Shown here: piece by piece, positions 1 to 64,000 of the stretch
Numbering within the stretch: position 1 is the stretch's first letter
How the letters are laid out: each line of letters starts with the position of its first letter
NCBI GenBank assembly: GCA_023663525.1
Contig: JAMPHF010000002.1
Span: forward strand, 190,984 to 254,983
Direction: 5' to 3'
DNA from: Bacteroides sp.
GTDB lineage: Bacteria; Bacteroidota; Bacteroidia; Bacteroidales; Muribaculaceae
DNA length: 64,000 nucleotides
Made by a program: the position numbers and the translations under genes
The notes under the pieces: model-generated
The model's database searches: none
Told to the model about the DNA's origin: nothing
What the model saw: only the letters and a program-made list of their open reading frames with translations

Positions 1-68
1 AGAGCCACACTCCCTCAGAGTTAAGAGAAAATCCCTCAAAGATTGCGTCGCCCTCAGTTTAACTTTTG

Positions 69-86
69 TTATGAGACACACTCTTA
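69..86. repeat. Intergenic repeat TTATGAGACACACTCTTA, copy 1
   Basis: 18-base motif 13 bases before the phosphoethanolamine transferase ATG. Identical at 61877-61894; near-identical at 23023-23039. Confidence 0.7.
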
Positions 87-98
87 ATTCGGCCTGTC

Positions 99-1751
99 AT
101 GTTTAAGAACATTGTATTTTATTTCTTTCTGTTATCATTGCTGGTCCCGAATGTAGTCCTTTCATTCACAGAACCGCTGACCACTATCGGAGCGATAACC
201 AATGTAGTCCTCCCCGGAGGTGTGATATATCTGCTGTTGACTCTGTCGCCACGGCTGGGGCGCAGCATTTGGCTCATGTTTCCTCTCATCTTCCTTGCCG
301 CGTTTCAGATTGTGCTGCTCGACCTTTACGGACGCAGTATCATCGCCGTTGACATGTTTCTCAATCTCGTCACGACGAATACCTCGGAGGTTACGGAACT
401 TCTGGGTAATATGCTCCCGATAATACTTGTTGTCGTGGCCATATATGTCCCTTCGCTCATAATCGCCACCGTTTTTATTCGTAAGAAAGTCAGACTTACT
501 CCGGGGTTTCTGAGGGCAAATTTCAAAGTTGCATCTGTTGTGTGTCTGATCGGAGTAGGAATGCTCGTTTGTGCTTTCCGTTCGCCGGTCAAATATTCTA
601 CCATTGATGATCTGTATCCCGTGAATGTGGGCTATAATATATATCTTGCCGTTGACCGCACAATGCGGACTGCTGCCTATCATGACACATCCGCATCATT
701 CTCATACGGTGCCGTATCGACCCATCCTGAGGATGACCGTGAGGTGTATCTGCTCGTGATTGGCGAGACATCACGCGCTGAGAACTGGCATTTGCTTGGA
801 TATAAGCGCGACACGAATCCGCAGCTATCTCTGCGCCACGATGTCATTGCCGCTCCCAAGGCATATAGTGAGAGCAACACTACCCACAAGAGCGTCCCCA
901 TGTTGTTGAGTCCGGTGGATGCTACAAATTTTGACCCGGAGATATACCGGGTGAAAGGTGTCGTGACGGCGTTTAAGGAAGCCGGATTTTCCACCGCCTT
1001 TCTGTCAAATCAGCAATATAATCATTCTTTCATCGACTTTTTTGCAGCCGAAAGCGACACGGTCATATTTATTAAGGAGCTTGACAAAAATTCGGGGCTG
1101 ATCAGGGCCAACAGCAAGCCGGACACTGAATTGCTCCCGGTCCTCGACGGGATAATTGCGCTGGATAACCAAAAGCAACTTGTCGTGCTGCATACCTACG
1201 GCTCGCATTTCAATTACATAGACCGATACAGCGAGGAGGATTATCACTTCAAGCCATGTGACTACAAGGAGGCTAATCACCACAATCGCGAAAGCCTGAT
1301 TAATGCGTATGACAACACCATAGTTGCAACCGACCGTTTTCTTTCGGAGTGTATCAAGCGGCTTGAGGCTTTGGATGGTGCAAAAGCCGGACTGCTGTAT
1401 TGTTCCGATCACGGAGAAGACATATTCGACGATGGCTCGCGTAATTTCCTACATGCCTCCCCACGTCCGTCGTTACATCAGGTTCATGTTCCGTTCATAG
1501 CATGGCTTTCACCGTCATATCGTGAGGCGAATCCCGAAAAATGCTCATGTATTCACCTCAACATGGATCGCCTCATTTCGACTTCGCGGTCATTCATGCC
1601 GACAGCTCTCGACATGGCAGGGATTGAGGTGGATAAGAACTCGCTCGTTGACACTGACGCATCCCTGTTTTCGTCAACATATAAAGCCCGCCGTCCTCTA
1701 TACCTCAGCGACCATAACATAGCCGTAAGACTGAGCGAAATCGTTATTTAA
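99..1751 (+). CDS. Phosphoethanolamine transferase-like membrane sulfatase-fold protein
   Basis: Probably transfers a phosphoethanolamine-type group to an envelope lipid such as lipid A, at the periplasmic face of the inner membrane. About 550 residues, the family's usual size. The first 160 residues hold roughly five hydrophobic segments. The rest is an alkaline-phosphatase/sulfatase-fold domain, with LLVIGETSRAENW near residue 218 (metal-binding Glu), an NTTHKSVP segment near 260 carrying the expected nucleophile Thr, and CSDHGED near 436 (metal-binding Asp-His). It stands alone, with a hairpin-rich region after its stop. The fold and family are clear; the exact group transferred and the acceptor are inference. 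EptA-type is the best guess, but no symbol is given because several paralogous subfamilies look alike. Confidence 0.85.
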   Translation: MFKNIVFYFFLLSLLVPNVVLSFTEPLTTIGAITNVVLPGGVIYLLLTLSPRLGRSIWLMFPLIFLAAFQIVLLDLYGRSIIAVDMFLNLVTTNTSEVTELLGNMLPIILVVVAIYVPSLIIATVFIRKKVRLTPGFLRANFKVASVVCLIGVGMLVCAFRSPVKYSTIDDLYPVNVGYNIYLAVDRTMRTAAYHDTSASFSYGAVSTHPEDDREVYLLVIGETSRAENWHLLGYKRDTNPQLSLRHDVIAAPKAYSESNTTHKSVPMLLSPVDATNFDPEIYRVKGVVTAFKEAGFSTAFLSNQQYNHSFIDFFAAESDTVIFIKELDKNSGLIRANSKPDTELLPVLDGIIALDNQKQLVVLHTYGSHFNYIDRYSEEDYHFKPCDYKEANHHNRESLINAYDNTIVATDRFLSECIKRLEALDGAKAGLLYCSDHGEDIFDDGSRNFLHASPRPSLHQVHVPFIAWLSPSYREANPEKCSCIHLNMDRLISTSRSFMPTALDMAGIEVDKNSLVDTDASLFSSTYKARRPLYLSDHNIAVRLSEIVI

Positions 1752-1792
1752 ATGAGTATACCCTTTCAGACCTCACATATTCACATTTTCTC

Positions 1793-1867
1793 ATTCTCAC
1801 GAAATATGAGAATTGTGAGAATTTTCTCATTTTCTCATCATCTGATGAGAATGAGAAAATGAGAAAA
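1793..1867. terminator. Nested inverted repeats, possible bidirectional terminator
   Basis: Two overlapping hairpins built from a TTCTCAT-like motif. The first pairs 1793-1800 with 1815-1822. The second pairs 1822-1838 with 1851-1867 (17 bp), and an alternative inner hairpin pairs 1833-1840 with 1843-1850. The block lies between the stop of the plus-strand transferase and the minus-strand tRNA-Cys, so a shared terminator is reasonable. The several competing pairings are more elaborate than an ordinary terminator. Confidence 0.5.
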
Positions 1868-1875
1868 AGCATGAA

Positions 1876-1931
1876 GTATTAAGTATAAAGTGTTAAGTGT
1901 GAGGTATTAAGTATAAAGTGTTAAGTGTGAG
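1876..1931. repeat. 28-bp tandem repeat, two perfect copies
   Basis: The unit at 1876-1903 is repeated exactly at 1904-1931, followed by a degenerate start of a third unit. It consists of short AAGTATTAAG- and AAGTGTTAAG-like words, so the 28-bp unit is itself internally repetitive. No coding potential is evident. It may be a replication-slippage product. Confidence 0.85.
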
Positions 1932-1982
1932 GTGTTAGGTATTTTGCGGGGCAGTTCCGAAATCCGGACGGATACTAATGAT

Positions 1983-2024
1983 AAAAGTCAATTTGCCATT
2001 GGAGGATGGAACAAATTGACTTTT
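1983..2024 (-). terminator. Hairpin terminator after tRNA-Cys
   Basis: A perfect 12-bp inverted repeat (1983-1994 with 2013-2024) lies immediately downstream of the tRNA on the minus strand, and the transcript runs through a U-rich 3' arm. Position and shape fit an intrinsic terminator for the single-gene tRNA transcript. Confidence 0.65.
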
Positions 2025-2027
2025 GAT

Positions 2028-2101
2028 TGGAGGTTCCTAGCAGAATCGAACTGCTGTAAACGGTTTTGCAGACCGGTGCCTAACCACTCGGCCAAGGAAC
2101 C
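2028..2101 (-). tRNA. tRNA-Cys (anticodon GCA)
   Basis: The minus strand folds into a full cloverleaf. The acceptor stem pairs GGTTCCT with AGGAACC, followed by a U discriminator and encoded CCA (2028-2030). The anticodon loop CTGCAAA gives GCA, which reads Cys codons. The T-arm is AGCAG-TTCGATT-CTGCT. The outermost anticodon-stem pair appears to be a C-U mismatch; the other four pairs are sound. A perfect promoter lies upstream and a hairpin follows. Confidence 0.96.
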
Positions 2102-2122
2102 ATGTCGTGGTTTTTACGTGTG

Positions 2123-2154
2123 CAAAGTTATGGCATTAATTTGAAACTGCCAAA
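2123..2154 (-). promoter_or_regulatory. Bacteroides-type promoter for tRNA-Cys
   Basis: Read on the minus strand: TTTG (2151-2154), a 20-base spacer, then TAACTTTG (2123-2130). This is a full match to the Bacteroides -33/-7 consensus, placed about 20 bases before the mature tRNA 5' end. Confidence 0.85.
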
Positions 2155-2253
2155 TTTTTTGAAATATTTTCGCCGAAATTTCGGAAAATGGAGCTGGAGC
2201 GAGTGGATTCAACGGGGGATTTTGGCATTATTTTGGCGGGAGGTGAATTATTT

Positions 2254-2286
2254 TTTGCAGAATAATATATAAAATATGTATCTTTG
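2254..2286 (+). promoter_or_regulatory. Promoter of the riboswitch-led cobalamin operon
   Basis: TTTG (2254-2257), a 21-base spacer, then TATCTTTG (2279-2286), matching the Bacteroides consensus. Transcription should start near 2293, which is where the riboswitch P1 stem begins. Confidence 0.85.
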
Positions 2287-2292
2287 CACCGC

Positions 2293-2469
2293 GTTTTGGT
2301 TTCGCCACTGAGCGATGAAAATGGGAAGCAGGTGAGAATCCTGAACAGACCCGCTGCTGTGATTCCTGAAAACGCTCATTGATTAATCAATGCCACTGTG
2401 GATGGTGAGAAAGTGTCCATGGGAAGGTCAGTTCAATGAGATGGGATAAGTCAGAAGACCTGCCAAGAC
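2293..2469 (+). promoter_or_regulatory. Cobalamin riboswitch aptamer
   Basis: This 5' leader carries the conserved parts of an adenosylcobalamin-family aptamer: the GGTGAGAATCC-like segment and ACAGACCCGC near 2328-2356, a GCCACTG element near 2392, GGGAAGG near 2421, and a B12 box AGTCAGAAGACCTGCC at 2449-2464. A P1 stem closes it (2293-2299 with 2463-2469). The remaining leader to 2636 would be the expression platform. It should switch off the downstream receptor-chelatase-transporter operon when cobalamin is plentiful; that outcome is known for the class and inferred here. No U-tracted terminator is obvious in the platform, so control of translation is more likely than termination. Confidence 0.95.
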
Positions 2470-2636
2470 AACATAAGTTTTGTAGTTTTCGGGAAATAAA
2501 GCCACAAAGCAATCCTACAAACCCCATTCCGTTGTCATGGATGCAATTTGTTTGTGTGTCCTGCCGATGCGGTCTGTCGGGCTGACTGTGGTTTGGTTTA
2601 TCCCCGATGCTATTTGATTAACAGTTAGCTCACGCA

Positions 2637-4994
2637 ATGGAAATGAGGCGATTTTTTTCAGTTGTTTTATTTATATGCTTGACGCTGTTGCCGATGATGG
2701 CGATGGCAGCCACGGTCCGTCTCTACGGGACTGTGAGGGGCTCTGCTGGAGAAGCCGTCCCATACGCAACGGTTTATGACCGTGACAGCAAGCGTGGATG
2801 CGCTCCTGACGAGCAGGGAAGCTATTCGCTGCAACTCAAGTCGGGCAAGCACACGATTGAAGTTTCGGCGGTCGGCTATGTCGCAGAAGTCAGGACTGTG
2901 GACTTGATGTCGGACACAAAAATGGATTTTGTGTTGAAAGAGGATGCGGTGACGCTTTCCGGGGTCAATGTCTATGGCAAGACCAATGGTCGGAAACTGT
3001 CGGAGGGTGCATTCACTGTCAATGCCATTGAACTTAATGCGGATGTCAACAAACTCGTGAAGCTGAAGGATATCGTTGACCGCAGTGCGGGTGTGAAAGT
3101 GCGTCGCGAGGGTGGTGTCGGATCTGATTATGATCTCATAATCAACGGTCTGTCGGGCAATTCAATAAGATATTTCATCGATGGTGTGCCTCTCGACTCG
3201 AAAGGTACGGATTTCAATCTCGACAATATATCGGTGAATACGGTCGAACGCATAGAACTGTATAAAGGTGTCGTCCCGTCATATCTGAGTTCGGACGCAC
3301 TCGGGGGTGCTGTCAACATCGTCACCAAAAAGCAGCAGAAAAATTTTCTTGATTTCTCATACGGTGTCGGGTCTTTCCATACTCAGAGCGTCGATCTGAC
3401 AGGCAAGTATTTCATCCCGAAAACGAAGATTGCCATCTTGCCGACATTCAGTCTCAATTATTCAAAGAATGACTATACGATGAAGAATGTTGAGGTCTGG
3501 GATGAGGATGCCGACAAATACATATATACAAACAAGAAGCGTTTTCACGACGATTATCGCTCGATATTTTCACAGATAGAGGTTGGCGTGAATGATGTCA
3601 GATGGGCTGATGCCTTTTTCATCGGTGCGTCATATACCAAAGTCGATAAGGAACTCCAGACCGGCGCGATGCAGAATAAGGTCTATGGCGAGGCTTCGCG
3701 CAACTCCCACTCGATGAATGTCTCAGCACGTTATGCCAAGAGATGGGAACAGCTTAATGTCCGTCTTAATATGTCGCATACGTGGGATCACAGCGAGACT
3801 GTTGACACTGCCTACCGTAAATATTCATGGGACGGAACATGGATGCCCTCAAGCGGTAATGAGATGAACAACAAGAGCAGGACAATAAGAGTCTACCGCC
3901 GTCCGCTCACCATCGTCAATGCCGGAGTGGACCATGACATAAATGATTTCCACAATATTGCGTTCAACTACATGCTGAACCGCAGGGGCAATGACCGCAC
4001 CGACAAGGTTGACAAGTACTTTGAGCCGTCAAATGATGTGGTTACGAAACATCTTCTGTCGCTCACCTATTCGCAGTCGTTTTTCGATGAACGTTGGCAG
4101 ACCTCCTACTTTGTGAAGGACTATATCAATGTCATGAACATAAAGCAGACCGATGATGTTACCATCACCGGGTCAGACAAGATTGAGACTGATGTGACTA
4201 AGGATTATTGGGGCGCAGGTGTCGGTACGAGATTCACTCTCAAAGAGCCGTTTTCGGTGAAAGGCTCATACGAACACAGTGTGCGCCTGCCGCTCTCAAG
4301 AGAATTGCTCGGCAATGGGACAACCATTTACCCGAATCTTGCCCTCTCGCCTGAAACAAGCAATAACTACAACTTGGGTTTCTTCGGGACATGGCGCATC
4401 GACGCTGACAATATGCTGAGCTATGAGGCAAATGGATTTATCCGTCATGTGCAGCACTACATCCGTGCGACTGTCTCCGAGCGTGATGGCATGATGCAAT
4501 ATGTCAACGAGCCTGCAATTGATGTCAAAGGAGTGGATGTTGAACTCAACTATTTGTGGCGAAACGCTTTGCAGATAAGCCTGAACGGTAGTTGGAGCGA
4601 TGCGCGCGACTTGAAGAAATTTAAGAGTGACGGCAATCCGTCGGCCACATATAAGAACCGTGTCCCCAATCGTCCGTGGATATTCGCGAATGCCGGCGTA
4701 AACTATACGATTCATGATTTGCTGCGTAAGGAGGACCGCCTGCGGGTCGGTTGTGACTATCAGTGGATTCACTGGTATTATCTGAACTGGGAGGCTTACG
4801 GCTATGCGCAATCCAAGGCTAAGATACCGACACAGAACATCACGAATCTTTATCTCACGTATTCCATGTGCAATGATCGCTACAATCTCTCGCTCGAATG
4901 CAATAATGTTTTTGACCGTCTCGCATACGATAACTACATGTTGCAGAAACCGGGACGTGCGTTCTATGCAAAATTCAGACTGTTTATCAACTAA
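2637..4994 (+). CDS. TonB-dependent outer-membrane receptor, probable corrinoid importer (BtuB-like)
   Basis: Outer-membrane gated channel that would bring corrinoids, or a related tetrapyrrole, into the periplasm using TonB energy. It has a signal peptide (to about residue 25, ending MAMAA), a carboxypeptidase-like regulatory domain at about 25-110 (YGTVRGSAGEAVPYATV), a plug domain at about 120-235 (INGLSGNSIRYFIDGVPL, YKGVVPSYLSSDALGGAVNIVTK) and a beta-barrel to an aromatic-rich C-terminus. The 785-residue length is normal. It is the first gene behind the cobalamin riboswitch, the main evidence for a corrinoid substrate. The downstream chelatase genes resemble those in haem operons, so a haem-like substrate remains possible. 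The start at 2637 is the first ATG; a second lies two codons later. Confidence 0.9.
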   Translation: MEMRRFFSVVLFICLTLLPMMAMAATVRLYGTVRGSAGEAVPYATVYDRDSKRGCAPDEQGSYSLQLKSGKHTIEVSAVGYVAEVRTVDLMSDTKMDFVLKEDAVTLSGVNVYGKTNGRKLSEGAFTVNAIELNADVNKLVKLKDIVDRSAGVKVRREGGVGSDYDLIINGLSGNSIRYFIDGVPLDSKGTDFNLDNISVNTVERIELYKGVVPSYLSSDALGGAVNIVTKKQQKNFLDFSYGVGSFHTQSVDLTGKYFIPKTKIAILPTFSLNYSKNDYTMKNVEVWDEDADKYIYTNKKRFHDDYRSIFSQIEVGVNDVRWADAFFIGASYTKVDKELQTGAMQNKVYGEASRNSHSMNVSARYAKRWEQLNVRLNMSHTWDHSETVDTAYRKYSWDGTWMPSSGNEMNNKSRTIRVYRRPLTIVNAGVDHDINDFHNIAFNYMLNRRGNDRTDKVDKYFEPSNDVVTKHLLSLTYSQSFFDERWQTSYFVKDYINVMNIKQTDDVTITGSDKIETDVTKDYWGAGVGTRFTLKEPFSVKGSYEHSVRLPLSRELLGNGTTIYPNLALSPETSNNYNLGFFGTWRIDADNMLSYEANGFIRHVQHYIRATVSERDGMMQYVNEPAIDVKGVDVELNYLWRNALQISLNGSWSDARDLKKFKSDGNPSATYKNRVPNRPWIFANAGVNYTIHDLLRKEDRLRVGCDYQWIHWYYLNWEAYGYAQSKAKIPTQNITNLYLTYSMCNDRYNLSLECNNVFDRLAYDNYMLQKPGRAFYAKFRLFIN

Positions 4995-5006
4995 ATAACA
5001 TTTACA

Positions 5007-6278
5007 ATGAAGAAGTTTAAATTTTCACTGCTACTTTTCATTGCCCTGTTCACATCGCTGGGCTTGGCGAGCTGTTCGGATGACGATCCGAAAGGCGATG
5101 ACAACAATGACGATCCCACCGTCATCGATGACTTCCACTTTGACCTTTGGGTGGCTTTGGACAAACACGGCGGCATGGGACGCGACGTGAAGACTCTTGT
5201 CCGCAGCGTCGAATCGCTTGAAGCAGACCAGCCGGAAATCACTTTCAAGGGTGAGGGCACCGAGGTCAACTCAATCCTTTCGCTTGAGACAATCCTCAAG
5301 GGGGCTTACTACTATCAGGTTCCGGTTTCGGGCGATCGCTTCAGCAAGTACATAATCAAGGACAACAAAATCACAGTCATTGCTGAGCGTCGTTTCCAGA
5401 CCAATACATACTCCACCCGTAAGTACACTCACGCATGGGTTGATGACAATACTCTCATCATTATGGCTGCCAACGGTGAGGGCAACAAGATTATCTGGAC
5501 AAAGCTCAACGCCGACAACATGACAATCATCTCAGAGGGAGAACTCGATGTCAAGATGCCTGAGAGCGGCGATATTTATACCACATCGGGTATCCTCACT
5601 TACCGCAAGTCGGACAACAGACTGTTCTATTTCTACTATCCCAAGTCCGGAGGGACACGTGGCAAACGCGTCACCCCAATGAAGACGGCTGTCATCAATC
5701 CTGATAATATGGCTGTTGAGAGCGATACCGAGTGCTTCCTTGACTGCGAAATGGTCGGAACTGCCTACGGTGAGCTTCTTCAGACCACAACGTTCATCGA
5801 TGATGACGACAATCTCTACATCGCTTGTGTGACCGATGAGACAGACGGCGAGCACAGCCACCTCCTCCGCATCAATGCAAACTCTACGACCTTCGACAAG
5901 GACTATGATGGCTTCACCGCCGGAGGTAAACTCATCTCTGTGATCTATATGGGAGGCTCAGACGTGATTGCCTACGCTCGCGACGATGCGAAGGGAACCG
6001 GCATTGACGCTTTCAGCCATTACTATACAATTATAAATATCAAGACAAAGACAGCTTCACCGGTGACATATAACGGAGAGCGTCTTGCTTACAGCAGCGG
6101 ACGTTTCTCATCGCGCATGGCTTTTGTCAATCACAAAGCCTACATCGGTGTGGATGCCGAAAATACCAATCCTCAAATATATATCTATGATGCCAAGAAC
6201 CGCACTACCGAGAAGGGTGCGACAATGGCAGCAGGATTTTATTTCGAGCAGATCCGTGTGGTTGAAGATGTGAAATAA
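5007..6278 (+). CDS. Surface lipoprotein, DUF4374-like / beta-propeller-like ligand-capture partner
   Basis: The signal peptide ends at a lipobox (LASC, Cys23), followed at once by SDDDPKGDDNNDD. Such acidic tails match the Bacteroidetes lipoprotein export signal for the cell surface. The rest (423 residues in all) is rich in beta strands and repeated WTKLNADNMTI- or INIKTKTA-like turns that suggest a propeller. It lies 12 bases after the receptor gene, the place where surface partners such as BtuG (corrinoids) or XusB/HmuY-type lipoproteins (siderophores, haem) are found. I did not see a signature proving BtuG, so the ligand is open; corrinoid is inferred from the riboswitch. The DUF4374 resemblance is from memory and not tested. 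Confidence 0.75.
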   Translation: MKKFKFSLLLFIALFTSLGLASCSDDDPKGDDNNDDPTVIDDFHFDLWVALDKHGGMGRDVKTLVRSVESLEADQPEITFKGEGTEVNSILSLETILKGAYYYQVPVSGDRFSKYIIKDNKITVIAERRFQTNTYSTRKYTHAWVDDNTLIIMAANGEGNKIIWTKLNADNMTIISEGELDVKMPESGDIYTTSGILTYRKSDNRLFYFYYPKSGGTRGKRVTPMKTAVINPDNMAVESDTECFLDCEMVGTAYGELLQTTTFIDDDDNLYIACVTDETDGEHSHLLRINANSTTFDKDYDGFTAGGKLISVIYMGGSDVIAYARDDAKGTGIDAFSHYYTIINIKTKTASPVTYNGERLAYSSGRFSSRMAFVNHKAYIGVDAENTNPQIYIYDAKNRTTEKGATMAAGFYFEQIRVVEDVK

Positions 6279-6372
6279 TCTATAATAACTCTTTTCTGCC
6301 AATGTGAGCTATCGAGATTAAATTTTTTCTATCTATGTCTACAAATCAGTAAATAAGGCTCACGTAATCGTA

Positions 6373-6403
6373 GTCTCCCGGGATGTTGGTCATTCCGGGA
6401 GAC
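6373..6403 (+). terminator. Intercistronic hairpin before cbiK
   Basis: A 13-bp stem (6373-6385 with 6391-6403, one G-T pair) with a 5-base loop, followed by an AT-rich stretch without a clean T run. It splits the operon between the outer-membrane genes and the chelatase/transport genes. It could be a partial terminator or an RNA-stability element that lets more receptor than chelatase be made. Confidence 0.5.
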
Positions 6404-6426
6404 AATTAATTTCTTAAAACATCAAT

Positions 6427-7332
6427 GTGATGAGACGAATATTGATTTTACTGACTGTCATACTTTCATGTACGGTGGCTAAAGCATGCGCTGCAGAGCC
6501 TGCCGACGGTGAGAAACATGCCATACTGATGGCCCATTTCGGTACGACGTATGACGACACGCGCGCACTCACTATCGACGCTTTGAATGAAAAAGTGAAG
6601 ACCGATTTTCCGGATATGGACGTCTTCGAGGCCTACACTTCGAGGATTATCATCAGCAGACTTAAAAAAAGAGGCATAGTGAAATCCACTCCACGTGAAA
6701 TGTTGCTGAAACTTGCTGCGGAGGGTTATACACATGTCTTCATTCAGGGTACAAACATCATTGACGGAATTGAGTCGGAAACATTGCGCGATGATGTAGA
6801 GTTCATGATTCCGTTTTTCAAGGATATTCGCGTCGGCTATCCGTTGCTTTATTCAATTGAGGATTGTGAGAAGGTTGTCGGGATTCTTGCTGAACGGCAT
6901 GAGGCCTTGGCTGGAAAGCATTCGGCAGTCGTCCTCATAGGTCATGGAACTGCGACCCCGGCCAATGCAATCTATTCGCAGATTGATTATATGTTCAATG
7001 CCGATGGCCACGGTCAGTTTCATGTAGCCACCGTCGAGGGCTATCCGACATTTGACACAACTCTTGCCAAGCTCAAGGCTTCAAAGGTGAAGAAGGTCAC
7101 ATTGCTGCCGTTCATGTTTGTCGCCGGTGATCATGCCCGGAATGACATTGACGGTGAGTGGTGTGAAAATCTCGTCAAAGAAGGCTATGAGGTCTCGACC
7201 ATAATGGAGGGGCTCGGGCAGATACCCGCGATTCAGGACATCTACGTCGATCATATCCGGCAAGGACTCAACGAACGGCCGTTGAAGGCAATGGAACGTA
7301 AAGCGGCTTTCTTGAGGGATAATCTCAGGTGA
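6427..7332 (+). CDS. cbiK: Exported CbiK-type (anaerobic) cobaltochelatase
   Basis: CbiK inserts cobalt into sirohydrochlorin without ATP; relatives (periplasmic CbiK of Desulfovibrio, IhtB/FetB of Porphyromonas) are exported and linked to haem or metal handling. Here an N-terminal hydrophobic segment (about residues 5-15), then CTVAKACAAEP, predicts export. ILSC at Cys15 is a weak lipobox, and ACA-AEP offers an alternative signal-peptidase I site, so whether it is lipidated is unclear. The mature part has MAHFGTTYDDTR near residue 35, LIGHGTATPANAIY with a His near 174, and VAGDHARNDI with a His near 236. The last two fit the catalytic histidine pair of the family. Total length 301, usual for CbiK plus a leader. 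Because it is exported and lies in a transport operon, it may act on imported tetrapyrroles rather than in the cytosolic corrin pathway. Confidence 0.88.
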   Translation: MMRRILILLTVILSCTVAKACAAEPADGEKHAILMAHFGTTYDDTRALTIDALNEKVKTDFPDMDVFEAYTSRIIISRLKKRGIVKSTPREMLLKLAAEGYTHVFIQGTNIIDGIESETLRDDVEFMIPFFKDIRVGYPLLYSIEDCEKVVGILAERHEALAGKHSAVVLIGHGTATPANAIYSQIDYMFNADGHGQFHVATVEGYPTFDTTLAKLKASKVKKVTLLPFMFVAGDHARNDIDGEWCENLVKEGYEVSTIMEGLGQIPAIQDIYVDHIRQGLNERPLKAMERKAAFLRDNLR

Positions 7333-7340
7333 TGAAATTC

Positions 7341-7358
7341 CCGGCAATCTGTTGCCGG
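7341..7358 (+). terminator. Small hairpin between cbiK and the cobN-like gene
   Basis: A perfect 7-bp GC-rich stem (7341-7347 with 7352-7358) and a 4-base loop, followed by an A/T-rich stretch with a T5 run about 20 bases on. It is too short and too far from the T run for a strong terminator, and could tune or stabilise the operon mRNA. Confidence 0.35.
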
Positions 7359-7410
7359 ATTAAAAAATTAAGATAGTTTTTCAACTAAACAACCAATCAT
7401 TCACGTCTCT

Positions 7411-10400
7411 ATGGCGAGGAAACGGAAAATCATTCTTGCGGCGGCCTTCATCTTGATCTTGGTGTCGGTCGTGTCGTTTTATAGTCACTATTGCACCCCG
7501 ACACGTATATTGATTGTCAATCCGCTGCCGGCTCAGGCAGCCGAGATTGTACTCAATAATGATAACAGTCACATTGAGGTGACTTGTAAGGCGATGGACG
7601 AGGCTCGTGATTTTGACAGCTATGACGCTGTGCTGATGTATGGCAGAGGACTGTATCTCGATTCTGCACAGATGATTTCCGTTGACAAAGCCGCAAAAAA
7701 AGGAGTACCGATATTCACAAATACGCTTAGGAATTTCAGTTCCATTGTGAATCATAATCTTGATTCAGTTCAGGTTGAGAATATCCAGGCATATTTTAAA
7801 AACCCCTGTCAGGCAAACTACAGGAATCTTCTGCGATACACGCGGAGCATCGCGACTCCCTATAAGTGGGGTGACATGAGCTACGCGGAAGCTGTCATGC
7901 TGCCAAACAATATGTATTACCATCTGGATGGCGGCAAGTATTTTAAAAAGGCCGATGAACTGACCGAGTATCTGAAGGAGACGGGAAGATATAATAATGC
8001 CGGGGACAATATAGTGTTCGTCTCAGGTATAACTTTCCCCGTTGAAGGGAATCGTGCACATATCGACAGTCTTATATCCCGTCTGACACAGGAGGGCTAT
8101 AACGTCTATCCGCTTTCGGCGACTGGTAGAAGCCGTGCGAAGATGATACGTGAAGTGAGTCCTAAGGCTATCGTCTATCTTCCCATGGGCAGGCTTGGAA
8201 ATGATACGCTGATTAACTGGGCGTATGACAACCGTGTCCCACTCTTTATGCCTTTCCCGCTGATTCAATCGCGCGAGGAATGGCTTGACGTGAACAATCC
8301 TATGAGCGCAGGGACGCTTAATGCGCGAATCGTGGTCCCTGAAATCGACGGGGCGATGACTCCACTCTGCATCTCCACGCAGGATGCCAACGCTGACGGT
8401 TATCTTCTCTACAATCCCGTTGGGGAGCGTGTGGACGCTTTTATTGAGCAGTTTACCCGTTTCATGAATCTGCGCACAAAACCTAACGGTCAAAAGCGAG
8501 TGGCAATAGGCTATTTCAAATCGCCCGGCAAGGACGCGCTCCTTGCTTCGGGGATGGAGGTCGTGCCGTCGCTGTATAATTTCTTGAAAAGACTCCGCGA
8601 TGAGGGCTATGATGTCAGTGGGCTTCCGGCGAGTGTCGATGCGTTCAAAAAACAAATCGTGGAGCAAGGCTCTGTGATGGGGTCATACGCTCCGGCGGCA
8701 CAGCAGACATTCATGGACAGGTATGCCAAGACATGGATCAACAAGGATACGTATGAAAAATGGGCGACAGATGTACTCCTGCCTGAAAAATATCAAGAGG
8801 TGACTCAAAGATACGGCGATGCGCCGGGGTCAATACTCAGTCGAGGTGACAGTCTGGCAATAGCATGTGTGCGTTATGGCAATATTTTGCTGTTTCCGCA
8901 ACCTCGTCCGGCTGTAGGGGATGACGATTTCAAACTTGTTCATGGTGTGGAGGTCGCTCCTCCCCACAGTTATCTTGCTCCGTATCTTTACATGCAGAAG
9001 GCATTTGATGCGGATGCACTGATTCATTTCGGCACACACGGCAATCTCGAATTTACTCCCGGAAAGAATGCCGGATTGTCGCAAGGCGATTGGGCTGAGG
9101 TATTGACTGGCAACCGTCCGCATTTCTATTTCTACACCACCGGCAATGTCGGGGAGGCAATCATAGCGAAGCGGAGGAGTCATGCGGTCATCGTGACCCA
9201 TCTGACACCACCCTACGTCGAGAGTGGTCTCAGGCAGAAATATGCCACGCTTATCGAAGATATTCATGATGCGATCGCCACACCTTCAAAGAATACATCA
9301 AAGCTGAAAGCACAGATTGTAGCGATGGGTGTGCATAAGGATTTGGGTATGGACTCAGTTTCGGGCAAGCCATATACGTCTGATGAGCTAAGGAAGGTGG
9401 ATGCTTTCATTGAGGAACTTGCCAATGAGAAAATCACGGGAGCATACTACACGATGGGGCAGCCGTATGATAACAAAGACATGCGCACAACCGTCGTGGC
9501 TATCTCAGCCGACAAACTTGCATACGCACGAGCAAAGGAGGACAGGGACAAGGGAAAGATAACAACCGACCGATTGCAGGACTACACGTTTATCAGTCAC
9601 AATTATCTGCCAAAAGCCAGAAGGGATGTTGAGGCGGTTGATTTGACATCGGACACCATGTCGGCTGAGGTCGAATTGAAAAATGCCGTGAGATATCGCG
9701 AATTGCTCACTGAATCACCGAGGAGGGAGTTTGATGCGATGCTCGGGGCATTGTCGGGGGTACCCGTCCGCCCGGCTCCCGGCGGTGATCCTGTCTTGAA
9801 TCCAAACGTGCTTCCGACTGGCCGCAACATGTATAGCATCAATGCTGAAGCGACTCCGGGTGAGAAAGCATGGAATGACGGAGTCTCGCTTGCTGAGAAT
9901 ACGCTCAAAAGTTATCTTGCAAAACATGGTGAATATCCCAAGAAAGTCAGCTATACGTTCTGGGCAGGTGAGTTCATTTCCTCGCAGGGTGCCACTATTG
10001 CGCAGGCACTTCGCATGTTGGGTGTCGAGCCAGTCAGGGATGAGCAGGGGCGCGTCATGGATCTGCGCCTCATACCCTCCGAGGAGCTTGGCCGTCCGCG
10101 CATAAACATACTCGTTCAGGTCTCGGGGCAGCTCAGGGACATTGCAGGGTCGAGATTGAAGATGTTGACAGAGGCCGTCGCGCTTGCGTCGCAGGCCAAG
10201 GATGACTTTTACCCAAATTATGTTGCGGAGGGGTCAATCGAGCAGGAGGCTGATATGGTTGAGAAAGGATTGTCACCTAAACGGGCGAGAGAACTATCGA
10301 CCATGCGTGTGTTCGGTCCGGTAAATTCCGGTTACAGTACAGGCATGTTGCGTTACACGGAAAGTTCGGGAGAATGGGATGATCACCGGGAACTGATTGA

Positions 10401-11295
10401 CGGGTATCTCAATAATATGTGTGCCATGTATGGCGATGATGACAATTGGGGAAAGGCTGACTCCGGGCTCTTGTCGGCAGCAATCAAAAATACGGATGTC
10501 ATCGTGCAGCCACGTCAGAGCAATACATGGGGACCAATTTCACTTGATCATGTATATGAATTTACCGGCGCACTCTCGCTCGCCTCTGCGGGCATAAACG
10601 GTAAAGAACCGGAGGCAATGATGGCGGACTATCGCAACGCATACCTGCCACGTATGCAGGACACGAAGGAGGCAATAGCTGTCGAGACGCGTGCAACCAT
10701 ACTCAATCCTGAGTTCATCAGAGAACGGATGAAAGGTGACGCAACCACAGCGCATATGTTCGGCGAGATATTCCGCAATATTTTTGGCTGGTCAGTGATG
10801 CGTCAATCTGCGCTCAATGACGATATACATGATGATTTATACGACCTTTATGTCAAGGACAAGGAGAATCTTGGAGTAGAGGAGTACTTTAACCGTGTCA
10901 ATCCCGCAGCGTTGCAGGAGATGACTGCCACAATGCTTGAAAGTGTTAGGAAAGGATACTGGAAAGCCTCTCCCGAGCAACTCAAGGCTACCGCCGGACT
11001 CCATGCTTCTTTGACCGAGAGAAATGGTGCTCCATGCACGGAGTTTGTGTGCGGCAACAAGAAGTTGCAACAGTTCATCGCAGGATCACTCGACAGTCGT
11101 GCCGCCGGAGTTTATCGTGAGAAGATAAACGATGCGATTGCTGAAAATTCAGGTGCAAAAGTTTTGAAAAAAGAGAATCTGTCAACGGATATTATGGCAG
11201 ATAAAGGATCATATTCAGCGTGGTTGATTGTAATTTTAGCTATCTTTGCAATCGTCTTGACCGGTACTGTGATTTATCGGAAACGTAAGCAATAA
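7411..11295 (+). CDS. Membrane-anchored CobN/HmuS-type chelatase
   Basis: A CobN-family large chelatase subunit of 1294 residues. The conserved core motif HFGTHGNLEFTPGKNAGLS lies near residue 540 and LPTGRNMYS near 801. Cytosolic CobN proteins lack the terminal segments seen here: an N-terminal anchor (about residues 7-22, after MARKRK) and a C-terminal anchor (about 1268-1288, before RKRKQ). Both basic tails point to the cytoplasm, which places the whole enzyme in the periplasm. This layout fits HmuS of Bacteroidetes haem operons, a CobN homologue implicated in removing metal from haem. No CobS or CobT ATPase partner lies in the window, and the nearby corrin pathway is the anaerobic type that does not use CobN. 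I therefore read it as a periplasmic chelatase or dechelatase of imported tetrapyrroles. Substrate and direction are inference. Confidence 0.85.
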   Translation: MARKRKIILAAAFILILVSVVSFYSHYCTPTRILIVNPLPAQAAEIVLNNDNSHIEVTCKAMDEARDFDSYDAVLMYGRGLYLDSAQMISVDKAAKKGVPIFTNTLRNFSSIVNHNLDSVQVENIQAYFKNPCQANYRNLLRYTRSIATPYKWGDMSYAEAVMLPNNMYYHLDGGKYFKKADELTEYLKETGRYNNAGDNIVFVSGITFPVEGNRAHIDSLISRLTQEGYNVYPLSATGRSRAKMIREVSPKAIVYLPMGRLGNDTLINWAYDNRVPLFMPFPLIQSREEWLDVNNPMSAGTLNARIVVPEIDGAMTPLCISTQDANADGYLLYNPVGERVDAFIEQFTRFMNLRTKPNGQKRVAIGYFKSPGKDALLASGMEVVPSLYNFLKRLRDEGYDVSGLPASVDAFKKQIVEQGSVMGSYAPAAQQTFMDRYAKTWINKDTYEKWATDVLLPEKYQEVTQRYGDAPGSILSRGDSLAIACVRYGNILLFPQPRPAVGDDDFKLVHGVEVAPPHSYLAPYLYMQKAFDADALIHFGTHGNLEFTPGKNAGLSQGDWAEVLTGNRPHFYFYTTGNVGEAIIAKRRSHAVIVTHLTPPYVESGLRQKYATLIEDIHDAIATPSKNTSKLKAQIVAMGVHKDLGMDSVSGKPYTSDELRKVDAFIEELANEKITGAYYTMGQPYDNKDMRTTVVAISADKLAYARAKEDRDKGKITTDRLQDYTFISHNYLPKARRDVEAVDLTSDTMSAEVELKNAVRYRELLTESPRREFDAMLGALSGVPVRPAPGGDPVLNPNVLPTGRNMYSINAEATPGEKAWNDGVSLAENTLKSYLAKHGEYPKKVSYTFWAGEFISSQGATIAQALRMLGVEPVRDEQGRVMDLRLIPSEELGRPRINILVQVSGQLRDIAGSRLKMLTEAVALASQAKDDFYPNYVAEGSIEQEADMVEKGLSPKRARELSTMRVFGPVNSGYSTGMLRYTESSGEWDDHRELIDGYLNNMCAMYGDDDNWGKADSGLLSAAIKNTDVIVQPRQSNTWGPISLDHVYEFTGALSLASAGINGKEPEAMMADYRNAYLPRMQDTKEAIAVETRATILNPEFIRERMKGDATTAHMFGEIFRNIFGWSVMRQSALNDDIHDDLYDLYVKDKENLGVEEYFNRVNPAALQEMTATMLESVRKGYWKASPEQLKATAGLHASLTERNGAPCTEFVCGNKKLQQFIAGSLDSRAAGVYREKINDAIAENSGAKVLKKENLSTDIMADKGSYSAWLIVILAIFAIVLTGTVIYRKRKQ

Positions 11296-11306
11296 CACTA
11301 CATGAT

Positions 11307-12455
11307 ATGAGTAAGTTAACTTTAGTCGCAACAACAATCCTTATGTTTGTCATGGTTTCATGCAGGCATAAGACAGATAACGGAGGAATCAACAATGATG
11401 GCGGGAGTGCTGTCAGAGATTCCTCAGCAATGATTTTATCGGAATATGCAAACGGGTTTCATGTGCAGTATCTTGACGGATGCACGCTTCTTGACATCAA
11501 TGACCCCGAGAATCGAGAGGCGGAGCAATTTCATTTCGCCCTCGTGCCGAAAGGTGCGGATGTTGAGATTCCTGAGGGCTATACGCGGATAGAGACTCCG
11601 ATTGAGAGTGCGATTTGCATGACATCGCTGCAGTTGTCGAACTTCATCAAGCTCGGAATCACAGAGAAAGTAGTCGGAATCACCAGCACGCGTCATCTCC
11701 ACAACGAGCAGATGAATAAGCAACTGAAAGAGGGTATGACACACAAGATCGGTATCGAGGGCAATTTTGATAATGAGGTCATTATGGCCATTAATCCGGA
11801 AGTGATTTTCATATCGCCATTCAAGAGGGGCGGATATGATGCAATCAGGAATGTCGATATACCGATGATTCCTCATCTTGGGTACAAAGAGCTGACTCCA
11901 CTCGGTCAGGCGGAATGGATAAAGATGATAGGGCTGCTGACAGGTAATGAGAAGGAGGCTAATGAGGTTTTCAGTGGCATAGTCGGGAGATATAATGACC
12001 TGAAAAGTCGTGTGGATACTGTCACGGTTCGTCCCACGGTGTTCAGTGGCGAGATGAGAGGTGGAAATTGGTATGCTGTCGGTGGTAAAAGTTTCCTTGC
12101 CCAGCTTTTCAGAGATGCTGGAGCTGACTATTTCCTGAAAGATAACAATGAGTCCGGTGGCGTGACGTTGGACTACGAGACTGTCTACACCAATGCGGCC
12201 AATGCGGACTATTGGCGTATTGTCAACAGCTTCGATGGTGAGTTCAGTTATGATGTGCTTGCCAAACAGGACAATCGTTACACTGATTTCAAGGCCTGGA
12301 AGGATCATGGTGTGGTGTACTGCAACATGAAGGAAGTGCCTTTCTATGAGCGTATGCCGGTTGAGCCGGAGGTTGTGCTTGCCGATTTCATCCATGTGTT
12401 TCATCCTTCAATCCTCTCCGATCATCAACCATCCTACTATCATTTGCTGAAATGA
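11307..12455 (+). CDS. ABC transporter substrate-binding lipoprotein (BtuF/FecB-like)
   Basis: Periplasmic capture protein that would pass substrate to the permease encoded next. The signal peptide ends in MVSC (Cys19), so it is a lipoprotein; no acidic surface-export tail follows, consistent with anchoring toward the periplasm. Two alpha/beta lobes typical of the TroA/BtuF class are visible, with PIESAICMTSLQLSNFIKLG near residue 95 and INPEVIFISPFKRGG near 165. 382 residues. It follows the chelatase by 11 bases and overlaps the permease gene by 4. The family covers B12, haem and ferric siderophores; the riboswitch favours a corrinoid. Confidence 0.87.
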   Translation: MSKLTLVATTILMFVMVSCRHKTDNGGINNDGGSAVRDSSAMILSEYANGFHVQYLDGCTLLDINDPENREAEQFHFALVPKGADVEIPEGYTRIETPIESAICMTSLQLSNFIKLGITEKVVGITSTRHLHNEQMNKQLKEGMTHKIGIEGNFDNEVIMAINPEVIFISPFKRGGYDAIRNVDIPMIPHLGYKELTPLGQAEWIKMIGLLTGNEKEANEVFSGIVGRYNDLKSRVDTVTVRPTVFSGEMRGGNWYAVGGKSFLAQLFRDAGADYFLKDNNESGGVTLDYETVYTNAANADYWRIVNSFDGEFSYDVLAKQDNRYTDFKAWKDHGVVYCNMKEVPFYERMPVEPEVVLADFIHVFHPSILSDHQPSYYHLLK

Positions 12456-13486
12456 AGAAATCGACCACGGTGCTGCTAATGGTCCTGTTAGTGGTTTCAA
12501 TCATATTTTTCTTTTTTCTGAACCTCTTGCTTGGGTCGGTGCATATCCCCATGCAGGAAGTCCTCGGAATTTTGACCGGGAGTCCATCGGAGTCAGAGAT
12601 ATGGAATAACATTGTCATGAAATCAAGAGTCCCGCAGGCTCTGACTGCCGTCATGGCTGGTGCCGGACTTGCTGTCAGTGGTCTGCTGATGCAGACAGTG
12701 TTCCGTAATCCTCTCGCCGGACCGTCGGTGCTTGGAATCAGTTCGGGTGCAAGTCTCGGTGTGGCATTCGTGGTTTTGCTTTCGGGAAACATCGGTGGTG
12801 TGGCTTTGAGCAAGTTGGGTGTCATCGGTGAGGTGACAATCACCATGTCGGCGATAGTAGGCTCGTTGTTGATAATGGCTCTGATAGCGTTTGTGGCACA
12901 AAAGGTCAGGGGAAATGTGACACTACTGATCATGGGTGTCATGATCGGTTATATTGCCAATGCCATAATCGGTGTACTCAAGTTTTTCAGTGCTGAGGAG
13001 GATATACGAGCTTACGTCATTTGGGGACTGGGGAGTTTTGCGCGTGTGTCAGGTGGACAGACCACGGTTTTCATCGTCATCATGCTTGTGCTGTTGCCTC
13101 TCTCATTTCTACTGATAAAGACGTTGAACCTGCTGCTCCTTGGCGACTCCTATGCGCGCAATCTCGGACTCGACATCAAGCGTGCTCGTTTGCTTGTGAT
13201 TTCATGTGCCGGAGTGCTTGTGGCGATTGTCACTGCCTATTGCGGACCGATCGTGTTTCTCGGACTCGCAGTTCCTCATCTCTGCCGTGGAATATTCCGC
13301 ACTTCCAATCATGCGACAATTCTGCCCGCCTCACTGTTTGCCGGGGCATCGTTGGCGTTGCTGTGTAATCTTATAGCCAGGATGCCGGGTTTCGAGGGTG
13401 CCTTGCCTGTAAATTCAGTGACTGCACTTGTTGGCGCGCCGGTGGTTATATGGGTATTGTTTAACAAACGCAAAAGTGAATCATGA
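12452..13486 (+). CDS. FecCD/BtuC-family ABC transporter permease
   Basis: Inner-membrane channel half of a type II importer. About ten hydrophobic helices in 344 residues. Family landmarks include SRVPQALTAVMAGAGLAVSGLLMQTVFRNPLAGPSVLG split around residues 51-90 and the cytoplasmic coupling region GLAVPHLCRG near 272, which meets the ATPase. It overlaps the upstream gene by 4 bases and the ATPase gene by 4, so the three are surely co-translated. Substrate (cobalamin, haem or siderophore) cannot be read from the permease alone. Confidence 0.9.
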   Translation: MKKSTTVLLMVLLVVSIIFFFFLNLLLGSVHIPMQEVLGILTGSPSESEIWNNIVMKSRVPQALTAVMAGAGLAVSGLLMQTVFRNPLAGPSVLGISSGASLGVAFVVLLSGNIGGVALSKLGVIGEVTITMSAIVGSLLIMALIAFVAQKVRGNVTLLIMGVMIGYIANAIIGVLKFFSAEEDIRAYVIWGLGSFARVSGGQTTVFIVIMLVLLPLSFLLIKTLNLLLLGDSYARNLGLDIKRARLLVISCAGVLVAIVTAYCGPIVFLGLAVPHLCRGIFRTSNHATILPASLFAGASLALLCNLIARMPGFEGALPVNSVTALVGAPVVIWVLFNKRKSES

Positions 13487-14493
13487 ACGATCGAAAGGAG
13501 ACAATCCGTGTCGAAGGGCTGACCACCGGCTATCGTGACAAACATGGGGACATTGTCATCACACGAAATATTGATGCTTCGCTCTTTTCAGGCGAGTTGA
13601 CTTGCCTGCTCGGACCTAACGGTGCGGGAAAATCAACACTTCTGAGGACGCTTTCGGCTTTTCTCCCGCCACTCTCGGGGAAAATTATGATCGAAAGGAG
13701 AAATCTGACATCCTACAAGGATTCCGAGCTTGCAAAAGTGATAGGAGTGGTACTTACCGAAAAATTGAGCCTCAGCAACATGTCGGTCTATGAACTTGTC
13801 GGGATGGGGCGGAGTCCCTACACCGGCTTTTGGGGACATCTCACATCGTCAGACAAGGAGGTGATTGACGAATCCATATCACTTGTTAAAATAGACAAGC
13901 TCCGTGACAGAATGATTCAGACACTGAGCGATGGTGAGCGACAGAAGGTGATGATAGCAAAGGCTCTTGCACAGGAGACTCCGATAATATTTCTTGATGA
14001 GCCGACTGCGTTCCTCGACTATCCCAGCAAGGTGGAGATCATGCAGCTTTTGCAAAATCTGTCGAGAGTGAAGAATAAAACTGTGTTCCTGTCAACGCAT
14101 GATTTGGAGCTGGCTCTCCAGATAGCCGATAAAATATGGCTGATTGATAAGACGCATGGTGTCAAGATCGGGACACCGGAAGATTTGTCTATCAACGGCT
14201 ATATGGGTACTTTTTTTGAACGCGAGGGCATAAAATTTGACCTTGAGTCGGGTTTGTTTCGCATTGACAACCGCCCGGACCGTTATATCAGACTCGAAGG
14301 GGACGGCTACTGCTACAATATGGTGAAAAAGGCACTTGCGCGCAATGGGATATTGGCTGAAAGAAACATTGACTCCTCGGACATTGTCAAAATTTCTGAT
14401 ACAGGATATGAATTCAGAGGCAGGAAGTGGAGTTCTATCGAGGCATTACTTGATGCGATAAGGGATTTCACCCTCATCGGTGATCAGAAGTGA
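13483..14493 (+). CDS. ABC transporter ATPase (BtuD/FecE-like)
   Basis: Powers the importer. Walker A GPNGAGKST near residue 45, signature LSDGERQKVMIAKAL near 148, Walker B IIFLDEPTAFLD near 168, switch His in LSTHD near 205. At 336 residues it is about 80 longer than the usual 250-260. The extra C-terminal part (from about 255) contains FESGLFRIDNRPDRYIRLE-like sequence split over several strands and may be a regulatory domain. Its 3' end overlaps the convergent cbiD end by 48 bases (14446-14493), so both genes share sequence on opposite strands. Confidence 0.9.
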   Translation: MNDRKETIRVEGLTTGYRDKHGDIVITRNIDASLFSGELTCLLGPNGAGKSTLLRTLSAFLPPLSGKIMIERRNLTSYKDSELAKVIGVVLTEKLSLSNMSVYELVGMGRSPYTGFWGHLTSSDKEVIDESISLVKIDKLRDRMIQTLSDGERQKVMIAKALAQETPIIFLDEPTAFLDYPSKVEIMQLLQNLSRVKNKTVFLSTHDLELALQIADKIWLIDKTHGVKIGTPEDLSINGYMGTFFEREGIKFDLESGLFRIDNRPDRYIRLEGDGYCYNMVKKALARNGILAERNIDSSDIVKISDTGYEFRGRKWSSIEALLDAIRDFTLIGDQK

Positions 14494-16248
14494 TTCGAGC
14501 TGTCCTGACCGGTAGATTCTTTTGCAATTCGCGTGGCAGAGTTCCAAAATTCGTGTGAAAAATCGCTCTGCACATGATTGCGGGATGATGCCCCAAAGTT
14601 CGCGTGACATATTGATTTCGGCTATGCGTCTGCCCACATCATCGCCGCAGCCACATTCATTGGCGATGTCGCAAAGAAATTCTCTGTTCAGCATCGATTT
14701 GTGGCTGTGGGTATCCATCTTGCCCTCGGCGAGTTTCACTGCTTTACCGATCATCAGTCCGATGGTCAGATTTTCGATCGCAAGTTCCTGTGCGAGATTC
14801 ATTATGTCGCCAATGGCATTTCCATAATGGATGAATGCCTGAGAGAGGAGATCAGGGTACAGGGCTTTCACGTATCGTTCGCTTTTCCCTCCTGAGTTGA
14901 CGACGATATGGCGGCAGCCCATAGCTTTGGCGACCTCTATTTCGCGCCGCATGGAATCAACGAAGGCTTCATGGGAGAACGGACGCACTATGCCTGTGGT
15001 CCCGATTATCGAGATTCCACCGACAATGCCAATACGCGGATTGAACGTCTTCAGTGCCAGTTCCTTGCCTTCAGGTATGCTGATTGTCACATCTATCCCG
15101 CCATTGAAGATTGCGGTCAGCTCATTTTCAATCATTTTACGAGGCACGGGATTGATGGCAGGCTCTCCGACTTCGATACCTATGCCCGGCAGTGTCACAG
15201 TCCCGATTCCCTCGCCTCCGATAAATTTGATTCCCTCGCGGTTGGCTCGCTTCAGGTTGACCACAACATGACAGCCGTTGGTCACGTCCGGATCGTCACC
15301 TGCATCCTTGACCACCACGGCAGTCGCTGCGTTTCCGCCACTGTCAACGGTCACGGACTCGACATCCATCTCAAGCACCTCGCCGGATGGTAGAGTGAAT
15401 GGAATCCGCCGGCATATTTCTCCTTTGAAAAGTGCCAACGCTGCAGCTTTTGCTGCCACTGTAGCACATGCCCCGGTGGTAAAGCCGGTGTGTAGAGGAT
15501 AGAATTCGGGATACAGGTGTTCAATCTGCTGACGAAGGCCGTCCACGCCATAGACGGTGATGAAATTTGGTGGCATCGTCGGACGCCTTACCACAAAAAA
15601 TTTCAATCCAAAATCCTTGGCCACCTGTAGTTTCTCCTCGAAACCGCCTGATTTTCCGCTCTCTTTGGTGATGATGGCTTCAGGGTGGAATTGTCTCACG
15701 ATTTCCACACAATCACTGTCCTCATTGTAAGGAAACAGATTCTGCGGCGGGAATCCTTGGCTGACGGCTTTCATGTATGATTCATCACGGTCAAGAATGC
15801 GGAATCGGCATTCATGGTTTGTCCAGAATGGCTTCAACTTGGCAATTGTCTGCACACCTGTCAGAGCGAGCAGGCGGTTTATGCAGTGCGCATTTAGTTT
15901 GGTTATGGCATCATCATAATCATTGCAGTAGATTGCATAATAATCGTCCGGAGGATAAGTACGCTCGAAGCGGATGACAGGGATTTCAAGTCTTTCGGAG
16001 GTCTCCCGGATTGTGTCGTGTAGTTGCGAGGCAAATGGATGGGCTGCATCGATGATTAGCCTTATATTTTTGTCACGGCAAAATTCGGGCATTGACTCTC
16101 TGTCCAAAGCTCCCGACAGTCGTGTGCCGAATTTACATTTGATGTCTTGCAGATCGCTCTTGGTAGAGTAGAAATAAGGATTTCCACTCTCATCGAGCGT
16201 TCTGACAGCCAGTCGCCCCTCGGTGGTTCCTCCGAAAACGAGTATCAT
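14446..16248 (-). CDS. CbiJ-CbiD fusion (precorrin-6A reductase + C1 methyltransferase)
   Basis: Two successive corrin-ring enzymes in one 600-residue cytosolic protein. Residues 1 to about 245 are CbiJ/CobK: a Rossmann-like NAD(P)H reductase with ILVFGGTTEGR at the N-terminus, LIIDAAHPFA near 64 and TKESGKSGGFEEK near 194. Residues about 252-600 are CbiD: GFTTGACATVAAKAAALA near 255, then FTLPSGEVLEMDVESV and IGIVGGISIIGTTGIVRP. CbiD methylates C1 of cobalt-precorrin-5B and marks the anaerobic (cobalt-early) pathway. Last of the four fusion genes; its start overlaps the upstream stop by 4 bases. Its end overlaps the ATPase gene on the other strand. Confidence 0.93.
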   Translation of the reverse strand: MILVFGGTTEGRLAVRTLDESGNPYFYSTKSDLQDIKCKFGTRLSGALDRESMPEFCRDKNIRLIIDAAHPFASQLHDTIRETSERLEIPVIRFERTYPPDDYYAIYCNDYDDAITKLNAHCINRLLALTGVQTIAKLKPFWTNHECRFRILDRDESYMKAVSQGFPPQNLFPYNEDSDCVEIVRQFHPEAIITKESGKSGGFEEKLQVAKDFGLKFFVVRRPTMPPNFITVYGVDGLRQQIEHLYPEFYPLHTGFTTGACATVAAKAAALALFKGEICRRIPFTLPSGEVLEMDVESVTVDSGGNAATAVVVKDAGDDPDVTNGCHVVVNLKRANREGIKFIGGEGIGTVTLPGIGIEVGEPAINPVPRKMIENELTAIFNGGIDVTISIPEGKELALKTFNPRIGIVGGISIIGTTGIVRPFSHEAFVDSMRREIEVAKAMGCRHIVVNSGGKSERYVKALYPDLLSQAFIHYGNAIGDIMNLAQELAIENLTIGLMIGKAVKLAEGKMDTHSHKSMLNREFLCDIANECGCGDDVGRRIAEINMSRELWGIIPQSCAERFFTRILELCHANCKRIYRSGQLESLLITDEGEIPYRIK

Positions 16249-18017
16249 TGGCGGAAAAGGTGTTTGAAGTTGTCATCATAGAGTCTTGACAGACCCTCGC
16301 GGTTGTCAATCGCATCACCAACGACGAGAAGTGTTGTTAGAGTCAGATTATTGTCATGGACAATCTTGGCAAGATCTTTCAACTGTCCACGGTATATCCG
16401 TTCCTCTTTCCATGTCAGCTTGTAGCAGGCTGCCACAGGTGTCTCGGGGGGATATGCCTGCATAAGTTCACTTTGGACTTCATCGACGATAGCGGCACTC
16501 AGATAGATGCACATTGTGCTCTGTGACCGGGCGAGCAGGTGAAGTTTTTCCTTTTCAGGCATGGGAGTCCTGCCTTCACCTCTGGTGAGTATGATTGACT
16601 GGACCTTTTCAGGGATTGTGAACTGAGAGCGTAGTGCGGCGGCAGCGGCCTGGAAGGATGATATGCCGGGTGTGATGTGATATGACATCCCGTAGCGGTC
16701 AAAGAATGCCATCTGCTCCTGGATTGCACCATAAATGCATGGATCGCCGGTGTGGAGGCGCACCACCAACAGCCCACGGTCATAAAATTCTTTCATCAAG
16801 GAGAACTGTTCCTCAAGGTTCATGCTTGCGGAACTTCTGACCACGCATCCCGGTTTGGCATAATGGGTCAGTTCTTCGGGGACAAGGCTGCCGGCATAGA
16901 GAATCAGGTCGGCTTCCGACAGGAATCGTTTACCGCGTACCGACACCAGCTCCGGGTCACCCGGCCCGGCACCGACGATCTCGATGTGTCCTTTACGTAT
17001 GGCCGCACTGTCAATCGCAACGGCAAAAGTGAAATCATTTTGCTCCGAGAGTTTGCCTTTCTGTTTCTCCACAATCAGTGGCCCTCCTTCGGCACCGGCT
17101 ATGGCACAGCTTTCGGCCACGCCCCACACTCCGGTCACTTCATGCACCTTTTCTGACGGATTGGGCACGTCGATGTCGCCAAGTTGGACCGCAGAAAAAA
17201 TCTTCACATCGGGTAGTGCGAACTGTCGGGCAAGTGTGCACATCAGTTTTTCATCCTTTTTCAACTCAATGGTCGAGATGGATTTAAGCGAGAGCGGACT
17301 TATGCCGGAGTCAAGCAGCTTTTGTATAATGAACGCTCCGACACCTTCCGGATCGCAATCCTTGCGGCAACCGACACCTAGGCTGAGGACTTTTGGACGG
17401 AAATACAACACAGGCTTTCGGGATTCATAAGTGAAAGGAGTGACAGCAATGATGAGGTCAAGGTCTTCGCTGTCGTCAACCGAATGGATGATGCGGACAT
17501 TGTCGGGCAGTGTCCGTTCGAGCTCAGTCGTGCCACGGTCCTTGATGTCGAGCAGGAGTCCGACCGGGTGTCCGTTGACGAGGCTGAAGATAGCTTTGTT
17601 CATCTTACCTTTGCCGGCCTCAGTCTCCCACCCGAATTGTGATGTAAAGGTGTCGAGAGACCACGTCCCGGTGACATCGCTTTGGGTAGTGATGATTGGC
17701 TCTGCCCCTAAAATCCGCGCAAGCCGACGACACAGGTCATTCGCGCCACCGACATGACCTGAAAGGACAGAGATGACATACTTGCCGATGGAATCAAGGC
17801 ATACGACTGCCGGGTCAACATACTTATTTTTCAGGATTGGGGCAATCATACGGACACAAATGCCCATTGCACCGATGAAAATCACTGCGTCATATTCCGT
17901 CAGGGTTTTCTCATCAAGTTCCTTATGCCTGACTATATCGCAGTTGCCAATTTCTTTTGTAATTATGGCGGCTGTCTCCTCGCCACGGGGGCTTACGGTT
18001 ATTATGATTGTACGCAT
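16245..18017 (-). CDS. CbiG-CbiF fusion (cobalt-precorrin-5A hydrolase + C11 methyltransferase)
   Basis: Residues 1-336 are CbiG: MRTIIITVSPRGEETA, FIGAMGICVRMIAP near 48, VISVLSGHVGGANDL near 81, then the C-terminal CbiG domain with LSLGVGCRKD near 211. CbiG opens the delta-lactone and releases acetaldehyde, a step found only in the anaerobic pathway. Residues about 343-590 are CbiF/CobM, an SAM-dependent tetrapyrrole methylase, with IVGAGPGDPELVSVRGK near 347 and RLHTGDPCIYGAIQEQ near 418. CbiF makes the substrate on which CbiG acts, so the fusion joins neighbouring steps. Overlaps the upstream cbiET gene by 16 bases and the downstream gene by 4. Confidence 0.94.
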   Translation of the reverse strand: MRTIIITVSPRGEETAAIITKEIGNCDIVRHKELDEKTLTEYDAVIFIGAMGICVRMIAPILKNKYVDPAVVCLDSIGKYVISVLSGHVGGANDLCRRLARILGAEPIITTQSDVTGTWSLDTFTSQFGWETEAGKGKMNKAIFSLVNGHPVGLLLDIKDRGTTELERTLPDNVRIIHSVDDSEDLDLIIAVTPFTYESRKPVLYFRPKVLSLGVGCRKDCDPEGVGAFIIQKLLDSGISPLSLKSISTIELKKDEKLMCTLARQFALPDVKIFSAVQLGDIDVPNPSEKVHEVTGVWGVAESCAIAGAEGGPLIVEKQKGKLSEQNDFTFAVAIDSAAIRKGHIEIVGAGPGDPELVSVRGKRFLSEADLILYAGSLVPEELTHYAKPGCVVRSSASMNLEEQFSLMKEFYDRGLLVVRLHTGDPCIYGAIQEQMAFFDRYGMSYHITPGISSFQAAAAALRSQFTIPEKVQSIILTRGEGRTPMPEKEKLHLLARSQSTMCIYLSAAIVDEVQSELMQAYPPETPVAACYKLTWKEERIYRGQLKDLAKIVHDNNLTLTTLLVVGDAIDNREGLSRLYDDNFKHLFRQ

Positions 18018-19201
18018 AGTGCTTTCAAGATTGTGATTGGGTTAAAGGAATCGAGGGCGAAAAAATGCTCATCGACTATTTTGTAGTCATGATTGGAAAT
18101 GGATTTCTTGAATGTGTCGCAGCTCTGAGTGCTCACGGAATTGAACACGATGATGCAATTATCGGCCATGACCTCGGAAAGCCTGTCAATGATTTCGTCA
18201 AGTTTTCCGCCGTGACCGCCGATAAACACTGCATCTGGACGGGGATAGGCAGATAAATCAGCCTCAAGAAAGTCGCCGATAACGCTCCTGATGGAAGGTG
18301 CGCCGAATTTTCGGCAATTCTTTTCCATAAGCTCCCGTGATTCTTCCCGCCGTTCAAATGATGTTATGTCGAGGTGTGGGAATTGCAGCCGAGCTTCGAT
18401 TGAAACCGACCCCGTGCAGAAACCAATGTCCCATAAATTCTTGCGGTCATACAAATCGAGCATTGAAAGTGACAGAAGCCTTATCGGCATCTTGGTTATC
18501 ATGTTGCTCCTACCTTCCAGATGGTGAAACTCCGATTCCGGAATGCCGAAGTATCTGTGTCGCTGTCGTGTCATCTGCAGTATGACACAATTCGGATTGC
18601 CGAATGTGGTGCGGACAGCTTCATTGAGAGTCATTGTCATGACCTTTTCGTCAGTATCATTGCCGAGAGCAGCCCCTACAGACATCATATAATTGTCATA
18701 ACCGTAGTCAAGCATCCGTTTTGCAATCTCGTCAGGACTCTTGACTTTGTCAGTAAGGACTCCGATGAGGCTGTGACCCTCAATCAATTTGTCATCGAGG
18801 TTTTTCCAAGGTCGTCCGGTCAGCGATACGTTTATCATATCCTGATAGGGCAAACTCATCCGATGGCAGAGCATCTGCAGGGAATTGAATGTCGGATAAA
18901 CCTTGATTTCTGCATCGGGAAATTCGCGCATCAATGTTGTGGCATAGCCATAGAACAGTGGATCGCCGGAGGCAAACACTGTTATGTCGTCATGTTTATT
19001 ATAACGGTCAAAGACCGCCGAGAGGGGCACGGTGACATCTATCCATTCGTATCCGGCAGGCAGATGTTGGGCTACGATTTCCCGGTGGCGTTTACCTCCT
19101 GAAAAAATCTTTGAATCCCTGATGACTTCAAGGATGTCCGGTGGGAAAAACTGATTGTGGCTGTCAGAAATTCCAATGACAGTAAAACGTTTCCTACACA
19201 T
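18002..19201 (-). CDS. CbiE-CbiT fusion (precorrin-6Y/7 C5,15-methyltransferase, decarboxylating; CobL-like)
   Basis: Residues 1 to about 200 are the CbiE tetrapyrrole methylase (TVIGISDSHNQF, SGDPLFYGYATTLMREFP near 98, YPTFNSLQMLCHRMSLPYQD near 122). Residues about 205-399 are the CbiT Rossmann methyltransferase (LWDIGFCTGSVSIEA near 259, PDAVFIGGHGGKLDEI near 327). CbiT decarboxylates and methylates at C15, CbiE methylates at C5. The joined form is the well-known CobL arrangement. Overlaps cbiHC by 8 bases and cbiGF by 16. Confidence 0.94.
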   Translation of the reverse strand: MCRKRFTVIGISDSHNQFFPPDILEVIRDSKIFSGGKRHREIVAQHLPAGYEWIDVTVPLSAVFDRYNKHDDITVFASGDPLFYGYATTLMREFPDAEIKVYPTFNSLQMLCHRMSLPYQDMINVSLTGRPWKNLDDKLIEGHSLIGVLTDKVKSPDEIAKRMLDYGYDNYMMSVGAALGNDTDEKVMTMTLNEAVRTTFGNPNCVILQMTRQRHRYFGIPESEFHHLEGRSNMITKMPIRLLSLSMLDLYDRKNLWDIGFCTGSVSIEARLQFPHLDITSFERREESRELMEKNCRKFGAPSIRSVIGDFLEADLSAYPRPDAVFIGGHGGKLDEIIDRLSEVMADNCIIVFNSVSTQSCDTFKKSISNHDYKIVDEHFFALDSFNPITILKALCVQS

Positions 19202-20594
19202 CTCTGCCGGGTTTTAAGTATGCCGCATCGGGCCAGCACAGTATTGAATTGACGAGAGTCGCAGCAAGATTGCTGCCACCTTTTCGACCCTCGACAATGA
19301 TTTTGGGTATATCTTTGAATGGCTTAACCATGTGTTTGCTCTCGCATACATGCACAAACCCTACCGGGGCAGCAATTACTCCGCAGGGTTGAGCCTTTTT
19401 TTTGCGAATGAGGTCACACAGTTCCATGAGTGCGGTCGGAGCATTGCCGAAGACAAACAGAGCGTCGGGGTACTCCTCTGCGGCGAGGCGTATGCCGGCT
19501 TGTGTCCGCGTGATGTTTTTGTCTTTGGCAAGTTCGATTGTCCTCGGGTCGTTGAGATAACATTTCACCTCGATTCCGAGCCGTTGCAATGCACCTTTCC
19601 GAATCCCTGAGGCTGCCATTGTGACATCGGTGACAATGACCGGCGGATTGGATGATGACAGCCGCCCGAATATGCGGCTGACAGCGTTGTCATCGACGGT
19701 CACCACATTTTCCATATCAAAATCGGCAGTCGTGTGTATGGCATGAAGCAGCGGCCATTTCAATTCCAACGGAATATCGGGGTTCTTCAACTCTTTCTCA
19801 ATTGTCCGGAAGCTCTCAATCATTATCGACTGACCAAGTCCTGTGGACTCCTCCTTGACAGAGCCATAGTAGCCTCGCGGGGTGATAAGGTGGTTGTTGA
19901 AATTGTAGCTCTGTGAGTTACCTATGATGACCACGGTGAACATATCGACTTCCTCAGGGTCAAATTCGCCGAGAGTGGTGACGGTCATGGCCTCACCGTC
20001 GCGCCCCGCCTGACGGACATAGCCGACAGGTGTGGAGGGATCTCTATGCAACAGAAACAGCTCCTGCAGTCGGTATAATTGCCAGTATCTTGAATTGCTT
20101 TTAGGATTGTAGATGGCGGTGACAAAATCAGCTTCGGCGGCGGCTGTGATGCGGCGTTCAATCAGTGACCAAGGTGTCATCAGATCGCTGAGGGATATGA
20201 CGCAAAAATCATGACCGACGGGCGCGCCCAGCAGCGAGGCTGCTTTCTGGAAAGCACTGATTCCGGGGATGACTTCAACTTCCGCCTCAATCCCCCGTTC
20301 GCGCATCATTTCGTAGACCAATGGTGCCATGCCGTATATCCCGGAATCTCCTGAACTGATCACGCAAACGTCATCGCCGGTCTCTATCTTTTCAAGAGCC
20401 TGCTCGATTCGGGTTCTTTCCTGTTTCATTCCGTTCTGGATGATTTCGACATCATCTCTGAGCAGATCTTTTATGAACGGGATATAATATTTATAGCCAA
20501 TCACGACGGAGCAGCTTTTCAGAGCCTCCATCGCATGGACGGTCATGTCCTCATGGCTTCCGGGACCTATGCCTATGACTGTAATTTTACTCAT
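19194..20594 (-). CDS. CbiH-CbiC fusion (precorrin-3B C17-methyltransferase + precorrin-8 methylmutase)
   Basis: First gene of the minus-strand corrin block, 466 residues from the chosen ATG at 20594. An upstream in-frame ATG at 20681 would add 29 unrelated residues and lie upstream of the promoter, so it is rejected. Residues about 1-250 are CbiH (MSKITVIGIGPGSHEDMT, SSGDSGIYGMAPLVYE), which methylates C17 and contracts the ring. Residues about 260-466 are CbiC (LLHAIHTTADFDM with the catalytic His, VFGNAPTALMEL, PVGFVHVCESK), which moves the C11 methyl to C12. These are distant steps in the pathway, unlike the CbiF-CbiG pair. Transcribed divergently from cbiA with only 78 bases between start codons. 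Confidence 0.94.
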   Translation of the reverse strand: MSKITVIGIGPGSHEDMTVHAMEALKSCSVVIGYKYYIPFIKDLLRDDVEIIQNGMKQERTRIEQALEKIETGDDVCVISSGDSGIYGMAPLVYEMMRERGIEAEVEVIPGISAFQKAASLLGAPVGHDFCVISLSDLMTPWSLIERRITAAAEADFVTAIYNPKSNSRYWQLYRLQELFLLHRDPSTPVGYVRQAGRDGEAMTVTTLGEFDPEEVDMFTVVIIGNSQSYNFNNHLITPRGYYGSVKEESTGLGQSIMIESFRTIEKELKNPDIPLELKWPLLHAIHTTADFDMENVVTVDDNAVSRIFGRLSSSNPPVIVTDVTMAASGIRKGALQRLGIEVKCYLNDPRTIELAKDKNITRTQAGIRLAAEEYPDALFVFGNAPTALMELCDLIRKKKAQPCGVIAAPVGFVHVCESKHMVKPFKDIPKIIVEGRKGGSNLAATLVNSILCWPDAAYLKPGRDV

Positions 20595-20621
20595 TGTTAC
20601 ACGCGTTCTCGTAGTGTTATG

Positions 20622-20649
20622 CAAAAATACAAAAATATACTTATCTTTG
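20622..20649. promoter_or_regulatory. Back-to-back promoters of cbiHC and cbiA
   Basis: Plus strand: TATCTTTG (20642-20649) matches the Bacteroides -7 element and points at cbiA. Minus strand: TATTTTTG occurs at both 20622-20629 and 20630-20637, pointing at cbiHC. The elements lie within 28 bases, so polymerases on the two genes should interfere. The 78-base gap has no room for a cobalamin riboswitch. Confidence 0.65.
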
Positions 20650-20672
20650 TAGTCCAATCGTCTAAAAATATC

Positions 20673-21995
20673 GTGCGACAATCAAGATTTCTAATAGCAG
20701 CGACATCATCGGGAAGCGGGAAGACTACTCTCTCGCTTGGTCTCATGCGTGCATTGAGGCGTATAGGGTTGGATGTGCAGCCGTTCAAATGCGGACCGGA
20801 CTATATTGACACCCAGTTTCATCACGTTGCCACCGGTCATGAGTCTATCAATCTCGATACGTTCATGGCCTCTGGAAATCATGTCAGATATTTGTTCGGA
20901 AGATATTCCGAGGGGAAAGATGTCTCGGTTGTCGAAGGTGTGATGGGCATGTTTGACGGCTATTCAAGGATGAAAGGTAGCAGTGCGGACATTGCCCGGC
21001 TGATTGATATTCCGATTGTGTTGCTGATTAATGCCGCCTCCACAGCCTACTCTGTCGCTGCTATAATTTATGGGTTCAAGAATTTCTGCCCGGATATAAA
21101 AGTGGCAGGTGTCATATTCAACAGGGTCAGCTCGGAGTCGCATTTCTCATTATTAAAAGAAGCGTGTGTCGATGCGGGAGTGGAGTGTTTCGGCTATTTG
21201 CCAAAAATGTCGGCTTTGCAGACTCCGTCACGACATCTCGGACTGACCTTGTCAGCTAAGGAGGAGATGAATGCTTTCATCAACACGGCGGCTGATGCTG
21301 TCGAGGCGCATGTCGATGTGAAGGGATTGTTGTCAAAGACATCATCGTCCGTCACGGGACAAGATGCCGTCGTTGCAGATTCCGCAGAATCCTTTCAGAA
21401 AGCTGCCCGACCACGACTGCGTGTGGCGGTTGCGCAAGACGAGGCTTTTTCATTTATATATCCCGAAAATATAAATGCTTTACGCCGACATCCTGACTAT
21501 GATTGTGAGATAATATATTTTTCACCGCTTCATGACCATAAACTCCCGGATGACATTGATTTCCTGTATCTTCCGGGCGGCTATCCTGAACTGTTTGCCG
21601 ATGAGTTGGAGGCGAACGTGGGCATGAGGGAATCGATACATGACTATGCTATGGCCGATGGCCGCATCTTCGGCGAATGTGGTGGAATGATATATCTCGG
21701 TGACAGAATAGATGGTCGGGAGATGTGTCATGTACTTCCGGTTGAGACTTCGATGACTGACGCAAAGCTGAAGCTCGGGTATCGTCAGGTGGATTTTGAC
21801 GGAATTCATTTCAATGGACATGAATTCCATTATTCGCATGTCGTTGACGATTCACGCGCCAATCTCAAGGTGAGGACGCAGAGAAATATAAAAGGTATGG
21901 AAGTCGCCACGCCTTATTATTCATTCAAAAATACGATTGCGGGCTATACTCACCTTTATTGGGCGGAAAGTGACATCTTGAAATTATTCGTCTGA
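20673..21995 (+). CDS. cbiA: Cobyrinate a,c-diamide synthase
   Basis: Amidates the a and c side chains of the corrin ring using glutamine and ATP, in the cytosol. It has an N-terminal DTBS-like P-loop (IAATSSGSGKTTLSLGLM), KCGPDYIDTQFH shortly after, VVEGVMGMFDG near residue 85, and a C-terminal class I-like glutaminase domain with LPGGYPELFAD and the catalytic Cys in GECGGMIYLGD. I chose the GTG at 20673 (giving MRQSRFLIAATSSG, about 440 residues) because the -7 promoter element at 20642-20649 puts the transcript start near 20656. ATGs at 20619 and 20535 would lie upstream of it, and the added residues match nothing in the family. Divergent from the corrin-ring fusions. Confidence 0.92.
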   Translation: MRQSRFLIAATSSGSGKTTLSLGLMRALRRIGLDVQPFKCGPDYIDTQFHHVATGHESINLDTFMASGNHVRYLFGRYSEGKDVSVVEGVMGMFDGYSRMKGSSADIARLIDIPIVLLINAASTAYSVAAIIYGFKNFCPDIKVAGVIFNRVSSESHFSLLKEACVDAGVECFGYLPKMSALQTPSRHLGLTLSAKEEMNAFINTAADAVEAHVDVKGLLSKTSSSVTGQDAVVADSAESFQKAARPRLRVAVAQDEAFSFIYPENINALRRHPDYDCEIIYFSPLHDHKLPDDIDFLYLPGGYPELFADELEANVGMRESIHDYAMADGRIFGECGGMIYLGDRIDGREMCHVLPVETSMTDAKLKLGYRQVDFDGIHFNGHEFHYSHVVDDSRANLKVRTQRNIKGMEVATPYYSFKNTIAGYTHLYWAESDILKLFV

Positions 21996-22187
21996 TGGAC
22001 AGACGAAATCAGGGAAAGGCACTCTACTGTGTGTCTCAAATTTGGAACATCTGTGAAATTTTAACTGTTTTTATTGGCTTATGTTATCAAAAAGTACTAA
22101 CTTAGAGGTGTCAGTTTTTTGGGCGGAGCGTAAGACACACTTGACGCACAATTAGCAACAAATAAAATCTCAGATTTCAATAAACTC

Positions 22188-22193
22188 AGGAGG
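22188..22193 (+). promoter_or_regulatory. Shine-Dalgarno-like site before the yqgE gene
   Basis: AGGAGG lies 11 bases before the ATG at 22205. Such sites are rare in this window, where most starts have only AT-rich leaders, as is normal for Bacteroidetes. It supports the chosen start. Confidence 0.55.
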
Positions 22194-22204
22194 AAATCTA
22201 CATC

Positions 22205-22810
22205 ATGATTGATTTTGAATCACTACTTTTTAATATAGATATTGACCGGCGGTGTATCCCGGAACCCGGATCGCTGTTGGTGGCCGAACCATTCCTTAGA
22301 GAACGTTATTTCCATCATGCGGTAATTTGTCTTGTTGACTACGAACCGCGTGGGACAGCTATGGGCATAGTCATGAACAACCGCACGAGCTACACACTTC
22401 AGGATATTTTGCCATCTGTCAAGTCTCCCAATCCAATTCCTATCTATTGTGGAGGTCCTCTTTCGTGCGACCGGCTTTATTTCATACACACACTGGGGCA
22501 GCTTATTCCCGATTCAAAGGAGATTGTCCCCGGTCTGTATATCGGTGGCGATTTCAACACTGTAACCTCAATCATCGGCGACGGGTATCCAATCAATAAC
22601 CATCTGCGTTTTTTCCTCGGTTACAGTGGCTGGGATGCCGAGCAACTTGACGAGGAGCTGCTGAAAAACGTATGGGCTGTTACTTCGATTCCCTCGCTCG
22701 ACGATCTGCTCACAGGCGAGGAGGATGCCTATTGGCACCGTGTGGTACGCAGCATGGGCAGCCGCTACAAGGGATGGCTCTACCATCCGCGCAATCCCCA
22801 TTCAAATTAA
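22205..22810 (+). CDS. YqgE/AlgH (UPF0301) family protein
   Basis: Conserved 201-residue cytosolic protein of unsettled function. Family hallmarks are PEPGSLLVAEPFL near residue 20, AVICLVDYEPRGTAMGIVMN near 41, IYCGGPLSCDRLYFIH near 81, and FFLGYSGWDAEQLDEEL near 138 before W-rich C-terminal sequence. It stands alone, with an SD-like site upstream. AlgH in Pseudomonas affects alginate production, but that role cannot be carried over. Confidence 0.88.
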   Translation: MIDFESLLFNIDIDRRCIPEPGSLLVAEPFLRERYFHHAVICLVDYEPRGTAMGIVMNNRTSYTLQDILPSVKSPNPIPIYCGGPLSCDRLYFIHTLGQLIPDSKEIVPGLYIGGDFNTVTSIIGDGYPINNHLRFFLGYSGWDAEQLDEELLKNVWAVTSIPSLDDLLTGEEDAYWHRVVRSMGSRYKGWLYHPRNPHSN

Positions 22811-23022
22811 GTGAGAAAGTATCATGCAATGCCTAACTTTCCCATGTTCTGCCTGACATAGACACACAAGGATATAGTAACATCTGTGATAGATGCACTT
22901 CGGTAGGATGACCCGTACACTCGGAATCCGTATAATATATATTGTATACCGTTTCTGACAAATGTTAGCTCCTAATTGTAAAATAGTCGTCATCAATAAG
23001 GCTTCGGGTCATCCTCCTTTTC

Positions 23023-23039
23023 TTATGAGACACACTTTA
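23023..23039. repeat. Intergenic repeat, copy 2 (TTATGAGACACACTTTA)
   Basis: Shares the first 13 bases with the other copies; lies next to the bidirectional terminator. Confidence 0.65.
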
Positions 23040-23046
23040 AAAAAAA

Positions 23047-23099
23047 CAGTATCCGCAACCTTACCTGTGAAATGTTTTATGGTAAGGTTGCGGATACTG
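23047..23099. terminator. Strong bidirectional terminator between yqgE and nrdJ
   Basis: A perfect 19-bp stem (23047-23065 with 23081-23099) and 15-base loop, with an A-run before and a T-run after. It would terminate transcripts from both convergent genes. Confidence 0.9.
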
Positions 23100-23140
23100 A
23101 TTTTTTTCACTCGTGGGTTGATGTCCAAGTGATGTTTGCC

Positions 23141-25747
23141 TTATCCACATCGGGATGAGCCGCATGAGGTGCAGATCAGGCAACCTTCTTGATAGACGAG
23201 GGTTTCCTGTCCGCAGTTAGGACATTTCTGTCCACCTGCGGGAGTGCCGGAGGGGAGATATTTCTTCAATGCGCGTTCGACCCCCATCTTCCATGTGTTG
23301 ATTGATTGGGAATCAAGTTCGAGTCCGTTGACGAGTTTTATGACCTGATCAATCGGCATTCCGTAGCGGAGCACTCCTGAAATCAGTTTGGCGTAATTCC
23401 AGTATTCGGGATTGAATTTATCGGACAGACCTTCGATGGTGGTTTTGTAGCCACGTTTGTTGATGAATTGGAAATCGTAGCGTTTATTCCCTTTTTCGTC
23501 AGTCGCTTTAATGATTTTGCCCTTCGAGACGGATTTTGGACAGAAAATACCGTCGTCGTCGTCAGCAAGTCCTGTAAATATCTCATACGGACGACCATTT
23601 TTTAATCCTACGAAGGCAATCCATTTTTCCTTGTTGTTCTGGAAACGGACCACATCGGCTTCCAGTTCGATCGGACGCTTCATCTTGGGCATCGTAACAA
23701 GTGTATCGGCCGTGATCATGGCTTTGTTTTCCTTGTTGTCCTTTGACTCATCTGCCGTTTCCTCGTGTATGCCTTTCTCCCGGTCTTTCTTCTTGTTTTC
23801 ATCCACTGAAATCAGGACACCTGAACGGCAGCCGTCGCGATAGATCGTACAGCCCTTGCATCCGGCTTTCCATGCTTCCATATAGAGACGATTGACCAGT
23901 TCAACCGATGTGTCGGCAGGAAGATTTATGGTCACGGAGATTGAATGGTCAACCCATTTCTGCACCGCTCCTTGCATCTTCACCTTTTCAAGCCAATCAA
24001 TGTCGTTGGCAGTGGCTTTGTTGTAGGGGGAACGGCTGACGAGATCGTCGAGTTCCGCCTGAGTGAAATCGCGTCGCGGTTCAATGCCGTTTACATGCAT
24101 CCATTCAAGGAATTTCGGATGATAGACGATGAACTCCTCGAAAGCGTCGCCCGATTCGTCGATAAAGTCAATATGCACGTCCACGTCATTGGCATTCACT
24201 TTGCGACGACGTTTGTAGATAGGCATGAAGACAGGCTCGATTCCCGATGAAGTCCTTGTCATGAGTGATGTCGTTCCGGTCGGGGCGATTGTCAGACAGG
24301 CTATGTTTCGGCGACCGTGTTTCTCCATATCTGCCACAAGTTCGGGAGCAGCCTCGCGCAGTCGGGAGATGTATGGATTGTTGCGTTCGCGTTCGGCATC
24401 ATATATTTCAAACGCACCACGTTCCTTGGCCATCCGGACAGATGAGCTGAACGCGGCGAGTGCGAGTGCACGATGCACTTCTACAGATTTTGAGGTGGCT
24501 TCGGGTGTGCCGTAGCGGAGACCGAGGGCTGCGATCATGTCACCCTCGCCGGTTGTCCCGAGTCCGGTGCGACGGCCTTTCAGCGTTTTAGCCTTGATTT
24601 TATTCCAGAGGTTGAGTTCTGTTTCCTTCACCTCCATGCTCTCAGGGTCAGCTTTGATTTTCTCGATTATTGCGTCAATTTTTTCCATCTCAAGGTCAAT
24701 GATGTCATCCATCAACCGCTGAGCTTTGATAATGTGTTCACGGAAAAGGTCGAAATCAAAGTATGCTTCGGGCGTGAAGGGGTGTTTCACGTAGGAGTAG
24801 AGGTTGACAGCAAGAAGTCTGCAACTGTCGTAGGGACACAGGGGGATTTCTCCACACGGGTTTGTCGATATGGTCTGGAAGCCGAGATCAGCATAGCAGT
24901 CGGGAAGCGATTCGCGGATGATGGTGTCCCAGAATAGTACTCCCGGCTCTGCTGATTTCCATGCATTGTAGACTATTTTGCTCCATAGTGACCGCGCGTC
25001 AATCTCGGATTTGACTGAGGGCTTGTCGCTGTCAACGGGGAAGCAGCATGTGTAGGTCGCACCGCTTTCGACACAGTTCATGAACTCATCATCGATTCTG
25101 ACTGAGACGTTTGCGCCAGTGATTTTCCCCTGCTCAAGCTTCGCATCAATGAATCGCTCCGAGTCGGGGTGCTTTATGGCGACGGTAAGCATCAAAGCTC
25201 CACGGCGACCGTCCTGAGCTACTTCGCGAGTGGAGTTTGAATAGCGTTCCATGAACGGGACGAGACCGGTCGATGTGAGTGCCGAATTCTTGACGGGAGT
25301 GCCTTTGGGGCGGAGGTCGCTGAGGTCATGACCGACACCGCCACGGCGTTTCATGAGCTGCACCTGCTCCTCGTCAATTTTGATGATGCTGCCGTATGAG
25401 TCGGGATGACCGTCAAGTCCGATGACAAAGCAGTTGGAGAGCGACCCTGTCTGAAAAGTGTTGCCGATTCCTGCCATCGGACTTCCCTGGGGCACAAGAT
25501 AGTTGAAACCGTCGAGCAAATCATATATTTCTTCCTCGCTCATTGGATTGGGATAGTTCGCCTCGATTCTTGCGAGTTCTGAGGCAAGGCGGTGGTGCAT
25601 GTCGGAGGGGGTCAACTCATAGATGTTGCCTTCGGAATCCTTGAGTGCATACTTGCTGACCCATACTTTTGCCGCCAGTTCATCTCCACCGAAATACTTG
25701 ACAGAGGCTTCGTAAGCCTCCTCAAATGTATATCTTGGTCTTTCCAT
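23141..25747 (-). CDS. nrdJ: Adenosylcobalamin-dependent ribonucleotide reductase (class II)
   Basis: Reduces ribonucleotides to deoxyribonucleotides using a radical made from coenzyme B12, independent of oxygen. 868 residues from the ATG at 25747. The ATG 12 codons upstream (25783) overlaps the -7 promoter element, so it is rejected. Seen: SLSNCFVIG and RRGGVGHDLSDLRPKG in the N-terminal third, NPCGEIPLCPYDSCRL near residue 295 (finger-loop Cys), IAPTGTTSLMTRTSSGIEPVF near 475, and a C-terminal Cys-rich tail with CPNCGQETLVYQEGCLIC and CTSCG expected to bind zinc and relay electrons. It links the B12 genes nearby to DNA precursor supply. No other reductase lies in the window. Confidence 0.96.
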   Translation of the reverse strand: MERPRYTFEEAYEASVKYFGGDELAAKVWVSKYALKDSEGNIYELTPSDMHHRLASELARIEANYPNPMSEEEIYDLLDGFNYLVPQGSPMAGIGNTFQTGSLSNCFVIGLDGHPDSYGSIIKIDEEQVQLMKRRGGVGHDLSDLRPKGTPVKNSALTSTGLVPFMERYSNSTREVAQDGRRGALMLTVAIKHPDSERFIDAKLEQGKITGANVSVRIDDEFMNCVESGATYTCCFPVDSDKPSVKSEIDARSLWSKIVYNAWKSAEPGVLFWDTIIRESLPDCYADLGFQTISTNPCGEIPLCPYDSCRLLAVNLYSYVKHPFTPEAYFDFDLFREHIIKAQRLMDDIIDLEMEKIDAIIEKIKADPESMEVKETELNLWNKIKAKTLKGRRTGLGTTGEGDMIAALGLRYGTPEATSKSVEVHRALALAAFSSSVRMAKERGAFEIYDAERERNNPYISRLREAAPELVADMEKHGRRNIACLTIAPTGTTSLMTRTSSGIEPVFMPIYKRRRKVNANDVDVHIDFIDESGDAFEEFIVYHPKFLEWMHVNGIEPRRDFTQAELDDLVSRSPYNKATANDIDWLEKVKMQGAVQKWVDHSISVTINLPADTSVELVNRLYMEAWKAGCKGCTIYRDGCRSGVLISVDENKKKDREKGIHEETADESKDNKENKAMITADTLVTMPKMKRPIELEADVVRFQNNKEKWIAFVGLKNGRPYEIFTGLADDDDGIFCPKSVSKGKIIKATDEKGNKRYDFQFINKRGYKTTIEGLSDKFNPEYWNYAKLISGVLRYGMPIDQVIKLVNGLELDSQSINTWKMGVERALKKYLPSGTPAGGQKCPNCGQETLVYQEGCLICTSCGSSRCG

Positions 25748-25780
25748 TATTGTAAGTAGTGATTTGTCTTTTTGTGGTTG

Positions 25781-25812
25781 CAAAGTTGGATAAATAATTC
25801 CTATCTTGCAAA
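25781..25812 (-). promoter_or_regulatory. nrdJ promoter
   Basis: Read on the minus strand: TTTG (25809-25812), a 20-base spacer, then CAACTTTG (25781-25788), one base off the -7 consensus. The transcript would start near 25773, leaving a leader of about 25 bases. No cobalamin riboswitch fits there. Confidence 0.7.
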
Positions 25813-25954
25813 AAAAATCATCCGAAGTTATCTACAATCAGACAATAAAATTGTAACTTGCAGTCCCTTTTTGATTGACCGTCATGCGGCGGTTCATCCT
25901 GCTCTCCGGCAAATTCGTGTCAGCATGACAATAAATTATAATCTCACAATATAG

Positions 25955-26707
25955 ATGAATACACCTGATTATTTCTCCAACCGCCGTACTATTCGCGTTT
26001 ATGACCGCGCGCGTGATGTTGATGTCGCTATGATCGATGGTATGCTCGAAACTGCCGCCCGCGCTGCAAACACCGGAAACATGCAGATTTATTCTGTCAT
26101 TGTCACTACCGATCCCGGTGAGATTGCGCGACTTGCACCGGCTCATTTTAATCAACCGGCTGCCACGGGAGCGAAAGCGATATTGACATTCTGCATTGAC
26201 CTCAATCGTTTCAACCATTGGTGCCATCTGAATCATGCGGACCCGGGAATGAACAACCTGCAAGGTTTCACATGGGGTGTCATTGACACTTCGATTTTTG
26301 CGCAGCAATTTGTGACAATCGCGGAGATGAACGGTCTCGGAACATGTTATCTCGGGACCACGACCTATAATGCCGGGCAGATTGCCGAGCTGCTTGACCT
26401 GCCCTCAGATGTCATCCCCGTCATAACTGTGACTGTCGGCTATCCGGCTGAGAACCCGGAGTTGCAGGAGCGTCTCCCGGTTGGTGCGATTGTCCACCAC
26501 GGACGTTACAGCCGACCGACCGACGCAGAACTCAAAGAGATATATTCAGAGAAGGAATCACTTCCGACATCGAAACAATTTGTCGCGGAAAATAGTAAGG
26601 AGAATCTTGCCCAGGTTTTTGCAGAAGTGCGCTATCCGCGTTCGGCAAACGAGCAGTTTTCACGCGTCTATAAAGAATTCCTTAAAAATCAAGGAATAGC
26701 ATTGTAA
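25955..26707 (+). CDS. Nitroreductase-family FMN oxidoreductase
   Basis: Likely NAD(P)H-dependent flavin reductase of the NfsA/FRP type, 250 residues. It has an N-terminal FSNRRTIRVYD (the usual RRSIR phosphate-binding stretch), AARAANTGNMQIYSVIV near residue 36, GVIDTSIFAQQFVTIAEMNGLGTCYLG near 107, and VTVGYPAENPE near 163 before a C-terminal extension typical of the NfsA subgroup. Physiological substrate unknown. Although next to B12 genes, it lacks reason to be called BluB (see rejected items). Confidence 0.85.
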   Translation: MNTPDYFSNRRTIRVYDRARDVDVAMIDGMLETAARAANTGNMQIYSVIVTTDPGEIARLAPAHFNQPAATGAKAILTFCIDLNRFNHWCHLNHADPGMNNLQGFTWGVIDTSIFAQQFVTIAEMNGLGTCYLGTTTYNAGQIAELLDLPSDVIPVITVTVGYPAENPELQERLPVGAIVHHGRYSRPTDAELKEIYSEKESLPTSKQFVAENSKENLAQVFAEVRYPRSANEQFSRVYKEFLKNQGIAL

Positions 26708-26789
26708 TATAAGGACGGATATTGATGGAAAATCCGGATTTTGGAAAATGTAATGTCGTCGGCATGTCGCATACATGGAAAAAAATCCT

Positions 26790-26797
26790 TAAATTTG
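26790..26797 (+). promoter_or_regulatory. Probable purT -7 promoter element
   Basis: TAAATTTG matches the -7 consensus about 96 bases before the purT ATG; no clear TTTG partner is seen 20 bases upstream. A 14-bp perfect palindrome (26729-26742) lies further upstream and could be an operator or part of a hairpin after the nitroreductase gene. Confidence 0.5.
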
Positions 26798-26892
26798 CAC
26801 ATCAATCGGGACACGATAGAATGTCATGCTGATTTTCCCATCGTTGTCACCTGAATCAACCAATCATTATATTAATCACTTATTAGTTTCTG

Positions 26893-28077
26893 ATGGCAAA
26901 AATTGGAAGTAAATGGACCGGAAGCGGCCGTAAGGCTATGCTTCTCGGAAGTGGAGAGTTAGGTAAGGAAGTTGCTATCGAATTGCAGCGCATGGGCATA
27001 GAGGTGGTTGCGTGCGACAAGTATGCCAATGCTCCGGCAATGCACGTGGCCGACAGTTGCCGTGTATTCAACATGCTTGATGCCGATGCATTGCGCAGTG
27101 CCATTGAGGAGGAGAAACCTGACCACATCATCCCGGAGGTAGAAGCGATAGCTACGCCTGTGTTGGTTGACCTTGAAAAGCAGGGATTCAATGTCACTCC
27201 GACTGCCAAAGCCGCCTTGCTTACCATGAATCGTGAGGGTATCCGCCGCCTTGCTGCCGAGGAACTCGGAGTCACCACTTCTCCATATCGTTTCGCTTCT
27301 GATTATGATGAATTCAAGGCGGCTGTTGAAGCCGTCGGGATTCCTTGTGTCGTTAAACCGATCATGTCATCGAGCGGTCATGGTCAGAGTGTCATCAAAA
27401 GTGAGGATGATATTGAAAAGGCATGGAAGATTGCCCAGGAGGGTGGTCGTGCAGGTGCCGGACGTGTCATCGTCGAGGGTTTCGTGAAATTCGATTATGA
27501 GATTACACTTCTGACGGTACGTTCTGTCGCCGGGACATCATTCTGCGAACCGATAGGCCACATACAGATTGACGGTGACTACCGTTATTCATGGCAGCCT
27601 CAGGCCATGACCCCCGAGGCTAAGGCCAAGGCTCAGGAGATAGCCCGGAAAGTAACGGATGCTCTCGGTGGCTACGGCATTTTCGGTGTTGAGCTTTTCG
27701 TCAAGGGCGATGACGTGATTTTTAGTGAGGTGTCTCCGCGTCCGCACGACACCGGTATGGTTACAATGATTTCGCAGGAACTCAGCGAGTTTGCGCTTCA
27801 TGCACGTGCGTTGACAGGTCTGCCTGTGCCGGAAATCCGTTTCTATGGCCCCTCGGCTTCACGTGCCGTTGTGGTGGAAGGCGATACGAAGGAAATCGTC
27901 ATGGACGGTCTTGAAAAAGTACTTGAAGAACCCGGAGTGCAGATGCGTATCTTTGGCAAGCCTGAAATCAAGGGCCATCGCAGAATGGGCGTCATACTCG
28001 CGACAGCCGATACTGTAGAGGAGGCACGTGCCAAGGCTGACCGTGCTTACGATAAACTGAAGGTGGAGGTGCTTTAA
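26893..28077 (+). CDS. purT: Formate-dependent phosphoribosylglycinamide formyltransferase
   Basis: ATP-grasp enzyme that formylates GAR with free formate in purine synthesis, a folate-independent alternative to PurN. 394 residues, as usual. [20 protein letters not shown] near residue 16 is the N-terminal preATP-grasp fold. [14 protein letters not shown] near 155 is the ATP loop. [25 protein letters not shown] is split around 263-285 with the metal-binding Glu residues. It has its own promoter. A hairpin overlaps its stop codon. Confidence 0.95.
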
Positions 28078-28087
28078 GCATCTCCAC
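28063..28087 (+). terminator. Hairpin overlapping the purT stop
   Basis: A 10-bp stem (28063-28072 with 28078-28087, one G-T pair) and 5-base loop containing the purT TAA, followed by T-rich sequence about 7 bases later. Likely terminator of purT. Confidence 0.6.
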
Positions 28088-28139
28088 TTTCACGCTTTTT
28101 AAACAGCCACTTATCCATTGCTTTGCATAATCATTCAAT

Positions 28140-29732
28140 ATGTCCGGACTACTCTCTCTGCTTTTAATATTTGTCTTTGGAACTACAGCGATACCGGAGG
28201 CCCGTCCGCAGCACACGGTGGGATCGGATGATGTAAAGGCGATATTGCAACGACTTGATTCCGAGCTTGAGAAGCGTGATGTGTACCTTATGGAACGTCA
28301 TGGTGTGATTGACTCGCTCAAGTCGGTTATCGGACTTAAGGACATTTCCGATGAGGCCCGTCTGGAGTGCCTGCTCAAACTTGGCGACAATTACAGCACG
28401 CTTAACACAGACTCGGCTCTCACGTTCTACACCCGGGGTCATGAGCTTGCTTCGGCAGCCGGTCTGGACTCCATCGCGCTGAGATTCAATCTGCGGTCGG
28501 CTACCTATCTGCCGCTGCTCGCTTTCATAACAGAAGCAGCCAAGCGGTTTGACGAGATTGATGTCAATTCGGTTCCGGATGGTTTGAAAAAGGAGTATTA
28601 CGATGCGGCGCGGCAGATGTATTTCTATATCGCCTCATATTATATCAATTATCCTGAGATATATGAACCCTACATGAAGCTCTCGCAGGAGGCTCAGGCG
28701 CAACTCATCCCCTTTCTTGAAGAAAACTCACCGCGCCACATGCTGAACAGCGGGGAAGCTTTGTTCTATAACCATCAGTATTCACGGGCAAAGGTCATCC
28801 TCATGCAGCTTCTTGACTTGGTCCAGATAGAAGATAACATGTATGCACGTGGATGCCATCTTTTGGCTGACATCTACAAAGCTCAGGGCGACCACAACGC
28901 CTACATCTATTATCTTGCATTGTCAGCAATCGCCGACACGAGGGGAGCGACTCTCGAAGTGTCGTCGCTTCAGGAACTTGGACGACTGATCTATCTCAAC
29001 GGTGATGTCAGCAGGGCATACGAATATCTGTCAACGGCTCTTTCTCTTGCGGTGGAGTGTAATGCACCGCTGCGCATCATACAGTCAGCACATATTTTCC
29101 CCATCATAGAGAGTGCTCACAAAGCTGAACTGCGTAAGTCAGACAAACGCATCTATATTGTCATCGGGATCATGGCACTCCTCCTCGTCGGTCTTGCCAT
29201 CACGCTGTATTTCCTGCATGGGAAGAACCGGCAGATGAACCGTATGGCTGTCAGACTTGAGGAGGCTAACAGCGTGAAGGATATATACATATCCCAGTTC
29301 CTGAGTCTGTGTTCCATCTACATGGACAAGTTGAACCAATTCAACAAAATGGTCAATAGGAAAATCACAACCGGAAAGATTGACGATTTGGCCAAGCTCA
29401 CCAAGCAGGGTAAGCTCATCGAGGAGCAGTCAAAGGAGTTCTATGATGTGTTTGACGATGCCTTCCTCCACATATATCCAAACTTCGTCAGCGAAGTCAA
29501 CAAACTTTTGCGCCCTGAGGAGCAAATTGTGCTTCGCGAGGGTGAAAAACTCAATACAGATCTGCGCATAATCGCATTCATGAGGCTCGGCATTGAGGAG
29601 AGCACGCGGATTGCGCAGATGTTGAACTATTCGGTTTACACAATCTATACATATCGCAACAAACTCAAGAATCGTGCTATCTCCCGTGAGACGTTTGAAA
29701 GTGACATAATGAAGATAAAATCAGTGTCATGA
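28140..29732 (+). CDS. TPR-transmembrane-HTH regulator, DUF6377-like
   Basis: Not assigned a pathway. 530 residues: a signal or first membrane segment (about 4-18), a long helical region with TPR-like repeats (about 60-320, with CLLKLGDNYSTLNTDSALTFY and similar), one membrane helix (about 340-360, IYIVIGIMALLLVGLAITL), a coiled coil, and a C-terminal helix-turn-helix of LuxR flavour (IEESTRIAQMLNYSVYTIY and TYRNKLKNRA, about 487-512). This puts a periplasmic TPR sensor and a cytosolic DNA-binding end in one protein, a layout seen in Bacteroidetes DUF6377 proteins that often sit near polysaccharide-use loci. No such locus is next to it here. Confidence 0.75.
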   Translation: MSGLLSLLLIFVFGTTAIPEARPQHTVGSDDVKAILQRLDSELEKRDVYLMERHGVIDSLKSVIGLKDISDEARLECLLKLGDNYSTLNTDSALTFYTRGHELASAAGLDSIALRFNLRSATYLPLLAFITEAAKRFDEIDVNSVPDGLKKEYYDAARQMYFYIASYYINYPEIYEPYMKLSQEAQAQLIPFLEENSPRHMLNSGEALFYNHQYSRAKVILMQLLDLVQIEDNMYARGCHLLADIYKAQGDHNAYIYYLALSAIADTRGATLEVSSLQELGRLIYLNGDVSRAYEYLSTALSLAVECNAPLRIIQSAHIFPIIESAHKAELRKSDKRIYIVIGIMALLLVGLAITLYFLHGKNRQMNRMAVRLEEANSVKDIYISQFLSLCSIYMDKLNQFNKMVNRKITTGKIDDLAKLTKQGKLIEEQSKEFYDVFDDAFLHIYPNFVSEVNKLLRPEEQIVLREGEKLNTDLRIIAFMRLGIEESTRIAQMLNYSVYTIYTYRNKLKNRAISRETFESDIMKIKSVS

Positions 29733-30130
29733 TTCATGTATGTTTTGTTTCAAATAATCAGGTATAATTGGGTATAAAATGTTGCATATTTGCTAAGCGT
29801 TTCTATATTTTAACTCAAATTTTTAATATGCAATATGTTTAAAATTAGCATATTATATGTTTTATTATACTTATATGCACTCAACTTGACCTTTAGACTC
29901 TTGCATGAGTGGGAAAATGGTTATAATTTTGCATCATCAAGAGGCACGGTAGGCTCTCAGCCAACATGCTTTTTGACATCATAATGAATCAAACGAATTT
30001 GCATATTTTTAGTTTTAGGGTTAGTATAGATTGTTAGTATCTTAGCGTAAATTCATTAGTTATATGAGAAGAATTGCATAATAGTAAATGTGTTTTTATG
30101 TTAGGTTTGTAGAGTCTTATTGCTAAGACA

Positions 30131-30166
30131 ACAATACGACTTCTCCGTGAGGAGAGGTCGTATTGT
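30131..30166. terminator. 16-bp hairpin upstream of folP
   Basis: 30131-30146 pairs with 30151-30166 (one G-T pair) around a GTGA loop. It stands out from the AT-rich surroundings. No T run follows on either strand, so it may be an RNA structure or a weak terminator. Confidence 0.5.
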
Positions 30167-30228
30167 CGTATAATAGGGGAGAAGTGTGCGGGCGCATGAA
30201 TGGATGATGGGTGGAGTTTGATAATAGT

Positions 30229-30260
30229 TTTGGATATGATTGAACTTTTTGTTAATTTCG
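30229..30260 (+). promoter_or_regulatory. folP promoter
   Basis: TTTG (30229-30232), 20-base spacer, TAATTTCG (30253-30260; one base from consensus). The transcript start near 30270 fixes the folP start codon at 30290 rather than either upstream in-frame ATG. Confidence 0.75.
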
Positions 30261-30289
30261 CGAGTCGAAAAAATCATCATAAATTTCCC

Positions 30290-31129
30290 ATGTTCCGATC
30301 ATTCTCACTAAATATAAAAGGAGAACTTCGTGTTTATTCCCGTCCGCAGGTGATGGGGATTGTGAACGTCACACCGGATTCTTTTTTCAAGGAATCTCGT
30401 GCTATGGATGTCGATGCGATAGCCGGGTTGGTTGAACGGCACGTGGCTGACGGAGCGGATTTCATTGATATGGGAGCATGTTCATCACGGCCCGGAGCGT
30501 TGGATATATCATCCCGCGAGGAGATAGACCGTCTCGGACTTGGGATGCGTGTGCTTCGGTCTATCGCGCCTGACATCCCTGTTTCAGTGGACACTTATCG
30601 TTCGGATGTGGCTCGTGTGGCTGTTGAGGAGTTTGGAGTCGATATGGTCAATGACATATCTGCAGGAGAGATTGACCGGGATATGTTTGCGACCGTAGCC
30701 TCGCTTAAAGTTCCATACGTCTTGATGCACATGCGCGGCAATCCGACGACAATGATGACCTTGACGGACTATGATGATGTGACAGCCGACGTGATTGCAG
30801 ACCTTTCGGAAAAGCTCCGGCAACTGCGTCTGATCGGTGTGGCCGACGTGATTGTTGATCCAGGTTTTGGCTTCAGTAAGACCGTGGAGCAGAACTATGA
30901 GCTTATGCGCAATCTCGATCTTTTCGATGCGCTTGGATGCCCGATATTGGTCGGGATTTCGCGTAAATCCATGATCACACGCATCTTGGACATCACTCCG
31001 GCAGAAGCTCTCGCTCCAACTGTCGCGCTTGACACCATAGCATTGACAAAAGGGGCTGCCATACTCCGTGTCCATGATGTGCGTGAGGCAGTCCAGTCCG
31101 TCAAACTATACGAATTGACACACTCTTAA
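30290..31129 (+). CDS. folP: Dihydropteroate synthase
   Basis: Joins p-aminobenzoate to dihydropterin pyrophosphate in folate synthesis; the sulfonamide target. 279 residues from the ATG at 30290. In-frame ATGs at 30200 and 30236 lie upstream of the promoter and add non-family residues. Motifs: VMGIVNVTPDSFF near residue 22, DMGACSSRPGA near 60, VSVDTYRSDVA near 98, VNDISAG near 121, DPGFGFSKT near 190. It is followed 13 bases later by cdaA, a pairing common in Bacteroidetes. Confidence 0.95.
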   Translation: MFRSFSLNIKGELRVYSRPQVMGIVNVTPDSFFKESRAMDVDAIAGLVERHVADGADFIDMGACSSRPGALDISSREEIDRLGLGMRVLRSIAPDIPVSVDTYRSDVARVAVEEFGVDMVNDISAGEIDRDMFATVASLKVPYVLMHMRGNPTTMMTLTDYDDVTADVIADLSEKLRQLRLIGVADVIVDPGFGFSKTVEQNYELMRNLDLFDALGCPILVGISRKSMITRILDITPAEALAPTVALDTIALTKGAAILRVHDVREAVQSVKLYELTHS

Positions 31130-31142
31130 TATTGTTTCCGGC

Positions 31143-31919
31143 ATGGATCATTTTGGCATAAAGGACGCTCTCGACATAGCAATTGTCGCTTTGCTGCTCT
31201 ATTATCTTTATAAGATAATGAAAGAGAGCGGTACGCTCAACATATTTTTCGGAGTCCTCGCCTTTATTGTGGTCTGGGTGTTAACATCGCAGATCCTTGA
31301 ACTGAAGCTGCTCGGGTCGATTCTCGACCAGTTCATGGGAATCGGTCTGCTTGTGCTGGTGATTCTGTTTCAGGATCAGATAAAACGATTCCTTGTTGAA
31401 CTCGGCGACCACAAGCGATGGAGATTCCTCAAGACCCTTTTTGTCCACGACAAAGGAAATACCGCAGCCGATACGCGTAAGTACGTGCTTCCGATTGTCT
31501 ATGCGTGCATGAACATGTCGAAGACCAAGACCGGCGCACTGATTGTCATCCGTCAGGAAATCCCGCTTGAATCATACGAGAAAAGTGGTGACATAATAGA
31601 CGCTGACATAAATTCCCGCTTGATAGAGAATATATTTTTCAAAAACTCCCCGCTTCATGACGGAGCTATGATTATTGACCACGATCGCATCAGGAGCGCG
31701 GGATGCATCCTCCCCGTGAGCCATGACCGCAATGTGCCGCGTGCGCTGGGCCTCCGCCACAGGTCAGCGCTCGGCATCTCGCAAGCCACCGACGCGTTTG
31801 CCATTGTTGTCTCCGAGGAGACAGGTAATATTTCCGTGGCTCATCGCGGCACGCTAACCACGCGCCTTAGCTCTACTGAACTTGAACACCGCCTCTCACT
31901 TGTCATGGCTAATGATTGA
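31143..31919 (+). CDS. cdaA: Membrane diadenylate cyclase (c-di-AMP synthase)
   Basis: Makes cyclic di-AMP from two ATP at the inner membrane. Three hydrophobic helices in the first 85 residues, then the DAC domain with the catalytic SPLHDGAMII near residue 174 and GLRHRSALGIS near 206. 258 residues, typical for CdaA/DacA rather than the DNA-scanning DisA. No CdaR regulator gene follows, as expected outside Firmicutes. Probably transcribed with folP. Confidence 0.93.
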   Translation: MDHFGIKDALDIAIVALLLYYLYKIMKESGTLNIFFGVLAFIVVWVLTSQILELKLLGSILDQFMGIGLLVLVILFQDQIKRFLVELGDHKRWRFLKTLFVHDKGNTAADTRKYVLPIVYACMNMSKTKTGALIVIRQEIPLESYEKSGDIIDADINSRLIENIFFKNSPLHDGAMIIDHDRIRSAGCILPVSHDRNVPRALGLRHRSALGISQATDAFAIVVSEETGNISVAHRGTLTTRLSSTELEHRLSLVMAND

Positions 31920-31923
31920 TAGT

Positions 31924-31939
31924 CCCCTATTGCAAGGGG
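31924..31939 (+). terminator. Weak hairpin after cdaA
   Basis: A short GC stem (31924-31928 with 31935-31939) directly after the cdaA stop. No good T run; included as the only candidate end for the folP-cdaA transcript. Confidence 0.3.
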
Positions 31940-31977
31940 GCTTTGTGGCGTTAGAGGCGATTTATTTGCATCATACA

Positions 31978-32009
31978 TTTGTCGGAGTGCAATTTTTTTT
32001 GTAATTTTG
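31978..32009 (+). promoter_or_regulatory. gyrB promoter
   Basis: TTTG (31978-31981), 20-base spacer, TAATTTTG (32002-32009), a full consensus match. It gives a leader of about 110 bases and excludes an in-frame ATG at 32011. Confidence 0.8.
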
Positions 32010-32124
32010 TTTGCTCAAAAGAGCCATCGTTGCCGGGCGTAAGCACGCTCTCCGTCATGCAAGAAGCTGCGGCAGACAATGTTTGAAGTATGTAACTATT
32101 TTCGAGAAAACATTTTACCAGATT

Positions 32125-34068
32125 ATGTCAGAAGACAAAGAACGCGAAGAAGTGTATAGTGCCAGCAATATTCAGGTGCTTGAGGGACTTGAGGCGGTGA
32201 GAAAACGTCCCGCCATGTATATAGGCGACATCAGTTTTAAGGGTCTCCATCATCTTGTCTATGAGGTCGTGGACAACTCCATTGATGAGGCACTTGCCGG
32301 CTATGCAACTCACATTGAGGTTACTATTAATACGGACAACTCTATCACGGTTGTTGACAACGGTCGAGGCATCCCGGTCGATATGCACGAGAAAGAGCAT
32401 AAAAGTGCGCTTGAGGTCGTGTTGACCGTGCTCCATGCAGGCGGTAAGTTCGACAAGGGATCATATAAGGTGTCCGGCGGTCTCCACGGCGTGGGTGTCT
32501 CCTGTGTCAATGCGCTGTCAACCTATCTGCGTGCGGAAGTCCGTCGTGACGGTAAGATTTATATGCAGGAATACTCCTGCGGCAAACCAACAAGCGAGCT
32601 GAAAGTCATCGGTGAGAGCGATACCACCGGTACCACTGTCACTTTCCTTCCGGATGCCTCAATCTTCACTGTCACTGAATATGACTACGACACTCTTGCC
32701 AACCGTCTGCGTGACCTTGCATTCCTCAATGCCGGAATCACGCTCAAGCTCACGGATATGCGCAAGCTGGATGCCGATGGCAATCCCAAGTCAGAGACTT
32801 TCTATTCGCGTGACGGTCTCCGTGAATTTGTCCAGTATCTCGATTCCAACAAGGAGTCACTCATAAATGATGTGATCCATCTCAACACCGAGCGTCAGGG
32901 TGTCCCTGTCGAGGTGGCTCTTACGTATAACAACACGTATAACGAGAACGTATATTCATTCGTAAACAATATCCACACCATCGAGGGTGGCACTCACCTC
33001 ACCGGTTTCCGCCGTGGTCTCACCACAACCTTAAAAAAATATGCCGAGGACAATAAACTCCTTGAGAAATGCAAGGTAGAGGTTGCCGGTGACGATTTCC
33101 GTGAGGGGCTGACAGCCGTCATCTCGGTTAAGGTGCTTGAACCCCAGTTCGAGGGACAGACTAAGACCAAGCTCGGCAACAGCGAGGTGCAGGGAGCTGT
33201 CTCTGCTGCTGTCAGTGAGGCTCTCCGCAACTACCTTGAGGAGCATCCTCGTCAGGCACGTACAATCGTCGATAAAATCGTGCTTGCCGCACAGGCTCGT
33301 CATGCAGCCATGAGTGCCCGTCAGAAAATCCAGCGTAAATCGCCTCTCGCCGGTGGCGGTCTTCCCGGTAAACTTGCCGACTGCTCATCGCGCCACGCCG
33401 AGGACTGCGAGCTGTTTCTTGTCGAGGGTGATTCTGCAGGCGGTACAGCCAAGCAGGGTCGCAATCGTACATTCCAGGCCATACTTCCGCTTCGAGGCAA
33501 GATCCTCAACGTCGAGAAAGCAATGGACCATAAGATTCTCGACAATCAGGAAATCACGAGCCTCTATCGTGCCATGCGCGTGACCATCGGCACAGAGGAA
33601 GATCCCATGGCAATCAATCTTTCGCGTCTCGCATATCACAAGATCATAATCATGACCGATGCCGATGTCGATGGTAGCCACATCGCCACGCTGCTCATGA
33701 CATTCTTCTTCCGCCGTATGCGTCCGATAATTGAGCAGGGCTATCTTTATCTCGCCACTCCTCCGCTCTACAAATGCTCTATCAGGGGTAAAAAGGAGGA
33801 ATACTGCTGGACGGATGCCCAGGTGCAGCAGTTCATTGCTATCAACGGTGATAAGACGAAAGTGCAGCGTTACAAAGGTCTCGGCGAGATGAGTGCGGAG
33901 GAACTTCGCGACACTACCATGGATCCGGAACAGCGTCTGCTCAAACAGGTCACCATCAGTGACGCTGTGGAGGCTGACCGTATTTTCTCCATGTTGATGG
34001 GCGAGGACGTGGCTCCGCGACGCGATTTCATTGAGTCCAATGCCAACTACGCCAATATTGATGCTTAA
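32125..34068 (+). CDS. gyrB: DNA gyrase subunit B
   Basis: ATPase subunit of the type II topoisomerase that supercoils DNA. 647 residues from the ATG at 32125 (MSEDKEREEVYSASNIQ). The longer frame from 32011 starts essentially at the transcription start and is rejected. GHKL motifs: EVVDNSIDEALAGYA near residue 47, VDNGRGIPVD near 78, GGLHGVGVSCVNALS near 119. TOPRIM: LVEGDSAGGTAKQGRNR near 433 and IIMTDADVDGSHI near 508. The C-terminal YKGLGEM motif is present. The short length is normal for the Gram-positive/Bacteroidetes form without the proteobacterial insert. Confidence 0.97.
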   Translation: MSEDKEREEVYSASNIQVLEGLEAVRKRPAMYIGDISFKGLHHLVYEVVDNSIDEALAGYATHIEVTINTDNSITVVDNGRGIPVDMHEKEHKSALEVVLTVLHAGGKFDKGSYKVSGGLHGVGVSCVNALSTYLRAEVRRDGKIYMQEYSCGKPTSELKVIGESDTTGTTVTFLPDASIFTVTEYDYDTLANRLRDLAFLNAGITLKLTDMRKLDADGNPKSETFYSRDGLREFVQYLDSNKESLINDVIHLNTERQGVPVEVALTYNNTYNENVYSFVNNIHTIEGGTHLTGFRRGLTTTLKKYAEDNKLLEKCKVEVAGDDFREGLTAVISVKVLEPQFEGQTKTKLGNSEVQGAVSAAVSEALRNYLEEHPRQARTIVDKIVLAAQARHAAMSARQKIQRKSPLAGGGLPGKLADCSSRHAEDCELFLVEGDSAGGTAKQGRNRTFQAILPLRGKILNVEKAMDHKILDNQEITSLYRAMRVTIGTEEDPMAINLSRLAYHKIIIMTDADVDGSHIATLLMTFFFRRMRPIIEQGYLYLATPPLYKCSIRGKKEEYCWTDAQVQQFIAINGDKTKVQRYKGLGEMSAEELRDTTMDPEQRLLKQVTISDAVEADRIFSMLMGEDVAPRRDFIESNANYANIDA

Positions 34069-34133
34069 ACGTTTTATACTTTACAAACGTTTATTCAATA
34101 AAATCATCAATTCACACATCCCTGATTCATACT

Positions 34134-36380
34134 ATGGCTCAATCGAAAAAGGCTGCTGAAGGGTCACACGGAGCTTCCATGCTGATGAGAAAGGTGGAGG
34201 AGTTTGTGGCTCAGCAGAAGAACAACACATATAACTACAAACAGGTGGCTCATGCCATCGGTGCAAAGACGGCCGCGCAGCAGCGCGACATTGCGCTTCA
34301 ACTTGTCGAAATGGCGTTCAACGGTCGGATCATTGAGGTATCGCCCGGAAAATATAAGTCGCCACAGCGTGGCAATGAGGCCATCGGTGTGTTTGTTCGC
34401 CGTAGTAACGGCAGGAATTCGGTGGTCACTGATGCTGATGGAGAGGAAATCCTCGTTGCGGAGCGCAATTCGATGAGGGCACTCAACGGCGACAAAGTGC
34501 GTGTCAACATCACCGCGCATCGTCGAGGTGCCGATCCCGAGGCAGAGGTCATCGAGATTATTGAAAAGAAGGAGCAGACTTTCATCGGCACGCTTAAAGT
34601 TGACCGTTACTTTGCCTATCTGCTCACGGATTCAAAGTATCTGTCAACTGACATCTTTATCCCTAAGTCGAAACTCAAGGGTGGCAAGACCGGTGATAAG
34701 GCCGTGGTGAGGATTGTCGAATGGAAAGAAGACAGCAAGAACCCGAGTGGCGAGGTGGTTGATATTCTCGGTCGCGCAGGCGAAAACAACACCGAGATTC
34801 ATGCCATCCTCGCTGAATACGGACTGCCCTACAAATATCCGGCGGCTGTTGAGAAGGCCGCCGACAAAATTGATTCGGGGATAACGGAAGAAGTCATTGC
34901 GCAACGTATCGACATGCGTGACGTGCTGACATTCACCATTGATCCTGCGGATGCAAAGGATTTTGATGATGCTCTTTCATTCCGTGTGCTTCCCAACGGT
35001 CATTATGAAGTCGGCGTACACATCGCAGACGTGACGCACTATGTGCATCCCGATACCATAATTGACCGTGAGGCTCAGAAACGTGCCACATCGGTCTACC
35101 TCGTTGACCGTGTTGTCCCGATGCTGCCCGAACATCTTTGCAATGGCATTTGCTCACTTCGTCCCGACGAGGAGAAACTGGCTTTTTCGGTCATTTTCCA
35201 TCTGGATGATGAGGCGAAGGTCATCACGTCGAAAATCGCACGTACCGTGATTAAGTCGAACCGCCGTTTCTCATACGAGGAAGCACAGCAGGTAATCGAG
35301 ACCGGTCTTGGAGATTGTGTAGAGGCTATTTTGAAGCTCAATGACCTGGCCAAGATTCTCCGCCGGCAGCGTTACGAGAACGGCTCAGTCGAGTTCGACC
35401 GCCCGGAAGTGAAATTCCATATAGATGAAGCCGGAAAACCGCTCGGCGTTTTCTTCAAGGTGGCCAAGGATGCCAACAAGCTCATTGAGGAGTTCATGCT
35501 TCTCGCAAACCGTACGGTGGCAACCTTCGTCGGTAAGCCGAAAGACAAGAAAAAGCCAAAGGCGTTTGTCTATCGTGTACATGACGCACCGGACTCCATG
35601 CGTCTGGCGGACCTTGCGACCATTGCGCGGACATTCGGCTATAAAATCAAGTCATCGGGTACGCCCAAGGAGATCAACCGGTCAATAAACCGAATGCTTT
35701 CCGAGGTCAAGGGACGCGGTGAGGAGAACTATCTTGCGACACTTGCCATACGCTCGATGGCAAAGGCCATATACAGCACTGACAATATCGGTCACTATGG
35801 TCTCGGCTTTGATTACTACACTCATTTCACGTCTCCCATCCGCCGTTATCCTGACATGATGGTTCACCGTCTGCTCGAACGCTATATGGCAGGAGGTCGC
35901 AGTGTCAATCTCCAGAAACTTGAGGAGCAGTGCAAGCATTCAAGCGAGATGGAGCAGCTTGCAGCGACAGCCGAGCGGTCGTCAATCAAATACAAGCAGG
36001 TTGAATATATGCAGGATCATCTCGGTGAGAAATACTCCGGCATTATTTCCGGCGTGACAGAATGGGGTCTGTATGTGGAACTTAATGATAATCTTTGCGA
36101 GGGCCTTATCCCGATGAGGGATCTCGCTGATGACTATTACGATTTCGATGAGAAGAATCATTGTCTGGTAGGTCGTCGCTACAACCATCGCTATCGTCTC
36201 GGCGATAACGTTGAAGTGCAGGTTGCACGTACCGATCTTGAGAAGAAGCAACTCGATTTTGTCCTCCTTGACGACAAGGGTCAGGTCCTGCACCGGGAAA
36301 GGGAGGACAATCTTGGCAAGAATGTCTCGGTAGCTGAGGCACTCTCCGGGCGTAACTCCAAGAAACGTCGTCGGCGGTAA
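34134..36380 (+). CDS. rnr: Ribonuclease R
   Basis: Processive 3'-5' exoribonuclease that degrades structured RNA in the cytosol. 748 residues: an N-terminal winged-helix-like region, OB cold-shock domains (about 70-230), the RNB catalytic domain with DPADAKDFDDALS near 271 (metal-binding Asp cluster), HFTSPIRRYPDMMVHRLL near 564, an S1 domain (about 630-715, GEKYSGIISGVTEWGLYVEL split) and a basic tail ending KKRRRR. Follows gyrB by 65 bases and has a terminator-like hairpin behind it. Confidence 0.95.
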   Translation: MAQSKKAAEGSHGASMLMRKVEEFVAQQKNNTYNYKQVAHAIGAKTAAQQRDIALQLVEMAFNGRIIEVSPGKYKSPQRGNEAIGVFVRRSNGRNSVVTDADGEEILVAERNSMRALNGDKVRVNITAHRRGADPEAEVIEIIEKKEQTFIGTLKVDRYFAYLLTDSKYLSTDIFIPKSKLKGGKTGDKAVVRIVEWKEDSKNPSGEVVDILGRAGENNTEIHAILAEYGLPYKYPAAVEKAADKIDSGITEEVIAQRIDMRDVLTFTIDPADAKDFDDALSFRVLPNGHYEVGVHIADVTHYVHPDTIIDREAQKRATSVYLVDRVVPMLPEHLCNGICSLRPDEEKLAFSVIFHLDDEAKVITSKIARTVIKSNRRFSYEEAQQVIETGLGDCVEAILKLNDLAKILRRQRYENGSVEFDRPEVKFHIDEAGKPLGVFFKVAKDANKLIEEFMLLANRTVATFVGKPKDKKKPKAFVYRVHDAPDSMRLADLATIARTFGYKIKSSGTPKEINRSINRMLSEVKGRGEENYLATLAIRSMAKAIYSTDNIGHYGLGFDYYTHFTSPIRRYPDMMVHRLLERYMAGGRSVNLQKLEEQCKHSSEMEQLAATAERSSIKYKQVEYMQDHLGEKYSGIISGVTEWGLYVELNDNLCEGLIPMRDLADDYYDFDEKNHCLVGRRYNHRYRLGDNVEVQVARTDLEKKQLDFVLLDDKGQVLHREREDNLGKNVSVAEALSGRNSKKRRRR

Positions 36381-36424
36381 GGATGGATATGCAATCATTA
36401 TAGCGACTAAATAACGACTAAAAG

Positions 36425-36460
36425 AGGCAGCGGTCAGTGAGTCAACGCCGACCGTTGCCT
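36425..36460 (+). terminator. Terminator-like hairpin after rnr
   Basis: An 11-bp stem (36425-36435 with 36450-36460, one G-T pair) and a 14-base loop, followed by TTGATAT. It separates rnr from the prenyl synthase gene. Confidence 0.55.
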
Positions 36461-36500
36461 TTGATATAATGTAAACACAAAAATTTAACTATCGAAAGCC

Positions 36501-37463
36501 ATGAAAGAATTCGATGAATATATCGCAATGGTCAATCAGGCTATTGCCACTCTCAAACTCCCGGCTCAGCCGTCAGGATTATATGATCCCATCCGTTACA
36601 CGCTTGACTGCGGGGGTAAACGTCTGCGCCCCGTCTTGACACTTGCCGCCTGCGATGCGATGGGCAAGGAACCGATGACTGCCATTCATCAGGCAATCGC
36701 AATAGAGATGTTCCACAATTTCACACTTCTCCATGATGATGTCATGGACAATGCAGATGTCCGTCGTGGTCGTCCGACCGTGCATAAGCGTTGGAACATG
36801 GAGACTGCGATACTTTCGGGCGATGCAATGCTCACTACCTCGACAATGCTTCTGGCTATAAAGGCAGGCGAAAAACTTGCTTCAGCTCTTGATCTTTTCA
36901 ACGGGACGGCAATGAACGTTTATGAAGGACAGCAATATGACATGGACTTTGAGCAGCGTCTTGACGTAACGGTGGAGGAATACGTGGAGATGATCAGACT
37001 TAAAACCTCAGTACTCCTCGGTTGTGCGTGTGGAATGGGTGCTCTGATGGCAGAGACTGATTTTGACACGCAGTTGCAATTTTTCAACTATGGCGTTAAC
37101 CTCGGTCTCGCTTTCCAGCTTCAGGATGACTATCTTGACACTTACGGCAATCCGGCAACGTTCGGGAAGGCCATCGGCGGCGACATTCTGAACGACAAGA
37201 AGACATGGCTGCTGATCATGGCTCTCAATGAGGATAAGAGCGGTAAGGTAAGATCTCTTGTTGGTAATAGTGATAATCCGGAGGAGAAAATCAAAGCTGT
37301 CAGAGAGATTTACAATTCGCTCAATCTGCCTGACCGTATCCATGAGTTGATACGTGCCTACATCGATTCGGCAATCAGTTGCCTTGATCAGATAAATATC
37401 AGTCCTGAGGCAAGGGCATTTTTTATCGATCTCGCATTGAAATCGGCCTCACGCGATAAATAA
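36501..37463 (+). CDS. Polyprenyl diphosphate synthase (trans-type)
   Basis: Adds isopentenyl diphosphate units to make a long prenyl chain, probably the menaquinone side chain. 320 residues, all-helical fold. First Asp-rich motif LLHDDVMDNADVRRGRP near residue 77, second LQDDYLDTYG near 207, and GGKRLRPVL near 34. Chain length cannot be read safely; IspB/octaprenyl-type is the common annotation in this phylum. tatD follows after 9 bases. Confidence 0.92.
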   Translation: MKEFDEYIAMVNQAIATLKLPAQPSGLYDPIRYTLDCGGKRLRPVLTLAACDAMGKEPMTAIHQAIAIEMFHNFTLLHDDVMDNADVRRGRPTVHKRWNMETAILSGDAMLTTSTMLLAIKAGEKLASALDLFNGTAMNVYEGQQYDMDFEQRLDVTVEEYVEMIRLKTSVLLGCACGMGALMAETDFDTQLQFFNYGVNLGLAFQLQDDYLDTYGNPATFGKAIGGDILNDKKTWLLIMALNEDKSGKVRSLVGNSDNPEEKIKAVREIYNSLNLPDRIHELIRAYIDSAISCLDQINISPEARAFFIDLALKSASRDK

Positions 37464-37472
37464 ACTCCAGAC

Positions 37473-38249
37473 ATGTTGATAGATACTCACACCCATCTCT
37501 ATCTCGACGAGTTTGCGCCCGAAAAGATTGAGACCGTGCGTCGCGCTCTTGCCGCAGGCGTGGGGCGTATGGTGTTTCCCAATGTGGATTTGACCACTGT
37601 TGACCCTATGAGAGAGTTGCATGACGTTTTCCCTGATGTCACATTCATGGCCATGGGACTGCATCCGACGGAGATAGGGGAGGGGTGGCAAAGGGCTCTC
37701 GCGAAGATAAAAACCGAGTTGGACAGTCATCCGGATGACTATGTCGCGGTAGGTGAGATTGGCATAGACCTTTATTGGGACACCACTTTCAGAGCCGAAC
37801 AGATAGAGGCTTTCTCGACTCAGGTTGACTGGGCAATCGAGAGAGAGCTCCCGGTGATAATCCATTGTCGGGATGGACTGTCGGAGACGATTGATGTCCT
37901 CGCAGGTAAGGATCGCAGGCCTGCGGCCGTCTTCCACAGTTTCGGAGGGAATGCTGATGATGTGAAAGCCATACGGGAAGTTGGAGATTTCTATTTTGGT
38001 ATTAACGGAATCGTCACATTTAAAAATTCCCGTCTGGCAGATGTGCTTCCGATGATTGGTCTCGACAGGATATTGCTTGAGACGGATGCTCCCTATCTCT
38101 CGCCCGTCCCATACAGAGGCAAGAGAAATGAGAGTGCCTATATAACGCATACAGCCGTTAAGGTTGCTGAAAGTCTGGGTGTAAGTGTCGATGATGTGTC
38201 CGAGATAACCGCGAGGAATGCCATGCGTCTTTTCAGCCGGATGACGTGA
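37473..38249 (+). CDS. TatD-family metal-dependent hydrolase
   Basis: TIM-barrel DNase-like hydrolase of 258 residues. Metal ligands are in place: LIDTHTHLY at the N-terminus, MGLHPTEIG near 62, VGEIGIDLYWD near 92, PVIIHCRDG near 127, VFHSFGG near 153, LLETDAPYLSPVPYRG near 202. The TatD/YcfH/YjjV group includes 3'-5' DNases and D-aminoacyl-tRNA-type activities, so the exact role is uncertain. Translationally coupled in position to the prenyl synthase gene. Confidence 0.92.
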   Translation: MLIDTHTHLYLDEFAPEKIETVRRALAAGVGRMVFPNVDLTTVDPMRELHDVFPDVTFMAMGLHPTEIGEGWQRALAKIKTELDSHPDDYVAVGEIGIDLYWDTTFRAEQIEAFSTQVDWAIERELPVIIHCRDGLSETIDVLAGKDRRPAAVFHSFGGNADDVKAIREVGDFYFGINGIVTFKNSRLADVLPMIGLDRILLETDAPYLSPVPYRGKRNESAYITHTAVKVAESLGVSVDDVSEITARNAMRLFSRMT

Positions 38250-38313
38250 TTACGTGTGAACGAGTTCGTGTCGGCTTACATATTCCAATTTTTAACACTC
38301 TTATGCTTGTGAT

Positions 38314-38347
38314 TTTGCAATAAATCCGGCTTAAATCCGTAATTTTG
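38314..38347 (+). promoter_or_regulatory. Promoter of the NlpC/P60 gene, inside an inverted repeat
   Basis: TTTG (38314-38317), a 22-base spacer, TAATTTTG (38340-38347). The -7 element lies between the arms of a perfect 10-bp inverted repeat (38325-38334 with 38357-38366), a suitable place for a repressor site. Confidence 0.6.
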
Positions 38348-38356
38348 TATGAAAGA

Positions 38357-38399
38357 TTAAGCCGGAAGGTATCTTCCGACTCGTTGAGAGTCGTCCGGC
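38357..38399 (+). promoter_or_regulatory. Structured 5' leader of the NlpC/P60 gene
   Basis: The transcript leader can form an outer stem (38361-38366 with 38394-38399) enclosing two small hairpins, GGAAG/CTTCC and GACTC/GAGTC (38378-38382 with 38388-38392), a three-way-junction shape. It lies 50-90 bases before the start codon. No known riboswitch class is recognised. Confidence 0.4.
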
Positions 38400-38447
38400 A
38401 GTGCAAATGTAGTTAATAATAACCGTATAAAATCGAAAAAATAACCA

Positions 38448-39410
38448 TTGATGGCATCACAATCCATTTTGAGAACATTAGTGATATTGTTGATAACCGT
38501 CCAGTCATTTTCAGTACTTCGGATGAAGGCCGAACAGTGGGCTCAGGTGCGTATCCCGGTCGCATGTATCCGTGATGGTAAGGGACATGCCACAGAGATG
38601 ACCTCGCAAGCCATCATGGGTATGCCATTGAAAGTCATGGACACCGACGGAGAGTGGCTTCATGTGAAAAGCCCTGACGGTTACGAGGGCTATATTAGCA
38701 TTTCGAGCGTGGCTGTTAAAACCGACAATGACATGGATGAATGGCGTAAATCGAGACGTCTCGTATCCGTGTCGGTGCCGGAAATCAAGGTTTACTCCAC
38801 GCCGTCGGCTCGCGGTCCGCGCGATGTGGTCAGTGAGCTTGTGCTTTCCTCTATCGTGGAGGGTCAGCCGTTCAATGACAGCATAGTTTCAATCACCCTC
38901 CCCGACGGTCGTAAAGGGTTCGCACTTTCAGAATCATTCATGCCTGCCGAGGAGTGGGCCTCGCGTCCTTTTGACATGACAGAGGCAATCAATACTGCCT
39001 ATTGGCTGCGCGGTACGCCATATCTCTGGGGCGCATGTTCGACCAAGAGTGTGGATTGCTCAGGACTTGTGCGTGTCATGTATCTCAATCAGGGAGTGTT
39101 GACTTTGCGTGATGCACGTCAGCAAATCGAGATAGGCAAGAGAATCGAGCCGACTGACCTTGCCGGGCTTCAGCAGGGCGATCTGCTGTTCTTTTCGGGG
39201 ACTCCTGACGGTCGGATTTCGCACGTGGCTGTCTACGATGGTGATGGCCGGTACATCCATTCTTCAGGACTCGTTAAGACAAATTACATAAGTGAGGATG
39301 ACCCGGACTTTTCCAGCCGGTATTACCGTGGAGCTTCACGCATAGTCGGCATGGAGGGAACTCCCGGAATTGTCAAGATGATTGACCATCCTTGGTATTT
39401 CGATAAATAA
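38448..39410 (+). CDS. Exported SH3-domain NlpC/P60 cell-wall hydrolase
   Basis: Probable murein peptide endopeptidase in the periplasm. 320 residues: a signal peptide (about 1-27), two SH3-like domains (about 30-95, with VMDTDGEWLHVKSPDGYEGY, and about 105-170), then the C40 peptidase domain with catalytic Cys in STKSVDCSGLVRVMY near residue 205 and His in RISHVAVYDGDG near 262. The layout matches the gamma-D-glutamyl-diamino acid endopeptidases known in Bacteroides and cyanobacteria. Start ATG chosen because it begins the signal peptide. Confidence 0.9.
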   Translation: MMASQSILRTLVILLITVQSFSVLRMKAEQWAQVRIPVACIRDGKGHATEMTSQAIMGMPLKVMDTDGEWLHVKSPDGYEGYISISSVAVKTDNDMDEWRKSRRLVSVSVPEIKVYSTPSARGPRDVVSELVLSSIVEGQPFNDSIVSITLPDGRKGFALSESFMPAEEWASRPFDMTEAINTAYWLRGTPYLWGACSTKSVDCSGLVRVMYLNQGVLTLRDARQQIEIGKRIEPTDLAGLQQGDLLFFSGTPDGRISHVAVYDGDGRYIHSSGLVKTNYISEDDPDFSSRYYRGASRIVGMEGTPGIVKMIDHPWYFDK

Positions 39411-39444
39411 ACATTGCTATCAACCATACACTTAAATCTTCCAT

Positions 39445-40884
39445 ATGATTACATTTATTGTCTGTCTGTTACTTCTCGTCACAGCATACTTCACTTACGG
39501 ACGCTATCTTGAACGGCTTGCAGATGTCGATTCCGAGCGTAAGACTCCGGTGGATAGCCTGGAGGATGGCGTTGACTATATCCGTTTGCCTCGTTGGCGC
39601 GTGTTTCTCATCCAGCTCCTCAACATTGCCGGGACGGGTCCAATCTTCGGCGCGATTCTTGGTGCATGTTTTGGTCCGGTGGCTTTCCTTTGGATCACTT
39701 TCGGAGGCATTTTCTTTGGTGCCATGCATGATTTCCTGTCAGGGATGATGATCATGCGTCATGACGGACGCAGTCTTCCCGAGATTATCGGTATCTATCT
39801 CGGTCTGCCTACCCGTGCCGTTGTCAGGGTTTTCTCGATTGCCCTCATGGTGCTTGTCGGTGCTGTCTTCATCCTCAGTCCTGCCGCCCTTCTCGCCAAT
39901 ATGGTTCCTGCTGTCGGTAAAGAGATATGGGTGTGGATAATTCTTGTCTATTATATCCTTGCCACTATGCTTCCTGTCGATAAGGTCATCGGCAAGGTAT
40001 ATCCTATTTTCGGTATCGCACTTGTAGTGATGGCCCTTGGATTGCTCGGTGTGCTGCTTAGCGGTGAGTATCAGATCCCGGAACTTACGACTCTCCACAA
40101 TTTCCAGCTTGACCCGGAAGCACTGCCGATAGTCCCGACTCTGTTCATCACCATAGCCTGTGGTGCCATATCCGGTTTCCATGCCACTCAGTCGCCTCTG
40201 ATGGCACGCTGCATATCCAATGAGAAGAAATGTCGCTCAGTGTTTTACGGTTCAATGATTTCAGAGAGCGTAATCGCGCTGATATGGGCAGCTATCGCCA
40301 TGGCATTCTTTAACGGACCGACATCTCTCGGCGAACAACTTGCCGAACATGGAGGCAATGCGGCGTGGGCTGTCGATGTCATATCAAACACTACTCTCGG
40401 CAAGATTGGTGCCATCCTCGCGCTTCTCGGTGTTGTTGCGGCTCCGATCACCTCGGGCGACACGGCGTTCAGAGGTGCACGCCTCATTGTGGCTGACATC
40501 TTCAACATTGATCAGCGTCCGATCATAAAACGTTTTGCGGTCTGCATACCTCTGTTTGTGGTCGGCTATGCGATTACACTCGTCAATTTTGACATTGTGT
40601 GGCGTTATTTCGCATGGGCCAACCAGACTCTTGCCGCAGTTGTCCTGTGGACCATCTACGTTTGGCTTGCACGCAGGAAATGCAACTACTGGGTGGCTCT
40701 GGTTCCTGCGGTTGCCATGACTTTCGTCGTGACATGCTTTGTATTTGTCTCTCCACAGTTCATCGGCTTGGAAAATCGTGTATTAGCCTTCGTGTTTGCA
40801 GCCATTACCACACTCGCAATCGGCTATCTTGCCAACACGCGTGTCAGTGAAAAAGTAGTAATCCCGGAGGAAACAGCAGCATAA
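39445..40884 (+). CDS. CstA-family carbon starvation / peptide-pyruvate transporter
   Basis: Multi-pass inner-membrane protein of 479 residues, the short form common in anaerobes (E. coli CstA is about 700). Conserved CstA stretches: NIAGTGPIFGAILGACFGP near residue 55, GAMHDFLSGMMIMRHDGRSLPE near 92 and GFHATQSPLMARC near 236. Family members take up peptides or pyruvate; the substrate here is not known. Followed closely by a DUF4286-like gene and ruvC, with gaps of 9 and 13 bases. Confidence 0.9.
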   Translation: MITFIVCLLLLVTAYFTYGRYLERLADVDSERKTPVDSLEDGVDYIRLPRWRVFLIQLLNIAGTGPIFGAILGACFGPVAFLWITFGGIFFGAMHDFLSGMMIMRHDGRSLPEIIGIYLGLPTRAVVRVFSIALMVLVGAVFILSPAALLANMVPAVGKEIWVWIILVYYILATMLPVDKVIGKVYPIFGIALVVMALGLLGVLLSGEYQIPELTTLHNFQLDPEALPIVPTLFITIACGAISGFHATQSPLMARCISNEKKCRSVFYGSMISESVIALIWAAIAMAFFNGPTSLGEQLAEHGGNAAWAVDVISNTTLGKIGAILALLGVVAAPITSGDTAFRGARLIVADIFNIDQRPIIKRFAVCIPLFVVGYAITLVNFDIVWRYFAWANQTLAAVVLWTIYVWLARRKCNYWVALVPAVAMTFVVTCFVFVSPQFIGLENRVLAFVFAAITTLAIGYLANTRVSEKVVIPEETAA

Positions 40885-40893
40885 AAAAGTGGC

Positions 40894-41205
40894 ATGATAA
40901 TACTTAATACGAGTTTTCACGTACATACGAGTCTCGATTCCTACTTCAAAAAATGGGTCAGGGATGTTTATATACCGGGGGCTATTGCCTCCGGGCTACT
41001 CACATCCCCCCGTTTTGCTGCCTTGCTGATTGAGGTGCAGGAGGAATGTGTCAGCTATGCTGTCAGCTTTGAGGCAGAGAATGTGGAAGACGCTGTCAAG
41101 TGGCATGACAATGAGGGTGCGGAAATGCGTGCGGCACTTCATTGCCGTTTTGGAGAGAGAGTCGTGTATTTTACCACCTACATGGAGACTCTGCCTCTGA
41201 AATAA
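40894..41205 (+). CDS. DUF4286-like small protein
   Basis: 103-residue cytosolic protein of unknown function. Begins [21 protein letters not shown] and ends in [15 protein letters not shown], features I associate with the DUF4286 family of Bacteroidetes, often found beside ruvC as here. Dimeric ferredoxin-like fold likely. No catalytic motif is visible. Confidence 0.75.
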
Positions 41206-41218
41206 TGACCGCTATGCT

Positions 41219-41779
41219 ATGACGAATCATGACAAGATAATTATCGGGATTGATCCCGGAACAAATGTGATGGGGTATGGCATACTCGGTATAAACGGAA
41301 AGACTCCGGAGCTGATTGCTCTCGGAGTGGTGAAGCTCAACAGATATGACAGCCATTATCTGCGTCTGCTGCGCATCCATGAGCGAGTCCTGGGTTTGGT
41401 CGAGCAGTTTCTGCCTGACGAGATGGCTATCGAAGCTCCATTTTTCGGAAAAAATGTGCAGTCGATGTTGAAACTCGGACGTGCGCAGGGAGTGGCGATG
41501 GCTGCCGCCTTGTCGCGTGACATACCTATCACGGAGTATGAGCCGCGAAAGATAAAGATGTCGATAACCGGCAATGGCGGAGCAAGCAAGGAACAGGTGC
41601 GCGAAATGTTGCGACGGATATTGAACATACCCTCTGACCAACTCGATATAGAGCTTGATGCCACTGACGCGCTTGCTGCCGCCCTCTGCCACCACTATGA
41701 GTCATCGCGCCCTGTGCCATCGGGCGGTCCGAAATCATGGAAAGATTTCATTGCTAAAAATCCTGACCGTGTGCGGTGA
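41219..41779 (+). CDS. ruvC: Holliday junction endonuclease RuvC
   Basis: Resolves four-way DNA junctions in recombination repair. 186 residues with the four acidic residues in context: [16 protein letters not shown] near 9, [20 protein letters not shown] near 66, and the C-terminal [15 protein letters not shown] near 143 with two Asp. RuvA and RuvB are not nearby. Likely the last gene of the cstA-DUF4286-ruvC group; converges on the glycosyltransferase gene 14 bases on. Confidence 0.96.
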
Positions 41780-41793
41780 GGCATAGTCTACTT

Positions 41794-42540
41794 TCAGTCG
41801 GCGGCATATTTCCGACGTAGGTTCCGAATGAAGAATTTTATGTGACGGTAGATGGTGGGGAACAGACCGAAATACATTGACATAATCTTAAACCTCTCCC
41901 ATAGCGATGACCGATGGTTGGCCGTGGTCAGTCCCTCTGAGAGATAGTCAATAAGAATCCTGTCGATGTAGCAATTGCGATGGGAGCGTTGCAGACAGCG
42001 GATGCACCACTCGAAATCGGCTGAAAATTTGTAGCGTGTGTCATAGTTGTCAACAAGTTTACGCAGCACGATGAAGGCTTGATGGCAGACCACCATGCCG
42101 TCTTTGAAGCTGTCAAGCGTAAGGATTGAGGGGGCAGTGAGATGCCTGTCGCCTATTCGCCGACGAGATGAGTCAACGATCTGGGTCTGACCGTAGACTA
42201 TTCCGGGATAGTCATTGTCCATGACGGTGTCGGCGATAAGTTGTAGCACTCCTGAATTGTGGAATGAATCGCCGGCATTAAGAAAAATCACATAGTCACC
42301 TCTGGCGATGCCGAGTCCTTTGTTCATGGCATCGTAGAGTCCTCTGTCCGGTTCAGAGACAATAGTCATGTTCTCTATGCCTGACTCTCCGGCGATCTTG
42401 ACGGTATCATCGGTTGATGCACCGTCGATAATCAGGTATTCATAGAGTTTACATGTCTGTTCGCCCACGCTGTGCAACGTGGCCGGGAGGGTGGAGGCGG
42501 CGTTGTAGGTAACGGTGATAATCGAAAACAGAGGGTTCAT
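41794..42540 (-). CDS. Family 2 glycosyltransferase
   Basis: Sugar transferase with a GT-A fold, 248 residues from the ATG at 42540 (MNPLFSIITVTYNAAST). In-frame ATGs further upstream add 44 residues unlike the family. Motifs: YLIIDGASTDDT near residue 35, SEPDRGLYDAMNKGLGIARGDYVIFLNAGD split over 63-95 (DXD-like acidic site), and ADFEWCIRC near 176. It resembles WcaA/PssE-like surface-glycan transferases. No glycan cluster surrounds it, so the acceptor is unknown. Confidence 0.87.
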   Translation of the reverse strand: MNPLFSIITVTYNAASTLPATLHSVGEQTCKLYEYLIIDGASTDDTVKIAGESGIENMTIVSEPDRGLYDAMNKGLGIARGDYVIFLNAGDSFHNSGVLQLIADTVMDNDYPGIVYGQTQIVDSSRRRIGDRHLTAPSILTLDSFKDGMVVCHQAFIVLRKLVDNYDTRYKFSADFEWCIRCLQRSHRNCYIDRILIDYLSEGLTTANHRSSLWERFKIMSMYFGLFPTIYRHIKFFIRNLRRKYAAD

Positions 42541-42748
42541 TGTTGTACTTATTGCACTTGTAGCTGTGATGAATCCAACATTTCTGAGAATGTTGAAAGA
42601 AAAGATTTTTGATACATAGGAGCAGGGACGCATCAAAAATTTTTTGAATGTGTCCCTGCAAAATCCTGACATCTGAATTTCTGAGAGGAAAGTATTGTAT
42701 GCTTTTTCTACAGAAATTTATGAATTGATCTTGTTCGGAGAACTTTTT

Positions 42749-42964
42749 TTAACCCTGTACGAGAGAGATAATCATGTCCTTGCCATCCTCACTCTCCTGA
42801 AAGTTTACCTTGCCTTCGCGGGCAAGCCATCCGAGGGCTGCAAAAAGTTCCTTCTCAGTTTTGATCTTTGCATTTTTCTTGAGCTGCTTGATTCCGAGAG
42901 CTTCAGCTTCGTTGAGGGCTGCCCATACGCTTCCAGCGTTCTGACCGATAGTGTCTGTGTTCAT
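42749..42964 (-). CDS. Small winged helix-turn-helix protein
   Basis: 71 residues: MNTDTIGQNAGSVWAALNEA, then IKTEKELFAALGWLAREGKVN and an EDGKDMIISL strand. The helix-turn-helix-wing layout fits the short Bacteroidetes wHTH proteins that take up the whole chain. The 98-residue frame on the opposite strand is its shadow. It may bind DNA or act as a partner; the target is unknown. A -7 element lies about 100 bases upstream. Confidence 0.8.
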   Translation of the reverse strand: MNTDTIGQNAGSVWAALNEAEALGIKQLKKNAKIKTEKELFAALGWLAREGKVNFQESEDGKDMIISLVQG

Positions 42965-43060
42965 TGTTTGAGAGTTTTAGTTATAGAATGAATTTGTTAA
43001 TCCTAATTAAAAACTATGTGGATTTGTAGATTGATGATTCCGTTGAATAATGTAATCGTA

Positions 43061-43068
43061 CAAATTTA
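43061..43068 (-). promoter_or_regulatory. Likely -7 element for the small wHTH gene
   Basis: TAAATTTG on the minus strand. A second copy lies at 43103-43110. The gap (42965-43151) is very AT-rich, so chance matches are likely and the assignment is tentative. Confidence 0.4.
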
Positions 43069-43151
43069 CAATTATTTTTATAATTTTTTACTAATTTGCT
43101 AACAAATTTACATATCAAAAAGTTCGATGAACAATAAACACAGATGATTTT

Positions 43152-44588
43152 TTATTTAGAATACAGAATATAAGAGGTGTATGGAGCAAGTGAACCACTT
43201 ATTTTACCATCCTTGACTTCAAATGTCGAGCCGTTGACAGCGTCTGTGTAATTTCCGTCAGGCAGTGTGGTGGCAAGCCCATTGACGGTCTGACTGTCGG
43301 CACTGATGTTGATGAGTGCCGCACCGGCTTTGCCACGTGCAACCTCAATGACAGCACCATTGTCGGTAGAAGTCACGGTTTCAGGCTGACCTTTCATGGC
43401 ATGGCGGAATTTATTTGCGGCTACGACCTCAGGATGTTTGAACTCATCGTTTCCACGTGCACCGACACGGTTGTTTCCCCAGTAGTTCTCACGTGTGCTT
43501 CCGGCGGGACGGCTGAAGAAAAGGGGAGTGCCATTCTGACGTGCTGCGAGGAACACCCACCCCATGCGGACCTGTTCGTCGGTCAGCCCGGCGGATTCGT
43601 GTTCGTTGGCGTATGTGTCGTGCGATTCCACCCATGTCACAAGGTGTTTTCCGTCAACAGGATGATGCCAGTTCAACAGTGAATCGGCTGTGAAGTTGGC
43701 TTTGTCGAGTACTGTACGGAGCGCATGACCGTAGGCACTCGCGGTGAGATCCATATATTCGGCATATTCAGTTTCTTTCACGTTCTTGTCCTGAAGAACT
43801 TCTCCGTAGATGAACAGCGAGTCAGCCGGCACAGCCAGTCGAAGACCCTTTACGTCTTCACGACCTGTGGCAACGTCCCAGAAATTGTTGCGTGTGGCGA
43901 GGCTGTCAAGCGGGTCGGATGGCAGACCGATGTGTTTTGCCGTGTCATAACGGAAACCTTTGACTCCAAGGCTCAGAAGGTCATTGACATACGTCATATA
44001 GTAGTGCTGGAAGTCAGGGTTTTCGGTATTGACATCTGGGAGACCGCCCATTTCGCCGGTCGTGCACTCATAGCGGTCATTATAGTCTTTGATCGGATTG
44101 AATCCGTTGGCATGAAAGAGCTTGTCATGTCCACCAACTGCAGCATCGAGGTCGGGAAGCACGGCTGTGTGGTCAACGGCGGTATGGTTCGGGAGGACAT
44201 CGACTATGACTTTTACGTTGTATTTCGCGGCACTATCCATCATCGCCTTGAATTGGTCACGGTTTCCGAGCAGGTAGTTACCTATTTTCCAGTCGATAGG
44301 CTGATAGTAATAGTACCATTTGCCGGTGACTGAGTCGCCGGGCTGTGAATAGAGGGCCATGCCTCCGTTCTCCCCGACAAAACAGGTGTTGGCCGGTGAG
44401 GTTTGGACGTATGCGTAGCCGGCTTCAGCAATGTCCTTCATGTTGGCGGCAATCGTGTCGAATGACCAAGACCATGCGTGGAGGATGACATCGTCATTTG
44501 TGTCGGCGGTTGCCTTGTCTCCGTTTCCCGGATTGCATGACATGAGCATTGCGCTGCCGACAAAAGCTAAGCAGATGGGATTTTTCAT
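43152..44588 (-). CDS. GH13 alpha-amylase lipoprotein
   Basis: Hydrolyses alpha-1,4-glucans such as starch or malto-oligosaccharides at the cell envelope. 478 residues: signal peptide ending LMSC (Cys18), then a TIM-barrel with VIVDVLPNHTAVD near residue 134, nucleophile Asp in GFRYDTAKHIG near 215, acid-base Glu in LFIYGEVLQ near 261 and the third acid in VESHDTYAN near 320, followed by a beta C-terminal domain. All three catalytic acids are present. It lies 47 bases after cdsA on the same strand, but no susC/susD pair is near, so it is a stand-alone enzyme. The lipid anchor places it in the periplasm or on the surface. Confidence 0.92.
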   Translation of the reverse strand: MKNPICLAFVGSAMLMSCNPGNGDKATADTNDDVILHAWSWSFDTIAANMKDIAEAGYAYVQTSPANTCFVGENGGMALYSQPGDSVTGKWYYYYQPIDWKIGNYLLGNRDQFKAMMDSAAKYNVKVIVDVLPNHTAVDHTAVLPDLDAAVGGHDKLFHANGFNPIKDYNDRYECTTGEMGGLPDVNTENPDFQHYYMTYVNDLLSLGVKGFRYDTAKHIGLPSDPLDSLATRNNFWDVATGREDVKGLRLAVPADSLFIYGEVLQDKNVKETEYAEYMDLTASAYGHALRTVLDKANFTADSLLNWHHPVDGKHLVTWVESHDTYANEHESAGLTDEQVRMGWVFLAARQNGTPLFFSRPAGSTRENYWGNNRVGARGNDEFKHPEVVAANKFRHAMKGQPETVTSTDNGAVIEVARGKAGAALINISADSQTVNGLATTLPDGNYTDAVNGSTFEVKDGKISGSLAPYTSYILYSK

Positions 44589-44635
44589 TAATAAAGGATG
44601 TTAAGTGTAAGTATGATTGAAAATTATGATATAAT

Positions 44636-45496
44636 TCAGAGAACGTAGAGATTGAGGGCGGTCAGATAGAGCAGTGATGCAGGAACGACCAATAGCATTG
44701 AATCTATACGGTCGAGTATACCTCCGTGACCCGGAAGAATTTTACCTGAATCCTTGACTCCGAGAGTGCGTTTGATGAGTGACTCCACGAGATCACCCCA
44801 AGTCGAGAATGCAGCGACGACAACACCGAGTCCGCATAGCTCAACCAACGAAACAGCATCGAAATACTGAGGGAAGCAGAGCTTGAAGACAAAGGCTGAG
44901 GCCATGACGAAAATTACGCCACCGATGAAGCCCTCCCATGATTTTTTTGGTGATATTCGGGGGAAAAGCTTGTGTTTGCCCAAAAGTGATCCGACACAGA
45001 AAGCCCCGGTATCGTTCAGCCATATCATTATGAACATAGCCAGAAGCAGGTGCTTGCCGTTGGGCAGCGTGTAGTACATCGACATAAGTCCGATAGGAAG
45101 GGCTATATACATCTGTCCCATGTAGGAGTAGGCGAGGTTTGTCAGCGGGGACGCCTCTTGGTTGTAGAGTTGCATGACAAGTCTCACCAATAGATAGAGC
45201 AGATAGATGGTGAAAAATGTTCCTCCGAGCACGGCCATGGTGAAGGGAGTCAGCACTCCTGTGTTGACACATGCCAATCCGACACATAGAATCAGCCCTC
45301 CGGCAACATCAATTATAAGAGTGGTGACATTCTCGCCGCCGGTCGATGCGTTGGTCAGATTGTAAAATTCTTCAAGAGCCGTGACGGCGATTAGGGCAAA
45401 CAGGACTATGAAAGACCATCCTCCGGCAAGAACACACGCACAGATGCCTGCAACATATATTATACCTGTTATGCTTCGAGATATGAGATTTTTCAT
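44636..45496 (-). CDS. cdsA: Phosphatidate cytidylyltransferase
   Basis: Makes CDP-diacylglycerol, the branch point of phospholipid synthesis, in the inner membrane. 286 residues with about eight helices. KKSWEGFIGG near residue 182 and the C-terminal CDP-alcohol signature LIKRTLGVKDSGKILPGHGG near 240, followed by LDRIDSML, identify it. The start has its own -7 element. The gene divergent to it is tamB. Confidence 0.94.
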   Translation of the reverse strand: MKNLISRSITGIIYVAGICACVLAGGWSFIVLFALIAVTALEEFYNLTNASTGGENVTTLIIDVAGGLILCVGLACVNTGVLTPFTMAVLGGTFFTIYLLYLLVRLVMQLYNQEASPLTNLAYSYMGQMYIALPIGLMSMYYTLPNGKHLLLAMFIMIWLNDTGAFCVGSLLGKHKLFPRISPKKSWEGFIGGVIFVMASAFVFKLCFPQYFDAVSLVELCGLGVVVAAFSTWGDLVESLIKRTLGVKDSGKILPGHGGILDRIDSMLLVVPASLLYLTALNLYVL

Positions 45497-45518
45497 TGCT
45501 TTTTAGAGTAAATTTTTG

Positions 45519-45526
45519 CAAAAATA
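45519..45526 (-). promoter_or_regulatory. cdsA -7 promoter element
   Basis: TATTTTTG on the minus strand, 23 bases before the cdsA ATG. Confidence 0.55.
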
Positions 45527-45665
45527 GAAAAATTTTGAATAATCGACATTACATTGAACTCATTATTTGTAGAATCGCTGTCAATAGCGAGACACATTTC
45601 ATGGGCTCATGGATTGATGCGAAATGAAATTTAACAATTCCAAAGGAGCTCTAAAACAAAAATAT

Positions 45666-45673
45666 TACTTTTG
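45666..45673 (+). promoter_or_regulatory. tamB -7 promoter element
   Basis: TACTTTTG on the plus strand, about 105 bases before the tamB start. No clear -33 partner. Confidence 0.5.
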
Positions 45674-45777
45674 TGGTTACTATTATGTAGCGCAGGGAGG
45701 ATTATCTTTCCGATTCCAATCATCTCTGTCAAGCAATTCATCATATTATCGTTTCACCTTTCTAAATAAATTGAGCA

Positions 45778-48700
45778 TTGAGCCGTAGCATTGGTAAAAA
45801 ACTTCTTAGAGTTTTTCTTTGGACGCTTCTTGGCATCGTATTGTTGATTGTTGCGATACCGGTTCTTCTCTACGTTCCGTTCGTGCAGGATTTTGCGGTA
45901 AAGATAGCCACGGAGCAGGTCGGTAAGTCAACCGGCATGAAAATAGGTGTCGGAAAACTCCGGCTGGGGTTTCCGTTGAAGCTCAATGTGGATGATGCTG
46001 TGGTTGTCCAGGCCAACGGCGATACCATGCTCACCGCTTCACGTATGGGCGTAGATGTGAAACTCATGCCATTGTTCAAAGGTGATATTGAGGTAGGTGG
46101 AGCGGAACTTGACAGCGCATTTTATCAGCTCGGCAATAATGATTCTTTGATGTGGCTACGGGCAAGGATTGCACGTGCCGACATTGACGGAACTGATATA
46201 AATCTGAAAGATGGCGCAATAGATCTTACGACAGTTGACATCAACGGTGTAAATGTCAGACTGCGTATGCTGAACGACACAACGACAACACCGACTGACA
46301 CTGCGCAGGGGAAACCATGGAATGTGAAGGCTCAGAGGATTACAATAAGCAATCTCGTCTATGAGATGGCAATGGAACCGATTATCGATAGTCTCGGTTG
46401 CCGCGTAGACCGCGTGGAGCTTACCGACGGACATTTCGATATGGCTACAAAAAGCATTTCCGGACGCAGTCTGCATGTCGATAGCGTGACCGCCACATAT
46501 CTTTATCCATTACTGACAAATAGTAAAAACGCTTCGGCTGATACCGTCGTTACACCCGATTCACAGATGTGGACCATCACGGCCGATACGCTGAGTCTGA
46601 CTGCCAAGAGCGGTCTATATGCGCAGACGGGTGTGAAGCCGCTCGCAGGATTTGATCCTGCCTATATCGAAGTCAGCGACGTAAAGATAGAGGTTGATTC
46701 TTTCTACAACAGGGGAACATCAATCCGTATCCCCCTTAAAAATCTGTCGGCTAATGAACGTAGCGGTCTGATGTTGCACGCCGATGGAACGTTCACAATG
46801 GACAGTAAAATGATGGAGGCGCATGACTTCTCACTTGAGACCCTGCGCTCGTCACTTTTTATCAACGCCTCTATGGGTATGGGCGACCTCACAACCGATC
46901 CGACGCTCCCCTTGATGCTCAAGGCCTCGGGACTGATTGACCCGGCGGAGATTGCGATGGCCTTTCCCGATATGAAAGCCATGCTGAAGCCTCTGACTCC
47001 AATATCACTGTCGGCCGACATCGATGGAACGCCGCGCACTCTCAATGTATATACACTTGATATGCGTATGCCCCGCCTTGTCCACCTTATGCTTGAAGGA
47101 GAGATTGAGAATGTGATGGACCCGTCCAAGATTGGCGGACAGCTCAGTGTCAGCGGTAATCTTTCTACGATTACTGACAAGCAATTCGCATTCCTCCCTA
47201 TAAAGAAAGTCCCCGCACTTGCAATAAACGGAACGGTGGACTATTATCCTCAGCGTGTATCCGGAGATGTCGCGCTAACCACCGGCGGTGGTCGTCTTGC
47301 CGGAAGCGGCCGGTGGAGTGGGCGTGCGGAGTCATACAGTGCCACTCTCAATCTCCATGATTTTCCTGTGGATGCCTTTGTGCCGGAGTATGGGGTCGGT
47401 AATGTCACAGCCTCTCTTACTGTTGATGGAAAGGGGTATAATCCTCTTAGCAAAGCCACGTATATTGATGCGGATGTAAAGCTAAAGAATATTGTCTATA
47501 ACAAGGAGACATACAGCGACATCTCACTTGATGCGACTCTCCATGACGGCAACGCCAAGGGCTCTCTCAAAAGCACGAACCGCGATGCGGATGCATCGGC
47601 TGATTTTGATGCCTCGCTTGGCGGCGACACCGTGAGATGGAATCTCAGGACGGATGTACGCAACATCAATCTTCAGGCACTTGGATTTTCTCCATCAATC
47701 AACCGTGGCAGCCTTGATCTTAACACCAGCGGTTACTATGACGTGAAGACTTCCGCGATAGACGCTAAGGCAGATGTCAGCAATCTGACATGGAATCTGC
47801 CTGACATAGACATCGTATCGCCAAAGCCGGTCAATCTCACCCTTGTTTCGGCGGATTCCATACTTGACGGCATACTTGCAAACGGTGACATGAATCTCCA
47901 CCTTCACTCCGGCACTTCGCTCTTTCCCTTCATAACCGGACTTACTGCGGGGATGAAGGAAGTCACTGCACAGATGGACAGTATGCGGGTCGATGTTGAT
48001 CGTCTCCATCAAGCGTTTCCGCGTTTCGATATGCTGCTTGAGATGGGAAGCGACAATGTGGCTGCCAAATATCTAAAGGAGGCCTCAAAAATAGAGTTCA
48101 ATCGTCTCACGGCAGGAGTTCATAATGACTCGCTAATATGGCTAAATATGCTCGCAAATGGTCTTGTGAGCGGTACGACACGTATTGACACCATCTCATT
48201 TAATGCAATACAGCATGGGCAGTATCTTGTCTATAAGGCCGAGATGAATAATCGACCCGGGACGTTTGATGATTTCGCTCACATAACGCTCAACGGATTT
48301 GCCGGGACAAACCGCTTCTCGGCATATATGAAGCAGGAGAACATCAAGGGTGATACCGGGTTCAATGTCGGCATTACCGCTATGCTCGTTGACAGTGTGG
48401 TCACCGTCAAACTCGTGCCGTCCAAACCGATGATAGCCTACAAGCCGTGGACTTTAAATAAGGACAATTTCATAAGTTTCAACCTCGGCACGAAACACCT
48501 TGAGGCCTCGCTGTCGCTAACAGGTGACAAGAGCTCAATTAAAATTTATACCGAACATCCGGCAAATGCTACAGACTCGGTGGCAGCCATGCATGACGGA
48601 CACTTGAGATACGATGACCTCATTGTACAGATTTCGCAAGTGCATCTTCAGGACTGGCTTTCTATAAATCCGTTCGCACCTCCTATCAAGGGCGATTTGA

Positions 48701-50505
48701 ACGCTGACATGCGCATAAGCTACAATGAGGGTGTGCTGACAGGCAAGGGCAATGTGGGGCTTTCCGACCTGTTCTATGGGCGCGAGAAAGTGGGCGATTT
48801 CGACCTTAATGTCGATGTGGCCAATAGTCCCGGTGGCAAACTGATGGCCGATGTGAGTCTAATGGTCGATTCCGTCAAGACAATCACAGCTCATGGTGTC
48901 CTCAATGACAGCACGTCGAGCAATCCTTTCCTTCTCGATTTCCGCATGATCAAATTCCCTCTGCGAGTGGTCAATCCTTTCATCCCACAGGGGATGGCTA
49001 CTTTGACGGGTATGCTGAACGGTGAGATGGAGATTACGGGAACTATGACCCATCCCGTATTCAACGGGTTCATTGACTTTGACACCACGGCTGTTAGTGT
49101 CAAGATGCTTGGCACGTCATTCGCTTTCTCGGATGAGAAAATCCCGGTGGACAGCGGTATCGTATCGTTCAACGACTTCGCCATCAAAGGCTGTAATGAG
49201 AATCCTCTGCATGTCAACGGTACAGTCGATGCACGCAATCTGACTAATCTCGGTTTGGATCTTTCGTTGAACGCCGAAAATATACAGATAGTCAACAGCT
49301 TGCGGCCCAAGGGTGCTGATGTCTACGGTAAGGCTTTCCTCGATCTTGATGCGACGGCGCGTGGCGACATGTCTCGACTCAATGTCATTGCAAATGTCAA
49401 GATATTGACGGGTACGAATGTCACTTACGTGCTGTCGGAAAGCTCGCAGTCTCTCTCGTCACAGTCAAACGAGGATATGGTGCATTTCGTGCAGTTCAAT
49501 GACACGGCTGCAGTTGCACAAGCCGATTCGATTGTCTCAACGTCAATGGCTCTGAACCTTGATGCAAGGCTTGACATTGAGGAAGGCTCGATTATAAATG
49601 TGGACCTCTCGTCCAACGGCTCAAACAAAATTCACCTTTTGCCGTCAGGTAATGTGGTCTTCACAATGTCGGAGTTGAATGGTGAGCGAATGACCGGACG
49701 CATCAATATCAACAGTGGTTTCGTCCGCTACAAACCGCCGATCATGAGTGAGAAGAACTTTGCTTTTCAGGAGGGATCGTATGTGGCGTTTAACGGCGAC
49801 ATGATGAACCCGATTCTCAACATTCAGGCTGTGGATGTCATAAAAGCCAATGTCACTCAGGAGGGTCAGGACTCGCGTCTCGTCAACTTTGACGTGAAAC
49901 TTTCCATCACCAATACTCTCGATGATATGAATGTGGCTTTTGACCTTTCTACCGATGATGACATCACCGTGCAGAATGAATTGGCCTCCATGTCGGCTGA
50001 ACAGCGGGCAAACCAGGCTATGAACATGCTGCTCTACAATGTCTACACCGGTGCCGGGACTAAAGGCAATGCGAATCTGTCGGGCAACCAGCTATATTCA
50101 TTCCTTTCATCGCAGCTCAACACGTGGGCGGCCAATAATATCCGAGGTGTTGACATCTCATTTGGCATTGACCAGTATGACAGGACTTATGGCGGTTCGA
50201 CATCCACTACTACATCCTACAGCTACCGTGTCAGCAAGACGTTCTTCAATGACCGTTTCAAGATTGTTGTTGGCGGCAACTATTCGACTGATGCGGATGC
50301 TGATGAGAATTTCTCGCAAAATCTGATTAATGACATTTCGTTTGAATATATGATTAATAAATCCGGCTCGATGTACATCAAGATTTTCCGTCATACGGGT
50401 TATGAAAGTATTCTTGAAGGAGAGATCACACAGACCGGTGTCGGTTTTGTGCTGAAGCGGAAGCTCAACACTCTTTGGGAACTGTTTGGCATACGCCGTG
50501 ATTGA
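45778..50505 (+). CDS. tamB: TamB-type translocation and assembly module protein
   Basis: Very large inner-membrane-anchored periplasmic bridge, 1575 residues, that works with an Omp85 partner and may carry lipids or help assemble outer-membrane proteins. One N-terminal membrane helix (about 8-30, VFLWTLLGIVLLIVAIPVLL), an AsmA-like start (GMKIGVGKLRLGFPLKLNVDD), a long beta-taco body, and a C-terminal DUF490 domain with QGSYVAFNGDMMNPILNIQA-like and DDDITVQNELASMSAEQRANQ-like stretches. The start codon is TTG. An in-frame stop lies two codons upstream (45772-45774) and the next ATG is about 50 residues in, past the anchor, so TTG is well supported. The Omp85 partner follows but is separated by a 170-base palindromic element. 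Confidence 0.92.
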   Translation: MSRSIGKKLLRVFLWTLLGIVLLIVAIPVLLYVPFVQDFAVKIATEQVGKSTGMKIGVGKLRLGFPLKLNVDDAVVVQANGDTMLTASRMGVDVKLMPLFKGDIEVGGAELDSAFYQLGNNDSLMWLRARIARADIDGTDINLKDGAIDLTTVDINGVNVRLRMLNDTTTTPTDTAQGKPWNVKAQRITISNLVYEMAMEPIIDSLGCRVDRVELTDGHFDMATKSISGRSLHVDSVTATYLYPLLTNSKNASADTVVTPDSQMWTITADTLSLTAKSGLYAQTGVKPLAGFDPAYIEVSDVKIEVDSFYNRGTSIRIPLKNLSANERSGLMLHADGTFTMDSKMMEAHDFSLETLRSSLFINASMGMGDLTTDPTLPLMLKASGLIDPAEIAMAFPDMKAMLKPLTPISLSADIDGTPRTLNVYTLDMRMPRLVHLMLEGEIENVMDPSKIGGQLSVSGNLSTITDKQFAFLPIKKVPALAINGTVDYYPQRVSGDVALTTGGGRLAGSGRWSGRAESYSATLNLHDFPVDAFVPEYGVGNVTASLTVDGKGYNPLSKATYIDADVKLKNIVYNKETYSDISLDATLHDGNAKGSLKSTNRDADASADFDASLGGDTVRWNLRTDVRNINLQALGFSPSINRGSLDLNTSGYYDVKTSAIDAKADVSNLTWNLPDIDIVSPKPVNLTLVSADSILDGILANGDMNLHLHSGTSLFPFITGLTAGMKEVTAQMDSMRVDVDRLHQAFPRFDMLLEMGSDNVAAKYLKEASKIEFNRLTAGVHNDSLIWLNMLANGLVSGTTRIDTISFNAIQHGQYLVYKAEMNNRPGTFDDFAHITLNGFAGTNRFSAYMKQENIKGDTGFNVGITAMLVDSVVTVKLVPSKPMIAYKPWTLNKDNFISFNLGTKHLEASLSLTGDKSSIKIYTEHPANATDSVAAMHDGHLRYDDLIVQISQVHLQDWLSINPFAPPIKGDLNADMRISYNEGVLTGKGNVGLSDLFYGREKVGDFDLNVDVANSPGGKLMADVSLMVDSVKTITAHGVLNDSTSSNPFLLDFRMIKFPLRVVNPFIPQGMATLTGMLNGEMEITGTMTHPVFNGFIDFDTTAVSVKMLGTSFAFSDEKIPVDSGIVSFNDFAIKGCNENPLHVNGTVDARNLTNLGLDLSLNAENIQIVNSLRPKGADVYGKAFLDLDATARGDMSRLNVIANVKILTGTNVTYVLSESSQSLSSQSNEDMVHFVQFNDTAAVAQADSIVSTSMALNLDARLDIEEGSIINVDLSSNGSNKIHLLPSGNVVFTMSELNGERMTGRININSGFVRYKPPIMSEKNFAFQEGSYVAFNGDMMNPILNIQAVDVIKANVTQEGQDSRLVNFDVKLSITNTLDDMNVAFDLSTDDDITVQNELASMSAEQRANQAMNMLLYNVYTGAGTKGNANLSGNQLYSFLSSQLNTWAANNIRGVDISFGIDQYDRTYGGSTSTTTSYSYRVSKTFFNDRFKIVVGGNYSTDADADENFSQNLINDISFEYMINKSGSMYIKIFRHTGYESILEGEITQTGVGFVLKRKLNTLWELFGIRRD

Positions 50506-50529
50506 GAAGTTGAAAAATCTTTAATTGGT

Positions 50530-50699
50530 TTAAGAGTATGTTTACTTTTAACTTTATGAAATCTTTAGATAGCCTTTTCGGTCTGTTTATAGCTTTCGTT
50601 CAGTCATTATGGGTCCCCATAATTCCATCACTCAATCAAAAAACATACTCGAAAAATCTATCTAAATTTTAACATAAGTCAAAAGTAAACATACTCTAA
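50530..50699. mobile_element. MITE-like 170-bp imperfect palindrome
   Basis: A symmetric inverted repeat centred at 50614/50615. The outer arms are nearly identical: AAGAGTATGTTTACTTTT at 50532-50549 has its complement near 50681-50698, with one mismatch near the end. The arms continue with shared TTTAGATAG and TTTTCG blocks and close at ATTATGGG/CCCATAAT in the middle. Each arm is about 85 bases. No coding frame. Size, terminal repeats and AT content fit a miniature inverted-repeat element. A stable RNA hairpin in the tamB-tamL transcript is the alternative. No certain target duplication was seen. Confidence 0.6.
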
Positions 50700-50702
50700 G
50701 AG

Positions 50703-52985
50703 ATGAGGAAATTCATTATATATATTGTTGCCGGTGTCCTGTTGGCCGGATGTTCGACAACGCGTCGTCTTGCAAAAGACGATGTGCTGTACACAGGCTT
50801 AAAGGGGGTTGACATCTCCACTCCCGAGCATGAAAAATTCCCTGCCGGAGTGAGAGGGACGCTGACGGATGCGGTTTCGGTTAAACCCAACAATTCACTT
50901 CTGGGGTCGGCCTCTGTCCGCTATCCTTTTCCGCTTGGACTGTGGGTCTACAACAATTGGTCAAATCCTCCCAAGGGATTCAAGCATTGGATTTACGAGA
51001 AACTCGTCACCACTCCCGTGCTTGTGAGTGATGTACGCCCCGAGTTAAGGGTACACATGCTTGACCAGCTTCTTGACAACAACGGATATTTTTCAGGTGT
51101 TTCATCCTATGAACTCGTGCAGAAAAAAAACAAAAAGAAGGCTTCGATACTCTATAAGATTGAAGCCGGCAGACCATATCTGCTTGATTCGTTGATTTAT
51201 TTGCCGGACTCCGTTCCGCTGTATCACCTCATTGACTCCGTGGCAAAGCGGTCAAAGTATTTTCAGGTTGGGTCGCGCTATTCCACTGACTCGCTTTCAG
51301 CTCTGCGCGTTGACATAGCCAATGCGGTGCGCAACCGTGGCTATTATTATTTCAGACCGGAATACATCCAGTATCTCGCCGACAGTACCATCAATCCCGG
51401 GAGTATAGCCCTGAAACTTGATGTCGCTGACAATATTCCGGCGATAGCACTCGCCCGTTACCGCACAGGGCAGATAACGACTTACATATACAAGAACAAA
51501 GGAGGTGGCACGCCTGACACGACGGAGACAACGAAAGGCACGATCATCCGCTATATGCCATCGCGTCTGCGTGACGGCTTGATTCCATCATGCATTGTGT
51601 TTAATGAAGGAAGGACATTCTCGGTACGCCAGATGAACAATACTCAGGCTCGTCTTGCTCGTCTCGGAATCTTCAATGATATTAGTATCGATGTCAACCG
51701 TGACACCATCCATCCTGCTGACAATCTACTCGATGTGACGATACAATGCACGTATGACCGACCGTTGGAAGCCTCCATTGAGGCCAATGTATCATCAAAA
51801 TCGAATTCTTATCTTGGACCGGGACTGACTCTCGGTCTGTCAAACAGAAACTTGTTTGGAGGCGGTGAGATGCTCAATGTCTCGTTGACCGGTTCATACG
51901 AATGGCAGACCGGGTCGGGAAAGAAAAACTCGGTGTTCAATTCCTACGAAGTGGGACTGAATGCCACTCTTGCTTTTCCTCGTCTGCTCGCTCCAAAGTT
52001 CATCCCGAGAACGCGACGAAACATCAATTGGACACGTCTTAGCCTTGGCGCGGATCTTTTGAATCGTCCGCACTACTTCAAATTGTTCCAGATCAATGCC
52101 GGGATTGCCTACGATTGGCAGTCGTCAAGATACATATCGAACACGCTGACTCTGTTCAAACTCACTTATAATAAGCTCCAACACACGACACCCGTGTTCG
52201 ATTCCATCATGAATGCCAATCCGGCCATCGCCCTCAGTTTCCAGAGTCAGTATATCCCTCAGATGTCATACGGCATTGTCTATGACCGTGCCATGAACCG
52301 CGACAACACAATCAATGTCCAGGTTACACTCCAGGAGGCAGGCAATATCTTCTGGTCGATCTATGAGCTTTGCGGGAAAAAGGGAGAGAAAACGTTGTTC
52401 AAGACTCCGTTCTCGCAATTTGTCAAGGGGTATGGTCAGGTGGTTTACGGACGGCGATTTTTCGGCAGTCACTGGCTTGTCAACCGAATAGGGGTCGGAG
52501 CAGCGTATGCATACGGAAATTCGTCGCAGGTGCCTTACAGTGAACAGTTCTATTGTGGCGGTGCCAATTCGGTGCGTGCGTTCACAGTCCGTTCCATCGG
52601 TCCCGGCTCATATCGTGCTCCTGCAAATCAGGTCAACGGTTATTTCGATCAGACGGGTACATTCACATTCATCGCCAACATGGAATACCGTTTCCCGATA
52701 CTCGGCCCACTTCATGGTGCGGTATTCCTTGATGCAGGAAATGTGTGGACGCTGAAAAACGAGCCCGAACGCCCCGGCGGACAGCTTCGAGCCGATACTT
52801 TTTTCAAGGATCTTGCCCTCGGTACCGGCGTGGGGTTACGTTTCGACATATCCATGCTCATCATCCGTGGTGATCTTGGCATTGGCATACATGCACCATA
52901 CGACACCGGCAAGCGAGGATATTACAACATGGAGTCTTTCAGAAAATCGCTCGCGTTCCATCTTGCCATAGGATACCCGTTCTGA
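50703..52985 (+). CDS. tamL: TamL: lipidated TamA-like Omp85 outer-membrane protein
   Basis: Outer-membrane partner of TamB. 760 residues. A lipoprotein signal ends LLAGC (Cys17), the feature that separates Bacteroidetes TamL from proteobacterial TamA. POTRA-like repeats follow (about 30-330, KIEAGRPYLLDSLIYLPDS, FNEGRTFSVRQMNNTQARLARLG split). The barrel (about 355-760) includes the Omp85 motif region CGGANSVRAFTVRSIGPGSY near 619 and ends in an aromatic-terminated strand (HLAIGYPF). The ATG lies only a few bases after the palindromic element, so the element may affect its translation. Confidence 0.9.
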   Translation: MRKFIIYIVAGVLLAGCSTTRRLAKDDVLYTGLKGVDISTPEHEKFPAGVRGTLTDAVSVKPNNSLLGSASVRYPFPLGLWVYNNWSNPPKGFKHWIYEKLVTTPVLVSDVRPELRVHMLDQLLDNNGYFSGVSSYELVQKKNKKKASILYKIEAGRPYLLDSLIYLPDSVPLYHLIDSVAKRSKYFQVGSRYSTDSLSALRVDIANAVRNRGYYYFRPEYIQYLADSTINPGSIALKLDVADNIPAIALARYRTGQITTYIYKNKGGGTPDTTETTKGTIIRYMPSRLRDGLIPSCIVFNEGRTFSVRQMNNTQARLARLGIFNDISIDVNRDTIHPADNLLDVTIQCTYDRPLEASIEANVSSKSNSYLGPGLTLGLSNRNLFGGGEMLNVSLTGSYEWQTGSGKKNSVFNSYEVGLNATLAFPRLLAPKFIPRTRRNINWTRLSLGADLLNRPHYFKLFQINAGIAYDWQSSRYISNTLTLFKLTYNKLQHTTPVFDSIMNANPAIALSFQSQYIPQMSYGIVYDRAMNRDNTINVQVTLQEAGNIFWSIYELCGKKGEKTLFKTPFSQFVKGYGQVVYGRRFFGSHWLVNRIGVGAAYAYGNSSQVPYSEQFYCGGANSVRAFTVRSIGPGSYRAPANQVNGYFDQTGTFTFIANMEYRFPILGPLHGAVFLDAGNVWTLKNEPERPGGQLRADTFFKDLALGTGVGLRFDISMLIIRGDLGIGIHAPYDTGKRGYYNMESFRKSLAFHLAIGYPF

Positions 52986-53062
52986 TTGATGTAATCACAG
53001 AACTTTTTCGGGGGTTGGATTGTCTTATTTACAGGGATAATTCAACCCCCCAATTTACGGTC

Positions 53063-53560
53063 ATGAAAAAAACTCTAAGCTATATTGCATTTTTCGCAGC
53101 AGTGATTGTCCTTGTAGCAGCTTATTCGGAAAGGGTTGTCAAGGCTGATGAAGGTTATACTGCTCCTGAATTGGAAATGATTGCGAACGATTCGGTAAAT
53201 GTGTCGCTCGATAAACTCCGTGGAAAATATGTCCTCGTCAATTTTTGGGATTCATCGAATGCGGTTTCGCGTATCGCTGCGGGGGAATATGACAGATTCC
53301 TTCACACCAACCACGGGAGTCCGTTTTCACTCGTGTCGGTCAATACGGACAGGAATCCTGACATGTTCAGGGAGGTGGTCAAGAAAGATAAGCTTGATGC
53401 CTCGACGCAGTTTCATATCTCTGACGCAAAAGCAAAAAACCTGAGGGAAGATTACCATCTCGATTCCGGATTCTCGTCATATCTGATTGATCCACAAGGT
53501 AAAATTGTTGCTGTAAATCCGTCTGTAAGCACACTTGAATCGTTCCTGTCAAAGCATTGA
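53063..53560 (+). CDS. Exported thioredoxin-fold protein without active-site cysteines
   Basis: 165 residues from the ATG at 53063 (MKKTLSYIAFFAAV). The ATG 16 codons upstream would spoil the signal sequence. It has a signal or anchor segment (about 6-20) and then a TlpA/AhpC-like fold: APELEMIANDSVNVSLDKLRGKY split over 34-58 and VLVNFWDSSNAVSR near 60. The usual WxxWCxxC redox site is replaced by WDSSNAVS, so both catalytic Cys are gone. The downstream fold is intact (SVNTDRNPDMF, SYLIDPQGKIVAVNP), arguing against decay. It cannot do thiol exchange in the usual way and may be a binding or chaperone-like relative. Confidence 0.8.
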   Translation: MKKTLSYIAFFAAVIVLVAAYSERVVKADEGYTAPELEMIANDSVNVSLDKLRGKYVLVNFWDSSNAVSRIAAGEYDRFLHTNHGSPFSLVSVNTDRNPDMFREVVKKDKLDASTQFHISDAKAKNLREDYHLDSGFSSYLIDPQGKIVAVNPSVSTLESFLSKH

Positions 53561-53573
53561 TCCGGTCGCTGCG

Positions 53574-53605
53574 TTTGCTCAGATTAATAATTCTCACTAA
53601 ATTTG
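53574..53605 (+). promoter_or_regulatory. Promoter before the small secreted protein gene
   Basis: TTTG (53574-53577), 20-base spacer, TAAATTTG (53598-53605), a full consensus match just after the stop of the thioredoxin-fold gene. It fixes the next start at 53620, not the ATG at 53557. Confidence 0.8.
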
Positions 53606-53619
53606 CACCATCATTCATC

Positions 53620-54042
53620 ATGAAAAGATTACTGACATTCATTGCATCAGCAGCCATATTCTCCACTTTCAGCCTTTCAGCTAAGGTGATAAGGAACTAT
53701 GTCTCAACATCTGACGATATACTTACATTTGTTGTTGACAGTATTGACTATCGTCAAGACCTCACAAGGGTCTATGGGAAGCTGAAAGGACGCCCGCACA
53801 CATCTAATCGTGTTGACGAAGTGCAGTACATAGGTTCCGGGACAGGATCTGTGGCGGTGTCGAAAGATATTGATGGTGTGGATTTCCGGCGTTATTTCCA
53901 ATGGGAGGATGATGGTCTTATCCCTGTCGAGATTGATTTCCCGGCAATGAAACCCGATGCGGGAGTGCAGTTACTTTTCAAGACAGCCTATGGTCAATCG
54001 ACCACGACTGTCAAAAAGACAGCACCAAAGCATAGACAATGA
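53620..54042 (+). CDS. Small secreted protein of unknown function
   Basis: 140 residues from the ATG at 53620. A signal peptide (MKRLLTFIASAAIFSTFSLSA) precedes a beta-rich domain with YVSTSDDILTFVVDSIDYRQD and YGKLKGRPHTSNRVDEV stretches. I do not recognise the family. The spacing suggests strands of a small sandwich that describe effects on residues around a ligand, but this is weak. Overlaps topB by 4 bases, so the two are probably translated together, an odd pairing of an exported protein with a topoisomerase. Confidence 0.7.
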   Translation: MKRLLTFIASAAIFSTFSLSAKVIRNYVSTSDDILTFVVDSIDYRQDLTRVYGKLKGRPHTSNRVDEVQYIGSGTGSVAVSKDIDGVDFRRYFQWEDDGLIPVEIDFPAMKPDAGVQLLFKTAYGQSTTTVKKTAPKHRQ

Positions 54043-56099
54043 AGCTCTGTATCACCGAGAAACCCAGTGTAGCCAAAGATATTGCAAAAATTCTTGGCGC
54101 GGATGTGCGCCATGACGGATATTATGAAGGAGGTGAGTATAAGATCACATGGACCTTCGGACACCTTTGTACACTAAAGGAACCCGGTGACTATGAGGAG
54201 CGGTGGAAGAGGTGGGCTCTCGGTGTCCTCCCGATGATTCCGCAACGTTTCGGTATTAAGGTTATACCCGACAAGGGTATTGAACGCCAGTTTCATGTAA
54301 TCGAATCATTGATTGCGGAGGCCGATGAGGTGATCAACTGTGGTGATGCCGGCCAGGAGGGAGAGTTGATACAACGGTGGGTGATGCAGAAGGCTTCCAT
54401 CCATTGCCCTGTCAAACGACTATGGATTTCATCGCTGACGGATGAATCCATACGTGAGGGCTTCAATCATCTTCAACCTGAATCGGATTTCGATAATCTT
54501 TATCATGCGGGGCTATCGCGTGCAATAGGTGACTGGATTCTCGGGATGAACGCGACACGGCTTTATTCCTTGAAGTATTCTTCGCCGGGTAATGTATTGT
54601 CCATCGGCAGAGTCCAGACTCCGACTCTCGCACTGATTGTGCAACGTCACTTCGAGATTGAAAATTTCAAGCCGGAGGATTATTGGGAGCTCAAGACCAC
54701 ATATCGCGGTGCCATCTTCAATGCCACGTCTGGCAGATTCAAATCGCCTGACGAAGCTCAAACGGTGCTTGAGTCAATACGTAATTTCCCGATGGTCATC
54801 AAGGATGTCCAGAAAAAGAAGGGTAAGGAGGCACCACCGCGCCTTTTTGACCTTACGTCACTTCAGGTCGAATGTAACAAAAAGTGGGGTTGGACAGCAG
54901 ATGAAACCCTGAGGCTCATACAGTCGCTCTATGAGAAGAAGGTGACCACCTATCCTCGTGTCGATACGACCTATCTGTCAGAGGATATATATCCTAAAGT
55001 ACCGGGGATACTGAAAAACATGACCCCTTACGCTCCTTTGACTGCCCCTGTGCTCAGCGGAAAGCTTCCGAAAAGCAAAAAGGTGTTTGACAACAGCAAG
55101 GTCACGGATCACCATGCCATAATTCCTACGGGGCAGTCTCCGTCGGTTTTGATTGGCAACGAGCGTCAGCTCTATCATATGATTGCTCTGCGGTTTATTG
55201 CCGCGTTCTATCCTGATTGCAAGTTTTTGAGTACGACAGTCACAGGTGAGGTTGACAAGACAGGATTCAGGGCAAATGGCAAGGTCATTGAGGACGCGGG
55301 ATGGCGTAAGCTCTATGAGAGTAATGGAGCTTCGGATGACAGTGTCAAGGATGATGACAATAGCGATGACCGCATTCTGCCTGACTTTGTGGTAGGGGAG
55401 AGCGGACCTCATGAACCGTCGTTGCAGAAACGCACCACGCAGCCTCCTAAGTATTATACCGAGGGCACGCTGTTGCGTGCAATGGAGTCAGCCGGGAAAA
55501 CTGTCGAGGATGAGGAGTTGCGTGAAGCCATGAAAGAGAATGGTATCGGTCGCCCATCAACGCGTGCCGCAATCATAGAGACTCTTTTCAAACGTAAATA
55601 CATCTACCGTAACCGCAAGTCAATCATGGCTTCGCAGGCTGGAATAGATCTGATTTCCACAATCAATGAGGATTTGCTCAAAAGTGCGAAACTGACAGGT
55701 CTGTGGGAAAACAAGCTGCGCAGGATTGAACGTGGAGAATATTCGGCTGCCGATTTCATCGCAGAGCTGAAGGCTTTGATAAATCAGATAGTCATAAGTG
55801 TGTTGAGCGACAACTCCAAGCCTAAAATCATGGTCGATAATTCCTCGTCTCGCCCGGCGGACGAGAGTGGTGATGAGGTCTCGACCAAGGAGGATAAGCC
55901 GGTTAAGCCGCGAAGCCCGCGCACAAGAAAGTTTGAGCAGATAGAGTGTCCCATTTGCAAGCAGGGACACATTTTGAAAGGGCGCACAGCGTTTGGTTGC
56001 AGCCGTTTCAGGGAGGGCTGCACGCTGCGTCTGAATTTCTCTGACTATCCTGAGACGCTCACACCGGCAAAGCTCAAGAAAATGCTTCAGAAAAAATAA
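54039..56099 (+). CDS. topB: DNA topoisomerase III
   Basis: Type IA enzyme that passes single strands and decatenates DNA with RecQ-type helicases. 686 residues: TOPRIM at the N-terminus (KLCITEKPSVAKDIAKILG, INCGDAGQEGELIQRWV near 100), SIGRVQTPTLALIV near 188, catalytic Tyr in KVTTYPRVDTTYL near 306, GIGRPSTRAAIIETL near 501, and a C-terminal zinc-ribbon-like end with CPICKQGHILKGRTAFGCSR near 638. Converges on the addA-like gene 48 bases on. Confidence 0.95.
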   Translation: MKLCITEKPSVAKDIAKILGADVRHDGYYEGGEYKITWTFGHLCTLKEPGDYEERWKRWALGVLPMIPQRFGIKVIPDKGIERQFHVIESLIAEADEVINCGDAGQEGELIQRWVMQKASIHCPVKRLWISSLTDESIREGFNHLQPESDFDNLYHAGLSRAIGDWILGMNATRLYSLKYSSPGNVLSIGRVQTPTLALIVQRHFEIENFKPEDYWELKTTYRGAIFNATSGRFKSPDEAQTVLESIRNFPMVIKDVQKKKGKEAPPRLFDLTSLQVECNKKWGWTADETLRLIQSLYEKKVTTYPRVDTTYLSEDIYPKVPGILKNMTPYAPLTAPVLSGKLPKSKKVFDNSKVTDHHAIIPTGQSPSVLIGNERQLYHMIALRFIAAFYPDCKFLSTTVTGEVDKTGFRANGKVIEDAGWRKLYESNGASDDSVKDDDNSDDRILPDFVVGESGPHEPSLQKRTTQPPKYYTEGTLLRAMESAGKTVEDEELREAMKENGIGRPSTRAAIIETLFKRKYIYRNRKSIMASQAGIDLISTINEDLLKSAKLTGLWENKLRRIERGEYSAADFIAELKALINQIVISVLSDNSKPKIMVDNSSSRPADESGDEVSTKEDKPVKPRSPRTRKFEQIECPICKQGHILKGRTAFGCSRFREGCTLRLNFSDYPETLTPAKLKKMLQKK

Positions 56100-56147
56100 T
56101 GACATCATGAACAGACCTGATGAGACATAAAAACAATGCCGTCAGTG

Positions 56148-59100
56148 TCAGACCTCTACAATCTGGCCGGAATCGAGGTAATAGAGGAATCCTCTGACGT
56201 TTGCATATCCGAGTCCGCTCAGAAGACTGACGTATTCGTTGATCTGCTTCATGTAGCGTTGCGGTTTCTGGGTACCGCTTTTGAAGTCGATGATGTCGAT
56301 GAAACCATCGGCAGTCCAGACTACACGGTCAGGGCGACGGGAATCATCTCCACCGATTGCAATCGGGCGTTCGATCATCACTTTCTCAAAACCGTCAAAC
56401 CATCTTGTAGCGCGAGGATCATTGACACGTTGCATGATGATTGAATGGATTTCTGCAATGTCGTCAGTGGTGAGTTCCTTCGCCTTCTTAGAATGTCGCA
56501 GATTGTTGATGGCTGTCTCCACGTCGTTTAGAGTTCTGATTTCGGCCATGGTGTCATGGAGGAGTATACCTCGGTCACGCGCATCCTCGATGTTGTAATA
56601 TTTGTCTTCGAGTTTTGTATTCGACCATATATTGCGTTGGGTATGCGTGTTGTAGCTGCCCATATCCCATAAGTCAGATGGTGACATTGCGGTTTTGTCG
56701 GCGATTTCTTTCTTCTCGGGTATGGTAGGCTCACCTAAAGTAAGCGTAGCGTCTGCCAATTGGAAATGGGTGAAGGGGGAGAGTCCCTCGATGTTACTTT
56801 CGGATTCAAGTTCATGACAAAAATCCGGTGTGCAGCAATTGATTGCATCACGGATGTCGGCTGCCATATTTCTGCTGCGATTGCCCGGTGTCGGGAAGCC
56901 TATGTGAAGTTCGTTGACTGCACGGGTGAAAGCTACGTAAAGTAAATTGACTGTATCGAGCTTTTTTTGCCCGCTGACCTCGTTGTATCGGTTCTCGAAA
57001 GGCGTACCGACCATAGCAGAGGAAAGTTCGAGCGGGAGCATAGGCGGAAGAATTTCGTCGGGAATCCCTGAAATACTTTCCAAATTGAACCATGCCGGTT
57101 CCGGGCGGTTACTTTCGGTCATCTCGGCAAAAGGAATGTGGACACAGGCGTATTCCAGCCCTTTTGACTTATGGATGGTGAGAATGTTGAGGGCTGAATC
57201 GTCCTGAGCTCCTGCGACCGGGGTGGAATAGCCTTTTTCGTCCCACCAGTTTAGAAATGAACGGATGTCACCTTGACCTCGACCGACAAATTCAGTCACG
57301 AGGTCCTGAAATGCGTTGATGTAAAGACTGTCTTCGCGAAGTTTCTCCTCAGGCACGTTGGAGGCTATTATTTCCTCGACGAGCGAAATTAGATCGACTG
57401 ACGACCATGCCTCCGGCGATTGACCGGTGTCGGTATCCTTGTCCGCTTTGTTGTCCGTAGATTCATGGCTTTGGCGGGATAAGGCTTTCAACAACGCGGA
57501 TGATGAGTCTGAGCCTCGGCTTTTCTCATTTTCAAACTCATTGATCAGTGCGGCTACTTCACGTTTTGTCTTCTTGCGTGGGTCAGTGGTGAAGTCTGTC
57601 GCACTCAGCAATCTCAGTCGGCTTACAATCAGTCCGACAGTCGGTGAATTGCCGAGAAACAACGATGAGTCCGAGACAATGCGGAAATGAGGAAAATCAG
57701 GATGAGCCTTGACAGTTTCCTCAAGATGTTTGATGATTGTATTTCCCTCGTCACGTTTTCTGACAAGGATGGCAATTTCGCCTGGTTTATAACCGGCTTC
57801 AAGTTGCCGTCGGAGTTGAACTGTGAGATTGTCAAGTGCTTCGGGAAGCCAATCGGCTTTTCTTTCACCCTCATACATCTTTACTCTTACGTAGCCTCTG
57901 TGTGATGCGTGCTTCTTTGAAATCTGCTGGGCGACGTTTGAATAAATGTCCTCAAAACCAAGATTCCTGACGAGGGCTGAAAAGAAAGTGTTGTTGAACC
58001 GTATCACATCGACTGATGATCTCCAGTTGGTGTTTTCGGATATGCTGTCGCCTCTGACCTCACATCTACCGTTTGCAAGACGATCGGTGTGGAGATTGTG
58101 GAGGAGAGAGGGGTCGCTGTTACGGAAACGGTAGATGCATTGTTTCTCATCACCGATCACGAGGTTGTCGAATTCGTAAGCAAGGCTTTCGTTTATGAGA
58201 GGCTTGATGTTGACCCATTGGCTTGCCGATGTGTCCTGGAACTCGTCAATGAGATAGTGTTTGAACCTGACTCCGACACGCTCGTAGAGAAAGGGTGCAT
58301 CTTCGTTGCCGATGATGCGTGAGATGAGGGCATTAGTATCGCTTAGCAGGATCGTGGAATTTTCCCGGCGGTATTTGTCGATATATTCAGCAAGAGAGGC
58401 GAGGAGACCCAATTGATAGAGGTTTGCCGCGATTATGCGCAGTGTCCTCGTCTGATGGAAGCTGAAATCGATCATATCCAGAGCCTTGGCGATTGCTCCA
58501 TTAAGCTCCTCAGATGGTGCAGGCATTCCTTTTTTCGGCTTTTTGTAGGCACTGCTTATTTCGGCCATCGCATCGGTCATTGTCTTGCTCGGTTCGTCGG
58601 AAGAATAGCCGGAAGTCCATTTCTTTAGTCCACTAATAATGTATGATTTTACACAATCCTTTGCCGGACTGTCCATGATCATGTCAAGAGCCTCGCGGAC
58701 TGAGTCGGAAGTCTGTTGCTTTATATGTTTTATCTGATTATAGACGAGATTCTTGAATTCGTTGAATTTTTTCTCGTCAGACAGGTATGCGAGCAGTTCG
58801 CTCTCATTCTCCCGATAGATGTCATCGGTAATTTTGTCAATGAATTTTATCAGATTGCGGTGTATCGGTAGTGAACGGTTGAATACGTTGAACGGCATAC
58901 CGTCCTCTATCAACTGGGTCATGTAGCTCGTGAGCCAGTTTATGAGATATTGGCTTTTCCGGGTGCTTTCGCCATGATTCAGATCCTGGAGAAGTTTATC
59001 GACGCTCATTCCGATTATCGCCTCGTCATTAAGCTCAAGGTCATAGTTCCCAGCTACTTCCGCCTCACGGGCGAAGGATCGAAGGATGGTCTGGAAAAAT

Positions 59101-59474
59101 GAATCTATCGTGGAGACACTGAAGAAATTAAAGTCATAGAGCAGTTCGCGCAACGCTGCGGCAGCCCTGTCGCGTAATTGCTCACGGGAGCATTTGAACG
59201 TGTCGCACAACTCGGATGCGTATGGGCTTTCCTTGGACCATCCTTTCTCCATGCCTGCAATTACGGCAAGTTCGTGGATAATTCGGGTCTTCATCTCCTC
59301 GGTCGCTTTGTTGGTGAACGTTATTGCGAGGATGGAGCGATGCGCTGACGCACCACGGCGATTGAGACGGTATTGCCCGTCATCATCCTTGTGTCCGAGA
59401 ATCAGTTTAATGTATTCACGTGCAAGTGTGTAGGTTTTTCCTGAACCTGCCGAAGCCTTGTAGATGTTTATCAT
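56148..59474 (-). CDS. AddA/RexA-like UvrD helicase-nuclease
   Basis: ATP-driven DNA helicase with a C-terminal nuclease, for double-strand break repair. 1108 residues. Walker A ASAGSGKTYTLA near 8, ITFTNKATEEMKTRI near 50, Walker B-like LIDEFQDTSASQW near 385, then FRNSDPSLL, LTIHKSKGLEYACVHIPF near 765 and LLYVAFTRAVNELHI near 850. The end carries a PD-(D/E)XK-like block, DRVVWTADGFIDIIDFKSG near 1060. A 31-kDa-sized AddB/RexB partner would be expected next to it but is not: topB lies beyond its 3' end and yciH upstream. The partner may lie elsewhere. Confidence 0.9.
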   Translation of the reverse strand: MINIYKASAGSGKTYTLAREYIKLILGHKDDDGQYRLNRRGASAHRSILAITFTNKATEEMKTRIIHELAVIAGMEKGWSKESPYASELCDTFKCSREQLRDRAAAALRELLYDFNFFSVSTIDSFFQTILRSFAREAEVAGNYDLELNDEAIIGMSVDKLLQDLNHGESTRKSQYLINWLTSYMTQLIEDGMPFNVFNRSLPIHRNLIKFIDKITDDIYRENESELLAYLSDEKKFNEFKNLVYNQIKHIKQQTSDSVREALDMIMDSPAKDCVKSYIISGLKKWTSGYSSDEPSKTMTDAMAEISSAYKKPKKGMPAPSEELNGAIAKALDMIDFSFHQTRTLRIIAANLYQLGLLASLAEYIDKYRRENSTILLSDTNALISRIIGNEDAPFLYERVGVRFKHYLIDEFQDTSASQWVNIKPLINESLAYEFDNLVIGDEKQCIYRFRNSDPSLLHNLHTDRLANGRCEVRGDSISENTNWRSSVDVIRFNNTFFSALVRNLGFEDIYSNVAQQISKKHASHRGYVRVKMYEGERKADWLPEALDNLTVQLRRQLEAGYKPGEIAILVRKRDEGNTIIKHLEETVKAHPDFPHFRIVSDSSLFLGNSPTVGLIVSRLRLLSATDFTTDPRKKTKREVAALINEFENEKSRGSDSSSALLKALSRQSHESTDNKADKDTDTGQSPEAWSSVDLISLVEEIIASNVPEEKLREDSLYINAFQDLVTEFVGRGQGDIRSFLNWWDEKGYSTPVAGAQDDSALNILTIHKSKGLEYACVHIPFAEMTESNRPEPAWFNLESISGIPDEILPPMLPLELSSAMVGTPFENRYNEVSGQKKLDTVNLLYVAFTRAVNELHIGFPTPGNRSRNMAADIRDAINCCTPDFCHELESESNIEGLSPFTHFQLADATLTLGEPTIPEKKEIADKTAMSPSDLWDMGSYNTHTQRNIWSNTKLEDKYYNIEDARDRGILLHDTMAEIRTLNDVETAINNLRHSKKAKELTTDDIAEIHSIIMQRVNDPRATRWFDGFEKVMIERPIAIGGDDSRRPDRVVWTADGFIDIIDFKSGTQKPQRYMKQINEYVSLLSGLGYANVRGFLYYLDSGQIVEV

Positions 59475-59518
59475 ATTTCCGCCCGTTTTTTTCTATGATA
59501 GAAGCCCGGATGTGCCTG

Positions 59519-59854
59519 CTATTTTACTTTATATCCGAATTCACGCAGCAATTTTTTGACATCATTAACTCTGTCTCCTTGAATCAGTATTTCTCCTCCG
59601 CGAGCAGACCCTCCGGTGGAGAGGGCTGTCTTGAGTTTTGATGCGAGTGCCTTCAGATCGCTGTCGCTACACGTGAACCCTGCTGCTATGGTTGCACTTT
59701 TCCCTTTGCGCCCCTTGCGGTCAATGCAGACTTCTATTATATCGTTTTCTGCATCGGAGCTATTGCAGTTTTCATCTGTGGTGGCAGGCTCGGTGTCAGC
59801 CTCCGGGAATGCTCCGGAATTCAGTTTCCCGGCGAGAATATCTTTCCAATCCAT
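59519..59854 (-). CDS. SUI1/eIF1-like translation factor (YciH)
   Basis: 111 residues from the ATG at 59854 (MDWKDILAGKLNSG). Longer frames to 59968 run over the stop of the upstream gene and are rejected. The N-terminal half is acidic linker. The C-terminal half is the SUI1 fold: ICIDRKGRKGKSATIAAGF-like strand, LKALASKLKTALSTGGSARGGEI, then IQGDRVNDVKKLLREFGYKVK split. Bacterial YciH proteins bind the ribosome and affect start-site fidelity under stress. 46 bases after the TPR lipoprotein gene, 44 before addA. Confidence 0.9.
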   Translation of the reverse strand: MDWKDILAGKLNSGAFPEADTEPATTDENCNSSDAENDIIEVCIDRKGRKGKSATIAAGFTCSDSDLKALASKLKTALSTGGSARGGEILIQGDRVNDVKKLLREFGYKVK

Positions 59855-59900
59855 GTACTTTGTATGTTCGTGATTCAAGGGGAGAATATGAGTTACGCTT

Positions 59901-60386
59901 TCAATCGATGGAATCCAGATGATTATACTCCATGTCATGCAAATCCTCATCGGTCGGGATGCAGTCATGTTCTGCCGGAATTTCGTGGGGATTGTCGAGC
60001 GTATGGACTATGGTCGAAAGCGTCATCGCATACTTGTCCTGATCGTACGGCAGCGAGGCATAATAGGCTTTGGCGGAGTCGGAGTTGATTTTAAATGCCT
60101 CTCTGAAACACTGGACTGCAAGCTCTACATCTTCGGGAGAGTCGGTGCGCTCGTTGAGCTGCATGTAGAGGATGGAGAGCTGTGCCATCTGTTTTGCCTC
60201 GATGCCTGAACGCGTTTTCCCATTGAGGATTTCGCTGCATATCTCACGTGTGGCACTGACGTTCTCATTTGCCAACGCAAGTTCGGCCGAGGATATTTTG
60301 TCGGTGATAGAGTTGGCGTCATTGCCACAGGCCACGGACAAAAGTGTGCAGCCGATGGCAAATGATTTCAAAATTGCGTGTTTCAT
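59901..60386 (-). CDS. TPR-like lipoprotein
   Basis: 161 residues from the ATG at 60386 (MKHAILKSFAIG); an ATG four codons upstream is also possible. The signal peptide ends LLSVAC (Cys20). The mature part is helical with pairs that look like tetratricopeptide repeats (SSAELALANENVSATREICSE, MAQLSILYMQLN, DVELAVQCFREAFKINSDSAKAYY split), and ends in an acidic tail. Probably periplasmic, perhaps a scaffold. No named family recognised. Confidence 0.75.
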   Translation of the reverse strand: MKHAILKSFAIGCTLLSVACGNDANSITDKISSAELALANENVSATREICSEILNGKTRSGIEAKQMAQLSILYMQLNERTDSPEDVELAVQCFREAFKINSDSAKAYYASLPYDQDKYAMTLSTIVHTLDNPHEIPAEHDCIPTDEDLHDMEYNHLDSID

Positions 60387-60460
60387 ATTATTAAACAACC
60401 TGTTATTCGAGATATAAATTGATGCATGAATTGTTCGGTCAGTTCTAATTAGGCTCAGAC

Positions 60461-60856
60461 TTAATTTCTTCGTTGATAGAGGTAATTGATTCCGTCGGTC
60501 TCAAGCTGGAGGGAAAAATCATTGTAGCTGACTACCTTTTGAGAGATATGCGATGGGATTTCTCCGATTAGCGTGCTGTCTCCCTCAAATTTGATGGTCT
60601 CAGGTTTCAGGTCAATGACAAGCGAATCATTCTTGACGTTCCATTTTCCATCGACACAAAACGTCAGGACACCCGGCTTGATTGCGCGCAGGAGGCAAGT
60701 TGCATCCTTGCGCAATTCCATTACTGGCTCTGTCTGTGACAGTTCGGTATTGTAATATGTGCCCACTATTTCCTTGGCTTCACGACTGAGGTGCGAGCAT
60801 CCGCATAACACTAAGGCTGAAAATACGGCAGTGGTAAGGAGAATGGATGTTTTCAT
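60461..60856 (-). CDS. Small lipoprotein, lipocalin-like
   Basis: 131 residues from the ATG at 60856 (MKTSILLTTAVFSALVL). The signal ends LCGC (Cys20). EIVGTYYNTELSQTEPVMEL starts a run of beta strands, with GKWNVKNDSLVIDL and FEGDSTLIGEI following, as in lipocalin-like or NlpE-like barrels. Function unknown. Two extra cysteines (CLLRAI and LTFCVDG) could form a disulfide. Confidence 0.72.
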   Translation of the reverse strand: MKTSILLTTAVFSALVLCGCSHLSREAKEIVGTYYNTELSQTEPVMELRKDATCLLRAIKPGVLTFCVDGKWNVKNDSLVIDLKPETIKFEGDSTLIGEIPSHISQKVVSYNDFSLQLETDGINYLYQRRN

Positions 60857-60931
60857 TTCATTTAAAAGATGAGGGATGAGACAAGCTCTTAACAGCAATT
60901 TTTATGATTCAGATGACCGATGGTGCGGACT

Positions 60932-61840
60932 TCAGATGCACCCGACGAGTTCATTAATCTCCTTCACTCCATGGCGTTGGCAATAATCCTCCATGAAGTC
61001 TATCACCTTCATCGTGACAGCAGGATCCACGAAATTGGCTGTGCCAATCTCGACAGCCCTCGCACCCGCAAGCATGAACTCAATGGCGTCACGTCCATTC
61101 ATGATACCTCCGAGTCCGACGACGGGGATTTTGACGGCTTTTGCCACTTGCCATACCATCCTCACGGCAACAGGACGTACTGCAGGGCCTGACAGTCCAC
61201 CTGTTATTGTCGATAGATGCGGACGACGTCTCTCGATGTCGATTGACATTCCCATCAGTGTGTTGATGAGTGAGACGGAGTCTGCCCCCTCAGCCTCAAC
61301 TGCACGGGCGATATCGGCAATTGACGTGACGTTGGGTGATAACTTGACGATAAGGGTCTTGTCGGGATATGCCTTACGGACAGCTTTGGTGACAGAGGCT
61401 GCTCCGGTGGTTGTTGTCCCGAACGCCATGCCGCCCTCCTTGACATTAGGACATGAGATGTTGACCTCGATGGCCTTCACTCCGTCGAGGGGGTGAAGTC
61501 GGCGTGCGGTCTCTGCATAGTCATCGACATTCGCGCCGGAGACGTTGACGATAAGAGCCGATTCATAGTCCTTGATTCGTGGATATATATTCTCGATGAA
61601 ATAGCCCACACCTTTGTTCTGCAAGCCTACGGCGTTGAGCATTCCGGCCGGAGTCTCGACCATGCGTGGATAGTCGTTACCTTGACGCGGATTGAGGGTA
61701 GTACCTTTTATTATATATGCTCCGAGACGATTGATGTCGATGAATGGAGTGAATTCTTCACCGTAGCCGAATGTCCCGGAGGCTGTCATGACCGGGTTGC
61801 GGAGTTCGAGCTTTCCTATGTTGACTGAGAGATTTGCCAT
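60932..61840 (-). CDS. pyrD: Dihydroorotate dehydrogenase, class 1B catalytic subunit
   Basis: Oxidises dihydroorotate to orotate in pyrimidine synthesis, in the cytosol, passing electrons to PyrK and NAD+. 302 residues, FMN TIM barrel. [14 protein letters not shown] near residue 17, the catalytic Cys in [13 protein letters not shown] near 131, [15 protein letters not shown] near 246, and [14 protein letters not shown] near 265. The pyrK gene lies 51 bases upstream, which confirms class 1B. Confidence 0.95.
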
Positions 61841-61876
61841 TTTCTCTTTGTGGATGTTTACGTAGCTGTAAAATTA

Positions 61877-61894
61877 TTATGAGACACACTCTTA
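61877..61894. repeat. Intergenic repeat, copy 3 (TTATGAGACACACTCTTA)
   Basis: Identical to copy 1. Its last three bases are the pyrK stop codon on the minus strand; it lies in the 51-base pyrK-pyrD gap. Confidence 0.7.
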
Positions 61895-62662
61895 TTCCCA
61901 GGTCAGTGCATTTATGTTGAACACCGGACCTTCAGTGCAGACGCAGACGTTGCCCTTAACCGTTTTTTCGACACAGCATAGACACGCTCCGAGACCGCAG
62001 GCCATCATGTTTTCAAGCGAGACCTCACAGTCAATGCCGTTTCTACGTGCCACTGCCGCTACCGCTTTCATCATCGGTGCCGGACCGCAACAGTAATAGC
62101 GGAAGTAGGAGTCGCTCAGGCATGGATGTGATGTGACGAATCCTTTCACACCGTCCGACCCGTCCTCGGTGCAGATGTGGACTTTGCCGACATTTTTGAA
62201 GTGTTCAAGAGACAAGAGGTCGGCAGCCATGCGCGCGCCAAGTAGGAATTCAGGCTGAAGCCCTTTGGATTTCAGTACCTTCCCGAGATATAGCAGCGGA
62301 GCAACTCCGACACCGCCACCGATCAGGAGTAGGCGTGAGCCGGTCGGTGCATCAGTCGTGAATCCTTTGCCGAGGGGCAACATCAAGTTGAGCAGTTCAC
62401 CTGACTGCATATCAATCAGTGCTGATGTCCCGCGTCCGGCATTGCGGACAAGGAGCGTCAGGACGTTGGCTTTGACATCCACATCATTTATGGAGATTGG
62501 ACGGCGGAGCAGGACTCCGGGAGTATTGACTGCGACTTCGACAAATTGACCCGGAAGCATTTCGGGCATCATGCTTCCGTCAGCGGGAGCGAGTTGCATC
62601 CGGCAGTAGGCATCGCCGAGCCTCGTATTTTCGATTACGATGAAATCCTTAACTTGTTTCAT
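61892..62662 (-). CDS. pyrK: Dihydroorotate dehydrogenase electron-transfer subunit
   Basis: FAD and [2Fe-2S] protein of the ferredoxin-NADP reductase type. 256 residues: FAD domain (LLRRPISINDVDV near 52), NAD domain (LLLIGGGVGVAPLLYLGK near 111, YCCGPAPMMKAV near 190), and the iron-sulfur loop MACGLGACLCCVEKTVKG near 221, followed by VCVCTEGPVF which supplies the fourth Cys. First gene of the minus-strand group. A GAGACACAC-type repeat copy overlaps its stop codon. Confidence 0.95.
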   Translation of the reverse strand: MKQVKDFIVIENTRLGDAYCRMQLAPADGSMMPEMLPGQFVEVAVNTPGVLLRRPISINDVDVKANVLTLLVRNAGRGTSALIDMQSGELLNLMLPLGKGFTTDAPTGSRLLLIGGGVGVAPLLYLGKVLKSKGLQPEFLLGARMAADLLSLEHFKNVGKVHICTEDGSDGVKGFVTSHPCLSDSYFRYYCCGPAPMMKAVAAVARRNGIDCEVSLENMMACGLGACLCCVEKTVKGNVCVCTEGPVFNINALTWE

Positions 62663-62827
62663 GGCTTGCTTAACGTTGTTTTATAGCCCTGTATGTGGAA
62701 TCTGTGTCATAGAAATGAAGTCCACACAGGTTTCAGTCACCACAAAAGTAATAAATTCCGCCCGAATTTCAAAAATATGCGTTAAAAACGGATGTAACAT
62801 CATTGATTATTATTGCAGAAAAAATAT

Positions 62828-62835
62828 TATCTTTG
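62828..62835 (+). promoter_or_regulatory. -7 promoter element of the pectate lyase gene
   Basis: TATCTTTG, a full -7 match, 40 bases before the ATG at 62875. Confidence 0.6.
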
Positions 62836-62874
62836 CGCAAAATTACCATGAATTCAGTCAATATTAACTTTGAA

Positions 62875-64000
62875 ATGAAGAAAATACTGCTTTCAGTCTC
62901 GGCTCTGCTCCTGGGGATGGGACTTTATGCGTCAGAGTCTGCTCCGGCTTTTCCGGGAGCTGAAGGACATGGGCGTTACACGACAGGTGGACGCGGCGGA
63001 GAAATACGCCATGTGACAAATCTTAATGACAGTGGTGCCGGGTCTCTGCGTGAGGCTCTCAAGGGTAACAAGGCAAAAATCATCGTGTTTGATGTCAGTG
63101 GCTATATCGACCTTAGGTCGCAGTTGAATGTCACTTCAAACACTACAATCGCCGGGCAGACTGCCCCGGAGGGTGGCATCACGCTGCGCTACTACACTCT
63201 GTATTTTGGAAATTGTGACAACGTTGTTGTCCGTTTCATCCGTTCACGCCGCTCACAGGTCAAGGATGTGAATGACGGTGCTGATGCAACATGGGGACGT
63301 AATCACAAAAATATTATAATTGACCACTGCTCGTTTTCGTGGAGTATAGACGAAGTCGCTTCATTCTATGACAATCGCGATTTCACGCTCCAATGGACGA
63401 CTGTTGCCGAGGGGCTTGCCAATCCCGGTCACTCGAAGGGCGCACACAGCTATGGTGGAATCTGGGGTGGCAAGAATGCGTCATTCCATCATAATTTCAT
63501 TGCGCATGTCCAGAACCGTGCCCCGCGCTTTAATGGCGCACGTTATGCATGGAACGGCTATGACAAGACCGCATATTCATCAACTGTCGATGCCGAGCGC
63601 GTGGATTTCCGCAACTGTGTGATGTACAACTGGGGTAATGGTAACGGATGCTATGGAGGTCCCGGTGGCGGATATGTCAACATGGTCAATAATTACTACA
63701 AGGCCGGTCCCGGGACAAAGAACAAGACAAGGGTAACGCAGGTAAGCGTGGCCGCTGAGAGCAATGCCGAAGGATCGAGCCTGAAAGATTATGCCTCGCG
63801 CTACTATATCAGTGGTAATTATGTTACTGCCGCAGGTGCAGGAAAAGAGGAAAATTACGACTGGGCAGGCGTGATCTATGATAGTGGACTCGTGACGAGC
63901 GGGTCTGATAGATACATCAAGGATGCAGCACATTTATACGGTGAGAATGTCAAATATGAAAACATCGGTGGCATCGACTGCGTGTCACTGAAACTTGATT
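62875..64000 (+). CDS. Exported pectate lyase-like protein (3' end outside window)
   Basis: Cleaves pectin backbones by beta-elimination, judging by family. 375 residues are visible and the frame is open at the window edge. Signal peptide MKKILLSVSALLLGMGLYA. Then APAFPGAEGHGRYTTGGRGG and VTNLNDSGAGSLREAL (about 22-60), the classic start of Bacteroidetes polysaccharide lyase family 1 right-handed beta-helices. IIIDHCSFSWSIDE near 145 and RAPRFNGARYAWN near 214 follow as helix rungs. An in-frame ATG at 62848 would add nine residues before the signal peptide and is less likely. May open a pectin-use locus to the right. Confidence 0.9.
   Translation, partial: MKKILLSVSALLLGMGLYASESAPAFPGAEGHGRYTTGGRGGEIRHVTNLNDSGAGSLREALKGNKAKIIVFDVSGYIDLRSQLNVTSNTTIAGQTAPEGGITLRYYTLYFGNCDNVVVRFIRSRRSQVKDVNDGADATWGRNHKNIIIDHCSFSWSIDEVASFYDNRDFTLQWTTVAEGLANPGHSKGAHSYGGIWGGKNASFHHNFIAHVQNRAPRFNGARYAWNGYDKTAYSSTVDAERVDFRNCVMYNWGNGNGCYGGPGGGYVNMVNNYYKAGPGTKNKTRVTQVSVAAESNAEGSSLKDYASRYYISGNYVTAAGAGKEENYDWAGVIYDSGLVTSGSDRYIKDAAHLYGENVKYENIGGIDCVSLKLD

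Follow-up and report, generated by a model that had tools for sequence, protein, structure and literature searches.

A predicted periplasmic CobN relative of the BtuS type, beside an exported CbiK in a cobalamin-controlled operon of a Muribaculaceae bacterium

CobN, the cobaltochelatase subunit of the aerobic route, is a soluble, cytosolic protein that uses CobST and ATP. HmuS of Bacteroides thetaiotaomicron (9d26) has two anchors and a periplasmic body and removes the iron of heme with no AAA+ partner, an H538A mutant being dead (PMC12583661). The BtuS family, with BtuS1 and BtuS2 of B. fragilis, was proposed by Rodionov in 2003, as cited in PMC6460266, as a third CobN-related type of Bacteroidota, predicted to be periplasmic and anchored and to act in metalloporphyrin salvage. 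PMC13227078 identifies BtuS2 as the B. fragilis HmuS. A wholly periplasmic CobN homologue is thus not new, as BtuS1/BtuS2 and HmuS are known as such (PMC6460266, PMC13227078, PMC12583661), but the passages of the BtuS literature consulted describe no link to an exported CbiK or a truncated corrin pathway. CbiK-family chelatases outside the cytoplasm are also on record, namely FetB/IhtB of Porphyromonas gingivalis and the 2xvx enzyme; FetB was reported to exchange the metal of protoporphyrin (PMC13402209). These resemble the CbiK part only of the locus studied here, and imply neither a BtuS partner nor a corrin pathway.

We analysed a window of 64,000 nucleotides from a Bacteroides sp. of the Muribaculaceae, in which an operon holds a CobN relative, hereafter BtuS (Table 1). 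The gene has an ATG start and an intact reading frame with no internal stop, and Pfam CobN-Mg_chel spans nearly its whole product (E 3.6e-273). Because dN/dS was about 0.06-0.1 among close relatives, that is, under strong purifying selection, we take BtuS to be a real, maintained gene. Hydropathy identified only two hydrophobic segments, one near each end, with the basic flanks MARKRK (+4) at the N-terminus and YRKRKQ (+4) at the C-terminus. This predicts a body of about 1244 residues (26-1269) in the periplasm with both ends anchored in the inner membrane, close to the 1245 or so that an earlier sequence-only reading had put outside the cytoplasm. The two-anchor pattern was present in 15 of 15 full-length Muribaculaceae orthologues, and the C-terminal anchor was seen in two further ones, both cut at the 5' end. 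A CobN-like protein of the same order (L141) had no such segment, i.e., it is without anchors.

Table 1. Features of the BtuS operon and adjoining corrin genes (window coordinates)
Feature	Position	Strand	Evidence
Cobalamin riboswitch aptamer (RF00174), operon head	2280..2481	+	Rfam 92.9 bits, E 8.9e-22
TonB-dependent outer-membrane receptor, XusA-like	2637..4994	+	Pfam Plug, CarboxypepD_reg
Surface lipoprotein, beta-propeller, weakly XusB-like	5007..6278	+	lipobox LASC; XusB 9hqe E 1.5e-4 (profile)
Strong hairpin between lipoprotein and CbiK genes	6373..6403	+	13-bp stem, -24.8 kcal/mol, z -5.5 vs shuffles
Exported CbiK-family class II cobaltochelatase (predicted)	6430..7332	+	signal peptide then CbiK; Pfam CbiK E 5.1e-78
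BtuS-type class I (de)chelatase (putative)	7411..11295	+	1294 aa, predicted periplasmic body
N-terminal membrane helix, residues 7-25	7429..7485	+	hydropathy 2.59, flank +4
HFGTHG motif, residues 539-544	9025..9042	+	alignment to HmuS 9d26; H543 = HmuS catalytic H538
QSNTWG...LDHVYE region, residues 1036-1050	10516..10560	+	H1047/E1050 = HmuS H1209/E1212 (alignment)
C-terminal membrane helix, residues 1270-1288	11218..11274	+	hydropathy 2.74, flank +4
Periplasmic substrate-binding protein, BtuF-like	11307..12455	+	Pfam Peripla_BP_2
FecCD-type permease, BtuC-like	12452..13486	+	Pfam FecCD E 5e-74; best NCBIfam = BtuC, below its cut-off
ABC ATPase, BtuD-like	13483..14493	+	Pfam/NCBIfam-type domain search
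CbiJ-CbiD fusion	14446..16248	-	HMM matches
CbiG-CbiF fusion	16245..18017	-	HMM matches
CbiE-CbiT fusion	18002..19201	-	HMM match
CbiH-CbiC fusion	19194..20594	-	TIGR01466 332 bits; Pfam CbiC
CbiA, cobyrinic acid a,c-diamide synthase	20592..21995 (approximate start)	+	NF002204 461 bits

With CobN, BtuS shares the CobN-Mg_chel domain and the HFGTHG histidine of the metal site. It scored below the NCBIfam equivalog cut-offs for CobN (590 against 1248, 568 against 1619 and 438 against 822 bits) and for BchH (550 against 829 bits). HMM searches of the 99.86% complete host genome with the CobS (TIGR01650) and CobT (TIGR01651) models gave zero matches, which bears out the claim that the protein goes without these partners; the search for ATPase partners covered these two models. 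The CobN-like L141 gene adjoins AAA and VWA genes. An ordinary cytosolic CobN was thus ruled out by predicted topology, missing CobST and the tree, in which BtuS formed its own clade apart from CobN and ChlH (SH-aLRT 100), beside or inside HmuS. This answers the phylogenetic check named in the sequence-only reading: BtuS does not group with cytosolic CobN. A tree with HmuS as a single clade was not rejected (AU p 0.12), so we do not assert outright that BtuS originated inside the HmuS group.

The best solved relative of BtuS was HmuS 9d26 (1135 bits, against 351 for ChlH and 312 for CobN), and by this match the fold is HmuS-like. In the alignment, HmuS catalytic His538, His1209 and Glu1212 correspond to H543, H1047 and E1050, which are present in every readable member of the BtuS clade, and the cleft residues W1040, Q1036 and S1037 are also kept, as are F507, H511 and E582. 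In contrast, the heme site-1 ligands Met79/His254 of HmuS are replaced by Arg79 and Met259; the 17 tabulated Muribaculaceae relatives have these two residues too, but for one 5'-cut row in which just the Met was readable. The methionine-rich insertion (HmuS domain IV) is absent throughout the Muribaculaceae BtuS clade, the host protein having 41 residues with one Met where HmuS rows have 94-302 residues. BtuS is therefore not a plain HmuS orthologue. The proposal that it works most likely like HmuS stood as regards closest kinship and catalytic cleft, but not as regards site 1, the insertion or the genes around it (see below). With moderate confidence, and as part of the salvage reading set out below, we regard BtuS as a sister form of HmuS, working without an AAA+ CobST/ChlID motor. 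The protein agrees with BtuS as defined in Bacteroides, being a Bacteroidota CobN relative distinct from CobN and ChlH, B12-regulated and predicted to be periplasmic; sequences other than that of B. fragilis BtuS1 were compared. The best plasmid-borne relative (B. finegoldii, 42%), considered as a possible BtuS, proved to be a HmuS of the hmuYRSTUV type.

A cobalamin riboswitch was found in all seven testable Muribaculaceae BtuS loci (the host and six relatives), whereas the four hmu loci whose upstream sequence was long enough had none. The Muribaculaceae operon comprises an XusA-like receptor, a propeller lipoprotein, an exported CbiK, BtuS, BtuFCD and anaerobic corrin genes. Wherever the upstream side is visible, CbiK immediately precedes BtuS (15 of 15 loci), and 11 loci have corrin genes downstream. 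B12 riboswitch and CbiK replace the hmuYR context of HmuS, and the neighbours are not heme uptake genes; the same host genome has a separate hmu locus. As with HmuS, most relatives (14 of 18) have HmuU/V-like proton-channel genes directly after BtuS, but these motor genes are not beside BtuS at the host locus nor in four relatives. A receptor profile from four orthologues matched XusA best (9gbc, 448 bits), BtuB reaching only about 60 bits. The lipoprotein matched no Pfam family; its model was strand-rich and of low confidence (mean pLDDT 64), with Foldseek matches to propellers in general, and we abandoned telling BtuG from XusB by so poor a structure. The XusABC xenosiderophore system (PMC13142918) has receptor and propeller lipoprotein in common with the operon, as well as a PepSY protein in some relatives. 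Yet XusABC is tied to iron starvation, whereas the operon is B12-controlled and tied to tetrapyrrole chelatases.

PDB matches of the exported CbiK were Salmonella CbiK, P. gingivalis FetB and 2xvx, which we take to be CbiK of Desulfovibrio vulgaris. Its E115, H172 and H235 correspond to Glu89, His145 and His207 of the Salmonella enzyme, so that all catalytic residues are kept; by these residues it is a predicted class II cobaltochelatase, expected to insert cobalt into sirohydrochlorin. It is the sole CbiK of the genome, no cytosolic one being present. The local corrin pathway (CbiK, CbiJD, CbiGF, CbiET, CbiHC and CbiA) is anaerobic, as the sequence-only reading had it, but truncated: model searches found neither HemB nor CobA/CysG-type or CbiL-type methylases in the host genome, and CbiL was missing genome-wide in both tested relatives as well. 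CbiL is the C20 methyltransferase required before CbiH. CbiK/CbiX was present in three of eight same-genus genomes tested, exactly the three with a BtuS gene. In many Bacteroidales a corrin cluster with exported CbiK occurs with no BtuS adjacent to it, so BtuS is not obligatory for this route.

Our main reading, to which we give a probability of about 0.5, is that BtuS is an AAA+-independent (de)chelatase in a B12-controlled tetrapyrrole salvage line. An XusAB-like outer-membrane complex would bring in a tetrapyrrole carrying the wrong metal or none, BtuS would take the resident metal out via its H543/H1047 cleft, the exported CbiK would put cobalt in, BtuFCD would take the cobalt form into the cytosol, and the anaerobic enzymes from CbiH onward would complete the corrin ring. 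We infer the direction at BtuS (removal rather than insertion), the order of steps and the tetrapyrrole, which may be an isobacteriochlorin, for example siroheme, sirohydrochlorin or factor III, the last a candidate because CbiL is missing. Energy may reach BtuS from an ExbB/ExbD-like motor. The model is based on fold family, conserved catalytic residues, predicted topology, riboswitch, conserved operon and the absence of CobST, HemB, CobA and cytosolic CbiK. HmuS kinship, the two anchors, the upstream position and exclusive export of CbiK, the FetB precedent, the lack of CysG and CbiL, the CbiK-BtuS co-occurrence in the genus and the HmuU/V-like neighbours also argue for it. Against it, the XusA-like receptor points to siderophore-type cargo, and, CbiL being missing, plain sirohydrochlorin alone would not suffice in the known way, which weakens siroheme/sirohydrochlorin as the single obvious substrate. 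Moreover, neither a riboswitch nor CbiK or corrin genes adjoin BtuS in its nearest non-Muribaculaceae relatives (L110/L147 and L088/L144), so the BtuS clade is not everywhere tied to cobalamin. Only tentatively do we extend the model to an extracytoplasmic metal-exchange line for cobamide, in which BtuS and exported CbiK would remetallate a scavenged tetrapyrrole with cobalt, such that an organism without HemB, CobA and CbiL still runs the remaining anaerobic pathway, possibly from factor III of other gut bacteria.

A possibility was that BtuS is a second periplasmic heme de-chelatase freeing iron, its place in a B12 operon being incidental or serving use of the leftover porphyrin. Its closest relative HmuS does so (PMC12583661), the catalytic cleft is intact, and a B. 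fragilis btuS1 btuS2 double mutant grew poorly on heme as iron source (PMC6460266). Yet the clade has lost site 1 and the methionine-rich insertion, riboswitch, CbiK and corrin genes stand in place of hmuYR, and the genome has its own hmu locus, which makes this reading unlikely. Insertion of cobalt in the periplasm, as by CobN but with ATP replaced by proton-motive force that the HmuU/V-like ExbB/ExbD-type motor transmits, would agree with the homology to CobN and with motor-like genes next to BtuS in most relatives. We consider it quite improbable, as the neighbouring CbiK already provides cobalt insertion, the host locus and four relatives have no such genes beside BtuS, and the closest characterised homologue works in the removal direction.

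The riboswitch and the BtuFCD-like transporter could also suggest that BtuS handles imported corrinoids instead of early tetrapyrroles, binding or reducing damaged or unusual ones or exchanging their metal, and without CbiL an early precursor is unusable in the known way. There is a slim chance of this: the receptor is XusA-like and not BtuB-like, CbiK works on sirohydrochlorin-type rings, and nothing would remain for the corrin-ring genes CbiH to CbiA to do. We likewise give little credence to the view that BtuS itself catalyses little and chiefly assists another chelatase, for instance CbiK, by binding tetrapyrroles or by regulation. A regulatory role was proposed for B. fragilis because protoporphyrin formation persisted, and even rose, in the btuS double mutant (PMC6460266); but the conserved catalytic residues and the strong purifying selection argue otherwise, and HmuS, its homologue, has since been demonstrated to be the enzyme (PMC12583661).

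Several Bacteroidales, among them P. gingivalis (PMC6461909) and the B12-requiring ones noted in PMC6593275, possess corrin-ring genes but require B12 or have no steps to precorrin-2. The operon suggests that BtuS and exported CbiK swap the metal of scavenged tetrapyrroles before import for B12 building, a concrete candidate route to the ring for such bacteria by outer-membrane import, periplasmic demetallation, cobalt insertion and uptake. The locus also indicates that class I chelatases have diverged into two or more periplasmic forms that dispense with AAA+ partners, so that many genes named "cobaltochelatase subunit CobN" in gut bacteria probably encode neither CobN nor a step of aerobic B12 synthesis. 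Incidentally, the hairpin ahead of the CbiK gene is a possible attenuator or mRNA-processing element.

The gene encoding BtuS is intact, and comparison of close relatives showed strong purifying selection. CobN-Mg_chel (residues 127-1191) was the single Pfam family detected in the 1294-aa product, and no CobN or BchH model of NCBIfam reached its own cut-off. Only two hydrophobic segments were observed (residues 7-25 and 1270-1288). As each bears a basic tail, the body between these anchors is predicted by the positive-inside rule to be periplasmic, in agreement with the sequence-only reading. The two-anchor pattern was common to all full-length Muribaculaceae orthologues (15/15) and was likewise found in HmuS proteins, while a CobN-like protein of the same order (L141/L082) and the CobN-like protein of locus L148 were without such terminal segments.

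Coordinates of the features discussed
Feature	Sequence	Position	Remark
Cobalamin riboswitch	window	2280-2481	ahead of operon
Hairpin	window	6373-6403	between lipoprotein and CbiK genes; z -5.5
BtuS	window	7411-11295 (+)	BtuS-type class I (de)chelatase
NrdJ	window	23141-25783	554 bits; close to cobalamin cluster
HmuS gene, split	L040 (G000:C2, window's genome)	1975-6322	ORFs 1975-2817 and 2825-6322, different frames
CobN-like protein	L148 (G147:C3)	10538-14380	28% to BtuS
Second exported CbiK kind	L042	9369-12367	about 40% identical
Second exported CbiK kind	L160	7754-10720	about 40% identical

That reading had also claimed that CobS and CobT are missing, and models for both indeed had no match in the window's genome (2.66 Mb, 99.86% complete). 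In contrast, the CobN-like gene of L141 directly adjoins AAA/ChlI-like and VWA/ChlD-like genes. Taken with the predicted topology and the tree, the missing CobS and CobT led to rejection of an ordinary cytosolic CobN. The L148 protein is a different one, closer to CobN, with Asp where HmuS has His1209 and a signal-peptide-like N-terminus but no C-terminal anchor. Its gene adjoins that of a heme-type TonB receptor, headed by a strong cobalamin riboswitch (109.8 bits); possibly, it represents a second, independent exported CobN-like kind.

Kinship to HmuS was borne out. Among solved relatives HmuS scored highest with 1135 bits, while ChlH reached 351 and CobN 312, and in a 51-sequence alignment BtuS kept the HmuS catalytic residues (HmuS numbering in brackets) H543 (H538), H1047 (H1209) and E1050 (E1212), together with W1040, F507, H511 and E582. 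In HmuS, H538A abolished turnover (PMC12583661). The proposal that BtuS works like HmuS held only in part, however. HmuS is described as being defined by body motifs, an insertion and the residues Met79 and His254 (PMC12583661). The heme ligands Met79/His254 are replaced by Arg79/Met259, the methionine-rich insertion is absent from the aligned BtuS, and the operon context is that of B12. Nearly all HmuS rows carried the Met/His pair (in L084 the first of the two is His), and no readable BtuS row did. Thus, BtuS is not HmuS itself. BtuS grouped with its orthologues from Muribaculaceae and with two proteins that are more distant (SH-aLRT 100). This clade may be sister to HmuS or nested within it, as a topology keeping HmuS monophyletic was not rejected (AU p 0.12). 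The split HmuS gene of the window's own genome is either an assembly error or a broken gene; B. thetaiotaomicron hmuS was once affected by an assembly error (PMC12583661).

The operon runs XusA-like receptor, propeller-type lipoprotein (weakly similar to XusB), exported CbiK, BtuS, BtuF, BtuC and BtuD. The anaerobic corrin genes CbiJD, CbiGF, CbiET and CbiHC lie downstream on the opposite strand, and beyond them lies CbiA (+). This order was retained in relatives from public genomes: CbiK was directly upstream of BtuS in 15/15 loci showing that side, HmuU/V-like genes lay 3' of BtuS in 14/18, with a short membrane protein at the HmuT position, and corrin genes were visible downstream in 11 loci, in the same direction in nine. 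Cobalamin riboswitches were present at six further BtuS loci and were not found at the hmu loci L041, L142, L145 and L150; L040 likewise gave no match, but as it begins inside the receptor gene it does not count as a test. Two BtuS relatives outside Muribaculaceae had no CbiK, corrin neighbours or riboswitch, so this clade may have more than one function. The hairpin, which is very stable, may let the outer-membrane genes be expressed differently from the periplasmic ones. L066 and L081 carry an extra XusA-XusB-PepSY set within or ahead of the BtuS operon.

The adenosylcobalamin-dependent ribonucleotide reductase NrdJ encoded nearby indicates that the cell needs B12. HemB was absent from the window's genome and seven same-genus genomes, so the organism cannot make its own tetrapyrrole. 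The only TP-methylases of the window's genome were CbiF, CbiE, CbiH and two RsmI-type enzymes; therefore, both CbiL and any CobA/CysG-type enzyme are missing. Searches with the CbiL model gave only cross-matches there and in two relatives. Genome-wide, G000 (the window's genome), G008 and G022 hold the corrin pathway from CbiH on, without CbiL or CobA. Unlike these, other Bacteroidales with the same fused corrin genes keep CbiL, which was identified in every resolved genome of other Bacteroidales with corrin genes, whereas 10 of 16 such genomes yielded no CobA. The methylases were classed by BLAST, with those of the window and a single CbiL as references, and G383 was resolved only in outline. 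Bacteroidales with corrin genes but without precorrin-2 synthesis were already known (PMC6461909, PMC6593275).

The corrin-ring enzymes from CbiH on are retained, and the sole cobaltochelatase is exported. This CbiK, the only one of the genome, has a signal peptide, and the catalytic residues known from the Salmonella enzyme are conserved in it; among eight same-genus genomes, only the three bearing BtuS had CbiK/CbiX. In the simplest and most likely account, uptake of a tetrapyrrole would be under B12 control, BtuS would use HmuS-type chemistry to strip its resident metal in the periplasm, CbiK would insert cobalt, and BtuFCD would import the product; steps, direction and substrate are all inferred. 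The main difficulty for metal exchange is the missing CbiL: with known chemistry, either the imported ring is already C20-methylated (factor III) or CbiH accepts an unmethylated ring. We can only speculate that the energy replacing ATP would come from an ExbB/ExbD-like HmuUV motor or, as in the case of HmuS, which requires NADH for activity (PMC12583661), from an electron donor.

In 2003, BtuS was put forward as a family of its own, a third type of CobN with a proposed role in salvaging metalloporphyrins. It has been studied in B. fragilis, whose BtuS1 and BtuS2 are predicted periplasmic, membrane-anchored proteins (PMC6460266); BtuS2 is HmuS (PMC13227078). FetB, a CbiK homologue outside the cytoplasm, is reported to swap protoporphyrin metal (PMC13402209, a review). 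The available portions of the literature on BtuS, extracytoplasmic CbiK and the truncated corrin pathway did not combine these pieces.

Exported CbiK in cobalamin clusters without adjoining BtuS is common in Bacteroidales, as at L149, L152-L155 and L157, where TonB receptors and, in many cases, a PepSY_TM protein accompany it. The exported chelatase is therefore a more general feature of these clusters than BtuS. The second exported CbiK kind (L042 and L160) has a TonB receptor as its only partner and no corrin genes, and resembles the FetB/Iht arrangement.
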